Positions 1-64,000 of a DNA stretch of 64,000 nucleotides are shown piece after piece. A program made the translations under genes and the position numbers. The notes under the pieces were generated by a model, which worked only from the letters and a program-made list of their open reading frames with translations, was not told where the DNA came from and made no database searches. Source of the DNA: a virus. The stretch lies in IMG/VR virus record IMGVR_UViG_3300046002_006949, positions 1 through 64,000 of that record, one strand, 5' to 3'. Positions within the stretch are counted from its first letter, which is position 1, and every line of letters begins with the position of its first letter.

Positions 1-9
1 AGACGCACC

Positions 10-25
10 GGTAAGAAAGTTTACC
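10..25. promoter_or_regulatory. Operator-like palindrome, copy 1
   Basis: GGTAAGAAAGTTTACC is a near-perfect inverted repeat with half sites GGTAA and TTACC around a 6-base centre. Related copies lie at 232-247, 312-327, 4945-4960 and 5060-5075. Size and symmetry fit a dimeric repressor site; the binding protein is unknown, with the HTH genes at 10736 and 53124 as candidates. Confidence 0.45.
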
Positions 26-193
26 ATGCGTCACCGTTCGGCCAATTCCAGGATGAGGCAAAAAGCCTGTAAATTCGGCTGTTTTCGGCTCGACCGGTGA
101 AAATCCAGCCTCGACCAGGGAAGTTTGAGCCGGAAGAAGACCGGGTAGTCATGGTCCTTACAGTGGTCCTATGCGCCTTTGGTTCACCACCCG

Positions 194-247
194 GCTTTTC
201 CATGATTTCCCAAACCTTGATTTTGCATACCGGTAAGAAAGCTGACC
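194..247. repeat. Direct repeat copy 1 with palindrome
   Basis: This copy begins GCTTTTCCATGATTTCCCAA and ends in the palindrome at 232-247 (GGTAAGAAAGCTGACC). A second copy begins 79 bases downstream at 273, with the first 21 bases identical. The copies include TTTTGCATACCGGT at 221-234. Confidence 0.6.
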
Positions 248-272
248 AAGGTGACACCCTGTACTGCATATA

Positions 273-327
273 GCTTTTCCATGATTTCCCAAATCCATAA
301 TTCTGCATACCGGTGAGGATCTTTACC
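273..327. repeat. Direct repeat copy 2 with palindrome
   Basis: Second copy of the 54-base unit at 194-247. It carries TTCTGCATACCGGT at 301-314 and ends in GGTGAGGATCTTTACC at 312-327. Its middle has diverged from copy 1 while both ends are kept, which suggests the ends are the functional parts. Confidence 0.6.
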
Positions 328-337
328 ATGTCTGAGT

Positions 338-351
338 TTCTGCATACCGGT
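338..351. repeat. TTYTGCATACCGGT motif, third local copy
   Basis: TTCTGCATACCGGT, matching copies at 221-234, 301-314 and 5084-5097. In this copy the following half palindrome is degenerate (GGTCAGGCCGGTACTG). The motif contains the self-complementary core ACCGGT. Confidence 0.5.
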
Positions 352-372
352 CAGGCCGGTACTGCCCGGGCA

Positions 373-401
373 TTGACTTGAGCTGCCATCAAGTGGATGA
401 T
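373..401 (+). promoter_or_regulatory. Possible sigma70-type promoter for the HNH gene
   Basis: TTGACT at 373-378 and GATGAT at 396-401 are separated by 17 bases and match the consensus in 5 and 4 of 6 positions. The predicted start point falls only about a dozen bases before the gene at 421, so the leader would be very short. This is a pattern match only. Confidence 0.35.
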
Positions 402-420
402 CCCCGTCAGGAGACAGACC

Positions 421-759
421 ATGCCAACGAAGAAGATGAACCCAAGGGCCAGAACCCTCTACTATCTTGGATTCGCCACATACCAGGCTTACCTGAGATC
501 AGCACTGTGGCGATCCATCAGAGTCCGTGTCTTCAAGCAGAAGGGCCATACGTGCTCACTGTGCAGCCGAAGAGCCACTCAGGTGCATCATCGGTCGTAT
601 GACCGTCTGACGCTGCGTGGGGCTATCCTGACCTATCTGGAGCCGATCTGTCGGTATTGCCACCAGAAGATCGAAGTGTACCCCAGCGGGCGTAAGCGGG
701 CCCGCCGAGCTGTTGAGGCTATGTTCAAAGTCTTGAAACGAAAAAAGCTGGCCCGGTGA
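421..759 (+). CDS. HNH-like zinc-binding endonuclease
   Basis: A basic protein of 112 residues. It has a CxxC pair (CSLC) followed by a double histidine (QVHHRSYD) and a second cluster (PICRYCHQK), the arrangement seen in small phage HNH endonucleases: two zinc knuckles around a beta-beta-alpha metal site. Such enzymes cut DNA and often act in packaging or as homing-type nucleases. The start is placed at the ATG behind CAGGAGACAGACC, 24 bases inside the longest frame. It stands alone on the plus strand beside the leftward operon and ends inside a terminator hairpin. The last H/N of the motif is not obvious, so nuclease activity is inferred rather than shown. Confidence 0.7.
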   Translation: MPTKKMNPRARTLYYLGFATYQAYLRSALWRSIRVRVFKQKGHTCSLCSRRATQVHHRSYDRLTLRGAILTYLEPICRYCHQKIEVYPSGRKRARRAVEAMFKVLKRKKLAR

Positions 760-774
760 GGCCAGCTTTGTTTT
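744..774. terminator. Bidirectional intrinsic terminator
   Basis: Stem AAAGCTGGCC (744-753) pairs with GGCCAGCTTT (760-769), followed by TTTGTTTT on the plus strand and, reading left, by TTTTTT on the minus strand. The stop codon of the HNH gene sits in the loop. It separates converging genes 421-759 and 790-993. Confidence 0.85.
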
Positions 775-789
775 GGTTGAGAGAAGAGG

Positions 790-993
790 TTAGTCCCCGT
801 CAGTGTTCTCCACTGATTGGATCACCTCAGCGATGTCCAGTAGTTTGTGGACAACGTCCATCATCAAACCAGCGTTCATCACATCGGCTATCACCCACTC
901 ATCGATCTCCTTATTTTGAAGATCTTCGATTGCCATGTTGGCTCTCCGCTGCAGGACCTCGGCAGCCACGTTTAGTATTTCAGACTCTGTCAT
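790..993 (-). CDS. Small helical protein, unknown
   Basis: Last gene of the leftward operon, 67 residues, acidic and almost entirely predicted helix (MTESEILNVAAEVLQRRANM at the start). No known domain is recognised. Its ATG overlaps the stop of the upstream nucleotidase gene by one base (TGATG), so translation is probably coupled. A TTG one codon earlier is the alternative start. Confidence 0.6.
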   Translation of the reverse strand: MTESEILNVAAEVLQRRANMAIEDLQNKEIDEWVIADVMNAGLMMDVVHKLLDIAEVIQSVENTDGD

Positions 994-1562
994 CAATTAC
1001 CTCCATATGTGGAGGGACCACTGGCCACCTCCTCGAATATTTCAATCACATTCTCCACCTGGCCGACCCGGTCGGTAAGGAAGCCACTACCAGCGAAGTT
1101 CCACGGCTGTGGGAATGTGATGCCAAGGCCACCTTTGGCTGTAAAATGGAAACTATTCTCAGTACTGTCATCAACCAGAACAGTATCCTCCTTCGCCAGT
1201 CTCCACTTCTCCGCTGTCAGGACGTAGTTCTTACCGCCCGGCTTAACGAAGCCGTGGCGTTTCAACCAACAGATCTTACCTGTGGCTGACTCATCATCAT
1301 GAGATGGGTCCGTACAGAAGACCACATCGCCGTGACGCTTGAGCATGTCGACCAGTTCGTGAGCCCAGGGGTATAGCTGCAGATCTTCCCAGAAGTACTT
1401 CTGCTCATGAATCTTCCTCCAGAAGTCTTCAGCCGGCATGTACGGCTTGAAGAAGTTCCACGTCTTCACATCATCGTGGCTGATCGGCAGGTCACACGCC
1501 TCGATCGATCCCTGTATAAAGTTCGCAAGGACCCCATCGAGGTCGCAGTAAATCGTTTCCAT
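993..1562 (-). CDS. HAD-family 5'(3')-deoxyribonucleotidase-like phosphatase
   Basis: A 189-residue protein opening with CDLDGVLANF, the DxDxV/T motif I of haloacid dehalogenase phosphatases (nucleophile Asp7, acid Asp9). A later VLVDDSTEN matches motif IV (paired aspartates binding magnesium), and FCTDPSHD occupies the motif II position. Length and motif order match the NT5C family of deoxynucleotide 5'-nucleotidases, which remove phosphate from dNMPs; phages use them to adjust precursor pools. The start ATG follows GGAGGG at suitable distance. It lies with a MazG-like protein and a DUF5664 protein, which supports a role in nucleotide control. The substrate is not evident from sequence. Confidence 0.8.
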   Translation of the reverse strand: METIYCDLDGVLANFIQGSIEACDLPISHDDVKTWNFFKPYMPAEDFWRKIHEQKYFWEDLQLYPWAHELVDMLKRHGDVVFCTDPSHDDESATGKICWLKRHGFVKPGGKNYVLTAEKWRLAKEDTVLVDDSTENSFHFTAKGGLGITFPQPWNFAGSGFLTDRVGQVENVIEIFEEVASGPSTYGGN

Positions 1563-1628
1563 AAGTGGCCCTCCAGCCAGGCTATCGCGTTAGATTAAAC
1601 TCAGGTCAAGTCGATGCTGACGTGATTC

Positions 1629-1775
1629 TCAGGACTGGAATACCAGCGGAAACGGTCGTAACCTCATCCACGTCGTTGGGCTGCCAAATGTGAACCCAGA
1701 TATCACTAACCCAGCCCAGTCAATACTGGTCGTGTATGCGTCCAGGTACGGACTGTAGATCTCATAAAGCACCAT
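1629..1775 (-). CDS. Small 48-residue ORF coupled to the HExxH gene (tentative)
   Basis: An open frame of 48 residues beginning MVLYEIYSPYLDAY starts at an ATG that overlaps the stop of the upstream gene by one base (TGATG), the coupling used throughout this operon. Nothing in it is recognised. A second frame in the same interval (1590-1690) also reads protein-like, so the gene may contain a frameshift or end elsewhere. Without it, 1563-1774 would be an unusual gap in a tightly packed operon. Confidence 0.35.
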   Translation of the reverse strand: MVLYEIYSPYLDAYTTSIDWAGLVISGFTFGSPTTWMRLRPFPLVFQS

Positions 1776-2053
1776 CACTTATCCTCCAGCTTGTACCCCG
1801 CTCGGACCAGCCCGTGCTCCAAGGCACGGACAACCGACTCGGTGAATTCATCGGTCCAGTTGAAATGCAGACCGGACTCGTGCAGGATACCATGAACGAC
1901 CTCGTGCAGAAGAGTTGCTTCCGCAGTCTCCCCCTTGATTCCTGACTTCAGGAAGATCGTACCGGTCGCGAAGTCGCACATGCCGGAGCAGGACATCTTC
2001 TTCCTGCGGACGATGTACTCACGACCGAGGATTGGGACAGACTTCGGAAGCAT
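1775..2053 (-). CDS. HExxH zinc metallopeptidase-like protein
   Basis: A 92-residue protein with LLHEVVHGILHESG, a clear HExxH zinc site (His50, Glu51, His54) on a predicted helix; a downstream glutamate in ESVVRALEHG could be the third ligand, as in gluzincin-type or ImmA/IrrE-like folds. Two cysteines (SCSGMC) lie near residues 21-26. The protein is much shorter than most peptidases, but small phage proteins with this HEvvHgi motif exist, commonly of unknown target. It may cleave a host or phage regulator; that is inference. The ATG start leaves 7 bases to the metallophosphoesterase stop upstream. Confidence 0.65.
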   Translation of the reverse strand: MLPKSVPILGREYIVRRKKMSCSGMCDFATGTIFLKSGIKGETAEATLLHEVVHGILHESGLHFNWTDEFTESVVRALEHGLVRAGYKLEDK

Positions 2054-2060
2054 GGCAACC

Positions 2061-2939
2061 TCAGTTCGTTGGGATTAACTCGATGTGGACCTTGGTATGG
2101 TTTACCTTATTGATCATCTCTTTGTAGAGCGTCATCTTCAACCACCAGGCCCCGAGGGGTTTCGGTGGCTTTCCTGTTTCAACATGCCAGCCTCCTGCCC
2201 CACTGCCGTACTCTTCCTTGTATGTGGCAGACTTCACGTACCAGGAGCTGCGGGAGAAGACTTCTCCGTCCTGGGTGAGACCGACCTTGACGAACTCTCT
2301 GGCCCACCGTTCGTGGACGTGGCCGGAGAACATGATGTCGGCACCTTCAACGTATGCGTTCTGCCGTTGGGCCTGGATGTTATCCACAGTTACCGGGCCG
2401 CCACCTCCGTAGCCGTGCATGTGCCAGAGCGTCCGGGCCGTATGGACTCGGCCCCCGACGACGAATTGGAACTTGATCCAGCCCGAATACCCCGTGACCG
2501 GGACGAGGGCCCCTGTACGGTCCCTGAGCCCCTGAGCTAACCTCTCGGTCAAATTACTCTCATGACGTTTCGTAATACTGGTCTCGTGGTTTCCTATTCC
2601 CAAGGCGACTATGTTCTTCGCGTAGGGCTCATAGAAGTCTGTGGCGGACCTTACCACTGCGTCGAGGTAGTCTCCTGTCTGGTGCTCAGGACGCACCCCG
2701 GTCTTGTTGGACCGAGGGTCCCATTTTCCGCCCATTACGCAAAACAGGTCTCCTCCATCGATAATCCCAGCACCACGCTCCAATGCCTGGTCAAGGTGTT
2801 TCTTCTCCAGGTTTTGGTCGCAGTGAGGGTTATCGTGGTGGGCATCGCTGCGTAACAGGAACCAATGCTCCTTCTGCTTGTTGCAGTCAAGTTTGACGCG
2901 GACAACGTTCGGGCTAACGCCTTTTTCCAGAACAAACAT
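2061..2939 (-). CDS. Calcineurin-like metallophosphoesterase
   Basis: A protein of 292 residues with the ordered metal-binding motifs of the calcineurin-like superfamily: SDAHHDN (DxH, Asp32/His34), GGDLF (GDxx), GIGNHE (GNHE, Asn117/His118), WHMHG and SGHVHE (GHxH). These coordinate two metal ions and hydrolyse phosphomono- or diesters. Phage members are often annotated as phosphoesterases of unknown substrate; nucleases of the SbcD type and cyclic-nucleotide phosphodiesterases share the fold. The start was set at the ATG behind GGGAGCCCCGC, 24 codons inside the longest frame, since the extra residues overlap the upstream membrane gene. It overlaps that gene by 26 bases. Confidence 0.8.
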   Translation of the reverse strand: MFVLEKGVSPNVVRVKLDCNKQKEHWFLLRSDAHHDNPHCDQNLEKKHLDQALERGAGIIDGGDLFCVMGGKWDPRSNKTGVRPEHQTGDYLDAVVRSATDFYEPYAKNIVALGIGNHETSITKRHESNLTERLAQGLRDRTGALVPVTGYSGWIKFQFVVGGRVHTARTLWHMHGYGGGGPVTVDNIQAQRQNAYVEGADIMFSGHVHERWAREFVKVGLTQDGEVFSRSSWYVKSATYKEEYGSGAGGWHVETGKPPKPLGAWWLKMTLYKEMINKVNHTKVHIELIPTN

Positions 2940-3105
2940 GCGGGGCTCCCAGTCGGTATGCAATGAAAACAAAGCACACTGTAAGGGTAGCATTGGCGAG
3001 ACACAACCCAATTTTCCCCTGGGAGTAGGCGAGAAGAGCCCCGCTGAGCCAGACCCCGGCCGCTAACGAGTAGAGGATTACGTTGAAAATTGTGATAGAT
3101 TTCAC
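2914..3105 (-). CDS. Small two-helix membrane protein
   Basis: A 63-residue protein with two hydrophobic segments, about residues 7-27 (FNVILYSLAAGVWLSGALL) and 32-52, joined by a short turn and ending in a basic tail. It starts at a GTG overlapping the DUF5664 stop (GTGA). The predicted topology is a helical hairpin in the inner membrane. Holins can look like this, but its place in a nucleotide-metabolism operon far from the late genes argues for another membrane role. Confidence 0.6.
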   Translation of the reverse strand: MKSITIFNVILYSLAAGVWLSGALLAYSQGKIGLCLANATLTVCFVFIAYRLGAPHVCSGKRR

Positions 3106-3947
3106 TTTTCGCCTCGCTCCGTGAACGGTGGTTTCGGGTCCGGATACCGGGCTTTGATCACAGGAATCAGGGTCTTCACGCAGGATGTAGGGTCACCGGT
3201 CCTGATTGGCCTGTCATCTTCCATCATGTCGCACATGGCAGCATCCCGGGCGATCAGGCAACAGGCGGAGACGTGGGCAAGATGGTGGACTCCGCTGTCC
3301 GGATCGATGTCTTCACCCTCCCAATACCGCATCAGGTGCCGCAGAGCAGCCTCGTAGTAAACGCTGGCTCGGACGCCAATGGCACGCCAGTTGTGCCGGC
3401 CATACTTGGCCGAGCCGTCCAGCATGGCAGCTCCTACCTCGAATAGAGGGCCGCAGGGCACGCAGCAGAGCGATGCCTTCGTGCTGCCGATGATATCCTT
3501 CGGGTTAGACTCCTTGGCGGTTGTGGCCTTTACAGGCTCGACGAGGTCGAACCATCGGTCTGACATCCGCCTGTCCAGTTGGCTGACGTTCAGAAGCTGT
3601 TCATGACCTCCATCAATATTCAGTACTTGGTAGACTTCGCGAATGGATTCGGTAGACCCATACTCGTTTAGTAGTTTCGTACCGTACGCCATCCATCGCA
3701 GACGGACCTTGTCGCCAACCACAAAAGGCCGCCTCGGTTTGGACCCCTCGGCAGTATCTACTACGTTTGTAGTAGCAGCCGTTTCTGTTGACGGTTCGTT
3801 GGGCAGAACGTCGAATTTGGAGCTTGCCACGCTGTTCTTTTCCCCAAAGTCGTCAATGAAATGGAAGTAGCCGATGCCGTACGGGGTCACTTCATACACC
3901 TTGCCAACGGTACTGCCACCTGCCGGTTGATTTAGTACTGCCCTCAT
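3102..3947 (-). CDS. DUF5664 / MazZ-like dATP/dGTP pyrophosphohydrolase with N-terminal extension
   Basis: A 281-residue protein in three parts. Residues 1-50 and 70-138 look like two small beta domains (GKVYEVTPYGIGYFHFIDDF; VVGDKVRLRWMAYGT). Residues about 146-250 carry the DUF5664 pattern: SNPKDIIGSTK, GAAMLDGSAKYGRHNWR, a YYEAALRHL helix, YWEGEDIDPDSGVHHLAH. I recall this family being renamed dATP/dGTP diphosphohydrolase (N-terminal) after the MazZ-type enzymes of 2-aminoadenine phages, which remove pyrophosphate from dNTPs. If so it would edit purine pools. Its substrate here is not determined, and no PurZ is in the window. ATGA overlap with the upstream gene sets the start. Confidence 0.7.
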   Translation of the reverse strand: MRAVLNQPAGGSTVGKVYEVTPYGIGYFHFIDDFGEKNSVASSKFDVLPNEPSTETAATTNVVDTAEGSKPRRPFVVGDKVRLRWMAYGTKLLNEYGSTESIREVYQVLNIDGGHEQLLNVSQLDRRMSDRWFDLVEPVKATTAKESNPKDIIGSTKASLCCVPCGPLFEVGAAMLDGSAKYGRHNWRAIGVRASVYYEAALRHLMRYWEGEDIDPDSGVHHLAHVSACCLIARDAAMCDMMEDDRPIRTGDPTSCVKTLIPVIKARYPDPKPPFTERGEK

Positions 3948-4198
3948 CGAATCTCCAATGCTTCTCGAACCTGTAACACGATCTCGCCGGTAGACCCGAT
4001 GCCTACCAGTCGCCCCACTTCTGACACGAGTCCTCCGAAGACCTTGTCAACCGCGAATTTCTTTGCCTCGAAAGTAGACATCCCTGTCGGCAAACCCCCT
4101 TCGTGCAGAACCAGTACGATCCGGTTCCCTTCTATCTCAACCTGTTGCTGGTTCACAGGCACCTCACCAGCAGGTACAGAGCCGTGGTGACGGGCCAT
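3944..4198 (-). CDS. Unknown 84-residue protein
   Basis: A small protein with a central beta-rich part (VEIEGNRIVLVLHEGG) and a C-terminal helix ending in VLQVREALEIR. No domain is recognised. The start is the ATG after TTTGGGACCAC; a GTG 13 codons upstream is possible. Its 5' end overlaps the membrane gene 4153-4329 by 46 bases in another frame, and its stop overlaps the next start (ATGA). Confidence 0.55.
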   Translation of the reverse strand: MARHHGSVPAGEVPVNQQQVEIEGNRIVLVLHEGGLPTGMSTFEAKKFAVDKVFGGLVSEVGRLVGIGSTGEIVLQVREALEIR

Positions 4199-4329
4199 GT
4201 GGTCCCAAAGGCTACGAAGACCAGACAGTCCCGCCACCGAAGATAACCCTCAGTATATGTCTTAGCTATAGCCAGCAATATAACTGAGTACCCTGCCAGC
4301 CATATGTAAAATAATATATCCCAGATCAC
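4153..4329 (-). CDS. Small membrane protein, 58 residues
   Basis: Starts at a GTG that overlaps the MazG-like stop (GTGA). It has two hydrophobic stretches (ILFYIWLAGYSVILLAIA and CLVFVAFG...ALYLLV) separated by a short charged loop (KTYTEGYLRWRD), so a helical hairpin in the membrane is predicted. It resembles the small membrane protein at 2914 in size and topology but not in sequence. Function unknown. Confidence 0.55.
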   Translation of the reverse strand: MIWDILFYIWLAGYSVILLAIAKTYTEGYLRWRDCLVFVAFGTTWPVTTALYLLVRCL

Positions 4330-4871
4330 GCCTGCTCCTTCACGAAGATGCCCTGTGCGTTGAGGTACCCTTTCCGGTCCTTGATCTCGTTGTACGCCTG
4401 CTCGACGCAATCAGTAAGTGTTACACCGAGGGAATCGACGATCTGAGCGAGGTACGAAACCATGAGGTTATGTGTCATCCAATAGGACCCTTGGCCTTTG
4501 CTGGACGCCCCGAGAGGAATCAATGCTTTCTGCAGAGCTTCTGTAGGATTCTTTACTTCTGAGGGCATTACTGTAACCCACGGTTGGTAGTCGTCGCCCG
4601 TTCCTAACGCGTAGCACGAGGCTCCCACAACCAACGTAACCCATATGTCCCCAATTGCGTCGAGCTGGTCTCCTACATCCTGGCAGAACTCATAGTTATC
4701 CATCATATCGTCCATGTCATAGTCACTTCGGTGTAGCCGCGTTGTTTCCTGGATCAGCTCATACACCTCCTCGGCTGTCTTGATAGCCTGAGCGTACGCC
4801 GTGCTATGCTTCAGAATCTGCCGGTCTTCTGCCCATTTGATGATCGCTGTGTTTAGTTCGCCCAGTTCCAT
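4326..4871 (-). CDS. MazG-like nucleotide pyrophosphohydrolase
   Basis: A 181-residue all-helical protein. AEEVYELIQE supplies the EExxE half (Glu34, Glu35, Glu38) and DQLDAIGDIWVTLV the second acidic helix (Asp71, Asp75) of the MazG/dUTPase-like four-helix fold, which binds magnesium and cuts NTPs to NMPs plus pyrophosphate. Phage MazG proteins are proposed to adjust nucleotide or ppGpp pools during infection. It is the first gene of the leftward operon: GGAGGTTGAC precedes the chosen ATG by a proper distance, and promoter-like sequences lie at 4973-5000. A second potential helical pair in the C-terminal half may be a degenerate repeat. Substrate is unproven. Confidence 0.75.
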   Translation of the reverse strand: MELGELNTAIIKWAEDRQILKHSTAYAQAIKTAEEVYELIQETTRLHRSDYDMDDMMDNYEFCQDVGDQLDAIGDIWVTLVVGASCYALGTGDDYQPWVTVMPSEVKNPTEALQKALIPLGASSKGQGSYWMTHNLMVSYLAQIVDSLGVTLTDCVEQAYNEIKDRKGYLNAQGIFVKEQA

Positions 4872-4944
4872 GTCAACCTCCGAAAAGAAAAGTGAAATCT
4901 CCGGAGGCACTATGGCAGCCTCCGATTGTGGGGTCAACCCACCC

Positions 4945-4960
4945 GGTAAAGTTTCTTACC
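4945..4960. promoter_or_regulatory. Operator-like palindrome at leftward promoter
   Basis: GGTAAAGTTTCTTACC, half sites GGTAA/TTACC with a 6-base centre. It sits about 12 bases downstream of the leftward -10 candidate (TATATT at 4978-4973), close to the expected transcription start, a classic repressor position. Confidence 0.5.
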
Positions 4961-4972
4961 ATCGGGAATCAG

Positions 4973-5000
4973 AATATACTGAACATTTGTGTGCTTCCAA
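4973..5000 (-). promoter_or_regulatory. Leftward sigma70-type promoter candidate
   Basis: On the minus strand TTGGAA (5000-4995) and TATATT (4978-4973) are 16 bases apart, matching consensus at 4 and 5 of 6 positions. It would transcribe the operon 4871 to 790. The -35 lies inside one arm of a 13-base perfect inverted repeat (4996-5008 with 5028-5040), so a protein bound there could block or tune it. Confidence 0.5.
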
Positions 5001-5040
5001 CTGCTTCCCATCGGAAGCACCTCATACGGAAGCAGTTGGA
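4996..5040. repeat. 13-base perfect inverted repeat
   Basis: TCCAACTGCTTCC (4996-5008) is the exact reverse complement of GGAAGCAGTTGGA (5028-5040), with a 19-base centre holding another partial copy (GGAAGCACC). A further GCTTCC follows at 5048. It overlaps the -35 element of the leftward promoter candidate. Confidence 0.65.
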
Positions 5041-5059
5041 GGCGGTTGCTTCCCCGGTA

Positions 5060-5109
5060 GGTAAGAAAATTTACCATACCCGGTTTTGCATACCGGTAAG
5101 ACTTGGTAC
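5060..5109. promoter_or_regulatory. Two operator-like palindromes and a TTTTGCATACCGGT motif
   Basis: GGTAAGAAAATTTACC (5060-5075) is a near-perfect copy of the palindrome seen at 10-25. TTTTGCATACCGGT (5084-5097) repeats the left-edge motif, and GGTAAGACTTGGTACT (5094-5109) is a degraded palindrome overlapping it. The order palindrome, motif, palindrome matches the arrangement at 301-360. Confidence 0.5.
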
Positions 5110-5136
5110 TCTCTGGTAAATCCACGATAGGTGTAT

Positions 5137-5387
5137 GACGGCCTGTCTGGCCGTCAACAGGAAAAGGTTTTTTGGAAACCTTGGAAGATAAAAGTTTATT
5201 TTGAGTTGACGAGTCCCCCTGGTGAGGACATTATACGGCGAAGCCGTGTAATGGACGAACCAGGTGTGACTGGTAAGACCTAAGGTTAAACCTTGTCTAG
5301 ACAAGGTTACAACAACCCTTCGGGTTGTAGGTCATACAGATGGTTAAACCTGTTAGGTTTTACAGGTGAGACCTGGTTTGACCAGGT
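5137..5387 (+). other. Run of hairpins upstream of the primase gene
   Basis: Seven symmetrical elements follow each other: GACGGCC/GGCCGTC (5137-5155), AAGGTTT/AAACCTT (5164-5182), ATTATACGGC/GCCGTGTAAT with a GAA loop (5230-5252), a perfect 20-base palindrome centred on TCTAGA (5289-5308), ACAACCC/GGGTTGT (5312-5328), AAACC/GGTTT (5346-5360) and ACCTGGT/ACCAGGT (5371-5387). The last five lie downstream of the rightward promoter candidate and would form a structured leader. Alternatives are an origin of replication or a small structured RNA. Confidence 0.55.
5206..5234 (+). promoter_or_regulatory. Rightward sigma70-type promoter candidate
   Basis: TTGACG (5206-5211) and CATTAT (5229-5234) are 17 bases apart (5 and 4 of 6 consensus positions). 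The transcript would begin near 5241 and carry a hairpin-rich leader of about 320 bases before the primase-helicase start at 5565. A weaker TTGACA at 5505-5510 lacks a good -10. Confidence 0.4.
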
Positions 5388-5564
5388 TAGCAGAAATTTT
5401 CGCGAGGGCGAGTACGGCCGCTTTGTAACCAAACCTCCCGGAGCGGTCTCGCCTGCACCGCTCTGATCGCAAATGACTCAACTGTGGGAATCCCAACGAC
5501 CACCTTGACAGCGATCCTCAGCCCGTAGACACTGTCTCCGTCCGACCTTCCCCCGGAGACAACA

Positions 5565-7841
5565 ATGAACGAACTGCAGACGTACCGCCAGGCGGCGGTA
5601 GATACGGCGTGGCATCTGTGCCGCCACGGCATAAAAATCTTCCCAGCTATCTACGGCACCAAGAAGCCTGGGCTCAAGTGGAAACAGCTTGCCACGAGCG
5701 ATATGAACGAGTTTGTGAAGCTCGTACCGCCCGGCAAATTCAACCTGGCTCTCACCTTCGGACCAGAGTCGAACCTCATCGACATCGAGCCGGATGACGA
5801 CGCAGCCGTTGCAAAGCTCGCCGAGTTGATGGCCGAGAACGGTTGCAAGACCATCGCATACAAATCGCGAAATGGTATCCACAACCTGTTCCGCTACGAG
5901 CCCCGGCTCGCGGTGTTCGGTAAAGCCGTTATCAAAGTTGGTAACCTCGAATGCCGAATGGGAGTCGGCGGGTACGGCAGCGGTGAGGAGGATGACGCGG
6001 ATAGCCGAGCCGCTTACTCGATCTGCCCACCATCGCTTCACCCGGACACGAAGGAACATTATCTCTGGATGCCCGGCTGTGCCCCGTGGGAAGCTGACCT
6101 GGCGCCGATGCCAGAGAACATCATTAACTTCTTCGTCACCAACTACCGAGCGGGTGGTGGTGGAAAGTCCGAGGTTGAGGTCGACGCCTACGAGGACGGG
6201 TACCTGCCGGGGCCCGGTCACAGGCATGAGTACCTGCTAAAGGCCAGCAAGAGCTTCTACACGCAGTGGCAGTTGCCAAGATCGCTGTGCGAGGACATGA
6301 CGCGGCTGTTGTCTCAAGCAATCGGTTCGTACGAACTGGAGGGCCGCGGCGAGACCGAGATAAAGAATCTCTTCAACAAACTTGAGCGGCCGAACGACCC
6401 GCTGAAAGAATTAACCATCGCTGTCAACATGAGCGATGTTGATGCTGTCACAGAGATGGTGCAGGTACAGCGGGCAACCACGGCTGCCGGCCACTGCCTG
6501 GAGATCCCCACTCACATCTTCCACCCACTGATCGAGGAAGCCTCTCAGAACGCGAAGCTGGCTCAGTATCCACGTAATCTGTTTCTCAACACGATCCTGT
6601 GTACGACGGCCCATACGCTCGGCCAGGCAGTCAAGGTACGCGTCAGTGAAGACCACGATCCCACCGGTCTTCAACTGTTTTCATTCGGAGTGGGAGGTTC
6701 CGGGACGGGGAAGAGTAAAACCATAAAGGCTTTACTAGGACCGGTCTCCCACTCCGACTCTGTCACGACGGAGGGGAGCCCAGAAGGGCTCGTCTCCCTG
6801 ATGAGTCGGTTCCCTCGTGGAGTCATGATTGAACTCACCGAGGGCAAAGAGTTCTTCAAGATGCTGGGCAAGTACTCCTCCCAGCCGGGGCAGGGAAGCG
6901 ACAACAGCCTGTTCCACAAATGCTGGTCCGGTGACAAGATCAAACGGACGCTGCAGAAAGGAACTTTCGGGTGTCAGGAGCCCTTCCTCGTGGTCTGTGC
7001 AGCGATCCAGAAGATCAACCTGAACCAGATGCCGCCGGGTGACTGTCTCGACGGGTTGCTCCAACGAATGCTGATCATGCCCATCGGGGACGTACCGAGG
7101 AAAACGGACCCAATGGCTCTGTCCTTGTTCCAGCAGTTCCTCCGGACCTGGTACGAGATCGTTGGCCGGCTGGAGACGGTGAAGCCCGCTATCGGGCAGC
7201 CGGTGCTATCGTCCATGATCACTGGGTCAGGTGTTGCCATCAGGCCGCTCACGCTCACGCTGGACAAGCACGCCCGTGAAATGTGGAATGACTATGCCTC
7301 TGACAAAAGGTCCCCGCAGACGATGGGTGCGTGGCCGGAGGACCATCCGTACCGAGCCGACGTCGTACGTCATGCCGAGATGGGGCTACGACTGGCGGGC
7401 AGTCTGTTCATGCAGGACTGTGCCTGTGACAAGGCATTCTGGGAGCATCATCAGGTTGGCAACCAGGACAACGGGTGGCTTCCGGAGGCGGTGATGAAAC
7501 GCGGCATCGACTACATGGAGCACGCCTGGTATCAGAAACAGAAACTGGTCGACCCGATCGTGGAGTCAGCGTTTGCGTCGGCCTCGGGTCTGCACATGCT
7601 GCAACGAGAAGAGTCTGTTGTGTCTCGGGTTGATAAACACATTGCGGCCCGCCGACGCCGGATCGAGCAGGCGTTTGGCGAGGAGTGGACCCACCGTGAG
7701 TACTACACCGTTTTCAAACTCAAGAAAGAAGAAGCTCGGCGTGAGCTGGACCTTTTCATCCGGGAGGGTCACATCGTAGAGTTAGGTCTCGTGGACGGTA
7801 AGAAATCCGTCCGATACAAATTTTTGGGAGAGGTGGAATGA
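5565..7841 (+). CDS. Primase-polymerase fused to DUF3987-like helicase
   Basis: A 758-residue protein. The N-terminal ~200 residues fit an AEP/prim-pol domain: LIDIEPDDD (catalytic DxE, Asp73/Glu75) and SRNGIHNLFRY (SxxxxH, Ser101/His106), the motif pair that binds metal and nucleotide. The C-terminal half has a Walker A loop at about 375-386 (GVGGSGTGKSKT) within a region like the DUF3987/virulence-associated E helicases. Such fusions lay primers and unwind DNA at the phage fork. GGAGACAACA precedes the ATG. It heads the rightward operon directly after the control region. The polymerase partner is encoded 45 kb away at 53360. A winged-helix-like tail (HREYYTVFKLKKEEARRELD) closes the protein. 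Confidence 0.8.
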   Translation: MNELQTYRQAAVDTAWHLCRHGIKIFPAIYGTKKPGLKWKQLATSDMNEFVKLVPPGKFNLALTFGPESNLIDIEPDDDAAVAKLAELMAENGCKTIAYKSRNGIHNLFRYEPRLAVFGKAVIKVGNLECRMGVGGYGSGEEDDADSRAAYSICPPSLHPDTKEHYLWMPGCAPWEADLAPMPENIINFFVTNYRAGGGGKSEVEVDAYEDGYLPGPGHRHEYLLKASKSFYTQWQLPRSLCEDMTRLLSQAIGSYELEGRGETEIKNLFNKLERPNDPLKELTIAVNMSDVDAVTEMVQVQRATTAAGHCLEIPTHIFHPLIEEASQNAKLAQYPRNLFLNTILCTTAHTLGQAVKVRVSEDHDPTGLQLFSFGVGGSGTGKSKTIKALLGPVSHSDSVTTEGSPEGLVSLMSRFPRGVMIELTEGKEFFKMLGKYSSQPGQGSDNSLFHKCWSGDKIKRTLQKGTFGCQEPFLVVCAAIQKINLNQMPPGDCLDGLLQRMLIMPIGDVPRKTDPMALSLFQQFLRTWYEIVGRLETVKPAIGQPVLSSMITGSGVAIRPLTLTLDKHAREMWNDYASDKRSPQTMGAWPEDHPYRADVVRHAEMGLRLAGSLFMQDCACDKAFWEHHQVGNQDNGWLPEAVMKRGIDYMEHAWYQKQKLVDPIVESAFASASGLHMLQREESVVSRVDKHIAARRRRIEQAFGEEWTHREYYTVFKLKKEEARRELDLFIREGHIVELGLVDGKKSVRYKFLGEVE

Positions 7842-8032
7842 TCGTCAGCAAAGCCACGTTCTGCTGGGCGCAAGGAGCCGAGTGCAACGTTGGTTTCATC
7901 TGGGACGACGAAGGGCCCGGCCTGTACATTCTTTGGTCTGACAATCCAGAGCTGACAGGTAAGACGATCAGAATGGGCGATGGTAAGATCGAAGACAAAA
8001 CCTTTATGCACTTGTCGGAGTTGTTGGCATGA
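7838..8032 (+). CDS. Small unknown protein, 64 residues
   Basis: Begins at an ATG overlapping the primase stop (ATGA) and ends overlapping the next start (ATGA). The sequence is beta-rich (ATFCWAQGAECNVGFIWDDE) and resembles no family I know. Coupled translation on both sides supports it as a genuine gene of the replication operon. Confidence 0.6.
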   Translation: MIVSKATFCWAQGAECNVGFIWDDEGPGLYILWSDNPELTGKTIRMGDGKIEDKTFMHLSELLA

Positions 8033-8643
8033 AACGCGTTCTCGTTGCATGTGAGTGTTCAGGCACAGTACGAGATGCGTTCCGGAGCCGCGGGTACGAC
8101 GCGTGGTCCTGCGATATCATCGATCCGGACGAGCCAAGTGAGTACCACATCAAGGGTGATGCACTCGACCAGTTCCAGTTCGGATGGGACCTGATCATCG
8201 CCCACCCACCATGCACGTACCTGTCCAACAGTGGGGTCCGTTGGTTGAGCACAGACCCAACCCGCTGGGAAAAGATGAAGGATGGGGCAGAGTTCTTCAA
8301 ACAGTTTCTCAATACTGGTTGCCCGCGTATCTGTATTGAGAATCCGATCATGCACAAGCACGCCAAAGAGATCATCGGTGTAAACTACACGCAGATCATT
8401 CAACCGTGGCAGTTCGGCCACGGCGAGACGAAGGCAACGTGCCTGTGGTTACAGAACCTTCCTCCGCTTCAGCCGACGAACATTGTTGAGGGTCGTGAAG
8501 GACGAATTCACAAGTTACCTCCGTCGAAAGACAGAGGGAAGTTACGATCAGTTACCTTTCAGGGCATCGCCGATGCGATGGCCGAGCAGTGGGGACCTTT
8601 GTTATGTTTAGAAAAGCGTCAGATGCTTACCACCGAACCATGA
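8029..8643 (+). CDS. C5-cytosine methyltransferase-like protein without recognition domain
   Basis: A protein of 204 residues with the fold signs of C5-cytosine methyltransferases: MKRVLVACECSGTVRDAF (SAM-binding motif I region), a DIIDPDE acidic loop, HPPCTYLSNSG (PPC motif, catalytic Cys62) and CIENPIMHKH (ENx motif, Glu104). The target-recognition domain and motif X of full-size enzymes are missing; length is about half that of M.HhaI. Short phage proteins of this family are common and their activity is generally unknown; acting on a nucleotide, on RNA, or with a partner is possible. ATGA coupling on both sides places it in the replication operon. Confidence 0.65.
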   Translation: MKRVLVACECSGTVRDAFRSRGYDAWSCDIIDPDEPSEYHIKGDALDQFQFGWDLIIAHPPCTYLSNSGVRWLSTDPTRWEKMKDGAEFFKQFLNTGCPRICIENPIMHKHAKEIIGVNYTQIIQPWQFGHGETKATCLWLQNLPPLQPTNIVEGREGRIHKLPPSKDRGKLRSVTFQGIADAMAEQWGPLLCLEKRQMLTTEP

Positions 8644-8900
8644 TACACCACCACAGTATCCAGATGGCGTGGGAGAAAAAGGTCGAACCGGAGCAGATAG
8701 CCTTCATCGAAGCGGCAATAGAGGATGCTTCTGCACGAGGAGAGTCACTGTTCGAGAAGACTGTGAAGTGGGAACTCACTCGCAAAGTTAAGCAGGCCCT
8801 GATCGATCTCGGGTACGCAGTCGGGGAGCGGTGGGTGTATGAGAGGGACGGTCAGCGTTTACTGACGGTCTGTTGGGCACCACGGGGGACCAGATCATGA
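8640..8900 (+). CDS. Unknown protein, 86 residues
   Basis: Helical N-terminal part (EQIAFIEAAIEDASARGE) and a C-terminal beta part (GYAVGERWVYERDGQRLLTV). No domain recognised. The ATG at 8640 overlaps the upstream stop (ATGA); an ATG at 8604 is an alternative with a GGGG upstream but would overlap the methyltransferase by 40 bases. Its stop overlaps the recombinase start. Confidence 0.55.
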   Translation: MIHHHSIQMAWEKKVEPEQIAFIEAAIEDASARGESLFEKTVKWELTRKVKQALIDLGYAVGERWVYERDGQRLLTVCWAPRGTRS

Positions 8901-10444
8901 GTGTCTGGATCTACGCACGCGTCTCCACATTCGACCAGTATGTCAACGGCTACTCCGTTGACCAGCAGGTCCGGTCGTGTCTGGAGTACACCAAGCAGCA
9001 CAACCTGATGCTGGGCGATGTCACGAACTGCGACCTGCCCGGCGTCTTCATCGACGGTGGTAAGTCAGCGTTCAAGAAGAAGCTGATCCAGCGTCCCGGA
9101 GGTTGTCTGCTCATGGAGAACGTGAAGCCGGGCGATACCATCGTTGCTCTGGCCACGCACCGTCTGTTCCGCCAGTTCGGTGACATGGTAGCTGTGATGG
9201 ACAAGTGGGTAACCGAGGGTGTCAACGTACGCTTCGTCGATTACCCCACACTCAACACGGACACCGCCAACGGCAAGGCGATGCTGTACATCATGGCCGT
9301 AATGGCACAGCTCAAGTCGGAGCTGATCTCAGCCCGTGTCAAAGAGTCACGAGGTATCGCCGGGGTTAAGCAGAAACCAGAACCACCGGCACCGAAGCCA
9401 ATCATCGTGGAGAATACCACGAAGAATCTCGGGGCCGTCATGCAGCAGATGCAGGTCGAGCGGGAGAAGAACAAGTTCACATTCAGCGGTTGCGTCCACG
9501 CGTACGTCCGTGTGTCGACGAAGGAGCAGACTGTCGAGCATCAGATCGAGATGATCAAGAAGCAGATCCCCGAGGACATGAAAAACGCAGAGATCATCTG
9601 GTACAACGATGAAGGTGCCAGTGCATTCAAGACGAAGTTCGAACGACGCAAAGCCGGCGGCCTGATGCTACAGGCGTTGAAGCCCGGCGACATGGTCGTG
9701 GCATGGAGGCCAGACCGTCTGTTCCGTTCCCTGATCGATGCCAGCCGTGTCCTGGAGAAGATCCACGCAACAGGAGCCTCACTGACAATCGTCGAAGGCA
9801 ACATCCGGACAGACCAGGCTCAGGGCCGGATGCTTATGCAGATGATGTCCATGTTTGCCGAGATGGAGTCACAGGACATCTCACGCATGACAAAGCTGGG
9901 ACACTTCGGTTCAATCGGTGTGAACCCCGCGGCCCGTGCGACACGGATGCCAAAGCTGTTACGCGGTATGAAGAAGCATCACCTGCAGAAGTACTACCAG
10001 TTCGAGGACATGCTGACACCCGAGGAACGGTTCTACATGCACGTCGAATTGTCGCTGACTCAGCAACACTACCGTGACCGTCGTACGGCCTGCAGAGTCA
10101 TCTCGAACAAGTACCTCGCCAAGAAAGGTTTGCCACCTGTGACTGGCGAGTTCGGAGACCTCGTGACGGTCTACATCAAGCGATTGAAGACCATGCAGAA
10201 AGAAGAGTTCAGCACACGCCGGCAGCGACTGATCGACAATATGAAAAAGCAACCAGCAGGTGCTGAGATCCGGTACCCGCTGAACGTGTCTACGATTGCG
10301 TGGATCGACAAGAGGCAGAAGGAGTTCCTCCGGGTCGCGAAGATGTTCCCGGGGAGGCTGAGAGACAAGCAGGCCCTGACAATGCTGGCGTCGTCGTGTG
10401 CGTCACCAGAGGCGGCTGTGGCATTTGTGGGGAGGGTACGATGA
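8897..10444 (+). CDS. Serine recombinase with two tandem catalytic domains
   Basis: A 515-residue protein with two complete resolvase/invertase N-terminal domains in one chain. Domain 1 (about 2-150) has YARVSTFDQ with Ser10 and HRLFR; domain 2 (about 199-335) has YVRVSTKEQ with Ser207 and DRLFR (Asp273, Arg274, Arg277). In domain 1 the aspartate normally preceding the RLxR motif is His88. Both keep the ExxxISxR-type helix (QLKSELISARVKE; EMESQDISRMTK). A lysine/arginine-rich helical tail of about 180 residues follows. Serine recombinases normally dimerise through single domains, so this is a covalent pseudo-dimer. It may integrate, resolve or invert DNA; no att sites were identified. The ATG overlaps the upstream stop (ATGA). 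Confidence 0.85.
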   Translation: MSVWIYARVSTFDQYVNGYSVDQQVRSCLEYTKQHNLMLGDVTNCDLPGVFIDGGKSAFKKKLIQRPGGCLLMENVKPGDTIVALATHRLFRQFGDMVAVMDKWVTEGVNVRFVDYPTLNTDTANGKAMLYIMAVMAQLKSELISARVKESRGIAGVKQKPEPPAPKPIIVENTTKNLGAVMQQMQVEREKNKFTFSGCVHAYVRVSTKEQTVEHQIEMIKKQIPEDMKNAEIIWYNDEGASAFKTKFERRKAGGLMLQALKPGDMVVAWRPDRLFRSLIDASRVLEKIHATGASLTIVEGNIRTDQAQGRMLMQMMSMFAEMESQDISRMTKLGHFGSIGVNPAARATRMPKLLRGMKKHHLQKYYQFEDMLTPEERFYMHVELSLTQQHYRDRRTACRVISNKYLAKKGLPPVTGEFGDLVTVYIKRLKTMQKEEFSTRRQRLIDNMKKQPAGAEIRYPLNVSTIAWIDKRQKEFLRVAKMFPGRLRDKQALTMLASSCASPEAAVAFVGRVR

Positions 10445-10785
10445 GTAACCTCACAAAAGAAGAAGGTATCGAACTGTCAGCAAAGGCGTCCGGTCAGGAC
10501 TGGGCCGAGTACGCTCTGAAGTTCTTGTACTGGTACTTGTGGTACAACAAGACAATGCACGTCGACGATCTGTGGACGGCGGGCCTGGTAACACCGGTAT
10601 CGCCGAGAGCGTTGGGGGCTGTGGTCAAACAGGCGGCCACTAACGGGTGGATGCGTATGAACAAGACGGAGGAGGGTTACATCATCGGGAAACCATCGAA
10701 GAGTTCACACGACACGATAAAGGCCGTTTGGCTGTCTAACCTGTACCGACCAGATCCTGAGCAAACACAACCAGATCGGCCCTGA
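10441..10785 (+). CDS. Unknown protein, winged-helix-like, 114 residues
   Basis: Last gene of the rightward replication operon, coupled to the recombinase by ATGA. The middle (LWTAGLVTPVSPRALGAVVK followed by AATNGWMRM and EEGYIIG) looks like a helix-turn-helix with a beta wing, the pattern of small phage DNA-binding proteins. The C-terminus overlaps the opposite-strand HTH gene by 50 bases. A strong terminator follows at 10812. Confidence 0.6.
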   Translation: MSNLTKEEGIELSAKASGQDWAEYALKFLYWYLWYNKTMHVDDLWTAGLVTPVSPRALGAVVKQAATNGWMRMNKTEEGYIIGKPSKSSHDTIKAVWLSNLYRPDPEQTQPDRP

Positions 10786-10966
10786 AGATCTGCAGTCTCC
10801 CACCCAACCAGAAAGACCTGAGGTAGTAACGTGCCTCAGGTCTTTTTTTGTTTTGTAAGCCCTTGAGACACCAGTTGCGAACGGTGTCTGTGGTGACCTC
10901 CACGCCATGATTCTTCAACCAGGCAACGACCTCTTTTGGGGCCATGAAGGGTGTCTCATTATCCAT
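10736..10966 (-). CDS. Excisionase/MerR-like HTH protein on the opposite strand
   Basis: A 76-residue protein opposed to all its neighbours. MAPKEVVAWLKNHG then TTDTVRNWCLKGLQ form a helix-turn-helix of the MerR/excisionase type, followed by a wing (FWLGGRLQIFRADLVVFAQD), a common layout for Xis-like directionality factors and small phage regulators. Standing next to a serine recombinase suggests excisionase or repressor function (inference). The ATG at 10966 lacks a clear Shine-Dalgarno; an internal ATG at 10945 is an alternative. Its coding region contains, on the other strand, a strong terminator. A palindrome at 11023-11034 lies upstream of it. Confidence 0.65.
   Translation of the reverse strand: MDNETPFMAPKEVVAWLKNHGVEVTTDTVRNWCLKGLQNKKRPEARYYLRSFWLGGRLQIFRADLVVFAQDLVGTG
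10812..10850 (+). terminator. Strong intrinsic terminator embedded in an antisense gene
   Basis: A 12-base perfect stem (AAAGACCTGAGG at 10812-10823 with CCTCAGGTCTTT at 10834-10845) is followed by a T run to 10849. It ends the plus-strand operon 5565-10785. The whole element lies within the coding frame of the minus-strand HTH gene. Confidence 0.85.
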
Positions 10967-11009
10967 CTGGGAAAACCGACAAAGGGGAGAAAGCGGAAAC
11001 TACCTAGTT

Positions 11010-11037
11010 TGTATGGTAAGAGGTATTGCAATACAAG
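11010..11037. promoter_or_regulatory. Operator-like palindrome before the capsid operon
   Basis: GTATTGCAATAC (11023-11034) is a perfect 12-base palindrome, nested within a wider TTGTAT...ATACAA symmetry. It lies between the start of the minus-strand HTH gene and the scaffold gene, where an autoregulatory site would be expected. A nearby GGTAAG resembles the half site of the left-end operators. Confidence 0.4.
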
Positions 11038-11093
11038 CCGGAAAAGATTCTCATTGTCGGGAATAGTCATCCCCCAGACAACAGGAATCAATC

Positions 11094-12119
11094 ATGGTCC
11101 CCGAACTTCCGTCGTTCCAGATGCTGCAGCAGCAGAACCCACAAAGCCTACAACCGAGTGCTCCGTCTGGGGGAGCGAATAGCCCTCCCGTCCCGGTTTC
11201 ACAACCGGGCGGGATGGGTTTACCAACTCCCCAGCCACAAGCTCCGCAGGTAGATTCATACATCGCTGAGCTGGAACGATCGGGTCGATTACCGGCCGGC
11301 CGATTCAAGACCACGCAGGAAGCCTTCGAAGCGGTCTACGGTATCGCAGAGAGTGCTTCTCAGCAGGTTGAACGACTACAGTCACAGGCATACGCTCCTC
11401 CGGTCGAAGCCGCACCGCCCCAGGCACCAGCGGCTCCGGTCGAAGACTTGAACAAGATGGCGATGGCTTTCCAGCAGAGTGGCTGGATGGCACTGGAGAA
11501 CGGCCAGTGGGTCGCCAAGCAGGCCGCGGCAACGCAGCTCGCTTCACAGTTGAACCAACGTATCGTTGAAGCTCAGGCCCGTCAGGCTGAACTCTCAGAC
11601 CCGGACGCTTTCCTCGCCAAGTACGGCAAGAAAGCATTCGAACAGAACCTTGCTCCTCTGCAGACAGAGCTTGCCGAATTGAAGCAAGCCTACCAGCAGA
11701 TGCAGCAAGATCTATACAAGGCTGTTCCAAAGCCTCACGAAGCCTGGGTCAAACAGAACGAGACACAACTGTGGACGACGAATCAACTTGGTCAACGAGT
11801 ACCATCACCAGCGGGCAAGGTCTACGGCGATGCGTGGGATCTAGCCCAAAGCTACGGGATGGGTGCCGAAGATATTCACAACTTTGCGACTGTAGCTGCA
11901 ACGCCGTACATGGTCCAGCAGCAGGCACCGCCTGCAGCCCAGCAGCAGCCACAGCAGTCATGGATGCAACAGACCCTGCAGAACCCTCCGGTGCATAACC
12001 CAGCCTTCAATGCTCCCGGTACTTCTTTCACTAACAGTGTTCCTCCCCACCAGCGAGCATCCTCACTGGACAATGACGGGCTCCCGTCATTCCAGCGGTT
12101 GCAGAACTTATCACAGTAA
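11094..12119 (+). CDS. Capsid scaffolding protein (probable)
   Basis: A 341-residue protein rich in Gln, Pro and Ala: disordered Pro/Gln ends flank a helical core (about 130-225) with coiled-coil character (LTELAELKQAYQQMQQDL and similar). This composition, and a position immediately before the major capsid gene, is typical of phage scaffolds, which guide procapsid assembly and are then lost or cleaved. No protease domain is seen. The ATG follows AGGAATCA. Identification rests on context and composition rather than a sequence signature. Confidence 0.65.
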   Translation: MVPELPSFQMLQQQNPQSLQPSAPSGGANSPPVPVSQPGGMGLPTPQPQAPQVDSYIAELERSGRLPAGRFKTTQEAFEAVYGIAESASQQVERLQSQAYAPPVEAAPPQAPAAPVEDLNKMAMAFQQSGWMALENGQWVAKQAAATQLASQLNQRIVEAQARQAELSDPDAFLAKYGKKAFEQNLAPLQTELAELKQAYQQMQQDLYKAVPKPHEAWVKQNETQLWTTNQLGQRVPSPAGKVYGDAWDLAQSYGMGAEDIHNFATVAATPYMVQQQAPPAAQQQPQQSWMQQTLQNPPVHNPAFNAPGTSFTNSVPPHQRASSLDNDGLPSFQRLQNLSQ

Positions 12120-12130
12120 CGGAGTAGACG

Positions 12131-13270
12131 ATGGCTCATTCGATCACGGCAGCAACAGTTGACGGGCACATTAACAGCGTCCGTGACCTTGCACCAAAGT
12201 ACTGGAAGGATGTCTCGGACCTGACGGTTCGAAACTTCCTCACCTTCTTCAACCTGATGAAGTGGGGGTCCATCTCGTACAACGCTCGGTCACACACGCA
12301 GCTTTGGAATGCCCGCGTCAAACAGCCGCAGGTGATTCCCGCAATCGACGGTCAGCCAATCGAGTTCGTCAACACTGATACGGACATCCAGTTCTACATC
12401 GGCATGAAGGGGTACCGTGGTACCGACTATTTGCCTGAACTGGAATACCTCCAGGCACAAGGTGCCCCGGAGATGATCACCGATCGATACACCCGCAAGA
12501 GCAAAGACATTGCTCAGGCGATGATCGAGAAGCTGTCCGGGTCCTTCTACAAAGACGGTAATGTCGCCGCGAATGTGTACGACTTCGTGGGCATCAAAAC
12601 TCCACTGGCGTACGACTCAGGCACCATCACGGCTGCTGACAAGATCGCTCGACCGAACGGTACCTACGCAGGTCAGTCTTGTGCTCTGGGTAACCTCGGG
12701 GGAACGTGGACTGGTGACCTGGCTACGAGCCCGAACGCGAACCTCGACAAGGACTGGCCTTTCGGTCAGGGCTCAAGTGAGTACGACGGTACCTCCCCAC
12801 TGATCGTGAACTACGGTTCAACGGCGTGGAACACGGCAGCCACAGACTTCGCGACCAACGCAGTGATCGCAGCCAGCTACGCTCTGACCGCAATGCTTCA
12901 CCGCGGCGGCCAGTCGATGGTTGGTGCGATGCCAAACATGGTCATGGCGTCTGAAATGTTCACGGAGTTCAAGAACAGCTTCCGCGAGAACAACCGCCAG
13001 ATGATGCCGTTCAAAGACGGTGACCTTGGCTATCCAGGTGAAACCCTGATGGTTGACGGCATGGTCTACTCGATGGACTATGCAGTGCCAACAGGCGAAG
13101 CCTACATGTACTTGCCACAGTACGTCGAAGCCTTCTTCGTCCACGATCAGATCTACGGTGCGAAGGGTCCTGACTACTCCGTGAAGGACGTCGGGTACCT
13201 GTACTACGCTTCGTGCTACGGGAACTTCAAGTTCCAGCCAAAGTACTTGGCCCGCTTCATCAAGGTCTGA
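12131..13270 (+). CDS. Major capsid protein
   Basis: A 379-residue protein of even composition, preceded by a strong AGTAGACG-type spacer 11 bases after the scaffold stop. Features fitting an HK97-fold capsid subunit are an N-terminal arm, a long helix (TDRYTRKSKDIAQAMIEKL), and a C-terminal domain ending in beta strands (DVGYLYYASCYGNFKFQP). The size is usual, and the gene is followed by a hairpin and then by a small beta-rich decoration candidate. No cleavage propeptide is evident. The call relies on size and scaffold-capsid-decoration order. Confidence 0.75.
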   Translation: MAHSITAATVDGHINSVRDLAPKYWKDVSDLTVRNFLTFFNLMKWGSISYNARSHTQLWNARVKQPQVIPAIDGQPIEFVNTDTDIQFYIGMKGYRGTDYLPELEYLQAQGAPEMITDRYTRKSKDIAQAMIEKLSGSFYKDGNVAANVYDFVGIKTPLAYDSGTITAADKIARPNGTYAGQSCALGNLGGTWTGDLATSPNANLDKDWPFGQGSSEYDGTSPLIVNYGSTAWNTAATDFATNAVIAASYALTAMLHRGGQSMVGAMPNMVMASEMFTEFKNSFRENNRQMMPFKDGDLGYPGETLMVDGMVYSMDYAVPTGEAYMYLPQYVEAFFVHDQIYGAKGPDYSVKDVGYLYYASCYGNFKFQPKYLARFIKV

Positions 13271-13283
13271 TGATTGAAACTGA

Positions 13284-13308
13284 GCCCGGCCTAACCGGCC
13301 GGGCGTCT
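13284..13308 (+). terminator. Hairpin after the capsid gene
   Basis: GCCCGGCC (13284-13291) pairs with GGCCGGGC (13297-13304) around a 5-base loop, followed by GTCTTCTTAC. The T tract is weak, so it may be a partial terminator or an mRNA-stabilising hairpin that keeps capsid expression above downstream genes. Confidence 0.55.
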
Positions 13309-13351
13309 TCTTACTCTCTGATTCAATTCTCCCCGTTTGGAGCGGTGCAAT

Positions 13352-13882
13352 ATGTCATGTAACATTCAGATGAATTTGGGCCAGGTCGACATTGTCGAAG
13401 ACGATCGGTATCTGGGAGTCGTCAAACGATTCGCAGACATTAACCGCGACTCCGCGGTAAACTGGTATCCTGAGTCCGCAGCCAACCTGAAGGCAGTGTT
13501 CGTGAAGAACGACTCAGGTGGAACGCTTGCGAGCGGCCTCGGTGTCACGTACAAGGCTGGTGGAGTCGGCAAGACGATCGGTGCTCTGAGTGGTGCCAAC
13601 CTTCGCTGTGACGGCGTGGTTGACCCATTCCTCGGTGCAGCCGTAACCGTTGCCAACGGTTCATACTTCTGGCTGATCATCGAAGGTCCAATCGACGTTG
13701 AAGTCGGTGCTGGCGACTTGACCAGCCTCGGTGTTGTTCAGACTCTGGCCAGCGGCAAGTTCGGAACCGGTACTGCCGGTACGAACTCTGTGGGTCACTC
13801 TGGTATCTCGGCCGAAGCCGGTTCTTCTGGTGGTCGGGCCCGTGTGTTCTTCAACAACCCGTTCTCAGCCTACAAGGGCTGA
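13352..13882 (+). CDS. Capsid decoration or head-associated protein (probable)
   Basis: A 176-residue beta-rich protein with many Gly, Val and Thr residues (ASGLGVTYKAGGVGKTIGAL, then GSYFWLIIEGPIDVEV). It resembles the small capsid-stabilising or head-fibre proteins found next to capsid genes. The ATG at 13352 follows TTTGGAGCGG. No specific family was recognised; the role is inferred from position and composition. Confidence 0.55.
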   Translation: MSCNIQMNLGQVDIVEDDRYLGVVKRFADINRDSAVNWYPESAANLKAVFVKNDSGGTLASGLGVTYKAGGVGKTIGALSGANLRCDGVVDPFLGAAVTVANGSYFWLIIEGPIDVEVGAGDLTSLGVVQTLASGKFGTGTAGTNSVGHSGISAEAGSSGGRARVFFNNPFSAYKG

Positions 13883-13966
13883 TATGCGTCAAACATGTCG
13901 TACGTCGATTGCGGCGTACGACGGTTTTACTTTTGCCTCACGGCTACGAAGGGTGGTGATCCTAAC

Positions 13967-14080
13967 ATGAACGTCTTGCCTCCAAGTCCTCCTGCAGGTA
14001 TCCACAGTACTCAGACCGTCCAAACGGTTCAGCCCGGTAACCCGATCCAGGTCACGCTGACTCCGAACACTCGGAAGTAA
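13967..14080 (+). CDS. Small Pro/Thr-rich peptide, 37 residues
   Basis: A short frame (MNVLPPSPPAGIHSTQ...) behind GGTGGTGATCC, ending two bases before the next start. A longer version from an ATG at 13895 exists (61 residues) but lacks a ribosome site. It is rich in Pro, Thr and Gln without a known domain. It may be a minor head component. Confidence 0.4.
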   Translation: MNVLPPSPPAGIHSTQTVQTVQPGNPIQVTLTPNTRK

Positions 14081-14081
14081 A

Positions 14082-14759
14082 ATGGCTGACAGTCAAAAAG
14101 AATCGAAGGGGCAGGCAGGCTCGACTTGCCTGCCCCTTTCTGTTTTCCCGGGACGCACAATCTGCACAGGCCCGTGCGGACTACCGGTACGAGATGTCTC
14201 CCCCAGAGGTTTCTGTATGACATGCGAAGACAACACAAAGGCAGCAGGCACCATCGCTGTCCTGGCCGCTCAGCTCCCCAAGAAGGGCTTCAGAGACGCC
14301 ATCAACGAAGTCAGGCGTAACAGCCAGCCTATGTCGCTCGCCATCGCTGACGCGGCTATGGCGGAGCTTGGAGGAGAGGCTGAGCTGGGCCGGATGATCG
14401 TGAGGGATCTTCGGCAGGTGAAGGGAGATCATCTCCCCGATGACCTGAAGGCATTCCACGATGTTGACTGGAAGGTCGCCAAAGGTCTCACCGAGATCCT
14501 CGTCAAGCTGGCGGCTGACAGGGACAAGCTGGTTGGTGAGACCGCGGACCCACTGGCTGACGTGTCAGAAGGCGACCTCATGGCGATCGCAAGCCAGGCT
14601 GCGTTGCTACAGATCGAGACAGACGAAGAGTTCCGGTTGAAGATCCTCGACATGATCGTAGACATCGATCCGGAGATGGTGTTGCAGGCGGCTGGCAGAG
14701 CAATCGACAGGTTAGAGTCAGGCCCAAAGGTGGAGGTTATCGATGCCAAGTTTACTTGA
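14082..14759 (+). CDS. Unknown late protein with Cys4 motif; possible packaging factor
   Basis: From the ATG at 14082 the protein has 225 residues with a zinc-ribbon-like cluster (Cys28, Cys32, Cys45, Cys48; ICTGPCG ... GFCMTCED), then helices through residue 225. The first 20 codons contain a strong terminator-like hairpin (14106-14146), which is odd for a coding region. An ATG at 14217, behind CAGAGGTTT, would give 180 residues and drop both hairpin and half the zinc motif. I favour the longer form because the cysteine motif looks genuine. Lying upstream of the terminase, it could be a small-terminase or head protein, but nothing proves this. Confidence 0.5.
   Translation: MADSQKESKGQAGSTCLPLSVFPGRTICTGPCGLPVRDVSPRGFCMTCEDNTKAAGTIAVLAAQLPKKGFRDAINEVRRNSQPMSLAIADAAMAELGGEAELGRMIVRDLRQVKGDHLPDDLKAFHDVDWKVAKGLTEILVKLAADRDKLVGETADPLADVSEGDLMAIASQAALLQIETDEEFRLKILDMIVDIDPEMVLQAAGRAIDRLESGPKVEVIDAKFT
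14106..14146 (+). terminator. Terminator-like hairpin at the 5' end of a gene
   Basis: AAGGGGCAGGCA (14106-14117) pairs perfectly with TGCCTGCCCCTT (14127-14138), followed by TCTGTTTT. It is as good as any terminator in the window yet overlaps codons 9-21 of the frame beginning at 14082. It probably ends capsid-gene transcripts, or attenuates expression of the genes that follow. Confidence 0.7.
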
Positions 14760-17016
14760 TATTCTCGGCTACGCTGGCAACGCTCTCGACCTCCCGGGTT
14801 CTTCCGTACGCGACCTGTTGACCGGCAACAATCCGTTCGACCAGTGGCTCACACCGTTCTCGGATGGGAACCGTGCGACAGGCCGAGACGTACTTCACGC
14901 CCGCTTCGGTGTCAGTGAGAACGAAGAGACCGGCATGTCCGGCTGGCTCGACAACCCGATGGAGGGTGTCAAAGACATCGCCGGGTTCGGGGCGGAGATG
15001 CTGCTCGACCCGACGAATCTGATCCCCGGTGGTGCGATCCTCAAAGCTCTGAAAGGTCGTAAGGCGGCCAAGGTTGCGAACGCCGGGATAGACGCAGAGA
15101 ACCTTGCGAACGCTGGCAAGTACTCTATGGTGAATCCGAAGGTGGCGGGGCGGCCAGAAGTTCCCACCAGCCCTACGCTACCAGAGGGTATTCCGGAACT
15201 TCAGCCAGGTTTCGCACGGGCGGTACATTGGGCTTCGCCGGAGAATGTCGATCAGATCAGAGAGTCAGGTCTTGACTACAGCCGCCAAGGGATGCTGTCC
15301 AGTACGGCTCAAGTATGGGGCGATGGTAGTAAGGTCAACTACTCGCCTCCGAATGACCCACGATTCAGCGGGGGTCAGGCAGTAATCTTCGACTTCCCGG
15401 AAGGCGAACTGAGACTCCACGATAACATCGCCAGAAGCCCTGGAGTACTGGACCCGAAGTACTTCGTCGGGGCAGTACCGGGACCCAAGCCCCAGCCTAA
15501 GAACCCGATGACGGCTGCCCCGAACTGGAAAGATCAGGTTGCGGACTTGGAGTCGCGGAAGGACGACCTCCTATACTCAGCGGGGGCTTACGAAGAGAAC
15601 ATGGGTGCTGGGGTACTCTTCGACGAGATATCTATTGCGAGGGGGGAGGGTCTCACAGATGGCACTATGGCATCACTTGACAGAGCAGGGTACCGAGCTG
15701 AGTACGACGACCTATCACGTCAGGTAGAGTCACTACGTGCAGAGAACCCGATGAAGCGTCTCGGGTACACACCGGGCGGCGAAGACCCGATGTTCCCCGG
15801 CAAGGAGACTATGCACCACGGCGGGCACGACATGTCAGCCTCCGCCACAGAGCAGCACCCGTACGGCATATTCGACCTCGGTAGACTCAAGACCGGGGAG
15901 GGAGCGAACATCTTTAGTCCCGGGGCGTACAAGGCAGACGTGGAGGCAACTTCCGCCAGGTATCAAGAAATAGTACAGGACAAGCTGGACGAGGAGTTCT
16001 ACCGAGGTGAATCCGCTTTGGCCAAGTACTTTGAACCCGGGAAGACTTTACTTCAGGGGTATATGGGGGAACGGGTTGATCGTGTTCTAGAGTTCAAACC
16101 CGGAGGTAACGGGGAGCAGTGGGCTGTAAAAGTACAAGGCATGGCGGAGGACAGTCAAGGAGTGTACCGGCCCTCAGGACAGCCGAGATGGCACTCGACG
16201 GTGCCCGATAGACCTGAGATGTATAAACTCCTCGGAAAGAACCCCAACCGGGCGAGGCTCTACAAGTACGACACCCCGTTGGGGACCAAGGATAGCTTCA
16301 TGAAGTGGGAGGGTGGGATACATGATCAACCGCCTGCCGCCCAGGAGTTCATAAATTCAAACCCAACGGTACAGAAGTTTGACCAGTACGCCAGCCTGCA
16401 AGAGAACACCGATGCTGCACGGCGTGAGATTGCCACGTTAAAGAAGCAGTACGGGATAGACCCGCTCACCCCGGTGAAGGACGGGGACCCTACGCCACTT
16501 CTTGAGGCAAGACGACGGCTACAGGAATCGATACAGGGGGAACTCGCCTTTAAAGCCGAGATGACGGGGACCGGGGGAATCCATCCGTACTACTTTGATC
16601 AGATGGCGGATAAGCTGTGGACCGGTGAGGACTTGGCCCAAGTGCTAATGGGTAACCGTCCAGCCGACGCAACACTCGCTGATACAGCGGGCTTGAAGGC
16701 GGCAGGTGTACCGGGAATGAAGAACCTCGCCGGGTCCACGAGGGGCCAGACGTACAACTATGCAATCTGGGATCAAGACCTCCTCAACCAGATGCGAGTC
16801 CGAGAGATCGACGGGCAGCGGATGCCGATCAACCCAACCACGATGGTGGAGCAGCAGGCCGTACCAGCTCGCCGAGGTATCGCTGAGGACGACCTGCTGG
16901 ATATGACAAACCCGATGCGAGAGAAGATGGAAGTGCCGAACGCGATGAAACCAATCGTGGCGGGGGCGGTGTTCCACCTGTTGGCACGGCAGAACAATTA
17001 TGGGGGTGCGTTTTGA
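14743..17016 (+). CDS. Large virion-associated protein with ADP-ribosyltransferase-like modules
   Basis: A 757-residue protein. Residues 11-91 form a module shared with the 1560-residue protein at 36802 (SSVRDLLTGNNPFDQW). Residues about 159-246 (VHWASPENVDQIRESGL, then LDPKYFVGAVP) resemble KptA/ART-type folds. Residues about 355-690 match a module I know from large phage polyvalent proteins: MHHGG, LKTGEGANIFSPGAY, LYKYDTP...KWEG, GVPGMKNLAG and YNYAIWDQDLL. That module is usually regarded as ADP-ribosyltransferase-like or toxin-like. If packaged and ejected it could modify a host target early in infection. GGAGG precedes the ATG, which overlaps the upstream gene by 17 bases. Catalytic residues cannot be assigned with certainty. 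Confidence 0.7.
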   Translation: MPSLLDILGYAGNALDLPGSSVRDLLTGNNPFDQWLTPFSDGNRATGRDVLHARFGVSENEETGMSGWLDNPMEGVKDIAGFGAEMLLDPTNLIPGGAILKALKGRKAAKVANAGIDAENLANAGKYSMVNPKVAGRPEVPTSPTLPEGIPELQPGFARAVHWASPENVDQIRESGLDYSRQGMLSSTAQVWGDGSKVNYSPPNDPRFSGGQAVIFDFPEGELRLHDNIARSPGVLDPKYFVGAVPGPKPQPKNPMTAAPNWKDQVADLESRKDDLLYSAGAYEENMGAGVLFDEISIARGEGLTDGTMASLDRAGYRAEYDDLSRQVESLRAENPMKRLGYTPGGEDPMFPGKETMHHGGHDMSASATEQHPYGIFDLGRLKTGEGANIFSPGAYKADVEATSARYQEIVQDKLDEEFYRGESALAKYFEPGKTLLQGYMGERVDRVLEFKPGGNGEQWAVKVQGMAEDSQGVYRPSGQPRWHSTVPDRPEMYKLLGKNPNRARLYKYDTPLGTKDSFMKWEGGIHDQPPAAQEFINSNPTVQKFDQYASLQENTDAARREIATLKKQYGIDPLTPVKDGDPTPLLEARRRLQESIQGELAFKAEMTGTGGIHPYYFDQMADKLWTGEDLAQVLMGNRPADATLADTAGLKAAGVPGMKNLAGSTRGQTYNYAIWDQDLLNQMRVREIDGQRMPINPTTMVEQQAVPARRGIAEDDLLDMTNPMREKMEVPNAMKPIVAGAVFHLLARQNNYGGAF

Positions 17017-18785
17017 GCGATGATATCAAAGACAAGATCCGTCAGGCACTGAGGGATAGACAAGACACGCAGATCGGTCTGGCCGCCGCGGCCAAGCTGG
17101 CAAAGGCCAAGGTCGATGCACTGGAGATCTTCAGACCTACAGAGTACCAGGAGGCGGTAGTCACCTGCGACACGTCCGAGACTCTGGTTCAAGGGGGTAC
17201 ACGATCAGGTAAGTCCACCATCGTGGCCGCCATGATTGCCTCGTACCTCCGCAACAAACCTATCACGTTCGCAGACGGATCGAAGCACGAGTGTCGTGAG
17301 CCCGGATGGAAGGAACGCCCTGTCAACGTCTGGCTTGTCGGTCTGCAGCTCAACCACATCGGGCAGACCATCTATCGACTGCTTTGCAAGCCTGGTGCGT
17401 TCGACATGGTTCGAGACGGTAAGACCGGACTGTGGAGAGCCTGGCAGCCCGGCCGTATCCCCGGCGATGATCAGATCCCGGTACAGGATCGTAAGCCGGC
17501 GCCACCCCTGATCCCACCATCGGAGATCGAGAAGGAGTCATGGTCAAACAAGGCAGCCTTCCAGTTCGATTCATTGATCATGAAAGACGGGTCGACGGTC
17601 TACGCGTTCGCTTCATCAGGTGCGGTGAAACGAGGGGACCCTGTCAACATCATCTGGATTGACGAAGAGATTGAGAACAGCGAGCACTACCCAGAATGGC
17701 AGTCTCGACTGTCGGACAGGAAAGGTCGGATCTTCTGGACGTCGTGGCCGAACGCCTCGACACCAGCTCTGCTGAATCTGTACCGGAGGTGTGAAGCCCA
17801 GCGTGAAGAAGTCCAGCTCGGCACCCGCAAGAAAGCCGACGTCACGAACTTCATCTTCATGGGTTCGAAGTCCCCCTTCGTGGATGACGACGAGAAGCGG
17901 AAGCGAGCCGAGGGCTGGACCGAAGAACAACTCCGTGCCCGCGATTACGGTCAGTTCGTGGTCGACAACATCCTTGCCTACCCCGAATTCGATCGGCGGA
18001 TTCACTGTGTTGACTACGGCGACGGTAGCCCGCTCAACGACAAGGTCACGGACGCGATGCGTCGGTTGAACTGGAACGTACCTCCGGATTGGTGCGTCGA
18101 CCTGATCCTCGACCCAGGTACCGCCCGGCCGGCCCTGCTCTGGGTGGCCATACCGCCCGAGTCTTTCTGGCATGACGAAGAACCCTACCACATCGTGTTC
18201 CGCGAGATGGCGGTGCCCCGTATCCACGCGGGAGAGATGGCCCGCCGGGCTAAGGCAGTCGACCCTTTTCGATACTATTCCCGGTTTATCGGGGACGCCA
18301 AGGCTGGTGACCAGACCCCGATGGGGCACGCACACACGGTTTTTCAGAACTACGAAATGGAGTTCAAGAAGGCGGGCTTGCAATGTCAACTCACAGGCGG
18401 TATGTTTCTCAGGGGTGAGACTGTCTGGATTAACAGGTCGCTGAAACTCCGGACGCTTATGCAGGTCAGACACGGCTGCGGCAAGCCTCGGCTCCGCATC
18501 GTGGCTCATGCTTGTCCGACATTGATTCGTCAGCTTGAGACACTGGTCAAGGCTGTCACCAAGGAGGATGTGCAGGACAAACTTGCGTCTGGTCAAACCC
18601 ATGACCAAGTCGACACTTTGGAGTACTACGCTGGGTTCAACCCGAAATTTCTCGGTCCACCTCCCGGCTACGTTCCTAAAGACCCAGGTCTCCTGATGTG
18701 GGAGGCTGACCAGAAGTTCCTGACAGAACGTTTCACCCAGAAGAAATCTGCCAGCAGTGGTCAGATAGTTCTTGGAATTCCATAA
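17013..18785 (+). CDS. terL: Terminase large subunit
   Basis: A 590-residue packaging motor. The N-terminal ATPase has Walker A at 60-70 (QGGTRSGKSTI) and Walker B near residue 214 (NIIWIDEEIE). The C-terminal RNaseH-like nuclease has its first aspartate in LILDPGTARP (about 366) and a further one in FIGDAKAGDQ. The enzyme pumps DNA into the procapsid and cuts concatemers. It starts at TTG behind GGGGGTG and overlaps the preceding stop by 4 bases. No classical small terminase was recognised next to it. Capsid genes lie upstream, unlike the common order. Confidence 0.92.
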   Translation: MSDDIKDKIRQALRDRQDTQIGLAAAAKLAKAKVDALEIFRPTEYQEAVVTCDTSETLVQGGTRSGKSTIVAAMIASYLRNKPITFADGSKHECREPGWKERPVNVWLVGLQLNHIGQTIYRLLCKPGAFDMVRDGKTGLWRAWQPGRIPGDDQIPVQDRKPAPPLIPPSEIEKESWSNKAAFQFDSLIMKDGSTVYAFASSGAVKRGDPVNIIWIDEEIENSEHYPEWQSRLSDRKGRIFWTSWPNASTPALLNLYRRCEAQREEVQLGTRKKADVTNFIFMGSKSPFVDDDEKRKRAEGWTEEQLRARDYGQFVVDNILAYPEFDRRIHCVDYGDGSPLNDKVTDAMRRLNWNVPPDWCVDLILDPGTARPALLWVAIPPESFWHDEEPYHIVFREMAVPRIHAGEMARRAKAVDPFRYYSRFIGDAKAGDQTPMGHAHTVFQNYEMEFKKAGLQCQLTGGMFLRGETVWINRSLKLRTLMQVRHGCGKPRLRIVAHACPTLIRQLETLVKAVTKEDVQDKLASGQTHDQVDTLEYYAGFNPKFLGPPPGYVPKDPGLLMWEADQKFLTERFTQKKSASSGQIVLGIP

Positions 18786-18799
18786 CCCCCGGACGTGCT

Positions 18800-19108
18800 A
18801 TGAAAACGAGAGACATTGTTCGACAGGTAGTCATCGACCAGAACCCTCACACAGTCTGGATCGGTGACACGGTGTGGTGGTGTGCTCAGGGTCAGACAGA
18901 CAACGTTCCGGCGGTGGCCACGGTCACAGACTTCTGCGGGGACAACATGGTCGACCTGACATACAATACGCCACACAGCACTGGCAAGCTGCAGGTCCTG
19001 AAGGGCGTATGCCTTCTCGGCGATGAGCGGTTGAAGAATCAGAACTACCGATCCAAGGGAGCTTGGCTCCCACGTACGGCCTTTGCGATGCTGCAGATCA
19101 AGGATTGA
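18800..19108 (+). CDS. Unknown protein, 102 residues
   Basis: Lies between terminase and portal genes. The middle is beta-rich (HTVWIGDTVWWCAQGQ, AVATVTDFCGDNMVDLTY), suggesting a small SH3-like barrel. Nothing further is recognised. It may be a packaging or portal accessory protein. Confidence 0.6.
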   Translation: MKTRDIVRQVVIDQNPHTVWIGDTVWWCAQGQTDNVPAVATVTDFCGDNMVDLTYNTPHSTGKLQVLKGVCLLGDERLKNQNYRSKGAWLPRTAFAMLQIKD

Positions 19109-19114
19109 CGGTAA

Positions 19115-21286
19115 ATGCAACCTCTCGACATGGAACAACTGCAGCGATACGTTCTCGGCCCATTGGTTAACCAGTGGTTCGCCCGGTTCGGTGCTGCAGA
19201 GAAGTCGAAAGAGCGTTTCAACGTCATGGCAAAGCTGTGCCGGCAATTCCTTGGCAGCTCAGCCAAGACGATGTGGGAGGACTCATTCCGTAAAGAGTTC
19301 TACCCATCGGTCAGCCAGCCTCAGTTCATGGTCAGCCTGAACAAGGCGTTCGAGCTGGTCGCCATCATCGGCCCCAGCTTGTACTGGCAGAACCCCACCC
19401 GAGAAGTCAAGACGGCAGACACTCCGGACCAAGTACAGATCGCACAGATCCTTGGCCAGAATGACCCGGCCCTGTTGGAGCAGATCCAGCAGGAGCAGCA
19501 GATGACCGAGGCTCAACGCACGATGCGTAACAGTCTCGCCACTGTCGTCATGGAGTACATCGGTCGACAGCATCCCGGGTCCGTCAAGTCCACGTACGAG
19601 ATGATCGTTAAGGACGCTCTCGTTACTGGACGTGGCTGCGGTTGGACAGAGACGTACCCAGACAGGGCCACGGGGGCCGCCTGCGTGGGAACATTCTACG
19701 CCCCAGTCGACGACCTGCTGATTGACCCGGATGCAACAGACCCACTATGGGGGGACGTCAACTGGATCTCCCGACGACACGTCGAAGAAGCATGGATCGT
19801 TGAACGACGGTTCGGCTACCCGCCCGGGTACCTGCACAATCGGGGCACGCATACATCGCAGGAGTTCGGTGCGACACAGAACCGCAACGAAGAACTCTAC
19901 AAGAACCGCGTTGAGTGGTATGAGGTCTGGTCAACGGGCGGTATCGGTTCACGAATCACAGGTATTCAGGGGGAGATGGGTCAGGCGATTGACCAGCTTG
20001 CAGGCGACAATTGTTACCTATGCCTCTGCCGAACAGTTCCACACCCACTGAACCTTCCCCCATCGCTGGTCAACAACGGCACGCCAGAACAGATCGTGGA
20101 GATGCTGCGATGGCGTACGTCCCGGTTCGGCTCGATCTTCGAGGTTCATAAGGACCGTAAGTGGCCAGTCGAGGTTATGGACTTTTACCCGATCAACAAT
20201 ACACCGTGGCCGATGGCAGTCCTTGGCCCCGGCATCGGCTCACTGCTGGCGATGAACGTACTGCTGGTCACTCACCTTGAGATGAGTTGGGACCGTCGAC
20301 GGGATATCATCGCCATCTACAACGGGTACGAGCAAGAGGTTGAGTCCGCAATCAAGAGCGAGGCCAACCCGGCGATTATCAAGATCAACCCGGTCAGCAA
20401 TGTGCGAGTCCAGGATGTCGTGTCGTTCCTGACACGACCAGAGGTGCAGGGCAATCTGCTGGAGTGGATGCAGTACCTCGACAACCAATTCCAGATGGCG
20501 ACAGGACTCGACGATATCCACTACGGTGTCAGTCAGAAGCAGGCACGCGTGCAGGCCGACGTACAGGCCAAACAGTCGGCCTCCAACGTCCGTCCTGAGA
20601 AGATGGGCACCGACGTTCATAAGTTCGTGGTCAACGTCTCCACGAAGGAGCTGTGGCTTTCAGCGATGTACATGAAAGGCCAACAGCTTCAGGGACTACT
20701 CGGCCCGTGGGGTGCGATGGCGTGGGATACCCTACTCGGGTCATTACCATTCGAGGAGCTTTGCCGCGAGGTAGAGATCTGGGTCGAAGCCACGGATCTG
20801 AAGCGGCCAAACCGCGACAAGGATATGTCCGACCTGGAGATGATCGCACCGTTCATGATCCCGGCAGCACAGAAGTACGCCGAGCTGACAGGTGACGAGA
20901 AAGTTCTCAATGCCTTCCTCGCCCGGTTCGGAGAAGCCGCTCAGATCAAGGACGTAGAGGACTTCTTCTTTGGTCCTTGGCGGCCGGCACCAGACGAGGC
21001 CACGATGCAAGCTCAGCAGCAGATGGCGATGCTGCAGTCTCAGAAACTTGAGGCCGACACTGAAGAGACCAAGGCAAAGACTGTTGCCAGATTGGTTGAC
21101 GCCCAGTATAAACAGCAAGGAGCCACGGCACCTTCCTCACAGAAGATGCAGTGGAACGAGATGTTTAATCAGCAGAAGGTTCGTATGCAGGAGGAGGCTC
21201 ACCTGCAGAAACTGGTTCACCTGCAGGAGCAGCAGGACATTCAGGCCGAGGCGGCCCGTAACAAACCCAAACCCGGAGGTAAGTAA
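19115..21286 (+). CDS. Portal protein
   Basis: A 723-residue protein directly after the terminase, the normal portal position and size for large portals. It begins with helices, continues through a mixed central wing (WTETYPDRATGAACVGTF, DDLLIDPDATDPLWGD is a typical portal segment), and ends in a Gln-rich coiled tail (LQEQQDIQAEAARNKPK). Twelve copies would form the dodecameric channel at the capsid vertex through which DNA passes. Its Gln/Glu/Lys-rich C-terminus (about 620-723) may form the barrel or interact with the protein from 14743. No frameshift or truncation is visible. Confidence 0.82.
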   Translation: MQPLDMEQLQRYVLGPLVNQWFARFGAAEKSKERFNVMAKLCRQFLGSSAKTMWEDSFRKEFYPSVSQPQFMVSLNKAFELVAIIGPSLYWQNPTREVKTADTPDQVQIAQILGQNDPALLEQIQQEQQMTEAQRTMRNSLATVVMEYIGRQHPGSVKSTYEMIVKDALVTGRGCGWTETYPDRATGAACVGTFYAPVDDLLIDPDATDPLWGDVNWISRRHVEEAWIVERRFGYPPGYLHNRGTHTSQEFGATQNRNEELYKNRVEWYEVWSTGGIGSRITGIQGEMGQAIDQLAGDNCYLCLCRTVPHPLNLPPSLVNNGTPEQIVEMLRWRTSRFGSIFEVHKDRKWPVEVMDFYPINNTPWPMAVLGPGIGSLLAMNVLLVTHLEMSWDRRRDIIAIYNGYEQEVESAIKSEANPAIIKINPVSNVRVQDVVSFLTRPEVQGNLLEWMQYLDNQFQMATGLDDIHYGVSQKQARVQADVQAKQSASNVRPEKMGTDVHKFVVNVSTKELWLSAMYMKGQQLQGLLGPWGAMAWDTLLGSLPFEELCREVEIWVEATDLKRPNRDKDMSDLEMIAPFMIPAAQKYAELTGDEKVLNAFLARFGEAAQIKDVEDFFFGPWRPAPDEATMQAQQQMAMLQSQKLEADTEETKAKTVARLVDAQYKQQGATAPSSQKMQWNEMFNQQKVRMQEEAHLQKLVHLQEQQDIQAEAARNKPKPGGK

Positions 21287-21513
21287 TGCTATCAGCGATT
21301 GAGAAGTCCGCCCTTGAGCTGATGCTGAGAGAAAAACTCGGCAGTGGCGTCGGTACGTCGGCTCTGCTGAAGGTCTTGATGTCTGTGGTCGACTCCTACG
21401 TCCCGCCATACGAGTCGATACCGGTTGCGGACCTTGAACCTGTGCTGGAGGTTGATGAACTCCACCCGGTGTTCGAGCGACCCGAAGTCGTTGTTACGGA
21501 ATCCTCACCATGA
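21286..21513 (+). CDS. Unknown protein, 75 residues
   Basis: Starts at an ATG overlapping the portal stop by one base (TAATG). An amphipathic helical first half (SALELMLREKLGSGVG) is followed by a Pro/Val/Glu-rich tail. It is acidic, and the helix pattern resembles short virion proteins seen elsewhere in this phage (compare 41542). Function unknown. Confidence 0.55.
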   Translation: MLSAIEKSALELMLREKLGSGVGTSALLKVLMSVVDSYVPPYESIPVADLEPVLEVDELHPVFERPEVVVTESSP

Positions 21514-22151
21514 GTGAAGAACGCTTCCCCACCAGACGAGAAAACATGGAGTGGATGGCTGTGCAGGACGCAGGCCCCTACGCCATCGAAGCCTTCGAAC
21601 GGATGCTCGACAACGGTGAGTCCGTCTCTATGGCGGCTCAGCTTGCAACACGATCTCCACCAAAGACCGGCGTTGACGACCGGATGCTCAGTAAGAACAC
21701 CAAGTCTGTCACTGAGCAGTTCAAAGGTTGTGAGCCGATGCTGGCTCTCTACCGGAACATGTATCAGCAGAAGACTGGTGAGAGACTTCCAGAGGATGCT
21801 GTCGTCTACCGCGGGTTGGCCAAGTACCCAGGAGACCCGGACTGCATCGTTACCCACAAGCATTCGCTGTCGGACGTGAAACGCAAGATGCGTGACCGTA
21901 ACGAACACATCGAAGGTGACTGGGAGAACCACCCGGTTCAGCAATGTCCAAAGGGGCAAGAGGTCGCCATGTCTGACATGGTGATGAACCGGTACAAGTC
22001 TGAGTACCGAGCACTGCCTGACTTCGAGGATGTGGCTGAGAAAGATCTCGAAGCAGAGATCCTTCACAACCACTCCCGCCCGATGAGCGGTGAAGACCTG
22101 ATGAGTGTGGCGACCGACCTCGACACTGTTGTAAAGAAGAACTTCGGATGA
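21510..22151 (+). CDS. Unknown structural-region protein, 213 residues
   Basis: ATG overlaps the preceding stop by 4 bases, and its own stop overlaps the next start. Mostly helical and charged, with segments like QFKGCEPMLALYRNMYQQKT and DVKRKMRDRNEHIEGDW. No known domain is seen. Its place between portal and connector suggests a head-completion or virion accessory role. Confidence 0.55.
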   Translation: MSEERFPTRRENMEWMAVQDAGPYAIEAFERMLDNGESVSMAAQLATRSPPKTGVDDRMLSKNTKSVTEQFKGCEPMLALYRNMYQQKTGERLPEDAVVYRGLAKYPGDPDCIVTHKHSLSDVKRKMRDRNEHIEGDWENHPVQQCPKGQEVAMSDMVMNRYKSEYRALPDFEDVAEKDLEAEILHNHSRPMSGEDLMSVATDLDTVVKKNFG

Positions 22152-23311
22152 TCACTGTCGACGATATGATGTCTCACATGTCTATCCAAATCAACCAGCC
22201 GCTCAGCGGCTGGCTTGAGGGGAAAGTACGGAACGCAGTGCTTGCTGCCTGGGCGCGTCTGATGTCCCTTCATGAGTGGGCTTACTTCCACCGGATGGGA
22301 TCTATCATCACGTACGCGGGTCAGACCACAGGCACCGTGGACTTCGTATTGTCGACACGGCAGGTAACCCTGACGGACGCGACGTGGCCGACAAACGCTA
22401 CGTCTCGTCACATCCGGATTGACCACAACTGGTACCCGATCTATCGACGTATCAGCAGCACCGTTATCGAACTGTTCGAGGGTAAACACCCGGCAGCAGA
22501 TATGACGGACGAATCGTACGTCATACAGCAGGTCGTGTATCCGCTGCCGCAAGACGTCGGTGATATCCTGCAGGTAATTGAGAGCCGGCAGAACACACAG
22601 CTCGTTAGGCTCGACATCATTGAAGCCTTCGAACTGCAGGAGGGGTTTGCCTGGTCACCGATCCTACCGACCAGGTACGCCCTCATCGGCGATTCAAATA
22701 ATCCTCAGCGGTGGAACCTGTGGATTCCAACCCAGCAAACGGAAGACACCGTTCTGCAGTACATGTACAAAGCGCGGAGACCCAGCGATGTCCTTGTTAG
22801 AGAAGCTCGTGGAACGGTTTCGGTTACAGGCGGAGTGGCAACGTTTTCTGAAGACGTGGTTACGACCCTGTGGAGTGGGGCCAACGTCCTGCTGAGAATC
22901 GCCAGCAACGATACGACGACTCCGACAGGTGCTTGGGGTGACACTCAGGCCGGTGACATCAGGTTCGACCGGAACTGCAACGAGGTGAGAGTTCTTGAAC
23001 GTCTCACATCCACTACGTGCCGCATTTCCAACACAACTTTGGTGGTGGACGATGTATCGTTCGCAGCCTCCAGTCTCATCGACACTGGTGATGCGACGAT
23101 GGAGATTTTGGTAGCAAGACTTGCGGAGGATGAATACGGTGCGAAACCTGTGGGGAATCATAACGAACTTCTTGTTTCGAAAACACGACTTGCTTCAGCC
23201 TTCCTCGAAGCAAAGTCTGCCGACGCCAGACGCGTACGAAACAAGTCCGCTGTTGCGAAGTGGTACGGTATGCGGCTCCAGGACATTGGATATTCCACCG
23301 CAGGTACCTGA
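22148..23311 (+). CDS. Head-tail adaptor protein (probable)
   Basis: A 387-residue protein. Segments such as YVIQQVVYPLPQDVGDILQV and ILPTRYALIGDSNNPQRW followed by LQYMYKARRPSDV resemble the adaptor/tail-tubular proteins that attach below portals (geometry: helices, then a WxLxPxPD-type beta sandwich, then a return to helices). Residues about 235-310 appear to be an inserted beta domain. Position after portal supports connector function. Overlaps the next gene at 23286 by 26 bases. Confidence 0.55.
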   Translation: MITVDDMMSHMSIQINQPLSGWLEGKVRNAVLAAWARLMSLHEWAYFHRMGSIITYAGQTTGTVDFVLSTRQVTLTDATWPTNATSRHIRIDHNWYPIYRRISSTVIELFEGKHPAADMTDESYVIQQVVYPLPQDVGDILQVIESRQNTQLVRLDIIEAFELQEGFAWSPILPTRYALIGDSNNPQRWNLWIPTQQTEDTVLQYMYKARRPSDVLVREARGTVSVTGGVATFSEDVVTTLWSGANVLLRIASNDTTTPTGAWGDTQAGDIRFDRNCNEVRVLERLTSTTCRISNTTLVVDDVSFAASSLIDTGDATMEILVARLAEDEYGAKPVGNHNELLVSKTRLASAFLEAKSADARRVRNKSAVAKWYGMRLQDIGYSTAGT

Positions 23312-23501
23312 GCTTGAATGGATCACAACGGAAGACCTGGCGACTGAGATTCTTCGGCGGAGTGATGCCGGTATCATAATTACTGTTTCGCGTTTGGTGC
23401 CAGACCGGGACACGATGGGTATCTACAAGAGGGGGTGCCTTGAGCAGACGCTCCTGATACTCCATGCCGCAGCCAACTCGATCGTGAAGGAGGAGATGTG
23501 A
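23286..23501 (+). CDS. Small connector-region protein, 71 residues
   Basis: The only suitable start for this frame is TTG at 23286, with AGGA just upstream, giving DIPPQVPELEWITTEDLATE and onward. The rest reads like a small alpha/beta protein (DAGIIITVSRLVPDRDT). Upstream residues in the longest frame shadow the previous gene. Likely a head-tail joining protein by position. Confidence 0.5.
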   Translation: MDIPPQVPELEWITTEDLATEILRRSDAGIIITVSRLVPDRDTMGIYKRGCLEQTLLILHAAANSIVKEEM

Positions 23502-23674
23502 GTTTGAAACGTATAAGGTGCGAAGTGCTGAAGGTCGAGTGGGTAAAGGAAGACCGGCACAACAAGACATTGGTCCAGCCTCTGGCAGAAACGGCAGGAC
23601 CCACAGAAGACCCAGTAGAGGTGCGATTCCCGCACCGCACTGAACCTGGTGACATTGTTTGGATTATGCGATGA
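23498..23674 (+). CDS. Small 58-residue protein
   Basis: A GTG start overlaps the previous stop (GTGA) behind AGGAGAT, and the frame ends overlapping the following ATG (ATGA). It translates as a beta-rich, charged protein (LKRIRCEVLKVEWVKEDR ... EPGDIVWIM). The end TEPGDIVWI is reminiscent of small SH3-like head-completion proteins. It is shorter than many ORF cut-offs but the double coupling and ribosome site make it convincing. Confidence 0.6.
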   Translation: MSLKRIRCEVLKVEWVKEDRHNKTLVQPLAETAGPTEDPVEVRFPHRTEPGDIVWIMR

Positions 23675-24192
23675 GTGCTCCCGAGTGGAACATCCTGAAC
23701 CGAACTCTCCTCACCGTCCGTGACATGGCGGCTACGAAGGTATTCGTGGCCAGTCAGGGCGAGGTGGTGCGGACTATTGCCCCCAACGCAGTCAAGGTGT
23801 GGAAAGCGGTTGAGCAGGGCCGAGGTGAGACCGGATTGGTAAACCTCGCCCTCCCCGCTATCCGCATCTCCGTTCTACCTGTTGACTCTACCATCGGTGC
23901 TGGACTAAACTGTGCCGACGATGAGGTAGTACGAGTAGCGATCCAGATCCTCGACAGTTCGAATTTCGACCAGTCCGGCCCGTTAAGGACCTACATGGAT
24001 TGGATGGATTCGATCCGGTCGGAGTTGTTACAGGTACCGAATCCGTTCCTCCAGGACGCTGACGTAGCCGTGTATGACCCCTACGTCGTTCATATGGTCA
24101 AGAGGCTGCCCGCCGAGGCCCAGAGCCTAATCAGACACGAACAGCAGGTCGCAATGCTTTCCTTCCAAGTAATGGTGAGGCACCACAGATGA
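23671..24192 (+). CDS. Tail terminator-like protein (probable)
   Basis: A 173-residue alpha/beta protein between head-completion genes and the tail tube gene, the usual place for a tail terminator or completion protein. RISVLPVDSTIGAG and DEVVRVAIQILDSSNF look like strands of such a fold. The ATG overlaps the preceding stop (ATGA). No direct family match was recognised. Confidence 0.5.
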   Translation: MSAPEWNILNRTLLTVRDMAATKVFVASQGEVVRTIAPNAVKVWKAVEQGRGETGLVNLALPAIRISVLPVDSTIGAGLNCADDEVVRVAIQILDSSNFDQSGPLRTYMDWMDSIRSELLQVPNPFLQDADVAVYDPYVVHMVKRLPAEAQSLIRHEQQVAMLSFQVMVRHHR

Positions 24193-25055
24193 CAATATCC
24201 GTACCAGTAAATGCCCGTATGATGATCGACGGGAATAAGTTCTGTTTCGCAAAGTTTCTCAACAACAGCTCCGTCGAACGGGTACAGAACCCCGACGCGT
24301 TGTGCGGGAATCGAGACCCACTCATCAACCGTACGGCTACCGGCCGGCGGAAGTTCCAGTTCACAACGTATCATGACATCACGGTCCCGATCCTTCAGGA
24401 ACTTCTCCCGCTGGCCGGTATGACTCTGGCGACTGGCGCGTACACAGCGAACCAAGCGGCGTTGACGGGTATCCCCATCGACATCGATGCGGTAGGTGCG
24501 GTCCACAGCTACAGCAACGCCAAGATGACGCGTATGATCCTCCGGGGCCAGACGGGTACACTGCCGATCTCCATCGAGTGTCAGTGGATCGCTGAGAATG
24601 AAACCGAAGGATCGCCGAGTTGGGTTGACGGCACCGTCGATAACATATTCGCTTTCCCGGGGGCAACGTACGCAATCGATGGGGTCAGTGTCGGCTTCGA
24701 CAGGTTCGCATTCGTCATCGACAACAAGTTGATCCCATCGTGGAACTCTTCGGTCACCGTCACGGATGTTGGCAACGGTCCCCGCCAGACGCTGCTGGCA
24801 ACGAGTATCCCATACATCGCCACTACGAAAGACCTGTACTGGGACAACAGGGATTCAACAGCGGCCGGAGTAGACCACGTTCTCGCGATCACAAATGGTA
24901 CCGACAGCCTGACGATCAATATTCCGAACGCTATCTTCGTCCCAGAGGCACCTTCAATCGAGGGAGCACTTGAAGAGATTCGTTTGCCGATGACATGGGA
25001 AGCACACCGCACCGCCGCTGTTGCCGGCTTCAACCTCGTGCTGGTCAACACATGA
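24189..25055 (+). CDS. Tail tube protein (probable)
   Basis: A 288-residue beta-rich protein. It begins with short strands (TISVPVNARMMIDGNKF), has repeated hydrophobic/Thr-rich strands, and ends MTWEAHRTAAVAGFNLVLV, similar to duplicated tail tube subunits with two beta barrels. Hexameric rings of such a protein would form the tail shaft. If correct the virus is a siphovirus-like phage rather than a short-tailed one. The call rests on fold-like composition and gene order. Confidence 0.5.
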   Translation: MTISVPVNARMMIDGNKFCFAKFLNNSSVERVQNPDALCGNRDPLINRTATGRRKFQFTTYHDITVPILQELLPLAGMTLATGAYTANQAALTGIPIDIDAVGAVHSYSNAKMTRMILRGQTGTLPISIECQWIAENETEGSPSWVDGTVDNIFAFPGATYAIDGVSVGFDRFAFVIDNKLIPSWNSSVTVTDVGNGPRQTLLATSIPYIATTKDLYWDNRDSTAAGVDHVLAITNGTDSLTINIPNAIFVPEAPSIEGALEEIRLPMTWEAHRTAAVAGFNLVLVNT

Positions 25056-25729
25056 TACCTGCTTACCTGAATGATGGTTTCACCGCAGAAGTATCGGCCG
25101 GCGTATTCTGCCGGCCGATGCTCTGGGCTGAGAAGAAAGCGTGGAGAGAGATCGCCGCGTCAAGTACTGACGATGGTTGGTACCGACTCATCCAGCATCA
25201 CGTCTATGGTGATCCCACCGGCCTGAGCACGGAAGAACGGGCTCGGGTTGTCGAAGCTGTCCTCGGGTACACAGTGAAGGATGAGAACCGGGACTTCCAG
25301 GATCTCAACGATACAGTTCAGTTACATGCGACAAACCCCGGACTGAGCCTGGCGAGTTGTCAAACTTGTCGAGCGTATTGTTTCAATCACGAAACGGGCG
25401 AGGTTTACTTCGGCCCGTCTGGGCAGCCGACTCCGCTGCCAAAGAATATCAAGGTACCCTGCGAAACGCAGCGAGGATGCCTGAAGGGTCACTGGTCTGA
25501 GCCTGTTGGCCTGTCGAACGATAAGTGGTTACTCACCTGGAGACACTTCTGGAGGCATCGGTTTGAGTGCCCTCTGCAGGATGAACTGTGGCACCGAAAT
25601 CGGATGCTGATTGAATGGACGGTGCTTTATGGACGAGATAAGCGATTTGATCCGTTTGTTGGCGGAAGCTCCAATGGAAGAGCCGCCGATGACCCGTCCG
25701 AAAGAACTGCTCGACAGGATCGCGATTGA
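25052..25729 (+). CDS. Cysteine-containing tail-region protein
   Basis: A 225-residue protein with a zinc-like cysteine cluster (SCQTCRAYCFNHETG ... CETQRGCLKGHW, about residues 107-148) after a helical N-terminus, which recalls tail assembly chaperones by position. ATGA overlap gives the start. Its last 33 codons overlap the next gene in a different frame by 101 bases; the tail (GSSNGRAADDPSERTARQ) looks like a read-through of that gene's coding and may be poorly conserved. Confidence 0.55.
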   Translation: MIPAYLNDGFTAEVSAGVFCRPMLWAEKKAWREIAASSTDDGWYRLIQHHVYGDPTGLSTEERARVVEAVLGYTVKDENRDFQDLNDTVQLHATNPGLSLASCQTCRAYCFNHETGEVYFGPSGQPTPLPKNIKVPCETQRGCLKGHWSEPVGLSNDKWLLTWRHFWRHRFECPLQDELWHRNRMLIEWTVLYGRDKRFDPFVGGSSNGRAADDPSERTARQDRD

Positions 25730-26645
25730 GCGTGTTGTAACGCAGGGCGTCACCCCAGAAGGTAACGCGTCCCCTGAAGCCCGGCCAACAGACGTCAAGG
25801 TTGCCCCCGGCATCTCAGCCTCACCAGCAGCCGCCAAGGGATCGCCCGGCGTCTCAGCTTCCCCCACCGGGACCAACGCGTCAGCGGGCCAGCCAGCGGA
25901 CCCCAAGGACAGTCCTACCGAGGACGGTACACCCGGCCGTATCGCTGGGGTCATGCCGTTCCCCGGAATTCCGGCATCGCCATCTGACAAGCCAATATCG
26001 GTCGGGGCCTCAGCCAATCCACGCACCGGCATCCCGGACATACCTGTCGAGGTGGAGGTAAAGCCGAATGGTATGTTTGCCGGGCCGACCGCACCCGTTC
26101 GATACAAAGAGGCTCTACCGGGACAACCAATCTCTCCAGTTGGTGTGGAGCAAAGCCCCGGCCAGCCCGCAGCCCCAGTACGTCGTGACCCCGCTGGTGT
26201 GCAGTCCGCCGGCCCCGCGGAGAAACCATTTGACCCCGGACGCACCGTATCCCCGCGAACTCAGGAACCTATCAAAGTAGGTGAAGCGAGAGTCTACTCC
26301 CCCGAAACTATGGCGGGCCGGGTCGCCACACCAAAGATTCTCGACGCAATCGCTGGTGTACCCGCGGCTGAGCGGGAGAAACAATCCTTCACTGGTACAG
26401 CTCAGGTCACCCCGCAGTCCCAGGTGACAATCACAGTTCCGCCGGCTTTTCCGTACGACCCGAAAGAACTCTTTGCAGTTGTCGATAGTTTGATAAACTT
26501 ACCCCCACGACGAGAACACACCCCCGGACGGAGTCTTTCGTCGCCAGTTGACCAGACAGAGTTGGAGTCGACTGAGGCGTTCGTTGCCCGGTCGTTCACG
26601 GAGAATGTTGGCAAGACGTCTGACTTTGACAGGTGGGACTTATGA
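25629..26645 (+). CDS. Pro/Ala/Gly-rich repetitive tail-region protein
   Basis: A 338-residue protein: a short helical head (MDEISDLIRLLAEAPMEEP), then about 200 residues of low complexity with recurring P-G-I/V-S-A-S-P and GxPxxP patterns (APGISASPAAAKGSPGVSAS), then a charged tail. The repetition suggests an extended or collagen-like stalk, or a disordered linker. It occupies the place where a tape measure gene would be expected but is too short and not helical. ATG at 25629; TTG at 25611 is an alternative. Stop overlaps the next ATG. Confidence 0.55.
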   Translation: MDEISDLIRLLAEAPMEEPPMTRPKELLDRIAIERVVTQGVTPEGNASPEARPTDVKVAPGISASPAAAKGSPGVSASPTGTNASAGQPADPKDSPTEDGTPGRIAGVMPFPGIPASPSDKPISVGASANPRTGIPDIPVEVEVKPNGMFAGPTAPVRYKEALPGQPISPVGVEQSPGQPAAPVRRDPAGVQSAGPAEKPFDPGRTVSPRTQEPIKVGEARVYSPETMAGRVATPKILDAIAGVPAAEREKQSFTGTAQVTPQSQVTITVPPAFPYDPKELFAVVDSLINLPPRREHTPGRSLSSPVDQTELESTEAFVARSFTENVGKTSDFDRWDL

Positions 26646-27418
26646 TTTTCAGCTACGGCACATACACGCACGATCAGGACGAAGTGATGGTACGCACTTC
26701 GAGCCAATGGATCGTTGACGGGTTCCACCGCCGCATGGGCGAGATCATCGAGTACACCATCATCGGCGTGAAGAAGGTTGCCGACGATGTAGACCCAGCC
26801 GTGACGCAGGCGGCCCTGACGGACGCTTTGTTCGACTTGACAGAATCGTACAACCTGGATAACCAGGATATTGAGCTACTGCAGGACGACGGGACCCCGA
26901 CAAGGCACGTCCTGTACAACGAAGATACCTTCGGCGGTATCAAGGTCGTCGTCCCACCGTCATTCATGAATGGACCGTGGGGCGGCCGGGTTGAGTACAC
27001 GAACTGCCGAACGTACTACATCGTCCTCAGGGCAGAGATCCGCGTCGGTGACGGACTGTTCTCCCTCAAGCAGAAGTTGACAGTTCGGGGTACCGGCGGC
27101 CCGAAGTGGCGGTACAGCCCGAAGTTGGTTGGGGTTCCGGACGGACAGGTCCTCCAGACAGACACATCCTTCTGGTACGTCCAGGAGGGAGAAGCGATCG
27201 GGAGAACTACCCTCCCGATACCGGCTGACGTACTGTTCCCAACTATCGAGCACGGAGAGATGCGGCTGATCGAGTACACCGACGCTGCTGATATCCGGGT
27301 AGGCGAAACAGAGAATCAGATGGAGATGTACGGTACCTCCTGGAAGTACATGATGGAGGCAACGACGGCCCAGGGATTTAGTGCCTTCGTAGTACCAACA
27401 GTAGGGGAGCTTACCTGA
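26642..27418 (+). CDS. Distal tail-like protein (probable)
   Basis: A 258-residue alpha/beta protein just before the large hub-like gene, a position typical of distal tail proteins. FSYGTYTHDQDEVMVRTSSQ opens with beta strands, and two further beta regions (VEYTNCRTYYIVLRAEIRVG; EGEAIGRTTLPIPAD) follow. ATGA overlap at the start and TGATG overlap at the end. No family-specific motif is seen. Confidence 0.5.
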   Translation: MIFSYGTYTHDQDEVMVRTSSQWIVDGFHRRMGEIIEYTIIGVKKVADDVDPAVTQAALTDALFDLTESYNLDNQDIELLQDDGTPTRHVLYNEDTFGGIKVVVPPSFMNGPWGGRVEYTNCRTYYIVLRAEIRVGDGLFSLKQKLTVRGTGGPKWRYSPKLVGVPDGQVLQTDTSFWYVQEGEAIGRTTLPIPADVLFPTIEHGEMRLIEYTDAADIRVGETENQMEMYGTSWKYMMEATTAQGFSAFVVPTVGELT

Positions 27419-29058
27419 TGGGTTGGACTTTCCCTAGTATCGATAAGCCTGTCCAGGCGGAGTACACGCAGACCGTGGGGTTCGCCCCGGACGTGGCTCT
27501 ACTCCGGTACAACCTGCAAGGGGGAAACCTTCCAGCGACAGGTATGCTGACTCTTACTTGGCTTGCCAGCACGATCACACTGCCGAACTGCGTCGTGGAC
27601 CTGGCCAGCCTCCGGGTCACTGACGACGGTATCTATTCAATCATAAAAGTGCTTGACCGACGAGAACTCTGGAAACGCGTCGTACCGATCTCAGGGGAGT
27701 ACAACACCCTTCGTGCGGGCAGCTTGGCTCGCCAGATGAGTCTTCGATCGCTCGGCACGATTCTCATGACGGCACTCGGTGAAGCCAGTGCTGTGGTGTC
27801 AGCATTACCGATAGATGTCTATCCTCCGGTTTCCTGGAGGTGCGATGACGTAGTTGAGGTTGCAGAAGCTCTGTTCACAGAGTATGGTTACACAGTCGCC
27901 CTCGGGTTTGGCTCCGAAGCCGTCACCGTGGTGAAGCTCGGCACCGGGGCGACTCTTTCTACATCTAATATGTTTGCAGGGTCTGACACCCTTGACCCGA
28001 AGCTGACGCCGCGGTACATGCGGAACTGTTTCGGGGATTCAGTCGCACAGGTGCGACTGAAGATGGAAGCTGTCGGACTTGACACAGATGGTCAGTGGTA
28101 CCCCATAGACGAACTGTCTTTCACGCCGGGTGCAGGCTGGAGCCAGACACCGCCGTACACTTTGTCCGGGGCCATAGACACACTGACCGACGAGCAGAAG
28201 GTGGAGGCCAACGCTTACGTCAGGTCGGCGTACCGTGTCATGGGTTTCGCAGACGGAACGTGGGACGTACCAGACGGCTCGGAAACTCTGGCAACACTCG
28301 ACCAGATCCTCCCGATCGATGGACGACTACTAGGGACCGAGGATCTTCGGCCTGACGAGTCGTACAAGCCTCTAAATGTCTACGGGCAGTACCTGAAGCT
28401 ACCGAAGGAAAAGGCTCAGCCAGCTCTCCCGGAGTTGACCCTGATCGGGGACCGAGTGGTCGGACTTCAGTACAAATTCGACGGTGAGTCGGGGCTGTTA
28501 CTGTTCGACGAACCGATCTTCTACGTTGATACGGCAGACTACTTCCCTGCGGATCTATGGATCGAGGTAACGATTCGTATCCGAAGTGCAACCACCGGAT
28601 CGTGGCGACACTACGAGTACGACGTGGAGACGGAGCCGACCGGAACTGGGTACTACGCGATTCGTCATGAGGACCGGGCCGAAACGGTAGTGGCGTATGA
28701 CGCGGACCATCTCGTTACCGGTTTCAGTACGAATCAGGTTGCTTTGGAGGCATTGGGTGACGCGGCGGCTGCGGCAGCGTCTGGTATGTTTGTGACGACG
28801 GCAAGCCAGCATATCATCTACAACCAGCCGGACCTTGCAATTCGATGTGACGGTGCTATCATCCAAGTCAACCACGTCATGACGACGGGTGAGTACGAGC
28901 ACGCGGTTAACCGGACAACCGCGTCCAGAAATTTTGAGTTCGACAAGAAGATTCCGTCGAGGGCTCAACGTGTCGCACACCTGAGGGCAACACGATCTGC
29001 GGTACACCTCCACCGGGCTAAGGTAGAGGCAGCGAGGGTGAGGGACGCTAATGACTGA
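27418..29058 (+). CDS. Tail hub/baseplate protein (probable)
   Basis: A 546-residue protein. Residues 1-110 are a beta domain describing a derivative-like field (LLRYNLQGGNLPATG, IYSIIKVLDRRELWKR), followed by a mixed domain (RCDDVVEVAEALFTEYGY) and a long beta-rich C-terminal part ending in a basic helix (RAQRVAHLRATRSAVHLH). The layout is like siphovirus tail-associated hub proteins that sit under the distal tail ring and cap the tube. Position after 26642 fits. Evidence is mainly genomic order. Confidence 0.5.
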   Translation: MGWTFPSIDKPVQAEYTQTVGFAPDVALLRYNLQGGNLPATGMLTLTWLASTITLPNCVVDLASLRVTDDGIYSIIKVLDRRELWKRVVPISGEYNTLRAGSLARQMSLRSLGTILMTALGEASAVVSALPIDVYPPVSWRCDDVVEVAEALFTEYGYTVALGFGSEAVTVVKLGTGATLSTSNMFAGSDTLDPKLTPRYMRNCFGDSVAQVRLKMEAVGLDTDGQWYPIDELSFTPGAGWSQTPPYTLSGAIDTLTDEQKVEANAYVRSAYRVMGFADGTWDVPDGSETLATLDQILPIDGRLLGTEDLRPDESYKPLNVYGQYLKLPKEKAQPALPELTLIGDRVVGLQYKFDGESGLLLFDEPIFYVDTADYFPADLWIEVTIRIRSATTGSWRHYEYDVETEPTGTGYYAIRHEDRAETVVAYDADHLVTGFSTNQVALEALGDAAAAAASGMFVTTASQHIIYNQPDLAIRCDGAIIQVNHVMTTGEYEHAVNRTTASRNFEFDKKIPSRAQRVAHLRATRSAVHLHRAKVEAARVRDAND

Positions 29059-29746
29059 TCGACATATAAAAAACAACCGGTCCTCAGTGGACTTGTCCGC
29101 AACGATACCGTGGGTTAACGAATCAGGGGAGGTGATCCCGGCGTGTGGGGTAGTCCAGCTCAGGACTGCCTTTGACACGACTAGCCACGCCTCAAAACCG
29201 AATGGTGCGGACGGGTTATTCTTCACCAGCGGTTTTGCACCAGTCATCGTAGGCGGTAAAGGTGAATCACTTGTATGGGACAGGCCGAGGCCGGTACTAC
29301 TTGCGGCAGGTGTTGTGGTAGGGGATGAGGTAGGCCCGGTTGAATCTAGCTGGAGCATGACCGCAGATGGAACTGGTTTCCGAGTACTACGTCAGCGGAA
29401 TGCTGACGGAATCGGCGTTGTCGTCCAGGTCGGCGGCGGCGGCTCAGGCGGAGGGCACACGATCTGGTTCACGATTGATTCCCTTCTCTGTCCTGAAAGC
29501 GATTACGTTTCCGAAACGACACTGGTTGTGACGGCGACACACTACAACCAAAGTTGCACGGGAACGCCGCCCGGAGCAAACTACGAGGGCACCTACGATG
29601 TGTATGACATCTGCAATTACCTCCACGGTCTGGTCGAAGATGATCTGCTCGGAACAACTGGACGCGCCACATACATGTACCCGCTGACAGGAGCCTGCGA
29701 GCCCCGTTGGGTGATTGACGACCTTTGTGCCCAGCCGGAGTGTTGA
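29051..29746 (+). CDS. Tail protein with Gly-rich linker and Cys-rich end
   Basis: A 231-residue protein. Residues 1-120 form a beta domain (TIPWVNESGEVIPACGVVQL), followed by a GGGGSGGGH linker near 137 and a C-terminal domain with several cysteines (DSLLCPESDY ... QSCTG ... DICNY ... EPRWVIDDLCAQPEC). The cysteine pattern resembles the following gene, so both may build disulfide-linked tail-tip structures. Overlaps the hub gene by 8 bases. Confidence 0.5.
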   Translation: MTDRHIKNNRSSVDLSATIPWVNESGEVIPACGVVQLRTAFDTTSHASKPNGADGLFFTSGFAPVIVGGKGESLVWDRPRPVLLAAGVVVGDEVGPVESSWSMTADGTGFRVLRQRNADGIGVVVQVGGGGSGGGHTIWFTIDSLLCPESDYVSETTLVVTATHYNQSCTGTPPGANYEGTYDVYDICNYLHGLVEDDLLGTTGRATYMYPLTGACEPRWVIDDLCAQPEC

Positions 29747-29749
29747 TAG

Positions 29750-31687
29750 ATGCCCCCACGATACCTCCGCAAAGGATCAACAAAACTCAAACCGTGCTCC
29801 GAGTTCAAGGTCGAGGCGTGCGACATTGCTCCTGCTGATCAGTGCTGCGGTGCTTTGCCCTGCACGCTGTGCTTGGAACTGGAAGTCTACGGCGAAGCCA
29901 CCACGTACGGTACTGCGACGTTCGGCGGCTCATCATGGACTGGCACGGTTGGCGGACTGGCGTTTGTATCGTACTGGGAACGTGAAATTCTGCCAGACAT
30001 TATTCCTGGCACCGAATTAAGTGCTAACTCAATTGGCATGTCGTGGGCCGCAATCGTAGAGGCGACTTACACGATGGGAAGCCCGGTAGACGAACCGGGG
30101 AGGAATGCTAACGAGACGCAACACGTTGAATCTGTTGAGGCGTTTAATATAGGATTGAGCCAAGTCAGCCAAGAACAGTATTATGCGGTTATGGGGGTGA
30201 ACCCAAGCTATTTTGAAATTGGAAATAATCCGGTTGAGATGGTGTCTTGGGATGACGCTAATTTATTTTGCGTTAGACTAAGTGCTCTGCCCGCCGAAGT
30301 TGCAATGGGACGAACATATCGGTTGCCGAGTGAAGCAGAGTGGGAATACGCTTGTCGCTCTGGAGCAACAGGAGCATACTTTTTCGGTGCTGATCCTGCC
30401 GACTTGCCGACTCATGGATGGTTTACGAATAACAGTGCTGGGCAGACGCAAACAAGGGCAACTAAAGTTCCAAACTCAGCAGGCCTATTTGATACTCACG
30501 GAAACGTATGGGAGTGGACGGCTGAAGGCGGGGAAGCTAACAACATAGTTCGTGGTGGTGCATGGGATTCAACCGCTGCTGAATGCCGATCAGCAAGCCG
30601 CCGTGTTGTTGATCCAACAACCAGATCTAATAACATTGGTTTCCGTGTCGTAATGATGCAGGGGCCTCCGCTTCCAATCCCACAGATCGGTGAATGCGAG
30701 TACATCGTTACCCTCGATGGCGAAGAAGTTTACCGAGCAACCTGCTACGAAGGGGCAAGCTGTCGAGATCCGGGCGGCTCAGTTGGTGTGACGATTGGCT
30801 ACGACGAGGGCACTCTCACTTGGACAAAGCACGAGCCACGACCATTGGCACTGACCACTGATCCTTATGGGGGGTGCAATGAGTTTTTCTGTGGGACTTG
30901 TCGGTGTAGTTGCAGGACGCTGTGCGTTGATGTTTTCGAAGCTCTGTTTTCCTATGGCACACAATACGCGGTAGACACCTATTCCGGAACACTCACTGAC
31001 ACAGCCTACAGTGATTGTGATCCGCCAGTTTGGGAAGGTACGATTGGTAATTTTGAGATCAGGCTGGCACTAGGTCGAGACGATTACGGCAACTGTATAG
31101 TTACTGCCACAGTCGACGGGGAAGAATCAACCGCGATTGTCACCGGCTGCGAAGACCTGTCCGGCACCATAGAGCTTTACGATGGATCGTATTTCAACTT
31201 TCGATGCAATGACTGCAACAACTGTGCAACGGTCATCGGTGATTGCATTTGCGGTCGACCAATGGGGCAAACATTAACGCTGCTGTGGTCATCCGGAAAC
31301 GGAACGCATGGAGATGCACCACGAGAGTTCCCGCTCAGTTACGGTATGACGAGTGCCGAAGGAATTGTGTGCGCCCCATATCCTACCGGCGGGCCGTTTC
31401 CTGCTTACACCGGCAGTAACTCCGGCAACTATCCAATACCGCAGGGCGGCACAAGAGGAGACACTCTTTATATAATGATGGTTTGCTGCATCGGATGCCC
31501 GTTGTGTGTTTACTATCGCTACGCAACCGCCATAGCTGTCGGGGATTTGACGTGGTACTTGACTTACATCAACGTCATCGGGATGGACTGTAATTGCCCC
31601 GCGATTCTTACAGTGGATTCATTTTCTGCCCCACTCGACTATCAAATAAACGATGTCACGATCTTTGAAGAGGCGAGTAACTGCTGA
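29750..31687 (+). CDS. Cysteine-rich beta protein with an inserted FGE-sulfatase (C-type lectin-like) domain
   Basis: A 645-residue tail-region protein. Two cysteine-rich beta domains (about 34-85 plus 306-375, and 385-500) resemble each other: SWTGTVGG...ECEYIVTLDGEEV versus VWEGTIGN...NCIVTATVDGEES. The first is split by an FGE-sulfatase domain at about 95-304 (TYTMGSPVDE, PVEMVSWDDANLFC, RLPSEAEWEYACRSG, HGNVWEWT, VRGGAWDS, NNIGFRVV). The paired catalytic cysteines of true formylglycine-generating enzymes are not both present, so binding is more likely than catalysis. This fold often displays variable receptor-binding surfaces. A third Cys-rich domain ends the protein. GC of the insert is about 44% in the part counted, against 57% upstream. 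Confidence 0.75.
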   Translation: MPPRYLRKGSTKLKPCSEFKVEACDIAPADQCCGALPCTLCLELEVYGEATTYGTATFGGSSWTGTVGGLAFVSYWEREILPDIIPGTELSANSIGMSWAAIVEATYTMGSPVDEPGRNANETQHVESVEAFNIGLSQVSQEQYYAVMGVNPSYFEIGNNPVEMVSWDDANLFCVRLSALPAEVAMGRTYRLPSEAEWEYACRSGATGAYFFGADPADLPTHGWFTNNSAGQTQTRATKVPNSAGLFDTHGNVWEWTAEGGEANNIVRGGAWDSTAAECRSASRRVVDPTTRSNNIGFRVVMMQGPPLPIPQIGECEYIVTLDGEEVYRATCYEGASCRDPGGSVGVTIGYDEGTLTWTKHEPRPLALTTDPYGGCNEFFCGTCRCSCRTLCVDVFEALFSYGTQYAVDTYSGTLTDTAYSDCDPPVWEGTIGNFEIRLALGRDDYGNCIVTATVDGEESTAIVTGCEDLSGTIELYDGSYFNFRCNDCNNCATVIGDCICGRPMGQTLTLLWSSGNGTHGDAPREFPLSYGMTSAEGIVCAPYPTGGPFPAYTGSNSGNYPIPQGGTRGDTLYIMMVCCIGCPLCVYYRYATAIAVGDLTWYLTYINVIGMDCNCPAILTVDSFSAPLDYQINDVTIFEEASNC

Positions 31688-34197
31688 TGAGCGAACATCG
31701 CAACTGTTCCGCAATCACGTCGATGAATCCGAACCCACTTCGGGCAGACCGGCAGTTGCTCTGTATTCAATCATGGTTGGATGCAGGGCTTCGCGTGGTG
31801 GTAGTGAACACCGCTGAGGAACTATCCGTAATGACTTTACCGGAAGGAGTCAGCACGGTTGCGTGTGAAGACCTCACGGCCCTCTACGACCGCAAGACGC
31901 AATTGGTTTCTTCACTGGTCCGAGTTGGGATCGAGACCGGCGGGATGTTCATGTTGATCAATTCGGACATTGAGATCAGTGGAGACCTCACTCTTATTGA
32001 CGAGGCTATGAAACACCCGGACGAACTCACGATCGGAATTCGGTACAACCATCAGCCGGGAAGACGGTCCCACCCTACGCTGGAGACTTCCGGCCTCGAT
32101 GTTTTCCTGATGACTCCAGAACTCGCCGCAACTCTTCCCAAGGCACCATTCGGGATCGGAAAGCCAGTTTGGGATTACTGGATTCCGCACCATTTTCGAA
32201 GTCTCGGCATCAAGTTCAACTGGATTCGACGGCGGCTGTTTTTGCACGAGACACACGAACTCGGTTGGTCTCATCAGGAGTGGCAGCAAGGGGCGGATTA
32301 TCTTTGCGCAAACTACGATATCGTTTTGGGGTATGGGTCGGCTGAGTTCAGGATAAGTCTGGACAAGAATATTCGTGCCCCCGATCCCGTGGTCCAAACT
32401 GGGGGCTCCTGCCAGTGCGAACTCTCAGGCTTCTGCACTCTGCGAAACATCGCACTGAAGCCAACGCTGCAAACGCTTTGTAAACGCGACAAGGGCCGCA
32501 TTGACGCGATGCTGGCGGGCGAAGCGTACGTGTCGCCGCTGGCCAAGACAGCAACAAGCCCGCAGCGTAAATCCTGTAGCACGGGGAAGCGTGGCAAATG
32601 CACCGACTGCTCAAACGCTGGCACCCTCATGATGGCCGCGATCCAAGCGGATACAGGACAGCCCGTGTCTTGCGGTTCCTGCAAGACCTATTTGCTATCA
32701 CTCGACCGCATGTCAGCCCACGATCACGCCGCGATCACTCAGAAACTTTACGCGGAAATCTCATGGCCGCAATCATGGCGGGCGGCACATGGCGACAAGG
32801 ACGGACAGCGGAAGAGGATTGGTGAAATAGTGTCGGGCGTGTTGGCGATTGCGAAGACAACCTGCAAGGTGGTGAGGCCAGCCAGAGTTCCCGGAGTCAG
32901 GGCTTCCCGCAATCACCGCATGATGCGATTGTCAACGTCACAAATACAACTCAGAGACGCAGCCCAATCAGCACCACCACCGAAACCAGACCCGTTCACA
33001 GACACTCCCGTGATTCATTTCGGTGCCCACATGTGGCCGTTGAAACAATACTGGAGATGGCACGCAAAACTGTGGCGAGAACTGGCAGAGACAATCAACG
33101 GGCGATGCGTTGTCGGTATTGTTACTGATGATAACACGGCCCCGATCGAAGAAGTACAGGCAGCACTGGGTGACAGGTTCGAATTGTTTGTTTCTGCCAA
33201 CACTCCACAGGGCGAGAACCCCACGTTCCGTGAATTGCAGAACCGCATTCCGCAGGGGCAAAACGACGTTCTGATTTATGCTCATGCAAAGGGCGTTCGG
33301 GAACATACGGCGGCGTCTGAGTCGGTCAGGATATGGACAGAGTGCATGTACGAAACCGTGGTGTTTAATACATCCAAAGTCGTGCATAAGTTGTCCGAAG
33401 GTTACAAGTCTTTCGGTTCGTTTCGATCGTTTGGCAATGTACCGTTGACCCCCGCTAACAGTTGGCATTACTCCGGAACATTCTTCGCAGTACGGGCGAA
33501 ACACCTCGGACGAAAAACCGTTAAGACGGGCTACGGTGGTGTTGAGGCGTGGTGTGGAGATCACATACCAGCAGCCGAAGCGTGGAACGAGTTTGTGGAT
33601 TCTCCCGGCTTCAAATTTGGTTACGATCTGGCAGCGGTTTATCCTGCGATTGTAGATGCTCAGATGCAGTGGGAAGCGAACCGAATCGGCGGTATACGAT
33701 GCGAGCAGCACAAGCGAGAACTGGATTGGTTTATCGGGCAATTGAAAGCCACAGATCACATACTCGTAATCGGTTCTAAACACGGAGGACTCGAATCCGC
33801 AATCAAGCGAAGGCTTCCAGATGTTACAACGGTGGCGATTGATATCGCCCCACAGGTCGATAACTCTCAGGTGGTGATAGTCGGAAGCAGCACAGATCCC
33901 GACGTGCAACGCAAGGCTCGTGAGGCAGGTCCGTTTGATGTTGTGTTCATCGACGGTGACCATTCGTATGCGGGTGCGAAAGCTGACTGGGAATTTGCTC
34001 TCAGCTTACGACCGCCACTGATCGCATTCCACGACATCGCTGATGCAATCAAGCACCGGAATGAGGGCTGTCATGTCGACCGACTGTGGAGCGAGATCAA
34101 AACCGCAGGCCACAGGACGGACGAAAAGATTGTAGGTTGTGGCTGGGGTGGTATCGGCATTGTTTGGAGGGATGAAAATGCACGCAACGGCGTATGA
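31687..34197 (+). CDS. Multidomain glycosyltransferase and methyltransferase
   Basis: An 836-residue fusion. Residues 1-230 resemble a GT-A glycosyltransferase (WLDAGLRVVVVNTAEEL, FMLINSDIEISGD with an acidic motif). Residues about 240-350 are cysteine-rich (CSTGKRGKCTDCSN, CGSCKTYLLS). Residues about 430-680 look like a second glycosyltransferase (VLIYAHAKGVREHTAASESV, NSWHYSGTFFAVRAKHL). Residues about 690-836 are a class I SAM methyltransferase (ILVIGSKHGGLESAI, FIDGDHSYAGAKADWE, LIAFHDIAD). Together these suggest stepwise synthesis or capping of a methylated glycan on a virion or host surface molecule. ATG overlaps the previous stop by one base. Low-GC composition and position in a tail operon suggest acquisition. 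Confidence 0.7.
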   Translation: MSEHRNCSAITSMNPNPLRADRQLLCIQSWLDAGLRVVVVNTAEELSVMTLPEGVSTVACEDLTALYDRKTQLVSSLVRVGIETGGMFMLINSDIEISGDLTLIDEAMKHPDELTIGIRYNHQPGRRSHPTLETSGLDVFLMTPELAATLPKAPFGIGKPVWDYWIPHHFRSLGIKFNWIRRRLFLHETHELGWSHQEWQQGADYLCANYDIVLGYGSAEFRISLDKNIRAPDPVVQTGGSCQCELSGFCTLRNIALKPTLQTLCKRDKGRIDAMLAGEAYVSPLAKTATSPQRKSCSTGKRGKCTDCSNAGTLMMAAIQADTGQPVSCGSCKTYLLSLDRMSAHDHAAITQKLYAEISWPQSWRAAHGDKDGQRKRIGEIVSGVLAIAKTTCKVVRPARVPGVRASRNHRMMRLSTSQIQLRDAAQSAPPPKPDPFTDTPVIHFGAHMWPLKQYWRWHAKLWRELAETINGRCVVGIVTDDNTAPIEEVQAALGDRFELFVSANTPQGENPTFRELQNRIPQGQNDVLIYAHAKGVREHTAASESVRIWTECMYETVVFNTSKVVHKLSEGYKSFGSFRSFGNVPLTPANSWHYSGTFFAVRAKHLGRKTVKTGYGGVEAWCGDHIPAAEAWNEFVDSPGFKFGYDLAAVYPAIVDAQMQWEANRIGGIRCEQHKRELDWFIGQLKATDHILVIGSKHGGLESAIKRRLPDVTTVAIDIAPQVDNSQVVIVGSSTDPDVQRKAREAGPFDVVFIDGDHSYAGAKADWEFALSLRPPLIAFHDIADAIKHRNEGCHVDRLWSEIKTAGHRTDEKIVGCGWGGIGIVWRDENARNGV

Positions 34198-34669
34198 ATA
34201 CGTTTCGCAGTTCTCGATATATTTTCCATCGACGGTTATCGAGATTGGCAGTCGCGACCTGAATGGCTCGGTTCGCCCGTTGTTTCCGGGAGCCACATGG
34301 ATTGGCCTCGATCTGTATCTGGGGCCATCTGTCGACATCGTGACGAACGCTCTGGATTACACGCCTGCGGAACTTGTCGACATGGTGATTTGCTGCGAGG
34401 TCTTTGAGCACACATCAAACTGGGGTGAGATCCTGACGCACGCAGCAACGTGGCTGAAGCCAGGCGGGCGAATCGTCATCACCTGCGCTGGCCCCGGTCG
34501 AGATCCGCACTCAGCAATTGACGGTGGGCAACTACATCCCGATGAGCATTACGCAAATATCAGTCAGGATCAAATGGCCGAGGAGCTGCACTACGCAGGC
34601 TTCTCACGGATCGACGTGAGTGGCAACGAGCACTGGCGAGACACCTACGCGATTGCACTGAAAGCATAG
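34178..34669 (+). CDS. Class I SAM-dependent methyltransferase
   Basis: A 163-residue methyltransferase of the Methyltransf_11 type: VIEIGSRDLNGSV (motif I), WIGLDLYLGPSVDIV (motif II acidic end), DMVICCEVFEHTSNW (motif IV with catalytic region), TWLKPGGRIVITCAGPGR (motif V). The ATG at 34178 sits an ideal distance behind GGAGGG and overlaps the upstream gene by 20 bases. It probably methylates a sugar made by the preceding enzyme; substrate not shown. Confidence 0.75.
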   Translation: MHATAYEYVSQFSIYFPSTVIEIGSRDLNGSVRPLFPGATWIGLDLYLGPSVDIVTNALDYTPAELVDMVICCEVFEHTSNWGEILTHAATWLKPGGRIVITCAGPGRDPHSAIDGGQLHPDEHYANISQDQMAEELHYAGFSRIDVSGNEHWRDTYAIALKA

Positions 34670-34711
34670 TTACGGCCGGGCGGCCCCCAATAAGACGGGG
34701 CAAGCCCAACG

Positions 34712-34762
34712 ACGGAGCCTGGGAAGGGCCTGCCTCGATCGGGGCAGGTCCGCTCCGTTTTC
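34712..34762 (+). terminator. Terminator after the glycan cassette
   Basis: Outer stem ACGGAGC (34712-34718) with GCTCCGT (34752-34758) encloses a GC-rich inner stem (GGCCTGCC with GGCAGGTC) and is followed by TTTTCT. It closes the transcript ending at 34669. Confidence 0.7.
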
Positions 34763-34827
34763 TACTAGACATGGTTTGTCAAGCACGATACACTGTCGAT
34801 TCAACATTTTCCCACCGGAGAGAAGTC

Positions 34828-36798
34828 ATGGCAGATCGTCCTCAATTTCGCACTCGTCGCCCGCTCACCCGGCCCACGGGCCCGATCGATGGGAGGTATT
34901 TGACACACATTCGGCCAACGGCGAACCCGATGTCGCCGGGGAGAAACGGCCTGAGTTCCATACAAGGGGTTAACAACATTCTGGACAGTCAGATGAATTC
35001 CTCCCTCAACCGAAGGATAGACGCTACTGCCGCTCAGACAGCAGCCCGGGGGAGTTCTGGCTTTGTTACCCAGATGCCCTCAGGCCGCGTCCCGATGGGT
35101 CAAGGTACGGTGAGTCAAGGTACGGTGAGTCCATATGAGCGGTACGGGGAATCTCTGCCACCTGCAGGATTTTCAATGGGGACCGTATCGCCTGATGCGC
35201 AGGTGGAATTCCTGCGACGGGTAGGGGGGTCGGTTAACAACATTCTGGACAGTCAGATGGATTCCTCCCTCAACCGAAGGATAAACGCTACTGCCGCTCA
35301 GACAGCAGCCCGGGGGGGTTCTGGCTTTGTTACCCAGATGCCCTCAGGCCGCGTCCCGATGTCCCCCTTGGCCAGCAACGCCCAGCCACAGGGCAACCCC
35401 TTCATGGACGAGCAGGAAGCCGCAGTGGCGGACCAGGGGCTGATAGACCGACTGGAGGCTCAAGTCCGTCAGATGCAGGCAGCCAATCCGAAAGTACCTG
35501 GGTCTCCCGGAATAAGCCCATACGCAGCTCAGGACGAAGCGATGCGACAACAGGAGGTTCAGGGCCGTCGCACAGGTCAGTTTCTGGATGACAACCCAAT
35601 GGCGGGTTCCTCAACGGACGCAAACCGTATAGCCCGTAGCATCCCGACAGACATCTACAACCGGCAGACTGCCGGGGCATCAAACGGGTACGAGGGCAAC
35701 ATCGCGTACGCCAACGACCCGGATCGGTACAACCCGATGGACCCCAGAACGCAGGCTATCCAGCAGAGAAACGCAGCCAGCCAGACAGCGGGTCGGCCGG
35801 TTGGAGGTGATGATCGATTCACAGGGAACAATCCCCTCGCACAACGTGCTGCCCAGCAAGGTCTGGATGAGCAGCGGGAGGCCCGTGGCGAAGGTGTATT
35901 CATCCAGCCCGGTGGACGTGGTCAGCCGTTGCAGTTCATCCCTAACCGCCGATCCCCTGAGGAAGCGTACCAGAATGCCATGGCCCAAGAGCGTCCTGAA
36001 GCAAAGTTGGCAAAGTACAACGAACGAGAGGCCCGCATCCGGGAGCTTCAGGCTAACCGCAGGTCGAGTATGCCCCCGGGTGAGTATGATAAACTCCGGG
36101 CCAAACAGGTCGACTTTGCGGCAAAGAAAGCCGCGGAGCACGAAGCGTTCAAGGCCGCCAACGGTGGTAAGAACTACGCCCAGGCTCGTCGTGAGAATAC
36201 CCGAGCGAAACACCAAGACGGTAGGTTCAAGCGGGACGTTAGACGTGGGATGAACCCAATGTCCCCGGGAGCTTTTGCGGCTCATCCGGAAGCAGGCGCA
36301 CGGTTCAGGAATGCCTATGCACAAGCTGGTAAGGGTGCCGATAAAGTACAGAACCCAATGACGGTCCCCTTCCAGCCGGGGGCACCAGACACACCCGAGA
36401 ACCGTCAGGCGAGGGGTGACGCCCGTAAGCAATTCAGCGAGACAAGTCCGACGTTGGCGGCTCATGGACTGACGGCGGACTCATCCCCCGCGGATGTTGC
36501 AGACTCCTTTGCTTTCGCCCCTGGGGACATATCAGACGCGGGGCTCCAAGAGTACCACGGGTTTATCAAATCACTTGAACCCGGAATTAACGGAGCTTCA
36601 CCTTTCGCGGACATGCAAGCAACCTCACCAGAGACGTTTGCGATGTTGGAGGAGGCCCGGAACTTTCCTGCGGATACGAAACCCGAAGTACTTCGTGCTT
36701 GGCACAATAAGTACAAGGAGGCAGCGGCCCGGCAGCGAGCAAAGGCTCAAGGCGAGTACAAGGTTCAACCATCCGGGATGGAAGGGGTGGGTCCTTAA
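34828..36798 (+). CDS. Large disordered repetitive virion protein (unknown)
   Basis: A 656-residue protein rich in Gln, Arg, Asn, Gly and Pro with no recognised domain. Two copies of a 43-residue repeat (VNNILDSQMNSSLNRR ... GFVTQMPSGRVPM) lie at residues 48-90 and 136-178, encoded by 129-base direct repeats. Short helices with charged repeats follow (REARIRELQANRRS, KAAEHEAFKAANGG). The ATG at 34828 follows GGAGAGAAGTC. Position before the 1560-residue late protein suggests an internal virion or ejection protein; low complexity limits the call. Confidence 0.55.
   Translation: MADRPQFRTRRPLTRPTGPIDGRYLTHIRPTANPMSPGRNGLSSIQGVNNILDSQMNSSLNRRIDATAAQTAARGSSGFVTQMPSGRVPMGQGTVSQGTVSPYERYGESLPPAGFSMGTVSPDAQVEFLRRVGGSVNNILDSQMDSSLNRRINATAAQTAARGGSGFVTQMPSGRVPMSPLASNAQPQGNPFMDEQEAAVADQGLIDRLEAQVRQMQAANPKVPGSPGISPYAAQDEAMRQQEVQGRRTGQFLDDNPMAGSSTDANRIARSIPTDIYNRQTAGASNGYEGNIAYANDPDRYNPMDPRTQAIQQRNAASQTAGRPVGGDDRFTGNNPLAQRAAQQGLDEQREARGEGVFIQPGGRGQPLQFIPNRRSPEEAYQNAMAQERPEAKLAKYNEREARIRELQANRRSSMPPGEYDKLRAKQVDFAAKKAAEHEAFKAANGGKNYAQARRENTRAKHQDGRFKRDVRRGMNPMSPGAFAAHPEAGARFRNAYAQAGKGADKVQNPMTVPFQPGAPDTPENRQARGDARKQFSETSPTLAAHGLTADSSPADVADSFAFAPGDISDAGLQEYHGFIKSLEPGINGASPFADMQATSPETFAMLEEARNFPADTKPEVLRAWHNKYKEAAARQRAKAQGEYKVQPSGMEGVGP
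34969..35097 (+). repeat. 129-base direct repeat, copy 1
   Basis: Starts GTTAACAACATTCTGGACAG. Differs from copy 2 (35233-35361) at 3 of 129 positions by eye, all three changing the encoded residue (Asn/Asp, Asp/Asn, Ser/Gly). In frame with the gene 34828-36798. Confidence 0.9.
35101..35130 (+). repeat. 15-base tandem duplication
   Basis: CAAGGTACGGTGAGT occurs twice in succession (35101-35115, 35116-35130) and encodes GQGTVS-type peptide repeats immediately after repeat copy 1. Confidence 0.85.
35233..35361 (+). repeat. 129-base direct repeat, copy 2
   Basis: Second copy of 34969-35097, offset by 264 bases and in the same reading frame. Near identity implies a recent duplication or ongoing recombination. 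Confidence 0.9.
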
Positions 36799-36801
36799 TC
36801 A

Positions 36802-39800
36802 ATGCCATCTCTTTCTCAGCTTCTTAACGCTATGCCTCAACCCGGCACCCAGCAGGCCCCCTCCGAATCGGGCGGTAGCCTGCTGGACACGCTCGGTGCT
36901 GTCGGAGGTGCGTCTCTCGGGGCTGTCGCGTCCGCAGGTAACTTCCTCGACCTGCCGACCTCGTCGATCCGAGACGTACTTGCCGGCGAGAATCCATTCG
37001 ACCAGTGGATGACTCCTCTGACAGACCAGAACCGAACCAGCGGTCGCGGACTGCTGGAGAAGTACGGTATGCGGGCCAACAAGGAGACCGGTATCGGCGG
37101 CTGGTTCTCTGACCCGGGTGAAGGTCTACGCGACATCGCTGGGTTCGGGGTCGAGGTACTACTCGACCCCTTCGGGCCGCTGACCAAAGGTACGAAGATG
37201 GCGGCTGGGGCTGCCAGTCTGGTTGACCGGGCTCACCCTCTCGTCAAGGCTCTGGCCAAAGGGGGACTGTACGCCTTCGACAAACTACCAGAGAAGGCAG
37301 TTGGGTCGATCAAAGATACTCTCATGGCCGGCGGCCGAGGTGTCAAAGCACTGTTCAACGTGGCGAGTGAAGGTATCACCGACCCATACGTCATGCGTGT
37401 GAAGGAGACAGCACACAAAGCCGCAGCGATGTTCCGCGAAGAGGCCAACCTCCGGACCATAGAGGTGATCCAGCTCGCCAACAAATCGGGGTTCAACCTT
37501 CAGGTTGATGACGCCCTTGACATGAGCGACTCGAAGAACTGGTTAGAGGATGGGTCCTCCCTGAAAGTGGCGGCCCGTGAAGACCAGATGTGGAGATACC
37601 TCGAAGGAACGTACGACCCGTCGAACGCTAAGTTTGACCAGGGCGATCTCGTCACCGGCATGGACGGAGCCCCGAAAGAGGTCGAGTACCTGAACCGCAC
37701 AGCCACCGGTACTCAGGTGAAACTTGTCGACGATGACAAGCTGTACGACTACCACGAGCTGCAGGCCCACTGGGTCGCCGCGACCGAAACGATCCCGGAC
37801 GAACTCATGCCGGCCCTTGACCGGATCAAGACATACCGCGATGGGCTTCGGGACCGGGCGGAACCGCTTGGCCTGAACATCGGCGAACTGTTTGACCGTC
37901 ACATCGACTTCGCACATCGACGCAAGGGCAGTGACCTCCGCCGGGCCGAGTCCATCATTGGTATTGGGGCTCCCGGTTGGACCCGAAAGAACTACGCCAA
38001 CCTCGCGTCTACGCTGCAGGTCAAGGGCAGTCGTGAGATGAAGTACAAATCCTTCGTCGACGGCACTCCCGGCGTTGATAAGTTGTTCGGAGACAAAATA
38101 TGGGAAACCGTGTTTAACCAGGTCAATGACGAGGCAACTGCCCCGTTCGTCGTCAACGGTGTACCCCATCGGATTCTGCCTGACATGGTCGGCATGAAGC
38201 ACCTCGATGAAGTTGCGTCTGCTCTCGACATGACGGCGGAGGAGATGCTGCGGGACATGATGATAGGTCGGGCCGTCAATAAGACGAACACCCGGGCCTA
38301 CACCACAGCACCCGGGGTGTACGACGTCGTACAGAACGCCTCGAAGATCGGTGAGATGGGCGTTGAGATCGTTGACGGTGTTGCCACGGTCAAACACTCA
38401 ATGCCGGTTGACGGTAGCCTTGATGACGCACTGCACGACGTGGAGTGGCATCTCGCCCGCCAGAAGGCTGCGACCCGAATACAGGTTGACGTTAACCCGG
38501 CCGATGGTAGTAAGTTGAAGGACTTCGGGTACGTCCCGGACGGCATCAACCAGGACGGTACGGAGCGATGGTACAAGGCCCTCCATGATGCCGAAGCATC
38601 GGCCAACGACGCACCTCGGTACCTGCCGAAGGCAGAGGCTGTTGCACGTATCAAGAACATCATGGACTTTTACGCCAACGCTGTGAAGCAGGGCAACGTC
38701 CCGGGCGTACAGCCGGGCGTCGGTTGGTGGAAGTCCTTCACTGACATCCGACTGAATGCTGACGGTACCGAGCGTGTGATCAACACCAATCCAGCCAAGT
38801 CCGGTTTTGTCGAGGTCAACGCGGCCAACATAACCGACCCCGCGATCCGTGCCAACTTCACCAGCATGGTAGACTACGATCATGCTGTCAATGCGGTACA
38901 GGGTGGCGAGACCATCTGGGTCGGTGTGCAGAAGAAGAAGGGTAAGGCGGCCGAGCTGTTGATGCTGAGGCCGACCATGCGTCACCAGATCGAGGCCCAG
39001 CGGGATAAGTTACTGGCCGGGCTGGACGCTGCACTGAGCAAGAACCCGCTGACCCAGAGCGAAGCCATCACCGACACTGTCCACGCAGGTATCACTCGGA
39101 ACTACGGCGACAAGGTCGACCAGTGGATGCCAGAGTTTGATGAGGACAGCGGGAAGATCATCGCCTCCAGTGCTGACGGCCCGGTACACAAGGCCGGACT
39201 GAAGGAATACCACGGTACATTCTCTGAACTGATGGAACGTGGTGCCGATGGCCGCCTGACGAAGCCGATGGATGCCCTTCTCCGGATGGACGCCGACAGC
39301 CTCAAGGCGTTGATGTTCACCGACTCGCAGATCCGGGAGCTTGGCGACCTGCGTGAAGCTGTCAACCTCACACAAGACGTATCGATCGGTCTCGTCGACA
39401 GGCACCGAGCGTTGGCCGACGAACTCGGTACGCACATTGAGAAGCGGTACAACAAGATGTACGAGGGATCAGCCCTCGTCAGCAACCTGGACTACCTGAA
39501 CCGGAACGCCGGGGCTATCTCCCTGCTGGAGTCGACCAAGACCTTCCTGTCGAAGGCTGTTGTGGACGCACGGTCTAACCCTGAACGGTTCGGTGTCGGC
39601 AAGCCCGGCGGCGACCTTGAGGTCAACTACGATCTGAACAACAAGCGGGGTATGACGTTCGCCGAGTCGATGGACCAGGGTTTCTTCGGTGAGAATATTA
39701 CTGCCAGCAAATTCATCGAGTCGATGCGGCAGGAACTGATCAGCGTCGGTGCGTTCAAGAACGTCGACAATGCAGACGAGATCGCAGCCCAACTGGGAGA

Positions 39801-41484
39801 GATCAAATCGTTGCGGCTCCTGTCCGGCACATGGACCCAGCTCAAGACCATGAATGAGATGGCTCACATGACTGACCTGCCTGAGCTGGGGACACCGCTC
39901 CGCTGGGCACAGAACCTGATGGCGGTTGAGAAGGCGGGTCTGTTGAGCGTAACGCCAACGACCGGTATGAGAGACGGTCTGTCCTCGTACTTCAATGCAG
40001 TGATAATGGGCGACATGAATCCGCTGGCCGCATTGAAGTACGGCAAGAAGGCGATGTCGTTCACACGAGGTATGCCTGTTGACCCGGGTAAAGGTATTGC
40101 TGACCTCGAAGCGTACCTGTCAAGCCGGGGCCTGGAGTCGAATGCGAACACCCGGGCTGAAGCATTCCAGAACATGTGGAATGCTCACTACGCATCGGGG
40201 TCTACGCACCCCAACGTCGTGACGGCGGACGCTACCCGCATGGCCGAATCCGATTCGTCGATGGCTGTCATGAAGAACGCTGTTGGTGGCCAGCCGAAAG
40301 AATTCCTCGAAGGGATGAAGCGGACGATACAGAAACCGTGGAAGGCTCTGGACCCACGAGTCGAGGGCACGTCGATGACCGACGAGCTTGGCCGAAAAGT
40401 CAAACGGTCGGTCGGGGAGAACACCCTCGTTCAGTCGATGAATGGTTTCCGCGGTATGATAGATACCGCGGTCAGATCGACGTACGTCCTGGACCGCGTC
40501 ACTAAGAAGGGTATGACTGTCGCACAGGCTCTGGCCGATGCAGACCGGGTCCTGATGAATGCGGACCCGAAGAACTTCACTCGGTTCGAATCCAAGTTCA
40601 TGAAGTCAGCGTTCCCCTTCTACTCCTTCATGCGACAGAGTCTTCCTCTGTTCTTGTCAGAGATGATGGTCAACCCCGGCGGCAAGCTCGGCATGACTAT
40701 CCGAGGATCTCGACTGGCACAAGGTGAAGGTGACGAGTATGTCCCATACCAGTACCTCGACTCAGCGGCTGTCCCTATTGGGCAGGCAGACGACGGGGCG
40801 TTGAAGTACCTGACGTCGCTTGGCATGATGCACGAAGATGCCGTCAAGTACGCCGGCAACGCTTTGCAGGGTGACGCACGGGGTTTGATGCAGCACGCTC
40901 TAAGCTCGGCTAACCCCGCGGCCAAGTGGTTTATTGAGTACAGCACGAACACATCGCTGTTTAGCCAGGGTCCGATGGGTGGTCGACGACTGGACGACCT
41001 CGACCCAACGATGGGGCGTATCGCTACCAACATCGGTCTGCAGAGTGAAGACGCCTCGGGCAGAGCACGCCCGGTTGGCAGCTCAATGCTTGAGTCTCTG
41101 GCATCGGCAGGACCTCTGTCCCGCATGTTGTCTACGGCCAAGATGCTAACCACCAGCAGTGACCGGTTGTCATCCGGGGATAAAGTACTCAGGATGCTGT
41201 CCGGGGTCCGCGTCGAGAATGTGACACAGGAGCAGGTGACACGAGACCTGCGAGACAGACTGAACGCGATCCAGATCCAACTGGGTGCTCGGCCACTCAC
41301 GACTGTCAGCGGTGCGGGGAAACTCAAAGCATTCGCCGCTGAGCAGGGCGATACGGAAACCGTTGATAAACTGACCCGGATCGAGGCCGCCCTGTCCGCC
41401 CAACGTAAGATCGTGGCCGACCAGAAGAAGAAATCTAAAGAACCCACCAAAGCTCTGATTGACAGACTAAGGGAACTCCGGTAG
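36802..41484 (+). CDS. Giant virion/internal protein of 1560 residues
   Basis: The largest gene of the window. Residues 45-126 repeat the N-terminal module of the protein at 14743 (SSIRDVLAGENPFDQWMTPL, then GLRDIAGFGVEVLLDPF); both proteins begin MPSL. The rest is mainly helical. Near the C-terminus, FMKSAFPFYSFMRQSLPLFL and following text match a motif I associate with the end of large phage internal or polyvalent proteins. Candidates are an ejection protein, an internal core protein, or the tape measure: no other gene has the expected tape measure length. No transglycosylase or peptidase motif was found. The ATG is the first in the frame, with a G-rich stretch about 14 bases upstream. Confidence 0.6.
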   Translation: MPSLSQLLNAMPQPGTQQAPSESGGSLLDTLGAVGGASLGAVASAGNFLDLPTSSIRDVLAGENPFDQWMTPLTDQNRTSGRGLLEKYGMRANKETGIGGWFSDPGEGLRDIAGFGVEVLLDPFGPLTKGTKMAAGAASLVDRAHPLVKALAKGGLYAFDKLPEKAVGSIKDTLMAGGRGVKALFNVASEGITDPYVMRVKETAHKAAAMFREEANLRTIEVIQLANKSGFNLQVDDALDMSDSKNWLEDGSSLKVAAREDQMWRYLEGTYDPSNAKFDQGDLVTGMDGAPKEVEYLNRTATGTQVKLVDDDKLYDYHELQAHWVAATETIPDELMPALDRIKTYRDGLRDRAEPLGLNIGELFDRHIDFAHRRKGSDLRRAESIIGIGAPGWTRKNYANLASTLQVKGSREMKYKSFVDGTPGVDKLFGDKIWETVFNQVNDEATAPFVVNGVPHRILPDMVGMKHLDEVASALDMTAEEMLRDMMIGRAVNKTNTRAYTTAPGVYDVVQNASKIGEMGVEIVDGVATVKHSMPVDGSLDDALHDVEWHLARQKAATRIQVDVNPADGSKLKDFGYVPDGINQDGTERWYKALHDAEASANDAPRYLPKAEAVARIKNIMDFYANAVKQGNVPGVQPGVGWWKSFTDIRLNADGTERVINTNPAKSGFVEVNAANITDPAIRANFTSMVDYDHAVNAVQGGETIWVGVQKKKGKAAELLMLRPTMRHQIEAQRDKLLAGLDAALSKNPLTQSEAITDTVHAGITRNYGDKVDQWMPEFDEDSGKIIASSADGPVHKAGLKEYHGTFSELMERGADGRLTKPMDALLRMDADSLKALMFTDSQIRELGDLREAVNLTQDVSIGLVDRHRALADELGTHIEKRYNKMYEGSALVSNLDYLNRNAGAISLLESTKTFLSKAVVDARSNPERFGVGKPGGDLEVNYDLNNKRGMTFAESMDQGFFGENITASKFIESMRQELISVGAFKNVDNADEIAAQLGEIKSLRLLSGTWTQLKTMNEMAHMTDLPELGTPLRWAQNLMAVEKAGLLSVTPTTGMRDGLSSYFNAVIMGDMNPLAALKYGKKAMSFTRGMPVDPGKGIADLEAYLSSRGLESNANTRAEAFQNMWNAHYASGSTHPNVVTADATRMAESDSSMAVMKNAVGGQPKEFLEGMKRTIQKPWKALDPRVEGTSMTDELGRKVKRSVGENTLVQSMNGFRGMIDTAVRSTYVLDRVTKKGMTVAQALADADRVLMNADPKNFTRFESKFMKSAFPFYSFMRQSLPLFLSEMMVNPGGKLGMTIRGSRLAQGEGDEYVPYQYLDSAAVPIGQADDGALKYLTSLGMMHEDAVKYAGNALQGDARGLMQHALSSANPAAKWFIEYSTNTSLFSQGPMGGRRLDDLDPTMGRIATNIGLQSEDASGRARPVGSSMLESLASAGPLSRMLSTAKMLTTSSDRLSSGDKVLRMLSGVRVENVTQEQVTRDLRDRLNAIQIQLGARPLTTVSGAGKLKAFAAEQGDTETVDKLTRIEAALSAQRKIVADQKKKSKEPTKALIDRLRELR

Positions 41485-41541
41485 CATTTTCCTACTATTG
41501 AGAATTTCACTGCACAGTGAAAACCCGGTATGGAGGAAAAC

Positions 41542-41883
41542 ATGCTATCACGAGCTGTTGTAGATGACGTTGTTGCAAAGCTGAACGCGGCTGTCGACAT
41601 CCCGTTTGTCGGAGAAGTGACTGAAGGTGTGTACATTGAGAAGCTGGTAGCTCTCGTGTCCGACCACCTTCCGCCTTGGGTCGTCCAGTTCATGGCGAGT
41701 GCTGTTGACGGTCTGACCGTAGACGAGTTGGCTGTCCACGAAGATGTAATCGTGGCTGACCTTGTCAAGCGGATCAACCTGAGCAAGCTCCTGCCGGACT
41801 TCGTCGAGGCCAAGCTGATCCGGTACGTGGTTCACACCATCCTTGAGTACGCACGCGAAGGTTTCGCGGCTCCGGGGGTTTGA
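41542..41883 (+). CDS. Small helical protein, 113 residues
   Basis: Begins at an ATG with a perfect GGAGG spaced 5 bases upstream. Acidic, with alternating hydrophobic helices (DVVAKLNAAVDIPFVGEV; LPPWVVQFMASAVDGLTV). Similar helical pattern to the 75-residue protein at 21286 (both carry VDSYVPPY/SDHLPPWV-type segments), which hints at a shared short domain. Function unknown; first gene of the putative lysis cassette. Confidence 0.6.
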   Translation: MLSRAVVDDVVAKLNAAVDIPFVGEVTEGVYIEKLVALVSDHLPPWVVQFMASAVDGLTVDELAVHEDVIVADLVKRINLSKLLPDFVEAKLIRYVVHTILEYAREGFAAPGV

Positions 41884-41884
41884 A

Positions 41885-42181
41885 TTGAACACCGTACAAA
41901 TCATCGGCGTATGTCTGATCTCCGCCGGAGCCCTGTACTTCGCTGGCCTGTTCGCGTACGGCAAGTACAAGAACCGGGTCGTGAAGCCCCCAGTGAAGTC
42001 AGGCTTTGTTGACTCGGACGCACCGGCCCCTATTGGTATCACTGCGTACATGGATTTGGTGGAAGCCTCCAGCCCGACAGCCACTCCCGAAACGAGATGG
42101 ACGTACGCGGCTCTGGGATGCACCGAGGCTGATGTACTAAGGCGTGAAGTTGATCGATTGGGAGGGGTACCAAAGACATGA
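41885..42181 (+). CDS. Membrane-anchored protein, 98 residues
   Basis: A TTG start two bases after the previous stop, with GGGGGTT upstream, gives an N-terminal membrane segment (NTVQIIGVCLISAGALYF, residues 2-22) followed by a basic stretch (YGKYKNRVVK) and a soluble tail of about 65 residues. N-out/C-in or the reverse cannot be decided. The layout could fit a pinholin or an i-spanin. Its stop overlaps the next start. Confidence 0.55.
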   Translation: MNTVQIIGVCLISAGALYFAGLFAYGKYKNRVVKPPVKSGFVDSDAPAPIGITAYMDLVEASSPTATPETRWTYAALGCTEADVLRREVDRLGGVPKT

Positions 42182-42483
42182 AGTACCTACCCGCAGTACT
42201 GATGCTGATTGGCGGCTGCTTGCTGCTTGTGCCCACGGGTGACACGGACGTTGCCTTTTCAGACACGCTGTCCGTCGCCTACAAGGCTGACCGGGCGGCC
42301 AAGGTTGAGAACCTCCAGCGGTTGGCCCAGATGACGGGCTCGACCGCAGAGGCCCGGGCTAAGGCATGGTCCGAGCTTGACATGGCAGCGTACGGTAAAG
42401 CCTTCGACAAGGTTGGCGACGACGTCTCGGTGGCGATTGAGAAGAACACTGAGGCAGACTTGGCCAAAGCCTGGAGTAAGTGA
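42178..42483 (+). CDS. Secreted or lipoprotein-like protein, 101 residues
   Basis: ATG overlaps the previous stop (ATGA). An N-terminal hydrophobic stretch (KYLPAVLMLIGGCLLLVP) includes LIGGC, which could serve as a lipobox, or be a simple signal anchor. The rest is helical (AKVENLQRLAQMTGSTAEAR). Together with the preceding membrane protein it could form a spanin-like pair; this is speculative. Confidence 0.5.
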   Translation: MKYLPAVLMLIGGCLLLVPTGDTDVAFSDTLSVAYKADRAAKVENLQRLAQMTGSTAEARAKAWSELDMAAYGKAFDKVGDDVSVAIEKNTEADLAKAWSK

Positions 42484-43325
42484 TGACATCGCGAGTACTG
42501 AACGGTTGGCGAATCGACAAGGAAGACTTCGACTTTCTGCGTGGTCTGGAAGGTGAAGATCTCGTCATGCAGTTGTGCGGATCGTACGAGGAGGTTTCCC
42601 TCGATCCACGAACGTTGCTGCGTGTCGAGAACCAGGGTCCCGTTGGTAGTTGCCAAGGACATTCAATCTCATCCGGGTGTGAGTGGCTTTACATTCTGGC
42701 CACGAGTGACCCGTCTCTGCAGCTCAGCCGGGCGTATGGTTACTACCGTAGCCAGAAGATCGATGGGTTACTTGGTCGAGACGCCGGGTCCACCATCCAG
42801 GCAGGCGTGAAGGTCGCGATGGAGTTTGGTATTCCCGAAGAATCGGAGTGGCAGTACTCCAACCGGTACTCACAGAATCCACCAAAGCCCTGGGATGTGA
42901 TGGATACGCTGGGTGCGAAGTATAAGGTCGCCAAGGCAATCCGTCTGACAACTTACGAATCTATCCGCACCTTTCTCGGTGCCGGTGTCGGTATGGTCCA
43001 CATCGGTATTCCCTGGAACTCATCCGTCGACAAGGCAGTTGTCACCAGCTTCAACCCGAACGGTGGGGGCGGGCACTCGATCGGGCTCTACGCTCTGTCG
43101 GATCGCAAGGACAGCCAAGGTCGGCCATTCGTCTGGATGATGAACTCCTGGGATAAGACCTGGGGCAACGCTGGTTGGGCCGAGTGGGCACCGGACGCCA
43201 TCACATCCATGCTGAAAGCATCGTTCTCAGTATTCATTGGTATCTCTGAAATGCCCGCGGTTAAACCTCGGGAATGGAAACTCGACGACATCAAGAAACA
43301 AGTGAAATGGTGGGTGTCCCCGTGA
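42483..43325 (+). CDS. Papain-like (C1A) cysteine protease
   Basis: A 280-residue protein with all catalytic residues of papain-family peptidases in order: Gln51 (oxyanion hole) and Cys57 in NQGPVGSCQGH, His198 in GGGGHSIGLY, and Asn221 in MNSWDKTWGNAGWAEW. The usual Trp after the catalytic Cys is replaced by Gln. There is no signal peptide and no long inhibitory propeptide (only about 50 residues precede the core). Such proteases are rare in phages. Potential roles are lysis (degrading wall or envelope protein), virion maturation or host attack. It lies between two lipoprotein-like genes with 1- and 4-base overlaps. The ATG at 42483 (alternative GTG at 42480) is chosen. Confidence 0.85.
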   Translation: MTSRVLNGWRIDKEDFDFLRGLEGEDLVMQLCGSYEEVSLDPRTLLRVENQGPVGSCQGHSISSGCEWLYILATSDPSLQLSRAYGYYRSQKIDGLLGRDAGSTIQAGVKVAMEFGIPEESEWQYSNRYSQNPPKPWDVMDTLGAKYKVAKAIRLTTYESIRTFLGAGVGMVHIGIPWNSSVDKAVVTSFNPNGGGGHSIGLYALSDRKDSQGRPFVWMMNSWDKTWGNAGWAEWAPDAITSMLKASFSVFIGISEMPAVKPREWKLDDIKKQVKWWVSP

Positions 43326-43867
43326 GAACAACAATCGTATTACTGACCGCTACGGCAATCCTTGGGTGCCAGACACCTACGCCTCCATCCCCGAAGGTTG
43401 ACGTTGCTCCGGCATACGTTGACCTTGTCACGTCGAAGGTTGACCTGACCAACGACCTCGTGCAGGAGGTCGCCAAGGCCCTCACCGTCAACACCGAAGT
43501 TCTCAGCGAGATCCGTGATCTCGTAAAGAACCCTCCCACATCCGGGGCTGCAGCTCAGGCTGAACCGCCCTCCACTCAGTCGCCGGTGCTCGCCCCGGAT
43601 GTGCCTACGCTTTATGTGACAAGTGCCGACTGGTGCCAACCGTGTAGACAGTTGAAACGCGATGTTGAGAAAGGTAAGTTCGCCCCATTCAAGATCGTCT
43701 TTAGGGACGACCCATCGTGGACCGGGACCATCCCTGTTATCAGATGGCAGGAGCCAGCCGGTAGGTGGATGTTCCTCGGCAAGATCGACAGTAACGGTGA
43801 CTACAAAGCCTACGGATACGACGACACGGTTGTTGGCCAGTTGAAACAGTTACACGGTGTGCAATGA
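43322..43867 (+). CDS. Lipoprotein with thioredoxin-like domain
   Basis: A 181-residue protein starting at GTG (GTGA overlap with the protease). Residues 1-16 (MRTTIVLLTATAILGC) form a lipoprotein signal with lipobox ILGC and Cys16. A coiled linker and Pro/Ser-rich stretch lead to a thioredoxin-like domain (about 95-181) with TSADWCQPCRQL (CxxC, Cys105/Cys108), TIPVIRWQ (the cis-Pro loop) and a terminal GQLKQLHG helix. It would sit on the outer face of the inner membrane, or outer membrane, and reduce or rearrange disulfides. Coupling to a cysteine protease suggests it keeps the protease or its substrate reduced (inference). Confidence 0.8.
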   Translation: MRTTIVLLTATAILGCQTPTPPSPKVDVAPAYVDLVTSKVDLTNDLVQEVAKALTVNTEVLSEIRDLVKNPPTSGAAAQAEPPSTQSPVLAPDVPTLYVTSADWCQPCRQLKRDVEKGKFAPFKIVFRDDPSWTGTIPVIRWQEPAGRWMFLGKIDSNGDYKAYGYDDTVVGQLKQLHGVQ

Positions 43868-44163
43868 ACATCGAAGATCGACAAGAACTTTACCAGCTAT
43901 GCGGGTGCCGGGCCGGGTCGGCCTGTGGATTCGAGTTTGGTGACTACGACCAAGTGTACGGCCTACAGGCGAAAGTCGATAAGGTTGTCAGGCAGTACGA
44001 GAAGCACCGGCCAAATGTGAAGTCTCAGTCAGACATGCTCCGCCAGATCAAAGCGGAATGGACGGCTGGACTTGGCCCGATCGCTTCAGCTTTAATGTGG
44101 ATGGCTATCCGGGCTCTGGTCCGCAAGATCGTCATCTGGCTTTGGAATAAGTACAATCGTTGA
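43864..44163 (+). CDS. Membrane-associated protein, 99 residues
   Basis: ATGA overlap with the thioredoxin gene. A Cys-containing N-terminus (QLCGCRAGSACGFEFG) and helical middle precede a hydrophobic C-terminal segment (IASALMWMAIRALVRKIVIWLW). The C-terminal anchor and overlap place it in the membrane cassette. It could be a holin-like or anchor protein; unrecognised. Confidence 0.5.
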   Translation: MNIEDRQELYQLCGCRAGSACGFEFGDYDQVYGLQAKVDKVVRQYEKHRPNVKSQSDMLRQIKAEWTAGLGPIASALMWMAIRALVRKIVIWLWNKYNR

Positions 44164-44222
44164 TTCAACCCCCGGACGAGTAGCGTTCCGCCTTTGGTTC
44201 TCCTGTGAAGGAATGGTTATTT

Positions 44223-44690
44223 ATGGCACGTCTTACTCTGATCTCCGCCAGTGCTCAACTCGTAAGCTCACCGTCCCGGCTTCGAGCGTTGTTTACCAAG
44301 TGTGACGATAACTTCACGGAGCTTTACGGCTACGCGAGTACCGCCGCGGCTGCTGTCACAGCGACCACCGGTGGTGCTACGACCGGGCTCATCCCAGCCA
44401 CTGCCAACTTCGTCACGGTGACGAGTGATAGTGCTAACAAGCAGATCAGCCTGCCGGCCGCCACCATCGGCAAGCAGATCACGATCCAGGTCGGAGCGAC
44501 GGCGTGTGAGCTGATATCGTCTGTTGCGGCTGACAAGCTCAACAACGTCACAGTTGGTGCGACCAACGAGGCGGCCCTCACTGCCAACAACACGTACCTG
44601 TTGCAGTACGTGGCGGCTAACACTTGGATCATGACCGGCTGGACTAACCTCGGTGCTGTACAGACAGCGGTTATTCCTGACGCTCTGTGA
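44223..44690 (+). CDS. Small beta-rich late protein (decoration or fibre base)
   Basis: A 155-residue protein. After a helical start (LTLISASAQLVSSPSRLRAL) it is rich in Thr, Ala and Val with even hydrophobic periodicity (QISLPAATIGKQITIQVGAT). Phage fibre-associated and head-fibre proteins have such composition. The ATG at 44223 lies 11 bases after GAAGGA; an ATG at 44205 adds six residues. Function not proven. Confidence 0.5.
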   Translation: MARLTLISASAQLVSSPSRLRALFTKCDDNFTELYGYASTAAAAVTATTGGATTGLIPATANFVTVTSDSANKQISLPAATIGKQITIQVGATACELISSVAADKLNNVTVGATNEAALTANNTYLLQYVAANTWIMTGWTNLGAVQTAVIPDAL

Positions 44691-44750
44691 TTCTTGTTTC
44701 ATGGGTAGGACCGTCCAACGAATTGGGCGGTCCACTTCGAGGGACTCATC

Positions 44751-45065
44751 ATGCCGATCATCGAAATCGACAAAGAAACCCGGGCACAGGTTGCTACCTG
44801 GGTAACAAGCCAAAGTTTCACCAACGTACTACTCGCTGTGATAGTGTCAGCGATCATCTATCTCGGCTACTACATCCTGTCGGTGGCGATGCCGGGAGCC
44901 CTGAAGGACGTCCAGACCGGGTATGAGTTAATCAATACTGAAAATCGTGAGGATCGTCAGCAGATTCGGGACGACAATATTCGGCTAGTCAACTTGATCC
45001 TGAAAGACAGGGGGGAGGAGCCACTGTCTGAAGCCCCACTGTCAAATACTGGTTCCGGTAAATAG
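44751..45065 (+). CDS. Single-pass membrane protein, 104 residues (holin-like candidate)
   Basis: One hydrophobic segment near residues 24-44 (NVLLAVIVSAIIYLGYYILS) follows a short charged N-terminus, and the C-terminal half is acidic and helical (TENREDRQQIRDDNIRLV). This topology is found in some class III holins and in structural membrane anchors. It precedes the tail fibre gene. SD-like AGGGAC sits before the ATG. Confidence 0.5.
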   Translation: MPIIEIDKETRAQVATWVTSQSFTNVLLAVIVSAIIYLGYYILSVAMPGALKDVQTGYELINTENREDRQQIRDDNIRLVNLILKDRGEEPLSEAPLSNTGSGK

Positions 45066-45090
45066 GTAGTCTACACTCTGAGGGGTTCTA

Positions 45091-48000
45091 ATGCCTGATC
45101 AAAACCTGGCCGCTGCTGTTGAGGTATTGGTCGGAGGAACGTCTGGTACATTCTTGGTGTGCAGCGGGGCCAACGCTTTGGTGTCGCAGAAGACAGCCTC
45201 CGAAGTTCGGACGTTGCTCAGTGTACTCACGTCCGCCCAGATCGCGGCGGCGTACCAACCCCTCGGAAGCTACGCGAGTAGTGTCCATACTCACGTCCAG
45301 TCAGACATCACCGGCCTCGTATCCGCACTGGCGGCGAAAGCATCAACGTCACACAAGGCCGAGCACGTAGTCGGTGGGTCAGACGCATTCACTGCCGCGG
45401 ACATCCGGGGGGTACTCGGGGTAACCACGTTGTCCGGGTCAAACACTGGTGATCAAGACTTGAGTTCGTATCTGACATCAGCAGCGGCTGCGTCAACCTA
45501 CGTGTCACTTGCTGGAAGCTACACGAACCCGTCATGGATCGTCAGCATCCCGAACACGAAGGTCACTGGCCTTGGGACTCTGTCGACTCAATCAGGCACG
45601 TTCTCTGGGACATCATCCGGGACTAACACAGGGGATCAGGATCTCTCAAGCTATGCGACCACGGCGGCTGTAGCGTCAGGCTATCAGCCTCTTGAGAATA
45701 GACTAACTGCGATTACCAACATGGAGGCCGTAAACTATGGCCTCATGCAGTTCCGATTTGGTGCGCTTCTAGCCCGGTCGATCACACAGATAAAAGTAGA
45801 TCTCGGCTTAGACGGGTATAACACTGGGGATCAAGATCTCACAAGCTACCTAACATCAGCTACCGCAGCATCGACATACGCGACTATCGCCGCAGGTCAA
45901 CCTGTCTCGGGCACTGTCGGTCAAGTGCTGACGAAGAACTCTGGGACGAATTACGATTCCTCATGGTCAACGCTGGTCCTTGGCGACCGTTACTTAACCA
46001 CGTCGACCACCAGTAACACGCTGAGTAACACCGTCAAGTCGTTCACGATTGGAACTGGTCTGGCTTACACGCCAACGCAGAACATCACGATTGCCTACGA
46101 TGCCTCAAACCATATGCACGGAGAGGTTGTCACGTACAACTCAGGGACCGGGGCGCTGAGTGTCGACATCAAGAACCACACCGGCGCAGGAACCTATACG
46201 GCATGGGTTGTCAACGTTGGCGGGATTGCTCCGGCAACCGTTGTGTCGTGGGGCGACATCATCGGTACTCTCGGGCTTCAGACGGACTTAGCAACGGCGT
46301 TGAATGGTAAGCTCGAAGTAACTACGGCGGCAACAACCTACCAACCTCTCGATTCCGACCTCACAACGATCGCGGCACTGAGTCCCACGAACGACGACTT
46401 TGTTCAACGCAAGGCGGGAGTGTGGACTAACCGGACAGTGGCGCAGATCAAGACTGATTTGAGTCTCACAGGCACTAACTCAGGCGATCAGGATCTATCC
46501 TCCTACGCCACCACTGCCTCGGTCGTTGCTGGTTATGTTGCATTGACAGGAGCACAGACGGTTGCTGGAGTGAAGACTTTCTCTTCAGCAGTGACGATTC
46601 CCACTGGCAACTTCTCGGCCCCCACTCTCAACTTTACCGGAGCAACCACTTCAGGTTTATACTTCAGTGCAACATCCTACGACAAAGTGGGTGTCTCTGT
46701 GGGAGGAGCTGATTCAGCTACCTTTGACGGTGTCGGTAATTTCTACATGGGTGGAACCGATCCTGCAATCAGGATGGGAACATCAGGCCCGAAGATCCGA
46801 GTCAGTGGCACCTACATCTACCTCACCCAGACTGACGGAACAACACCCGCCCGACTGGATACCGGTGCCCTCAATGTTACTGGAGCCATCGCTGCTACTG
46901 GAGCAGTCACCGGGTCTAATCTCTCAGGAACGAACACCGGCGATCAAGACCTTTCCTCCTACTTGACTTCAGCAACGGCAACTTCAACCTATGTCCCTCT
47001 CACAAGAACTCTGAACACGCTGGCTCTGTCCAGCAATCAGACATTCGCCGTAGCGTCAACCGGTACTGATTTTGCCATCACTAGCACCGGCACAACTCAC
47101 ACCTTCGCCATCCCTACTGCATCAGCTACAGCCAGAGGGTTAGTGAGTACAGGTGCCCAGACGATTGCCGGGGCGAAGACGTTTACATCTACACTTACCT
47201 ATCAAGTAGAGGCAGCACTTTCCCAAACGTATAAGTGTTATAATGACACGACGACAAATGGAACGCAGTTTATTTGCCAACGTGCAAGAGGAACACTCGC
47301 GGTCCCGCTATACCCGCTTGCCAGTGACGTTTTCGTGGGGCACTACGCTTATGGATGGGATCAGTCCACGGGGGCGTTTACTACTCTAAGGGGATCTTTC
47401 GCATGTACTGCTGCTGATGACTGGACGGACAGCGGGAACGGTACGCAGTGGACGTGGCAAACCACCCCCATCGACACAAAAGTTCTCGCCAACCGAATGC
47501 GACTACACGCGGACGGGGATCTGACTATCGGGGGCATCGTATCGACAGATGGACTGGTTCAGCTAGTAGGTACTAACAATCTTTTGACAGGTCTGGGCAC
47601 GGCAACAAACAGGCTGCGGTTCACAGATACAGATGGCGCAACTGCTCCCAATCAGCCTATCGGTGAAATTGAGTTCTATTCTTCGGACGCTTCCCCTACG
47701 GCGGTTGGTGTCAGAGGTGTGTTTGGTGCTTACGCAGAATCAACCACTGCCGCTACTGCATTCGTCTGGGGGCTGGATGTATCAACGGGATCTCCTTCAG
47801 AGAAGATGCGGCTAAACTCTGCCGGAAAGCTGGGCATCGGAACGGGGACAACGATATCAGCTTTTGCACATATCATCGGTACGGCGGAACAGTTGCGAGT
47901 TGGCTACGATGTGAGCAACTACTACACGACAACCGTATCTTCCGCTGGGGCTATTACCTTCGATGCAGTCGGTGCTTCTGCTGGCTTCACGTTCTCGGAT

Positions 48001-48420
48001 GCGGTGACTTTGTCGAGTACTTCTACCGCCACCGGATTACTTACAGCGACGGCAGGGGTCAAGACAACTAAAACAATTTATCAGACCACTGAAACTACGA
48101 GCACACCGGCTGCTGGTGCGGTGACAATTGACCTCACTTTGAACAACCATCAGACGCTGTCTCTGACTTCCCTGGCTGCGTTGGGCACGTCGCAAGTGAC
48201 GTTCACTCCGCCAACGGGATCTTCTGCGGGCACCTTGATTGTTAAACAACACGCCAGCGCATCTAAGGACATCACGACGTGGGCAGTCACGGGAGGAACG
48301 ATAAAGTGGATGGGCACTGAACCCAACTGGGTTGGTGATGCCGCTACGAATCTCAGAGTTGTGTCGTGGCGTTGGGACGGTTCAATCATGTATCTCGCGG
48401 CAACAGATGTGGGGACTTGA
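45091..48420 (+). CDS. Tail fibre protein with repeats
   Basis: A 1109-residue fibre-type protein. Five copies of a [12 protein letters not shown]-type repeat (at about 45433, 45613, 45818, 46464 and 46925) alternate with AxxxSTYV beta-solenoid motifs, the pattern of long trimeric phage fibres. Segments such as [14 protein letters not shown] and [13 protein letters not shown] are typical of fibre shafts. The C-terminal 250 residues are beta-rich without repeats ([20 protein letters not shown]) and should contain the receptor-binding tip or trimerisation domain. The virion would use it to recognise the host surface. The start follows AGGGGTTCTA at the right distance. Confidence 0.8.
45433..46990 (+). 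repeat. Five diverged repeats inside the tail fibre gene
   Basis: Units of roughly 70 bases encode S/N[20 protein letters not shown]. Copies start near 45433, 45613, 45818, 46464 and 46925. Spacing is irregular (about 180, 205, 650 and 460 bases), so they look like shuffled modules rather than a simple tandem array. The first and third nucleotides vary, the GATCAAGA/GATCAGGA core is retained. Confidence 0.75.
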
Positions 48421-48421
48421 T

Positions 48422-49045
48422 ATGCCGACCGATAGCTACAGTTCAGGGTCAGGAAACTGGACGGTCCCGGCTGGTGTTACGTCTGTTGATATTACTTTAT
48501 GGGGTGGTGGTGGTGGCGGGGGTGGTGGTGGTGATGCGGGTTCTGGTCAAGGTGCGAGCGGCGGTGGCGGCGGCGGCTACTGCCAGAAACTGGCACTGGC
48601 CGTTACACCGGGAAACACGATTGCGTACGCCGTTGGTGCCGGTGGCGCAAAAGGCGTGGCAGTTGTGGGCGATGACGGAACGGATGGCACTGCCGGGGGG
48701 AACTCCACTGTTGCAGGGGGCACATATACTGCGAATGGTGGTGCCGGGGGAATACATCTAAGCGCTGCGACAACTGCGGGCGGGACGGCATCTGGTGGGA
48801 CTACCAATACGACGGGTGGGACCGGTGCCGGGAAAATCGGTAATACTGGTGGTGCCGGTGGGTCTGCTCCTTCTGGTGGTGCTGGTGGTGCCGCTAGAAC
48901 CAACGGGAGTGCTCCAGGTGGCGGCGGCGGCGGCGGTTCCAAAACATTCGATGGTGGAAATGGCGCGGCTGGTCGAGTCGATTTTACATATACTGCTTCT
49001 GGCGGAGGATCGACCGGGGCAAAATTCTTTTTCAATGCCTTTTAG
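48422..49045 (+). CDS. Glycine-rich adhesin-like protein
   Basis: A 207-residue protein dominated by Gly runs (LWGGGGGGGGGGDAG, GASGGGGGGYC, TGGTGAGKIGNTGGAGGSAP) between short beta segments. The opening SSGSGNWTVPAGVTSVDITL is the common start of phage glycine-rich tail proteins, and repeated GGx motifs suggest polyglycine-II sheets as in T-even adhesin tips. It follows the fibre gene by one base, the usual position for a fibre tip or fibre-assembly protein. Receptor binding is inferred. The ATG lies two bases after the fibre stop. Confidence 0.7.
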   Translation: MPTDSYSSGSGNWTVPAGVTSVDITLWGGGGGGGGGGDAGSGQGASGGGGGGYCQKLALAVTPGNTIAYAVGAGGAKGVAVVGDDGTDGTAGGNSTVAGGTYTANGGAGGIHLSAATTAGGTASGGTTNTTGGTGAGKIGNTGGAGGSAPSGGAGGAARTNGSAPGGGGGGGSKTFDGGNGAAGRVDFTYTASGGGSTGAKFFFNAF

Positions 49046-49056
49046 GTATTCGACCG

Positions 49057-49266
49057 ATGCGGATTGTGGTATCTATAATCATTTTCGCATCGCTGTTCGC
49101 CTCAGCCGTTTCTCCGGACTACTGGCTGGGGAACATGATGGACCGCAACGAAGAGATTCGACGGGAGAATCTTAGAATCTACGAAGAGAGTGGAGAGACG
49201 CCGTACCGAGTTGTTGACCGGTTCGGAGGATCTGTTATTGAGTATCATCTGAACCGGACTGAGTAG
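49057..49266 (+). CDS. Small secreted or anchored protein, 69 residues
   Basis: A hydrophobic N-terminus (RIVVSIIIFASLFASAVS) looks like a signal peptide with a possible AxA-type cleavage near residue 17-19, followed by a short charged soluble region (NMMDRNEEIRRENLRIYEES). Possibly periplasmic or membrane-anchored. Unrecognised. Confidence 0.5.
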   Translation: MRIVVSIIIFASLFASAVSPDYWLGNMMDRNEEIRRENLRIYEESGETPYRVVDRFGGSVIEYHLNRTE

Positions 49267-49284
49267 GGTCTAGGCGGGATAGTC

Positions 49285-49362
49285 ATGGGAAAATCAATGC
49301 TGACGGTTGTTTCCGTGCAGCCAAAGAAGCCGTTAGTACTTAATACTGGATCTTCCGAATGA
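49285..49362 (+). CDS. Tiny 25-residue ORF coupled to the next gene (tentative)
   Basis: MGKSMLTVVSVQPKKPLVLN... ends in a TGA that overlaps the next ATG (ATGA). A weak GGCGGGATAG lies upstream. Its coupling follows the style of the rest of the genome, but the size makes it uncertain; it may only be a leader that delivers ribosomes to the following gene. Confidence 0.3.
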   Translation: MGKSMLTVVSVQPKKPLVLNTGSSE

Positions 49363-50330
49363 CAACGCATACAGCCGTGATAGGGACAGTGTCCGGGCAA
49401 TCGCTGACAGCAGTGCTGTTTGCGGTGTCAGTGCCCGATACGATAGCGTACACGGCGGGGAGCGTGGTCGAGAGGACGAACGCTAAAGGGCAATACGTCG
49501 CCTCGTTCACCAACGTGGCGGCTGGGGATTACACCCTGATCGTGTCCATCGGGTCCGTCCCGGCTGCGTACGGCGGGAGGACCTTCACCGGAGTCAACGC
49601 TGAGGTGGCGACGACTACGCCAGAGATCGTGGCCCTGAAATCAGCGACCCAGTTGCAGATAGACGATATCGAGGTCGACGCTGCGGCCTCTGTGGGGTAC
49701 CTGACAACGCTTGTGTCTCGTGTGACGTCAGGTGTCGCGTCCATGTGGGCTGACCTTGTGACGATGATCATCGGGGACGGGACAGCGAACGCACAATGGT
49801 CGACTAAAGCCTTGGAGCTTGCACCTGCTGGTGGTGGGGGCGGGGGCGGCGGAGACGCCACTCTAGCCAACCAAGTGCTCATCCTCGACGCGATCGACAA
49901 CTACATCTCTTCCACCATAGCCTCAGTAAACGGGACCACAGGAATGTTAATCGGATTTCCAACATCACTACACATCGGTGACAGCTACACGGACTCGTCG
50001 GACAGCTCGATCCATGTCTTCATCCGAGATGCCAACGACGCCCCGATAACCGATGTCGGGGACTTCGCGTTCACGGACGCGACCTTCGCCCCGATAGTGG
50101 TTATCACCCAGTCGGGCACGGTCAGCCGGGTGCGGGCGTCGGTAACATACGTCGATCCGGGGGCGGCCGAGTCGTACCTGAAGGTACAAATCCCATCAGG
50201 CGAAACTCGGCGGGCGGCACCCGGTATCGCCACGATTCAGTGCATCCTGCGATGGGTTGACGCGGACGATAAGGTGCTGTGCCAAAAGACGATCTCCAGT
50301 CAGGCCGTCACTTGGGTTGAAATGATTTAA
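49359..50330 (+). CDS. Late structural protein with poly-Gly linker
   Basis: A 323-residue beta-rich protein. Residues 1-90 resemble an immunoglobulin-like domain (GTVSGQSLTAVLFAVSVPD, YVASFTNVAAGDYTLIVS), then helices and strands to a GGGGGGGG linker near 155, then a C-terminal beta domain (SIHVFIRDANDAPITDVGDF). Such modular beta proteins serve as fibre or baseplate attachments in tailed phages. It ends the late region before the replication operon promoter. Confidence 0.55.
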   Translation: MTTHTAVIGTVSGQSLTAVLFAVSVPDTIAYTAGSVVERTNAKGQYVASFTNVAAGDYTLIVSIGSVPAAYGGRTFTGVNAEVATTTPEIVALKSATQLQIDDIEVDAAASVGYLTTLVSRVTSGVASMWADLVTMIIGDGTANAQWSTKALELAPAGGGGGGGGDATLANQVLILDAIDNYISSTIASVNGTTGMLIGFPTSLHIGDSYTDSSDSSIHVFIRDANDAPITDVGDFAFTDATFAPIVVITQSGTVSRVRASVTYVDPGAAESYLKVQIPSGETRRAAPGIATIQCILRWVDADDKVLCQKTISSQAVTWVEMI

Positions 50331-50348
50331 TATTTCTTTACAGAACGA

Positions 50349-50377
50349 TTGACAAAAAGTTTCTGTACCGCTAGAGT
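50349..50377 (+). promoter_or_regulatory. Sigma70-type promoter for the replication operon
   Basis: A perfect TTGACA (50349-50354) lies 17 bases from TAGAGT (50372-50377), the best promoter match in the window. Transcription would begin near 50384 and read the operon 50406-57608. Confidence 0.65.
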
Positions 50378-50400
50378 ACCTCCGTTCCTTTTACGGAGGT
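50378..50400 (+). promoter_or_regulatory. Inverted repeat enclosing the Shine-Dalgarno
   Basis: ACCTCCGT (50378-50385) is the exact complement of ACGGAGGT (50393-50400) with a 7-base loop. The right arm contains GGAGGT, the ribosome site 5 bases before the ATG at 50406. Transcripts reading through from upstream would fold and hide it, whereas transcripts starting at the adjacent promoter (about 50384) would lack most of the left arm. It could equally be an operator overlapping the transcription start. Confidence 0.55.
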
Positions 50401-50405
50401 GCTCT

Positions 50406-51008
50406 ATGCAAATTTCTATTACAGTTGGACTGGACGAGCTACGCTCACTGCCCTTTGAATGGCAGAAAAAGATCCTCGCGTCGTTGGATCTTCCGGTCTC
50501 CCCGCCTGCTTACGCAGAACCTGTACCCCAGGTGGCTCAGTTTTCACAGCAAGCTCCGGTCCCAACGCCGATGCCAGCGTTTGCTCCACCAACCCAGCAG
50601 GTTCAGCAGCCACCGAAGCAACCGGTCATGCAGAACGGTGTGCCGACGTTTCTGCCAGACAAAGGCTTCGTGACCCAGCAGAGCGTAGCTCTCGACGTCC
50701 TGAGTGGCCAGCCAATCCAGCCACCGGTCCAGATGAGTCAGGCCCCGGTCATGCCTCAGTTCCAGTCGGCACCGGTTAACGTCACACCTATCGGTATCTC
50801 CGGTACCGTGATGGCGCCGATGCAGACTCCGCCGGGAGCCGCTGACCCAGCTACTGTCCGAGCCGCGGCGATTCAAGCCTTCAACCGAGGTGGACGAGAA
50901 ATCGTTGCCGCCGCAGAGGCTGCCAGCGGCGTCAAGATTATGGCACTGGCCCCGGACAACGCTCACCTGTTGGCCCACGCCTTGCGGGAGCGGGGAGTTG
51001 CGGTATGA
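50406..51008 (+). CDS. First gene of replication operon, unknown Pro/Gln-rich protein
   Basis: A 200-residue protein. A short N-terminal domain (QISITVGLDELRSLPFEWQK) is followed by a long Pro/Gln/Val-rich segment (PQVAQFSQQAPVPTPMPAF) and a helical end (AAIQAFNRGGREIVAAAEAA). Disordered middle regions of this kind are usual for protein-protein linkers such as single-strand-binding protein partners. GGAGGT lies 5 bases before the ATG. Function unknown; coupling to the DUF2800 gene by ATGA supports a replication role. Confidence 0.6.
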   Translation: MQISITVGLDELRSLPFEWQKKILASLDLPVSPPAYAEPVPQVAQFSQQAPVPTPMPAFAPPTQQVQQPPKQPVMQNGVPTFLPDKGFVTQQSVALDVLSGQPIQPPVQMSQAPVMPQFQSAPVNVTPIGISGTVMAPMQTPPGAADPATVRAAAIQAFNRGGREIVAAAEAASGVKIMALAPDNAHLLAHALRERGVAV

Positions 51009-52246
51009 GTGGGAAACACTATCTCCTCGGCCCGTCAAGTCTACCACGCATCCTGAACTGCATCGGGTCCCTCTACGGACCTGCTGCCCCGGACCCGTCT
51101 TCTCCGGCCGCAGAAGAAGGTACGACCTGCCACAGCCTGTTGGAATTCTGTATGACCTTCGGGGTCAGTCCTCGTGACTGCCTCGGAAGTACAGACTTCA
51201 ACGTGAAGTTTCCAATCACGATCGAGATGGTCGAAGGTGTTGAACTGTTTCTGGACACACTCACAAGTGTCTGCACCGAGTTCGACCTCCCATCAACAGC
51301 GGTAGTATCTGAGCAGCAGTTGGTCCATCGTAGTATTCCGAATCAGATGTTTGGCGGTACTGCGGACTGCATCGTTGCTCATGGTAATACTCTGGTCGTG
51401 ATGGACCTGAAGTACGGTCACAAGCAGGTGTACGCGGACAGTGAACAGCTCACAGCCTACTCGCTGCTGGCCCTGGACTCACTCGGTGAACGGGCCAACG
51501 ACATTACCAACGTCGTGCAGATCATCGTGCAGCCCCGGGGTAACCCTCAGGTCAGCCGGCACGTACTCGGACAGGCCGAACTGTTCGACGTGTGGAACAG
51601 GGTCTCTCAGGCCGCCAGCTTTGTATTGGCTAACCCTGACATGACTGAGCGGACGACGTTGGAGTACATGAAGGCCGGCGACTGGTGCAAGTACTGTCGC
51701 CGTAAAGAAGGTTGTCCTGCCCGTCAGACTCTGGTGACAGAGTTCGTTGAGCTGGGCACGTTCGTGAACCCGAATGATATGTCCTTGCTCGCATCACCAA
51801 CTTCAGACCTGTCGACAGAGGTACTTATCGACTGGAAGAAGAAGTTCGATGTGATCAAGGACTTCATGAAGGGTGTGGAGACGGACCTGAAGAACCGTGC
51901 CGCCAATGGCGAAACGGTTCCGGGGTTCAAGTTAGTACTGGACTGGACCAACCGGCAGTACGTGGAGACCGATGAGGAGAAACTTCGTAAGAAGATTCCT
52001 CGGGTGTTCAAAGGTGTGATGGCGAAGGATATCATGGAGCAATCGCTGGTGTCCGTCGCCAAGCTGGAGAAGATCCTCAAGTCGAAAGACTTGTGGAAGC
52101 AGTTTAAGGACAAGTTCAACGAGCTTGTTACGACCAAACCTAAAGGTGTCAAATTGGTTGACGCCCGTTCGAGGGGTGAAGAAGTTCGCCCTGAGACAGC
52201 ACTTGAGTTACTGAATGCTATGATTGAGGAAACCCCAGATGAGTAG
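51005..52246 (+). CDS. DUF2800 family RecB/Cas4-like nuclease
   Basis: A 413-residue protein. It opens GKHYLLGPSSLPRILNC and has GTADCIVAHGNTLVVMDLKY followed by GHKQVYADSEQLTAYS, the Asp-Lys containing core of PD-(D/E)XK nucleases, and a cysteine cluster (AGDWCKYCRRKEGCPARQ, with a fourth Cys N-terminal at CIGS) that could hold an iron-sulfur cluster as in Cas4. DUF2800 proteins sit in a conserved phage replication module with DUF2815 and DNA polymerase A, and probably act as an exonuclease in recombination. The start overlaps the upstream stop (ATGA). Confidence 0.8.
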   Translation: MSGKHYLLGPSSLPRILNCIGSLYGPAAPDPSSPAAEEGTTCHSLLEFCMTFGVSPRDCLGSTDFNVKFPITIEMVEGVELFLDTLTSVCTEFDLPSTAVVSEQQLVHRSIPNQMFGGTADCIVAHGNTLVVMDLKYGHKQVYADSEQLTAYSLLALDSLGERANDITNVVQIIVQPRGNPQVSRHVLGQAELFDVWNRVSQAASFVLANPDMTERTTLEYMKAGDWCKYCRRKEGCPARQTLVTEFVELGTFVNPNDMSLLASPTSDLSTEVLIDWKKKFDVIKDFMKGVETDLKNRAANGETVPGFKLVLDWTNRQYVETDEEKLRKKIPRVFKGVMAKDIMEQSLVSVAKLEKILKSKDLWKQFKDKFNELVTTKPKGVKLVDARSRGEEVRPETALELLNAMIEETPDE

Positions 52247-53069
52247 TTTTGGCCCCCCACCCGGTGTAAACCCAGCAATGCCAACTCACAGCAGTGCCCC
52301 GCCTGCTCCGACGCACGGCAAATCGGAGGACCCGACACGCGTTGTCGTCGGCCCTCTAGTGATCAGCTACCCGAACCTGTTTATTCCTCGGCGGAAGGAT
52401 TCCAAAGATCCATCCTCGCCGTTGGTGTACTCGGCGGAACTGATCTGCTTCGCGGAGAACCCAGCGTACCAGACGATCTACCAGAAGCTCATGACCGCGG
52501 CCAACATCGTGTGTCAGGACAAGTTCAAACGATCGATTGATACGCTCGAAAAGCAACCACTCCGGCCCATTAAGATCCGGCCCGGCATGGAAACACGCAA
52601 CGGGTTCTTCTTCGGAGCGAACTCTAACGCACAGTACGGTGCACCGAAAGTGTACGTGGGTAACCCCGCGGTACCTGTCACTGACCCGGACGTGATCTAC
52701 CCCGGTGCGATCGTCTACGTCACGGTGAAAGCCGGTGCGTACGACAGCAACGGTAACAAGGGCGTCAAGTTCTACCTGAACGGAGTTCTCAAGGCCGCCG
52801 ATGGTACGCCTCTGGTGGCCCCACGAGACGGGGCTCGGGACTTTGACGGGATTATGGCTGAATTGCCGGTAACCCCTGCTCAGCAGAGCTTCCAAGCACC
52901 TCCTGCGGCTGGCTACGACCCTGCTCAGCAGCATCAGGCCCCACCAGCGGCACCTCAGATGCCTGGGTACCCGCCTCAGGGGTATGCTCAGCCACCGGTC
53001 ATGCCTCCGGTGCCGGGGTACGGTATGCCACCAGGCTACGCGATGCCCCCGGGATATCCTCAGCCGTAA
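52239..53069 (+). CDS. DUF2815 family single-strand DNA-binding-like protein
   Basis: A 276-residue protein with the DUF2815 core (RVVVGPLVISYPNLFIPRRK, KVYVGNPAVPVTDPDVIYPG, YVTVKAGAYDSNGNKGVKFY), likely an OB-fold single-strand DNA-binding protein. The C-terminal 80 residues are Pro/Gln/Tyr-rich repeats (PGYPPQGYAQPPVMPP) of the disordered, partner-binding type seen in SSB tails. It lies between the exonuclease and the HTH gene and polymerase. Overlaps the previous gene by 8 bases. Confidence 0.75.
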   Translation: MSSFGPPPGVNPAMPTHSSAPPAPTHGKSEDPTRVVVGPLVISYPNLFIPRRKDSKDPSSPLVYSAELICFAENPAYQTIYQKLMTAANIVCQDKFKRSIDTLEKQPLRPIKIRPGMETRNGFFFGANSNAQYGAPKVYVGNPAVPVTDPDVIYPGAIVYVTVKAGAYDSNGNKGVKFYLNGVLKAADGTPLVAPRDGARDFDGIMAELPVTPAQQSFQAPPAAGYDPAQQHQAPPAAPQMPGYPPQGYAQPPVMPPVPGYGMPPGYAMPPGYPQP

Positions 53070-53081
53070 CCAAACCGAGAT

Positions 53082-53109
53082 GGAGCCGGGTTCGCCCGGC
53101 TCCTCTTTC
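53082..53109 (+). terminator. Hairpin with TTCG loop after DUF2815 gene
   Basis: GGAGCCGGG (53082-53090) pairs with CCCGGCTCC (53095-53103) around TTCG, followed by TCTTT. It looks like a terminator or a partial one that tunes expression of the downstream HTH and polymerase genes. Confidence 0.65.
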
Positions 53110-53123
53110 CAAAGGAGAGTACT

Positions 53124-53375
53124 GTGGTTGAAATGATTCGTGTAAAGGTTGAGGTCGAGGTAGTCGACCATGAAGCGACCGGGAAGATAATCAGGCAATG
53201 GCGAAGATGGCACTGCCTGACCATAGCAAAGGTGGCAGACACAGCCTGCCTGTCACATTCGTACCTGTCTCAACTTGAGTCAGGCAAAACTGTATGGACC
53301 GAGTCCGTATTCGCTCGGGTAGTAAACGCTCTGCAGATCATGACAGGGGAATCGGAACCGTGCTTACGTGGCTAG
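53124..53375 (+). CDS. XRE-family HTH regulator inserted in the replication module
   Basis: A GTG behind AGGAGAG starts an 83-residue Cro/CI-like protein. After a charged strand, GKIIRQWRRWHCLTIAKVAD and CLSHSYLSQLESGKT form the helix-turn-helix with its recognition helix, and the last helix runs FARVVNALQ. Such proteins repress or activate phage operons. The location between the DUF2815 and polymerase genes is unusual for that module. It is a candidate ligand for the left-end palindromes. The polymerase start lies inside its 3' end. Confidence 0.75.
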   Translation: MVEMIRVKVEVEVVDHEATGKIIRQWRRWHCLTIAKVADTACLSHSYLSQLESGKTVWTESVFARVVNALQIMTGESEPCLRG

Positions 53376-55426
53376 TCATGGACTTTGAAAGTCGGTCTCC
53401 AGTTGACATTCGTGCTTCCTCCACAGTGAGGTACGCGAAACATCCGGAGACCGACATTCTTTGTATCGGCCTGAAGTGGAAGGACCGTCCGGCAACAGCC
53501 TTGTCTCCTAACAGAGGCAAGTTTGTTCTGGACGGTACCATCCGACCAATCGAACTGATGGAAGCGATCCGCATCGGCTGCCCGATCGTGGTCCACAATC
53601 TGTCGTTCGAGAAGAGAATGTACCGTCACATCTGTGTCGAGCGGTGGGGTTGGCCGGAGATCCCGGACTCACAGTGGCGAGACACAGCCGCCATCTGTCG
53701 GTACTACGCGGTGCCGGCGAGTCTGAAGATGGCCGCACAAGCGATGGAGTTGGACAGCAAGAAGGACATGGAGGGCAACCGTGTCATGCTCCAGCTTGCA
53801 AAACCCCGTAAGCCCCGGAAGGCTGAGGTTACGGAATGGCTACAGTTACACACAAGTACCGACAACATGCCAACGCTGTGGTGGGAGGACGAAGCCAAGC
53901 TGGACCGCGTCGTCGAGTACTGCAAGGACGACCTGTATGCACAAGAGGCCCTCTACATCAAGCTCGGTGATCTTCCCCATGAACGCTACGCTGAGTGGCA
54001 GTTCGACGATATGGTCAACGAACGTGGCGTACCCGTCGACTGGGGGGCATTGGTTGAGGCCAGTCGTCTGATCGAACAATCGATGGGTAACTATGATCGT
54101 GAACTTCGTGAGATCACTGCAACGCCTGCGTTCCCGGACGGCATGGTCACTGCTGTGACCCAACGTAAGAAGGTGTTGGACTTCTGCGAGCTGCAAGGCT
54201 GGTCGATGCTGTCGACAAATAAGGAATCGGTTGAGGACGCGTTGGCATCACCGAAGCTGCCGGACAGGGTGCGAAGGGTCCTGTCAATCGTCCAGTCCGC
54301 AGGTAAGACCTCGCTCGGTAAGGTCGAGACTATGATCGACCTGACGGATGATGACTCACGTATCCGGGACAGCCTGGCGTGGCATGGTGCTGCGACCGGT
54401 CGTAAAGCCGGCCGCGGGATGCAGCCCCAGAACTTCCCGAGAGAAGTACTCGGTGACAAAGAGACTGAGGTCTTCCATGAGATCCTCGCTGGTCAGGACT
54501 CGTTCATGCACGCGGAATCATTCGCTGCGTTCCAGGACATATCAGTGCCTGACCTGGTGTCAGCGGCCCTGCGATCATTCATAAAGGCAGACGACGGTAA
54601 GCTCCTGTTCGTCTCCGACTTCTCCAATATCGAGACTCGTAACCTCGCCTGGGTAGCTAACTGTCGGTTGCTGAACGAAGCCTTCAGTACAGGCAAGTGT
54701 CCATACCGTCAGTTCGCCAGTCGTGTGTACAACATCCGGGCGGAGGACATCGCCAAGGGATCGCAGGAGAGACAACTGGGCAAGGTGGCTGTGCTTGGTC
54801 TGGGCTACGGCATGGGTGCCCAGAAGTTTAAGGACACAGCCGGGGCCCCACCTTACAACATCGATCTGCCAGAGGAGCGGGCCAAGGAGATCGTCAAGCT
54901 GTACCGTGAGACGTACCCTGAGGTGCCGAAATTCTGGAAGGCGTGCGAAGACGCGTTCGTCAAGGCGATCAACGAGAAGTCCAGCGTACCAGTTGGCCGG
55001 ATAGCGTTCGGGTCCAACGGCGATTGGGGCTGGATCGTTCTGCCTTCTGGCCGAGCTATCTGGATGAAAGACCCTCGGGTTGGTCGCGTACCCGACAGAT
55101 GGCGAGAGGGTAAGACCCGTCTCGAAATCTCGTACATGGGAGTCGACAGTAAAACAAAGCAGTGGGTCCGCCGGTCTACATATGGCGGTTCCCTGGTAGA
55201 ATCAATCTGCCAGGCCGTCGCGGCGGACCTACTGCAGGAGGCAATGCACCGACTGGAGGCCAACGGGTACCCCGTGATCCTGTCAGTGCATGACGAAACG
55301 GTGTGTCATGCCCCAGCTCATCTCAGTGTTGAGAAGTTCGATGCGTTGATGAAGGCCCGACCTAAGTGGGCGTTAGACTTACCGGTTGAATGTGAAAGCC
55401 ACGCAAGCAGGAGGTATGGGAAGTGA
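53360..55426 (+). CDS. Family A DNA polymerase
   Basis: A 688-residue replicative polymerase with 3'-5' exonuclease motifs MDFES (Asp8/Glu10), IVVHNLSFE and YCKDDLYAQ, and polymerase motifs A (VSDFSNIETRN, near 418), B (GKVAVLGLGYGMG, near 474) and C (SVHDETV, near 642). All metal-binding acids are present, so proofreading and synthesis should both work. It partners with the primase-helicase at 5565. The GTG at 53360 (alternative ATG at 53378) puts the first strand of the exonuclease domain at the N-terminus; it overlaps the HTH gene by 16 bases. Confidence 0.93.
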   Translation: MLTWLVMDFESRSPVDIRASSTVRYAKHPETDILCIGLKWKDRPATALSPNRGKFVLDGTIRPIELMEAIRIGCPIVVHNLSFEKRMYRHICVERWGWPEIPDSQWRDTAAICRYYAVPASLKMAAQAMELDSKKDMEGNRVMLQLAKPRKPRKAEVTEWLQLHTSTDNMPTLWWEDEAKLDRVVEYCKDDLYAQEALYIKLGDLPHERYAEWQFDDMVNERGVPVDWGALVEASRLIEQSMGNYDRELREITATPAFPDGMVTAVTQRKKVLDFCELQGWSMLSTNKESVEDALASPKLPDRVRRVLSIVQSAGKTSLGKVETMIDLTDDDSRIRDSLAWHGAATGRKAGRGMQPQNFPREVLGDKETEVFHEILAGQDSFMHAESFAAFQDISVPDLVSAALRSFIKADDGKLLFVSDFSNIETRNLAWVANCRLLNEAFSTGKCPYRQFASRVYNIRAEDIAKGSQERQLGKVAVLGLGYGMGAQKFKDTAGAPPYNIDLPEERAKEIVKLYRETYPEVPKFWKACEDAFVKAINEKSSVPVGRIAFGSNGDWGWIVLPSGRAIWMKDPRVGRVPDRWREGKTRLEISYMGVDSKTKQWVRRSTYGGSLVESICQAVAADLLQEAMHRLEANGYPVILSVHDETVCHAPAHLSVEKFDALMKARPKWALDLPVECESHASRRYGK

Positions 55427-55620
55427 AGTACTATTGGGGGTCCAAGATTGAAGTCACAGAAGGTGTCCGCGGTTTCTGCGGGGACCGTAGTTTCAGAGTG
55501 GTGGTTGAGGCCGACGTACACTCAGACGATGAAAGCCTTGAAGTCACACTGTCGCTGGGTGAGGATGAGCTTCGTAAGTTGATGAAACAGATTCAGGATG
55601 TACTGGAGGCAGACAGATGA
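55423..55620 (+). CDS. Unknown protein, 65 residues
   Basis: GTG start overlapping the polymerase stop (GTGA) and stop overlapping the next ATG. A beta-rich first half (RSFRVVVEADVHSDDE) and a helical end (KLMKQIQDVLEA). No family match; probably an accessory of the replication module. Confidence 0.55.
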   Translation: MKYYWGSKIEVTEGVRGFCGDRSFRVVVEADVHSDDESLEVTLSLGEDELRKLMKQIQDVLEADR

Positions 55621-55889
55621 GATACCGGCAGACACCAAACGGTTGCTTAATACCGATCGATGAAGTCACAGAGCCACCAAAGCACGCAGCGTGGGCCGGG
55701 ACCCAGACGGACGCCACGAAAGAAGAGATCGATGCTCACCTTCAGGCGATGTACCGTACTTGCGGGTTTCACCGGGTCGGAGGCCGATGCTGGGGCAGCC
55801 CAACACCTGACCCGAAAGCAGTCTTCAACCAGTTCGCCAAGTTCATGTACGGCGACGATTGGTTCTTCAACGGTGAGGAGTACTGCTAG
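55617..55889 (+). CDS. Unknown protein, 90 residues
   Basis: ATGA overlap on the 5' side, and its stop overlaps the next GTG. Contains YRTCGFHRVGGRCWG with two cysteines and a helical end (VFNQFAKFMYGDDWFFNG). Not recognised, but conserved-looking and coupled to the nuclease gene. Confidence 0.55.
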   Translation: MRYRQTPNGCLIPIDEVTEPPKHAAWAGTQTDATKEEIDAHLQAMYRTCGFHRVGGRCWGSPTPDPKAVFNQFAKFMYGDDWFFNGEEYC

Positions 55890-56185
55890 TGGCTGGACCC
55901 GAGAAACGAATTGAATCCGCCTTCGCCAAGTGGTGCCGTGACAGCGGCATGTTCTGCCTCAAGCTATCCGCCCAGGGTGTGACCGGTTTTCCTGACCGGT
56001 CCATCATCCTGCCCGGCGGTAAGCTGGTGTGTGTCGAGTTCAAAAGTCCAACAGGTAAGACGTCCAAAGTGCAGGACCAGCGGATCTCGGCACTGCGGTT
56101 GCTTGGTGTACCTGTGCTGGTCACGAGTGTGTTGGCCGAAGCGAAAGATTTTGTGAGAGGGTTTATTGATGCAAGCCGTAGCTGA
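55889..56185 (+). CDS. VRR-NUC domain nuclease
   Basis: A 98-residue stand-alone VRR-NUC domain with TGFPDRSIILPGGKLVCVEF followed by KSPTGKTSK and Q in VQDQRISALR, the core GxPD...ExK...Q of the PD-(D/E)XK superfamily. VRR-NUC proteins cleave branched DNA, and phage members usually accompany an SNF2-type helicase, which follows here. Starts at GTG, overlapping the previous stop by one base. Confidence 0.88.
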   Translation: MAGPEKRIESAFAKWCRDSGMFCLKLSAQGVTGFPDRSIILPGGKLVCVEFKSPTGKTSKVQDQRISALRLLGVPVLVTSVLAEAKDFVRGFIDASRS

Positions 56186-57608
56186 TAAGGTCTGGACTCC
56201 ACATGGGTACCAGAACTCCGGGGTCCAGTTCCTCCACGAGAGGACCAGCCTTAACCCCGAGGGTAAAGGCGGGGCCGGACTTCTATGGGACTGCGGGCTC
56301 GGCAAGTCCACGACCTGTCTGGAGTGGATGAGTCAGATGAAAGAGTTCGGCCTCGCAAACCGCTTTCTCATCGTGGCCCCACTCCGTGTTGTCACCAACG
56401 TGTGGCCCCGGGAAATCGTCGAGTGGTCTAACTTCAGGTCGCTGTCCTTCTCAGTGATACATGGCAGTGCGATTGTACGTCGTAAGAGAATGGCAACGCC
56501 GGCCAACATCCACATCATCAACCGGGAGGGCATCCCGTGGTTAGCCAAACAACTCGAAGGTCGTAAGACCCTCCCGTGGCAGGGCATCATCATCGACGAG
56601 TCCACGTCGTTTAAGAACTGGTCTGCGGCTAGGTCGAAAGCCCTGCGTAAGATCATCCCACGCATACCGTACCGCGTCATCCTGACAGGCACGCCGACGC
56701 CGAATACTCTGGCTGACCTGTACCCCCAGGTATGGCTGCTCGATGAGGGGCAATCCCTCGGTGAAAACATTACTAAGTTCAGGGCCAACAACTGTGCTCA
56801 GGTTGGCGAACGTCAGATGAACAAGTTCGAGGTGAGGAAAGACCGAGAGGCTACCATCCACGACTCGGTGAAGCATCTGGTCCTGCGGCTCGACGCGAAG
56901 GATCATCTCGACATGCCGGAGCTGGTCTACAACACGATCCGGTGCGACCTGCCTTCTAAGGCAATGGCTGAATACAAATCGATGGAGGAGCAACTCTTCG
57001 TGGCCCTCGCAGACGGGTCCAGCCGCGGTGCGGTGAATGCTGGTGCCAAGTACAACGCCTGTCGACAGATCGCCAACGGTGGGATCTATGACGAGCAGCA
57101 CACCGGGCACCACCTGCACGACGCAAAGGTGGACGCGTTACATGAACTGATTGAGGAGCTGCAGGGCAAGCCGGTTCTCATCGCGTACCAGTTCGGCCAC
57201 GACCTTGAGCGTATCCGCAAAAGGTTCCCGAAGATCCAGGCGATTCATGGCGGCATGAGGACCGCTGAGGTGGATCGGCTGATAGCCGACTGGAACGGTG
57301 GGTGTCTCAGTGGGACACACTTGGCCGTCCAGCCACAGGCCCTGAGTCATGGAGTGAATCTCCAGGAGGGACCGGGAAGAAACATCTTCTGGTTTGGCCC
57401 CTCAGATAACCTCGACACGGTCTACCAGTTCGACCGACGCATTTACCGCCAGGGTGTCGGGTCCACTGTCGTGGTGCATCGGGCGTCCTGTAATGACACG
57501 CTCGATGAGTTGGTCTGGGAGAAGATCAACAACAAGGAGGAGGTCCAGTCGAACCTTCTTGAGGTACTACGTCAGTACGCGAAGACGAAGATGTCAAAGC
57601 GGGGTTAG
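56169..57608 (+). CDS. SNF2/DEAD-type helicase
   Basis: A 479-residue superfamily 2 helicase of the phage SNF2 type: Walker A DCGLGKSTTC (near 41-50), IVAPLRVVTNVW (motif Ia), IIIDESTSFKNW (DExx motif II), VILTGTPTPNTLADLYPQ (motif III), VLIAYQFGHDLERI and QFDRRIYRQG (motif VI). These enzymes translocate on DNA and, with VRR-NUC, are thought to process forks or junctions. ATG at 56169 (TTG one codon earlier). It ends the operon and overlaps a converging minus-strand gene by 4 bases. Confidence 0.9.
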   Translation: MQAVADKVWTPHGYQNSGVQFLHERTSLNPEGKGGAGLLWDCGLGKSTTCLEWMSQMKEFGLANRFLIVAPLRVVTNVWPREIVEWSNFRSLSFSVIHGSAIVRRKRMATPANIHIINREGIPWLAKQLEGRKTLPWQGIIIDESTSFKNWSAARSKALRKIIPRIPYRVILTGTPTPNTLADLYPQVWLLDEGQSLGENITKFRANNCAQVGERQMNKFEVRKDREATIHDSVKHLVLRLDAKDHLDMPELVYNTIRCDLPSKAMAEYKSMEEQLFVALADGSSRGAVNAGAKYNACRQIANGGIYDEQHTGHHLHDAKVDALHELIEELQGKPVLIAYQFGHDLERIRKRFPKIQAIHGGMRTAEVDRLIADWNGGCLSGTHLAVQPQALSHGVNLQEGPGRNIFWFGPSDNLDTVYQFDRRIYRQGVGSTVVVHRASCNDTLDELVWEKINNKEEVQSNLLEVLRQYAKTKMSKRG

Positions 57609-58009
57609 ACGTACTCATCGCCCCTCAACACGCCTTCAAACAGACGCCGGCCCCGGCTGAATATCAGTCGGGTCTTGTACCCGTCGAGGCTATCCTCGCT
57701 GTCAGAGGACGTCCAGAACGGGTTCTTCCTCGGGTTGTAGGTCAACTCTCGAACAGGCTCGTATTCGTCACCGACGCCAGCCCCAGCTTTGACGTACTCG
57801 CAGTCGACCCAGGCACACACGGTCTTATCCGCCCCATCGAAGATCTTATTGGCCGTCGCCTTCTGGTTCCTCAGCCTACAGTTTATCAACCGTAAGCCGA
57901 TCCGGGACGGGTCCGCGTAGAACGGTATCTCGTTCGGCTCTGTAGGTATCCAAACTTTCCACTTCCCGAAGTTCTTACCGAGACCCAGGTGGAATCTTAC
58001 TCGTAGCAT
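57605..58009 (-). CDS. Last gene of the right minus-strand block, unknown
   Basis: A 134-residue basic protein (MLRVRFHLGLGKNFGKWKVW) with short beta segments (YADPSRIGLRLINCRLR). The ATG follows TTGGAGGGTGCC. It overlaps the converging helicase gene by 4 bases without a terminator between. Not recognised. Confidence 0.6.
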   Translation of the reverse strand: MLRVRFHLGLGKNFGKWKVWIPTEPNEIPFYADPSRIGLRLINCRLRNQKATANKIFDGADKTVCAWVDCEYVKAGAGVGDEYEPVRELTYNPRKNPFWTSSDSEDSLDGYKTRLIFSRGRRLFEGVLRGDEYV

Positions 58010-58042
58010 GGCACCCTCCAAAAAAGTTTAGTGAACACAATG

Positions 58043-58066
58043 CTGGTCCTCCGCAGAGGACCAGCG
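58043..58066 (-). ncRNA. UGCG-loop hairpin 1
   Basis: In the minus-strand transcript GCUGGUCCUC-UGCG-GAGGACCAGC, a perfect 10-base-pair stem closed by C-G, giving a cUGCGg (UNCG-class) tetraloop. It lies between genes 58073-58324 and 57605-58009 and is followed by the conserved GUGUU element. One of eight related hairpins. Confidence 0.75.
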
Positions 58067-58072
58067 TTACAG

Positions 58073-58324
58073 TCACTTCAGGTAGTCCTCGGGGTAGAAT
58101 GGCGTACCGTCCGGCAGATAGACGTGGTCCCCGTCCCAGCTACCACACTCACGCTCGCCGAACAGGCATGAGGCGAGCTGTTCCTTGATCTCGCCTTCAC
58201 CCCTGAACTCACACTTCAAGGGCCAGGGAATCGTATCGATGTCTCCAGCCGGGTAGTGGTAGATCAACACGTCCTGACCAATCTCAAGTTGGCCACCGCT
58301 GCTTGTCAGATGACAGTTATTCAT
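58073..58324 (-). CDS. Unknown acidic protein, 83 residues
   Basis: ATGA overlap with the upstream gene. The sequence (NNCHLTSSGGQLEIGQDVLI... KEQLASCLFGERECGSWDG) has an acidic, beta-rich pattern. No family recognised. A hairpin of the UGCG family follows its stop. Confidence 0.55.
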   Translation of the reverse strand: MNNCHLTSSGGQLEIGQDVLIYHYPAGDIDTIPWPLKCEFRGEGEIKEQLASCLFGERECGSWDGDHVYLPDGTPFYPEDYLK

Positions 58325-58554
58325 AGATCCAGGTCCTCACACTTAGCAGAATAGATTGGCCCACCATCTGTCGGGGCAACCTGTATCGTGGCAGCACCGA
58401 GGATACAGACACATCCGACAACGTTTACCATCTGGTCCTGTGACTTGTCGTACACAGGGGCCTGAACCAGCTTGTGAAACTGGCGGAGGACAGACTGCAT
58501 ACGAGTCTGCCATGACAATTGAGCAGGGGACTGAGGGGGTTGTTCACTCGGCAT
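58321..58554 (-). CDS. Small protein, 77 residues
   Basis: The ATG at 58554 sits behind GGGAGAACGCG and overlaps the upstream gene by 11 bases. A Gln/Ser/Pro-rich start (SEQPPQSPAQLSWQTRMQSV) is followed by a hydrophobic, cysteine-containing stretch (VVGCVCILGAATIQVAPTDG) and an acidic end. The middle segment could be a membrane or a buried strand region. Unrecognised. Confidence 0.5.
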   Translation of the reverse strand: MPSEQPPQSPAQLSWQTRMQSVLRQFHKLVQAPVYDKSQDQMVNVVGCVCILGAATIQVAPTDGGPIYSAKCEDLDL

Positions 58555-58864
58555 CGCGTTCTCCCAGATTCTTAAAACCAGTTGGATATTCAGGCGGATA
58601 CATCTCACGCCCCTCTTCTTCGATGTTGGTCCATGCCGGCCGCATGACGGCGAACATGTACTTTCCATGTGACTCCGGAATGTAGATCGGCGCCGTGTAG
58701 TACGGCAGAAGCTGGTCGCCCCAGACTTCTGTCTGGACCATCCACTTACCACCTCGGTCCCGGCGGGACAGCTTCACCTGATGACGGTAGCGTGTCCCGT
58801 CTGCTGCAATGGTAGACCAGATGTTCCGCCACTGTCTCGGATCAGCTTCGATTCGACTTGCCAT
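58544..58864 (-). CDS. Unknown protein, 106 residues
   Basis: Starts at ATG 58864, overlapping the membrane gene by 23 bases. Basic N-terminus (ASRIEADPRQWRNIWSTIAA), then beta-rich sequence (HQVKLSRRDRGGKWMVQTEV) and an acidic end. No known domain. Confidence 0.55.
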   Translation of the reverse strand: MASRIEADPRQWRNIWSTIAADGTRYRHQVKLSRRDRGGKWMVQTEVWGDQLLPYYTAPIYIPESHGKYMFAVMRPAWTNIEEEGREMYPPEYPTGFKNLGERDAE

Positions 58865-59042
58865 TGTTCATCCTTTCGTAAGCGTTGTGTAATTCTTTGG
58901 AGTACGTGTCATGCCACTTCTTCTCATCCTTCGCGATCATAGCCATCGCAAAGATGTAGAGGCCGACCAGTACGAGTGCCGCAAATGCCATGATGGCCAG
59001 CGGGTGCGTCGTCTGCACAAGGTCTGTCACTGAGCAGAGCAT
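58842..59042 (-). CDS. Single-pass membrane protein, 66 residues
   Basis: A hydrophobic segment at about 15-36 (PLAIMAFAALVLVGLYIFAM) follows a short N-terminus; the C-terminal half is charged and helical (IAKDEKKWHDTYSKELHNAY). It overlaps the upstream zinc-ribbon gene by 16 bases. Possible anchor for an early phage protein; not known. Confidence 0.55.
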   Translation of the reverse strand: MLCSVTDLVQTTHPLAIMAFAALVLVGLYIFAMAMIAKDEKKWHDTYSKELHNAYERMNNGKSNRS

Positions 59043-59275
59043 GGGTGGTCCTTCTCAAGCGGGTCAAAAATGTTAGCACACAGAATACATTTCAGCTTTC
59101 TGAAGCCGAGAATCCAGTGAACCATTCCGCATTCACAAACTGGACAGTGCCGCTTTCCCGGCGGCTCGGGGGACTGAGTGCACTCATGACTTTTCATGCC
59201 GCACCCTTTGCACCGGCTCGTCTCGTCACAAACAGGCCGGTCACCTCCACAGAACTTACAGTGGACTGTTATCAC
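59027..59275 (-). CDS. Zinc-ribbon protein, 82 residues
   Basis: GTG start behind GGAGATGAATC. Multiple CxxC motifs (HCKFCGGDRPVC, CKGCGMKSHEC, CPVCECG, KCILCANIF) indicate two or three zinc ribbons arranged in tandem. Such small proteins bind DNA, RNA or RNA polymerase. As an early-block gene it may target host transcription; this is inference. Confidence 0.65.
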   Translation of the reverse strand: MITVHCKFCGGDRPVCDETSRCKGCGMKSHECTQSPEPPGKRHCPVCECGMVHWILGFRKLKCILCANIFDPLEKDHPCSAQ

Positions 59276-59311
59276 GATTCATCTCCTAACAAGTGAAGTA
59301 AGCACACGAAA

Positions 59312-59333
59312 GAGAGGCTCCGCAAAGCCCCTC
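59312..59333 (-). ncRNA. UGCG-loop hairpin 2
   Basis: Transcript GAGGGGCUU-UGCG-GAGCCUCUC with a U-G closing pair. Between genes 59344-59688 and 59027-59275. Sequence differs from the other hairpins but pairing and loop are retained. Confidence 0.7.
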
Positions 59334-59343
59334 CATCCAATGT

Positions 59344-59688
59344 TTACGACAGTTCAGATACTTCAGCAACCGGGGCACTTTCGAACAGTTCCCGGACCCG
59401 CTCGTCAGTAATCGCGGGGTTCCACCCGACGTAGGTTGCATTGAGAGGCACAAGGTCACCCATGTGAAGCATCTCGATCGGTACCTCTGCTTCAAGCTCG
59501 GTGTCCTCGTACCCGAAGTGGTGACGGGCAAACCCCTCGGAGACCGGGACGTTCCGTGAGCTGCGTTCTGACCGATTCCCAGACGTGGCGAAGTACGTAC
59601 TGTCCGGAAGACCAAACAGCCGGCAGTGGTCCAACGCCTTCAGACCGTGGTAAGTGATATCCGGAATAACCAAATTGATTTTGAACAT
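59344..59688 (-). CDS. Unknown acidic protein, 114 residues
   Basis: Starts at ATG 59688 behind AGGGATGAC. FKINLVIPDITYHGLKALDH is followed by charged, helical sequence (VSEGFARHHFGYEDTELEAE). No recognised domain. Flanked by UGCG hairpins on both sides. Confidence 0.55.
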   Translation of the reverse strand: MFKINLVIPDITYHGLKALDHCRLFGLPDSTYFATSGNRSERSSRNVPVSEGFARHHFGYEDTELEAEVPIEMLHMGDLVPLNATYVGWNPAITDERVRELFESAPVAEVSELS

Positions 59689-59726
59689 GTCATCCCTCTC
59701 AAAACTCGTAGCTAAGTAAACACAAT

Positions 59727-59750
59727 GCTGACCCACCGCAGTGGGCCAGC
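59727..59750 (-). ncRNA. UGCG-loop hairpin 3
   Basis: Transcript GCUGGCCCAC-UGCG-GUGGGUCAGC: stem of 10 pairs with C-G closing, compared with hairpin 1 by paired changes. Between genes 59758-60171 and 59344-59688. Confidence 0.75.
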
Positions 59751-59757
59751 GTTACGA

Positions 59758-60171
59758 TCACTCAAACTCAGGACCCACGCAGTACAGGTTCACAAGCTGT
59801 TCCGCCTGATCCATCGGTACTGGTCGGCGGGCACCGTCGAACCAGTCCTTGTACCAGTAGTAGCACCCGGTCAGCTCATCGCCTGTGAACTCAAAGTCAA
59901 ACCCGTCTGATGGGCCACCCCACGATAGCAGGACGGTGTACTTCATGACTTTGTCGACAGACAGCACGTCTTCCAGTTCACGGTCCCTGTGACGCTCACG
60001 GAGGGCGTCAATCAGGTCATCTGACGAATGGTCCGCTGGATCAATGTCGAGGTCAGACGCCCAACTCTGGATGTCCTCGTCGGACATGTCGTCCCAATCG
60101 GGTAACAGATTCTCAAGTGTGCCGATCAGTCGGCTGTTGATCAGCTCTTCACACGTTTTCTGTTCAGTCAT
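59758..60171 (-). CDS. Unknown acidic protein, 137 residues
   Basis: ATG at 60171 (a GTG one codon before is an alternative). Strongly acidic helical first half (DWDDMSDEDIQSWASDLD) and a beta-rich second half (YTVLLSWGGPSDGFDFEFTG). Such compositions occur among small early phage proteins that may mimic nucleic acid. No family known. Confidence 0.6.
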   Translation of the reverse strand: MTEQKTCEELINSRLIGTLENLLPDWDDMSDEDIQSWASDLDIDPADHSSDDLIDALRERHRDRELEDVLSVDKVMKYTVLLSWGGPSDGFDFEFTGDELTGCYYWYKDWFDGARRPVPMDQAEQLVNLYCVGPEFE

Positions 60172-60208
60172 CACTAACCCTCCAAAAGTGTTTAAGAGAA
60201 CACGAGCG

Positions 60209-60228
60209 ACAGGCCCCGCAAGGCCCGT
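60209..60228 (-). ncRNA. UGCG-loop hairpin 4
   Basis: Transcript ACGGGCCU-UGCG-GGGCCUGU, U-G closing pair. Between genes 60262-60696 and 59758-60171. Confidence 0.7.
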
Positions 60229-60261
60229 CTGTCACACCCTCTCAATCGCTCGGCACCTGCA

Positions 60262-60696
60262 CTAGAATATGTATCTGCGGACTTGGTTGATGTCGGCTTT
60301 CAGAGTCTCCCTCCGGGTACAAAGCTCCGCGAGTTCCTGTTCGTAGTCATCACTGTCCTCGTCAAGTTCACTCGACTGGTCATCCAGCTCTGACAGTTCG
60401 CCCTCCAGCTCAGACAGAAGATCCTCCCGGGATTCTTCAAGGTCTCGGGTTTCGTACTCTTCGCCACGAACCTCGATAAAGTCCTCCCCATCAACCCAGT
60501 CGTTCCGGCCGCACCGGTACGCCACCGGGTCCATCGTCTTCAGGACGAACGATGGCATCATACAGCTAAACGGCCCACCGACAGACTCGAACGAGTAACC
60601 CTCGTCAAGCATATCGTCGTACATCTCGTCCGTGTCGATGGCATCGCATTCTGCTTCGACACGGTCCAGCAACTCTTCAATTTTGTCGTCTTTCAC
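60262..60696 (-). CDS. Highly acidic coiled-coil protein, 144 residues
   Basis: GTG start behind GGAGGTGG. Extremely acidic (DDKIEELLDRVEAECDAIDT near the start; QSSELDEDSDDYEQELAEL later), with a long Leu/Glu/Asp coiled-coil in the middle (LLSELEGELSELDDQSSEL). The profile suits a DNA mimic or a host-protein decoy, but nothing specific is recognised. Confidence 0.6.
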   Translation of the reverse strand: MKDDKIEELLDRVEAECDAIDTDEMYDDMLDEGYSFESVGGPFSCMMPSFVLKTMDPVAYRCGRNDWVDGEDFIEVRGEEYETRDLEESREDLLSELEGELSELDDQSSELDEDSDDYEQELAELCTRRETLKADINQVRRYIF

Positions 60697-60719
60697 AACC
60701 CACCTCCGGTCAAAAGAAG

Positions 60720-60766
60720 AACCGCCCGGCAGCGAGGGACGTATCCTCGATTGCCACCGGGCGGTT
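60720..60766 (-). terminator. Large nested hairpin upstream of 60262-60696
   Basis: Outer stem AACCGCCCGG/CCGGGCGGTT (60720-60729 with 60757-60766) and inner stem CGAGG/CCTCG (60733-60737 with 60745-60749). Read leftward it is followed by CTTCTTTT. It stands 24 bases upstream of the GTG of the next gene, so it may be a terminator or leader attenuator; it is different from the UGCG hairpins. Confidence 0.6.
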
Positions 60767-60930
60767 TAGATAATTCTGTTGTGCGTGAAGGTCGCCACCG
60801 TAAGTCTACATGGTCGTTTCCCCTTTCGTGAACCTTAACACCGGGTCAACCAATCGGAATGGCTGACGTAGTGTTCAGGTCGGTAAAGAAACTCTCTCGA
60901 CAGGTCTTTGATCTCAGGTCAGTTTACAAA

Positions 60931-61335
60931 TCAACCACAGAAAGACAAGTACAACCTGCCTTCGTGCATGTACAGATTCCCAGAGAAGCGACCGCTGCCG
61001 GCGTCCCTCTCGTACTGCTCCCAGTTGATTTCGTTCTCATCATCATCCCAACAGCCTGACTCCAGCTCACGGTAGTCACCCGCCGCGGACTGGATGATCA
61101 ACGCCTTCGTCTCGACGTCGGTCCAGGCATCGATCTCTTCGTCGTCCCAGGCTCCCCACGTTCGGATGTAGTCCTTGGCCTCCTGAATCTCTTCAGGTGT
61201 CAGGGTGATCTTGTCCGAGTTGTCCAGAGCGTTGTTCCATGTGATCTTGCCAGCGTCTGGACCCAGCTCAGCCACTGAGGCTGAGTATCTTGGGGCGTAG
61301 TCCTCCAGCAAGAATGACACGTCGATCTCAAGCAT
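60931..61335 (-). CDS. Acidic protein, 134 residues
   Basis: ATG behind AGGGAGGAACCAA. The sequence LEIDVSFLLEDYAPRYSASV and ALDNSDKITLTPEEIQEAKD is followed by an acidic stretch (DDEEIDAWTDVETKA, CWDDDENEINWEQYE) and ends FSGNLYMHEGRLYLSFCG. It resembles other members of this block in acidity but not sequence. Unknown. The gap to the next gene (60697-60930) holds the nested hairpin and nothing else I can name. Confidence 0.6.
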   Translation of the reverse strand: MLEIDVSFLLEDYAPRYSASVAELGPDAGKITWNNALDNSDKITLTPEEIQEAKDYIRTWGAWDDEEIDAWTDVETKALIIQSAAGDYRELESGCWDDDENEINWEQYERDAGSGRFSGNLYMHEGRLYLSFCG

Positions 61336-61373
61336 TTGGTTCCTCCCTTCAAAACCTGTTAAGCACACGATCG

Positions 61374-61393
61374 ACGAGCCTCGCAAGGCCCGT
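61374..61393 (-). ncRNA. UGCG-loop hairpin 5
   Basis: Transcript ACGGGCCU-UGCG-AGGCUCGU with a U-A closing pair. Between genes 61405-61788 and 60931-61335. Conserved GUGACAG precedes and GAUCGUGUG follows. Confidence 0.7.
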
Positions 61394-61404
61394 CTGTCAC
61401 AAGC

Positions 61405-61788
61405 TCAACCGTTCGGCTCATCACTAAAGGACAGTTGACGAAGGTCTCGACCAACAATAGCCGTCAGGTTCCGCAGGTCTCGATCCGTCATCTTGTACCC
61501 AATCTCGGCGGCCATACCCCGGAGAATCTTCGCCAGGACGCTTGTGGCGTTCCGTACGTCGGACTTGTACTCAACCGGGCCTTTCCGTTGACCGAAGGGG
61601 ACCCCCGCTTCCTTCAACGCCTGTTTGACCGTTACGATGGACAGGTTGAAGCCGGTATCCGCCTTCACAGCAGCCTGGATATCAGGCAGAGGGAGGTACA
61701 GTACCTCCACTTTCGTAGTTGGCCGCTCGATCCAGTTCATGAGTGCTTTCATGGACTGAAAGGTCGGCCGGTCTGATGATAGTCTCAC
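61405..61788 (-). CDS. Unknown protein, 127 residues, DNA-binding-like
   Basis: GTG start behind AGGAG. IQAAVKADTGFNLSIVTVKQ and ALKEAGVPFGQRKG read like a small helix-turn-helix with a following basic turn, and the last part is helical (TDRDLRNLTAIVGRDLRQLS). Being more basic than its neighbours it may bind DNA. No family match. Confidence 0.6.
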   Translation of the reverse strand: MRLSSDRPTFQSMKALMNWIERPTTKVEVLYLPLPDIQAAVKADTGFNLSIVTVKQALKEAGVPFGQRKGPVEYKSDVRNATSVLAKILRGMAAEIGYKMTDRDLRNLTAIVGRDLRQLSFSDEPNG

Positions 61789-61831
61789 GTAGATTCTCCT
61801 CTAAACCAAATGATCTGTTAAGCACACGATC

Positions 61832-61853
61832 GGTAGCCACCGCAGTGGCCACC
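61832..61853 (-). ncRNA. UGCG-loop hairpin 6
   Basis: Transcript GGUGGCCAC-UGCG-GUGGCUACC (C-G closing). Between genes 61881-62099 and 61405-61788. Confidence 0.75.
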
Positions 61854-61880
61854 TGTCACAAGCTCAACGCTCCGGACCTG

Positions 61881-62099
61881 CTATTCTATTAAGAACTCAT
61901 CGGCGTCATCCGTATCGAACGGGTAGTCACCATCCAGCAGATCCACCAACCAACCCTCGAACACTGCAACCACGGAAATACTTTCGTCCGGGTAGAGTTT
62001 GGCCAGAGCCAGAGCGGCGTCCATAGGTGATTCACCCTCGAAGTGACCGACGTAACGCAGCCACGTTGTGGTGTAGACTCCAACGATTGTGTACTTCAT
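61881..62099 (-). CDS. Unknown acidic protein, 72 residues
   Basis: ATG overlaps the upstream stop (ATGA). First half beta-like (KYTIVGVYTTTWLRYVGHFE), middle helical (MDAALALAKLYPDES), end strongly acidic (DYPFDTDDADEFLIE). Function unknown. Confidence 0.6.
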   Translation of the reverse strand: MKYTIVGVYTTTWLRYVGHFEGESPMDAALALAKLYPDESISVVAVFEGWLVDLLDGDYPFDTDDADEFLIE

Positions 62100-62641
62100 T
62101 CCTGATCGTCCTCGTACTGCTGAAGGGATTCCTCAATCCAGCACCGAGGCACCACAGCGAACCAGCAGGCATCGGTACACTGATACGTATGGAAGGTGAT
62201 GAACTTGTCTTCCATCGCTTTCGAGATGGACCCGATGCACTGGTATGTTTCAGCCAGTACCATCGCTCGCACGTCCTCAACCCCACAGTCAAGCTCCTCA
62301 GCAATGACTTTCACCTCATGCTGATTCTCGACTTCTTCGATGGCGTAACCGGCCACACAGCAGCCCTGCCCAACCGGTATCGTTGTGAACCGGTGGCCTG
62401 GCTCCATGTCGAATGACCACACATCAAACGCATCACGCAGGTACTCTACCTGCTCGTCTGTGATGCCTGGGAACTGCTCACGAGCATATTCCTCCAGCTT
62501 GTCCTTTGACCACCGGTCCTCCATCACACAATGAGTGTAGGCATCACCCGCGTCACTGTGCTTCTCCTCATACTCCAGGTAAGCCTCATCACACTTGGTG
62601 AGGTATTCACTGAACGCCTTCTGTAATTCTTCAGTAACCAT
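62096..62641 (-). CDS. Acidic helical protein, 181 residues
   Basis: ATG behind GGAGGGTCAA. Charged helices (QKAFSEYLTKCDEAYLEYEE) lead to cysteine-containing beta segments (CCVAGYAIEEVENQHEVKVI; TYQCTDACWFAVVPRCW) and an acidic end. No known domain; six cysteines could bind metal. Preceded by hairpin 7. Confidence 0.6.
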   Translation of the reverse strand: MVTEELQKAFSEYLTKCDEAYLEYEEKHSDAGDAYTHCVMEDRWSKDKLEEYAREQFPGITDEQVEYLRDAFDVWSFDMEPGHRFTTIPVGQGCCVAGYAIEEVENQHEVKVIAEELDCGVEDVRAMVLAETYQCIGSISKAMEDKFITFHTYQCTDACWFAVVPRCWIEESLQQYEDDQE

Positions 62642-62674
62642 TTGACCCTCCTGTTCGGTTTGAATGAACACAAC

Positions 62675-62699
62675 GGTCCCCCGCCGCAGCGGGAGAACC
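62675..62699 (-). ncRNA. UGCG-loop hairpin 7
   Basis: Transcript GGUUCUCCCGC-UGCG-GCGGGGGACC with one bulged base and C-G closing. Between genes 62710-63369 and 62096-62641. Confidence 0.7.
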
Positions 62700-62709
62700 T
62701 TGTAACCAC

Positions 62710-63369
62710 TCAGGCCGGCGAACCATCTTCCTCGAACTCATACTCGTTGGCGATTAGGTTTTCGTCAATCGCCTCGTCAGTCATGTACCAGTCGTACGTC
62801 TTCTCAAGTTGCTGGTACAACCAGTCGGCGAGCCAACGCAGGTTGTTCTCAACAACTTCTTCACGACCACGGTCCTCCATTGGCTCCCACTCGCCCTCCG
62901 AATTCTCAAACTCGTTGAACTCAAACCGCATGGTGTGAGAGTGTGAGTATCGACCAGTGGTTGTGATGTCCACACGGCACGTTGCGTTGTACGGTTGGAC
63001 AAAGTCCACGAACAGACATGCAGCGATGTTGTGCAGGTCCTCATCCAACGGTGCGTGCTCTTTGATCTTCTCAACCATGTCCAGCTCGCCACGGAACTCA
63101 CCAGCAAAACTGGCTCCGTCACCCTGTGAACTGAAACCACTGAAGGCGATTTCCGGCTTCTGTATGGTCCCACCACCCATCAGTCGTACCGTGCTGGTCT
63201 TCAGCTCGATACCGAGGATCTTACAGATGGTCTGGAAGTCATCGAATGTGCAGTCCCACCATTCATCAAACGGGTAGTCATCATGACTGTACCACTCACG
63301 GGCCTTCTCCTTGGCCTCGTCACTCAATTCCTCGAACTTGTAAACCTTGGTCACTTTATCCCTGGGCAT
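62710..63369 (-). CDS. Phage protein of the YkFdELsdeAKekAr type, 219 residues
   Basis: Begins MPRDKVTKVYKFEELSDEAK, the same opening I know from a widely distributed phage family (sometimes labelled antitoxin-like, function unknown). The rest is mixed alpha/beta and acidic (REWYSHDDYPFDEWWDC, CLFVDFVQPYNATCRVDI, EEVVENNLRWLADWLYQQLE). ATG behind GGAGATAAAC. Being in the early block it may act on a host protein. Confidence 0.65.
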   Translation of the reverse strand: MPRDKVTKVYKFEELSDEAKEKAREWYSHDDYPFDEWWDCTFDDFQTICKILGIELKTSTVRLMGGGTIQKPEIAFSGFSSQGDGASFAGEFRGELDMVEKIKEHAPLDEDLHNIAACLFVDFVQPYNATCRVDITTTGRYSHSHTMRFEFNEFENSEGEWEPMEDRGREEVVENNLRWLADWLYQQLEKTYDWYMTDEAIDENLIANEYEFEEDGSPA

Positions 63370-63398
63370 GTTTATCTCCTTTCTGAGAGAACACGATC

Positions 63399-63420
63399 GA
63401 CGAGCCCCGCAAGGCTCGTC
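63399..63420 (-). ncRNA. UGCG-loop hairpin 8
   Basis: Transcript GACGAGCCU-UGCG-GGGCUCGUC with a U-G closing pair. Between genes 63450-64000 and 62710-63369. Confidence 0.75.
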
Positions 63421-63449
63421 TGTCACATCCACTCAACGCACCGGACCTG

Positions 63450-64000
63450 CTATTCACATTCATATACAAGTTCATCAGTCGCAACGGACCAGATGTTGTA
63501 AGGTGCCTTCCCCTCCTCAAACCAGTCAGCCGCCAGACAGTACGTCTTCGGCCCATCAGGACAGAACGTGTCCAGGTTACCAGCACCCGGCACACATGGC
63601 GAGCAGAACTGTGCTCTGGTGTAGACTGGTGATTTGAAGACCCACAGGTTGTTGTCCGATGTGGTCTGAACGGTCAGACCTTCGAATTCATAGGCATACG
63701 GGCCAGACTCATCACGTTCCCAGTCCTGATCCTGCATGACGTTGTCCGCCATGTCAGACAGGTCATCATCGTCAGGCTTGAGACCCAGGTTCTCCATGAC
63801 ATGCCTGAAGCCCTTCTGAAGGCTGTCCTTCAACTCTTCAATAGCCGCTGTGTACCCAACGTCCTCACCGTGAGTGTACACATCATCCATAGCGTAGCAG
63901 TTGACGCTGTGCTGACTGATGATACCGTACCGGATACCAGTCTCCGCGTCTCGGTTGACCGGGCTGCTCGGCCCCGAGTAATCAATACCCGGATCGTTCG
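63450..64000 (-). CDS. Partial gene, phage protein of the IRYGIISQHS type
   Basis: The frame stays open past 63890 to the window edge, so the gene is truncated at its 5' end. Read from the edge it contains GPSSPVNRDAETGIRYGIIS and SVNCYAMDDVYTHGEDV, a signature I recall from hypothetical proteins in other phages (IRYGviSxxSv...). Downstream parts are acidic and helical (KDSLQKGFRHVMENLGLKPD) with cysteines (CSPCVPGAGNLDTFCPDG) that could bind zinc. An ATG at 63890 is internal and should not be taken as start. Function unknown. Confidence 0.7.
   Translation of the reverse strand, partial: NDPGIDYSGPSSPVNRDAETGIRYGIISQHSVNCYAMDDVYTHGEDVGYTAAIEELKDSLQKGFRHVMENLGLKPDDDDLSDMADNVMQDQDWERDESGPYAYEFEGLTVQTTSDNNLWVFKSPVYTRAQFCSPCVPGAGNLDTFCPDGPKTYCLAADWFEEGKAPYNIWSVATDELVYECE

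Follow-up and report, generated by a model that had tools for sequence, protein, structure and literature searches.

The window, by which we mean the whole 64,000-nt stretch of viral DNA analysed here, contains a minus-strand operon of small genes whose intergenic gaps repeatedly encode an imperfect RNA hairpin of about 24 bp with a UGCG loop. These elements constitute a new RNA family, supported by covariation, absent from Rfam and present in uncultivated phages, and they are probably RNase III-type processing sites that split the early mRNA of the operon. The operon is taken here as early, its timing being assumed. The elements and associated features are as follows.

57605-64000, minus strand: window part of the operon; small genes, mostly without known function; holds all elements of the window
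58028-58079, minus strand: UGCG element 1 (hairpin top 58065-58042), before gene 57605-58009; model score 63.3 bits
59297-59348, minus strand: UGCG element 2 (hairpin top 59334-59311), before gene 59027-59275; 55.3 bits
59713-59764, minus strand: UGCG element 3 (hairpin top 59750-59727), before gene 59344-59688; 64 bits
60193-60244, minus strand: UGCG element 4 (hairpin top 60229-60208), before gene 59758-60171; 68.7 bits
60712-60764, minus strand: terminator-like hairpin with a U tract, in gap 60697-60930; unlike every UGCG element
60845-60867, minus strand: divergent hairpin of the same plan, in gap 60697-60930; 8-bp upper stem, loop UUCCGAU, lower helix
61358-61409, minus strand: UGCG element 5 (hairpin top 61394-61373), before gene 60931-61335; 66.5 bits
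61817-61868, minus strand: UGCG element 6 (hairpin top 61853-61832), before gene 61405-61788; 68.6 bits
61874-61882, minus strand: further copy of the AGCAGGTCC motif, ahead of element 6
62661-62712, minus strand: UGCG element 7 (hairpin top 62696-62677), before gene 62096-62641; 54.8 bits
63384-63435, minus strand: UGCG element 8 (hairpin top 63420-63399), before gene 62710-63369; 67.9 bits
63443-63451, minus strand: AGCAGGTCC motif overlapping a TAG stop codon, just 5' of element 8

All eight UGCG hairpins are present where a preliminary description had placed them, each with an uninterrupted run of 8-10 pairs and, in the DNA, a TGCG loop. The 8-11 pairs with which they had been credited correspond to a real upper stem, but this is the upper half only of a structure about twice as long, the outer helix having been missed. 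The complete plan comprises a 9-bp upper stem with its UGCG loop, a 2x2 mismatch, 5 bp, position 17, at which most copies lack a Watson-Crick pair, and a 7-bp outer helix; pairing of the flanks continues in register up to position 24 and then ends, after about two helical turns. An ungapped alignment shows the internal loop to be symmetric (2x2). Position 11, whose constant mismatch had been overlooked, is mismatched in 29 of 29 copies, position 10 is mostly mismatched, and an A-U/R-Y is constant beside the position-11 mismatch; in element 7 this mismatch takes the form G.G, and the 5' strand carries compensated changes. The 3' strand is near-constant (AUYGUGU), and the GUGUU or GUGUG formerly read as a separate element is in fact the 3' strand of the lower helix. 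An 8x8 internal loop, considered at first, gave way to a wobble-rich helix after all copies had been aligned.

The eight elements have predicted folding energies of -22 to -31 kcal/mol and folding z-scores of -3.3 to -5.6; no dinucleotide shuffle folded as well for six of them, and one of 200 did for the other two. The minus strand of the window encodes 57 tetraloop hairpins with 7 or more pairs, and TGCG is the most frequent loop among them (seven cases, any other loop at most three); it is absent from the most frequent loops of plus-strand tetraloop hairpins. Within the 21-pair helix 94.4% of cells are paired, compared with 37.6-47.9% when the register is slid, two-sided changes are seen at 16 of the 21 pairs, and in held-out copies 88.9% of cells are paired. 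Covariation is far above both shuffled and slid controls, which bears out the earlier proposal of compensatory change under selection for RNA structure. In the element helices G.U pairs outnumber A.C by 102 to 3, and therefore selection acts on the RNA of the operon's transcribed strand.

Throughout the operon at 57.6-66.1 kb, all 11 gaps longer than 35 nt hold an element of this plan, the divergent one included, as against none of the short or overlapping junctions, and a ninth UGCG copy lies at 64069-64046, shortly beyond the window. The gap at 60697-60930, previously set aside as an exception, contains the divergent hairpin. UGCG elements are absent elsewhere in the genome and share a single orientation, the same as that of the operon. 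With few exceptions they follow a stop codon and precede the next Shine-Dalgarno or start codon, 12-28 nt before the start, with the Shine-Dalgarno outside the helix. Sigma-70 promoter matches in the region number two, against 2.9 expected.

The covariance model whose construction had been proposed in the preliminary description did predict copies in phages held out from it: one held-out relative had four complete copies and a partial one, the distant relative G021 had one, and an essentially unrelated phage had two. The same operon in G021 has many intrinsic terminators at its gene junctions (33 terminator-like sites against 12.9 expected) together with one UGCG element, which fits a common role in separating transcripts. 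Reverse-complement matches of the model mirror the strong elements. No Rfam family matched the elements, the only hit being a chance snoRNA match outside them (E 0.85). The genome gave no DNA-level match to the named phages of INPHARED and its terminase gave no match, and we therefore infer no host; a scan of bacterial genomes with the DNA polymerase found no relative, and a pattern scan of bacterial genomes for the element returned chance matches only. Two later viral pattern scans were likewise mostly chance, only G021 and G022 holding beyond the known relatives; two apparent pattern matches outside the group (L022 and L023) gave no covariance-model match. A generic long-hairpin descriptor run on whole genomes was too loose for specificity.

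UGCG forms the loop in 30 of the 31 main-type elements from six records, these copies having mostly been chosen by that loop; without the loop filter, five of about 35 hairpins of the same plan have another loop. In the first 23 copies the loop is closed by C-G in 11, U.G in nine and U-A in three. The earlier assignment of C-G-closed loops to the UNCG class is right and applies to about half of the copies; with C-G closing only these 11 of 23, the constancy of the loop is unlikely to reflect any special UNCG stability.

The elements share the plan of the T7 early RNase III sites (R0.3, R0.5, R1, R1.1 and R1.3), which likewise lie between genes of an early polycistronic operon, ahead of a Shine-Dalgarno. 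In our folds, the T7 sites have an upper stem of 9-10 bp that ends in a small loop; about one turn below comes a small internal loop, followed by a lower helix broken by mismatches. The loop of R1 is itself UGCG, and the R1 fold consists of 9 bp, a 2/3 loop, 5 bp, a 1x1 mismatch and 4 bp. Apart from nt 5887, the T7 site coordinates are those which we take to be correct, and one of the six (2015) gave no hairpin. Several features expected of a T7-type bacterial RNase III site are seen in the elements, namely sufficient helix length, about two turns or a looped stem of 12 bp or more (here 24 positions, 21 of them well paired), an internal loop or mismatch about one turn below the terminal loop, and a location between cistrons ahead of the next ribosome-binding site. 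The covariance model found no match in T7, so there is no sequence homology, and the two groups differ in several respects. The T7 loops are varied (GCAA, CUAGC, UGCG, CUA) whereas that of the elements is near-constant; the 3' strand reads UUUAUGAU in several T7 sites and AUYGUGU in the elements; and the T7 internal loop is asymmetric (4/5 nt in R1.1) but the 2x2 loop of the elements is symmetric, a difference that counts against RNase III. Cleavage is established for the T7 sites and is a prediction for the elements. T7 R1.1 is cut at nt 5887 (PMC8708148), a position that maps about 13 nt 3' of the loop on the T7 sequence.

Of the roles first suggested for these hairpins, namely processing sites, stabilisers or protein-binding sites, processing is the best supported by virtue of this architectural match. 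The minus-strand operon would be transcribed into a long polycistronic RNA which, at every separated junction, would fold into the imperfect hairpin of about 24 bp. A host RNase III-type enzyme would then cut the 3' side, in or beside the internal mismatch and some 12-13 nt past the loop; a cut at the T7 distance would give AUY^GUGU..., and in element 8 would fall near 63395/63394. The upstream mRNA would then end at its 3' side in a stable hairpin, and the downstream mRNA would begin with a short leader bearing its own Shine-Dalgarno, as in the T7 early region. A fixed loop is not required by bacterial RNase III (PMC8708148), and for this reason the near-constant UGCG and AUYGUGU are unexplained by RNase III alone.

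It is possible, if unlikely, that the elements are instead operators for a specific phage or host RNA-binding protein that reads the loop and the mismatch one helical turn beneath it and controls the translation, stability or antitermination of each gene. A variable stem combined with a near-constant loop, a constant position-11 mismatch and a constant A-U/R-Y is the usual signature of protein recognition, the minority of C-G closing pairs implies that UNCG stability is not what is conserved, and the same motif is found again in an essentially unrelated phage. The two-turn helix, however, exceeds typical operator length, no RNA-binding candidate was found among the operon proteins, and simple occlusion is improbable with the Shine-Dalgarno outside the helix.

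A rather doubtful proposal is that a dedicated factor reads two features about one turn apart, the UGCG loop and the position-11 mismatch. Such a factor might be a bacterial or phage RNase III-type enzyme that measures from the tetraloop as Rnt1p does, and unrelated phages, perhaps of one host group, would use it to cut their early mRNAs. The elements resemble yeast Rnt1p sites, in which a conserved AGNN tetraloop caps a variable stem of about 13 bp or more beside the RNase III cut (PMC8708148), and this comparison must allow that the constancy of UGCG is partly due to how copies were selected. Rnt1p is, however, a eukaryotic enzyme with a different loop, and a tetraloop-dependent bacterial RNase III is not described in that account (PMC8708148).

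Passive stabilisation, in which the 3' hairpin of each cistron blocks 3' exonucleases with no internal cut, is improbable. The stable folds immediately past stop codons suit such a role, as does the precedent of the intercistronic C(UUCG)G hairpins of T4, which are of the UNCG type and lie between phage genes like the elements. The loop of the T4 hairpins is UUCG, not UGCG, and we know of no outer helix, internal mismatch or constant 3' strand in them; a stabiliser would need neither the position-11 mismatch nor the outer helix, the constant UGCG or the AUYGUGU strand.

Very improbable are transcription terminators or attenuators, whether intrinsic or factor-dependent, despite the many intrinsic terminators at junctions of the same operon in G021 and the few window elements that pass a loose terminator scan. 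In agreement with the preliminary description, a U tract is absent: the 10 nt past the upper stem hold 3-6 T, broken by G and C, and these bases are paired in the covarying outer helix, unlike the tail of an intrinsic terminator. The site in the same operon that does have a U tract (60764-60712) looks different, and the intergenic terminators of G021 and Erythrobacter phage XM05, similarly junction hairpins in operons of small genes, carry U tracts and lack an outer helix.

A feature acting as DNA (an operator, a site of recombination or packaging, or a MITE-like repeat) might be suggested by inverted repeats recurring between genes with an accompanying AGCAGGTCC motif, and is strongly disfavoured by the excess of G.U over A.C, the single orientation and the confinement to gene junctions of one operon. 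Hairpin promoters of the N4 type were also rejected: no large virion RNA polymerase was identified, a 1560-aa protein giving no Pfam or PHROGs match, and the changing stem and G.U pairs point to RNA. The ESAS of cluster K mycobacteriophages are also imperfect inverted repeats upstream of some non-structural genes and conserved among related phages, with 17-bp repeats of conserved arms around a variable 4-13-bp spacer, followed by the 13-bp SAS (PMC3203893); in the elements, by contrast, it is the loop that is fixed and the arms that change, with compensation, and the 13-bp GGGATAGGAGCCC SAS repeat at the start codon is absent from the leaders read.

On the RNase III-type reading, a phage lineage remote from T7 would process its mRNA in the T7 manner. 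Generic bacterial RNase III can do without a fixed loop, and the near-constancy of the loop here leads to a testable prediction about what recognises it. The covariance model offers a handle for annotating operons of this sort and may help to assign unrelated phages to a common host group.

All eight hairpins with a UGCG loop that the preliminary description had placed between minus-strand genes at 58043-63420 are found there, and a ninth lies at 64069-64046 (minus strand), beyond the end of the window, which takes in the first 64,000 of the 68,044 bases of the IMG/VR record. Minus-strand hairpins of the window carry TGCG more often than any other tetraloop, and on the plus strand it does not rank with the commonest; the elements fold far better than shuffled sequence (z -3.3 to -5.6). 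The element is nevertheless larger than reported, with pairing that runs past the visible stem. In an ungapped, loop-anchored alignment of 23 copies from this genome and two relatives (DNA polymerase identity 79% and 78%), the positions, counted outward from the loop, are paired nearly always at 1-9, variable at 10 and unpaired in all aligned copies at 11 (C.A, U.U, C.C or G.G). Pairing resumes at positions 12-16 with an invariant A-U, followed by G-C or A-U and after that by wobble-rich pairs; most copies have G.U or a mismatch at position 17, positions 18-24 are paired with numerous two-sided changes, and at position 25 pairing is down to background. The plan of the element is 9 bp, UGCG, a 2x2 internal loop, 5 bp, position 17 and 7 bp. 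The GUGUU or GUGUG formerly described as a separate element belongs to the helix, where it makes up the 3′ side of positions 14-18; the original observation is correct but understated.

Selection on RNA structure, as had been proposed, is well supported by covariation, by a slid control and by held-out copies. In the 23 copies 95.9% of cells are paired, against 72% with the 3′ letters shuffled and 38-47% with the partner slid; in 29 copies the value is 94.4%, with two-sided changes in 16 of 21 pairs (127 cells). Kinship of the copies inflates these counts, and most weight therefore goes to the slid control and to copies left out of the model; in the six such copies of G003 and G021, 88.9% of cells are paired. 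Non-Watson-Crick oppositions at paired positions are G.U rather than A.C by 102:3, as expected if the operon-strand RNA is under selection.

Within the operon at 57.6-66.1 kb every gap longer than 35 nt (11 of 11) holds an element, nine of them of the main type, while short or overlapping junctions of the operon hold none. A hairpin of the same plan with a different loop and lower stem lies at about 65.2 kb, beyond the window; it has counterparts in relatives, one of them with UGCG. A stop codon either overlaps the helix or is found no more than about 20 nt from its base, starts follow 12-28 nt after the helix, and the Shine-Dalgarno is outside it. The one gap said to lack a hairpin contains a divergent copy, listed here with a motif that precedes many UGCG elements and overlaps the TAG stop codon in this genome and in phage G003.

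60867-60845, minus strand: divergent hairpin of the same plan, in the formerly excepted gap 60697-60930
63443-63451 and 61874-61882, minus strand: AGCAGGTCC motif, 5′ of UGCG elements
About 65.2 kb (locus L006), G003 (L024) and G021 (L059): further sites of the AGCAGGTCC motif

In order, the gap 60697-60930 holds the divergent hairpin, a Shine-Dalgarno-like sequence, ATG TAG (a start, then a stop at once) and a terminator-like hairpin with a U tract; a gene may have been lost here, or this may be a minimal ORF.

A covariance model (R1) built from 23 copies, the check that had been suggested for the full genome and related phages, matched just the nine known copies when run over the entire home genome. 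It also found four full copies and a partial one in the relative G003, which had been held out (69% DNA polymerase identity in alignment), and one in G021, a syntenic but distant relative (major capsid protein 63%, terminase 56%, DNA polymerase 42%). Two more, from a pattern scan and then R1, are in G022, an unrelated 43-kb phage with two or three small matches only in common with the window phage; each is placed after a stop codon and ahead of the next start. At position 11 the two carry C.A, and each has the A-U and R-Y pairs and the 3′ strand AUYGUG; the scan pattern fixed the loop, which is thus no independent evidence. About ten G022 genes (L069:3480-7420) carry a common leader of the form CCCCTTSARTGATTTTTTGGGAG directly upstream of the start, which resembles the start-associated sequences known from cluster K phages.

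Matches of its DNA polymerase, terminase and helicase identify the source virus as a tailed phage, and DNA-level comparison with named phages found none close to it. The window encodes a virion-region protein with an FGE-sulfatase (formylglycine-generating enzyme-like) domain (29750-31687) and a match to papain-like peptidase (42480-43325). Two large proteins (14743-17016 and 36802-41484) are alike in an N-terminal segment, as if duplicated, and match one same place in G021. In G001 (L033) and G003 (L034) the gene for the terminase large subunit is interrupted in frame by a segment of about 350 residues that has a LAGLIDADG match and is probably an intein; the window phage and G002 lack it.

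The explanation we favour, with some confidence, is that the elements are RNase III-type processing sites of the phage T7 plan. T7 DNA was folded at six coordinates that we take to be early RNase III sites, among them 2015 and 5887 (R1.1); at five of them such a hairpin formed, of the plan seen here, and 2015 gave none. The T7 R1 site (9 bp, UGCG, 2/3 internal loop, 5 bp, 1x1 mismatch, 4 bp) shares 9 bp, UGCG and 5 bp with the elements and differs in its internal loop, which is 2x2 here. The covariance model found no match in T7, and the likeness is an analogy of form. If the T7 cut, presumably about 12-13 nt 3′ of the loop, were carried over, cleavage would fall at AUY^GUGU; AUYGUGU, the predicted cut strand, is the most conserved strand of the element. 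The R1.1 coordinate 5887 is confirmed (PMC8708148), its RNA has been described (PMC6121014), and the T7 early transcript is split by five sites (PMC4858673).

The chief rival reading, which is also the novel one, turns on the loop. Reported as invariant, it is UGCG in 30 of 31 main-type copies, which were chosen partly by loop, and CGCG in the other; when same-plan hairpins were collected whatever their loop, 5 of about 35 had another. C(UNCG)G hairpins have extra stability, which is unlikely to be the cause because the loop is closed by C-G in only 11 of the first 23 copies. Bacterial RNase III targets need no fixed loop (PMC8708148). Neither accounts for the near-constancy, and UGCG may therefore be read by some factor.

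Intrinsic termination would fit with G021, where the same operon has terminator-like hairpins in many junctions, at 33 sites against 12.9 expected (45000-57551, minus strand); it is unlikely here, as the preliminary description had judged, because the would-be U tract is broken up by G and C and its bases are engaged in pairs. Between genes of the G021 operon, GC-rich hairpins with T tracts are numerous at the places that UGCG elements take in the window phage, and four terminator-like hairpins come after nearly the same AGCAGGTCC motif. We read these as two means by which the transcripts of adjacent genes are separated from each other. In Erythrobacter phage XM05 (L029, PV416404.1) a GGGGC-TTCG-GCCCC hairpin recurs at gene junctions, in several cases with CTCTTTTTG after it; these hairpins are probably terminators. 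That the hairpins passively stabilise mRNA is improbable, the mismatch, outer helix and constant strand being superfluous for that role, and the G.U bias and single orientation speak against a role at the level of DNA. The element, with its constant loop, represents a new family of RNA within a known kind.
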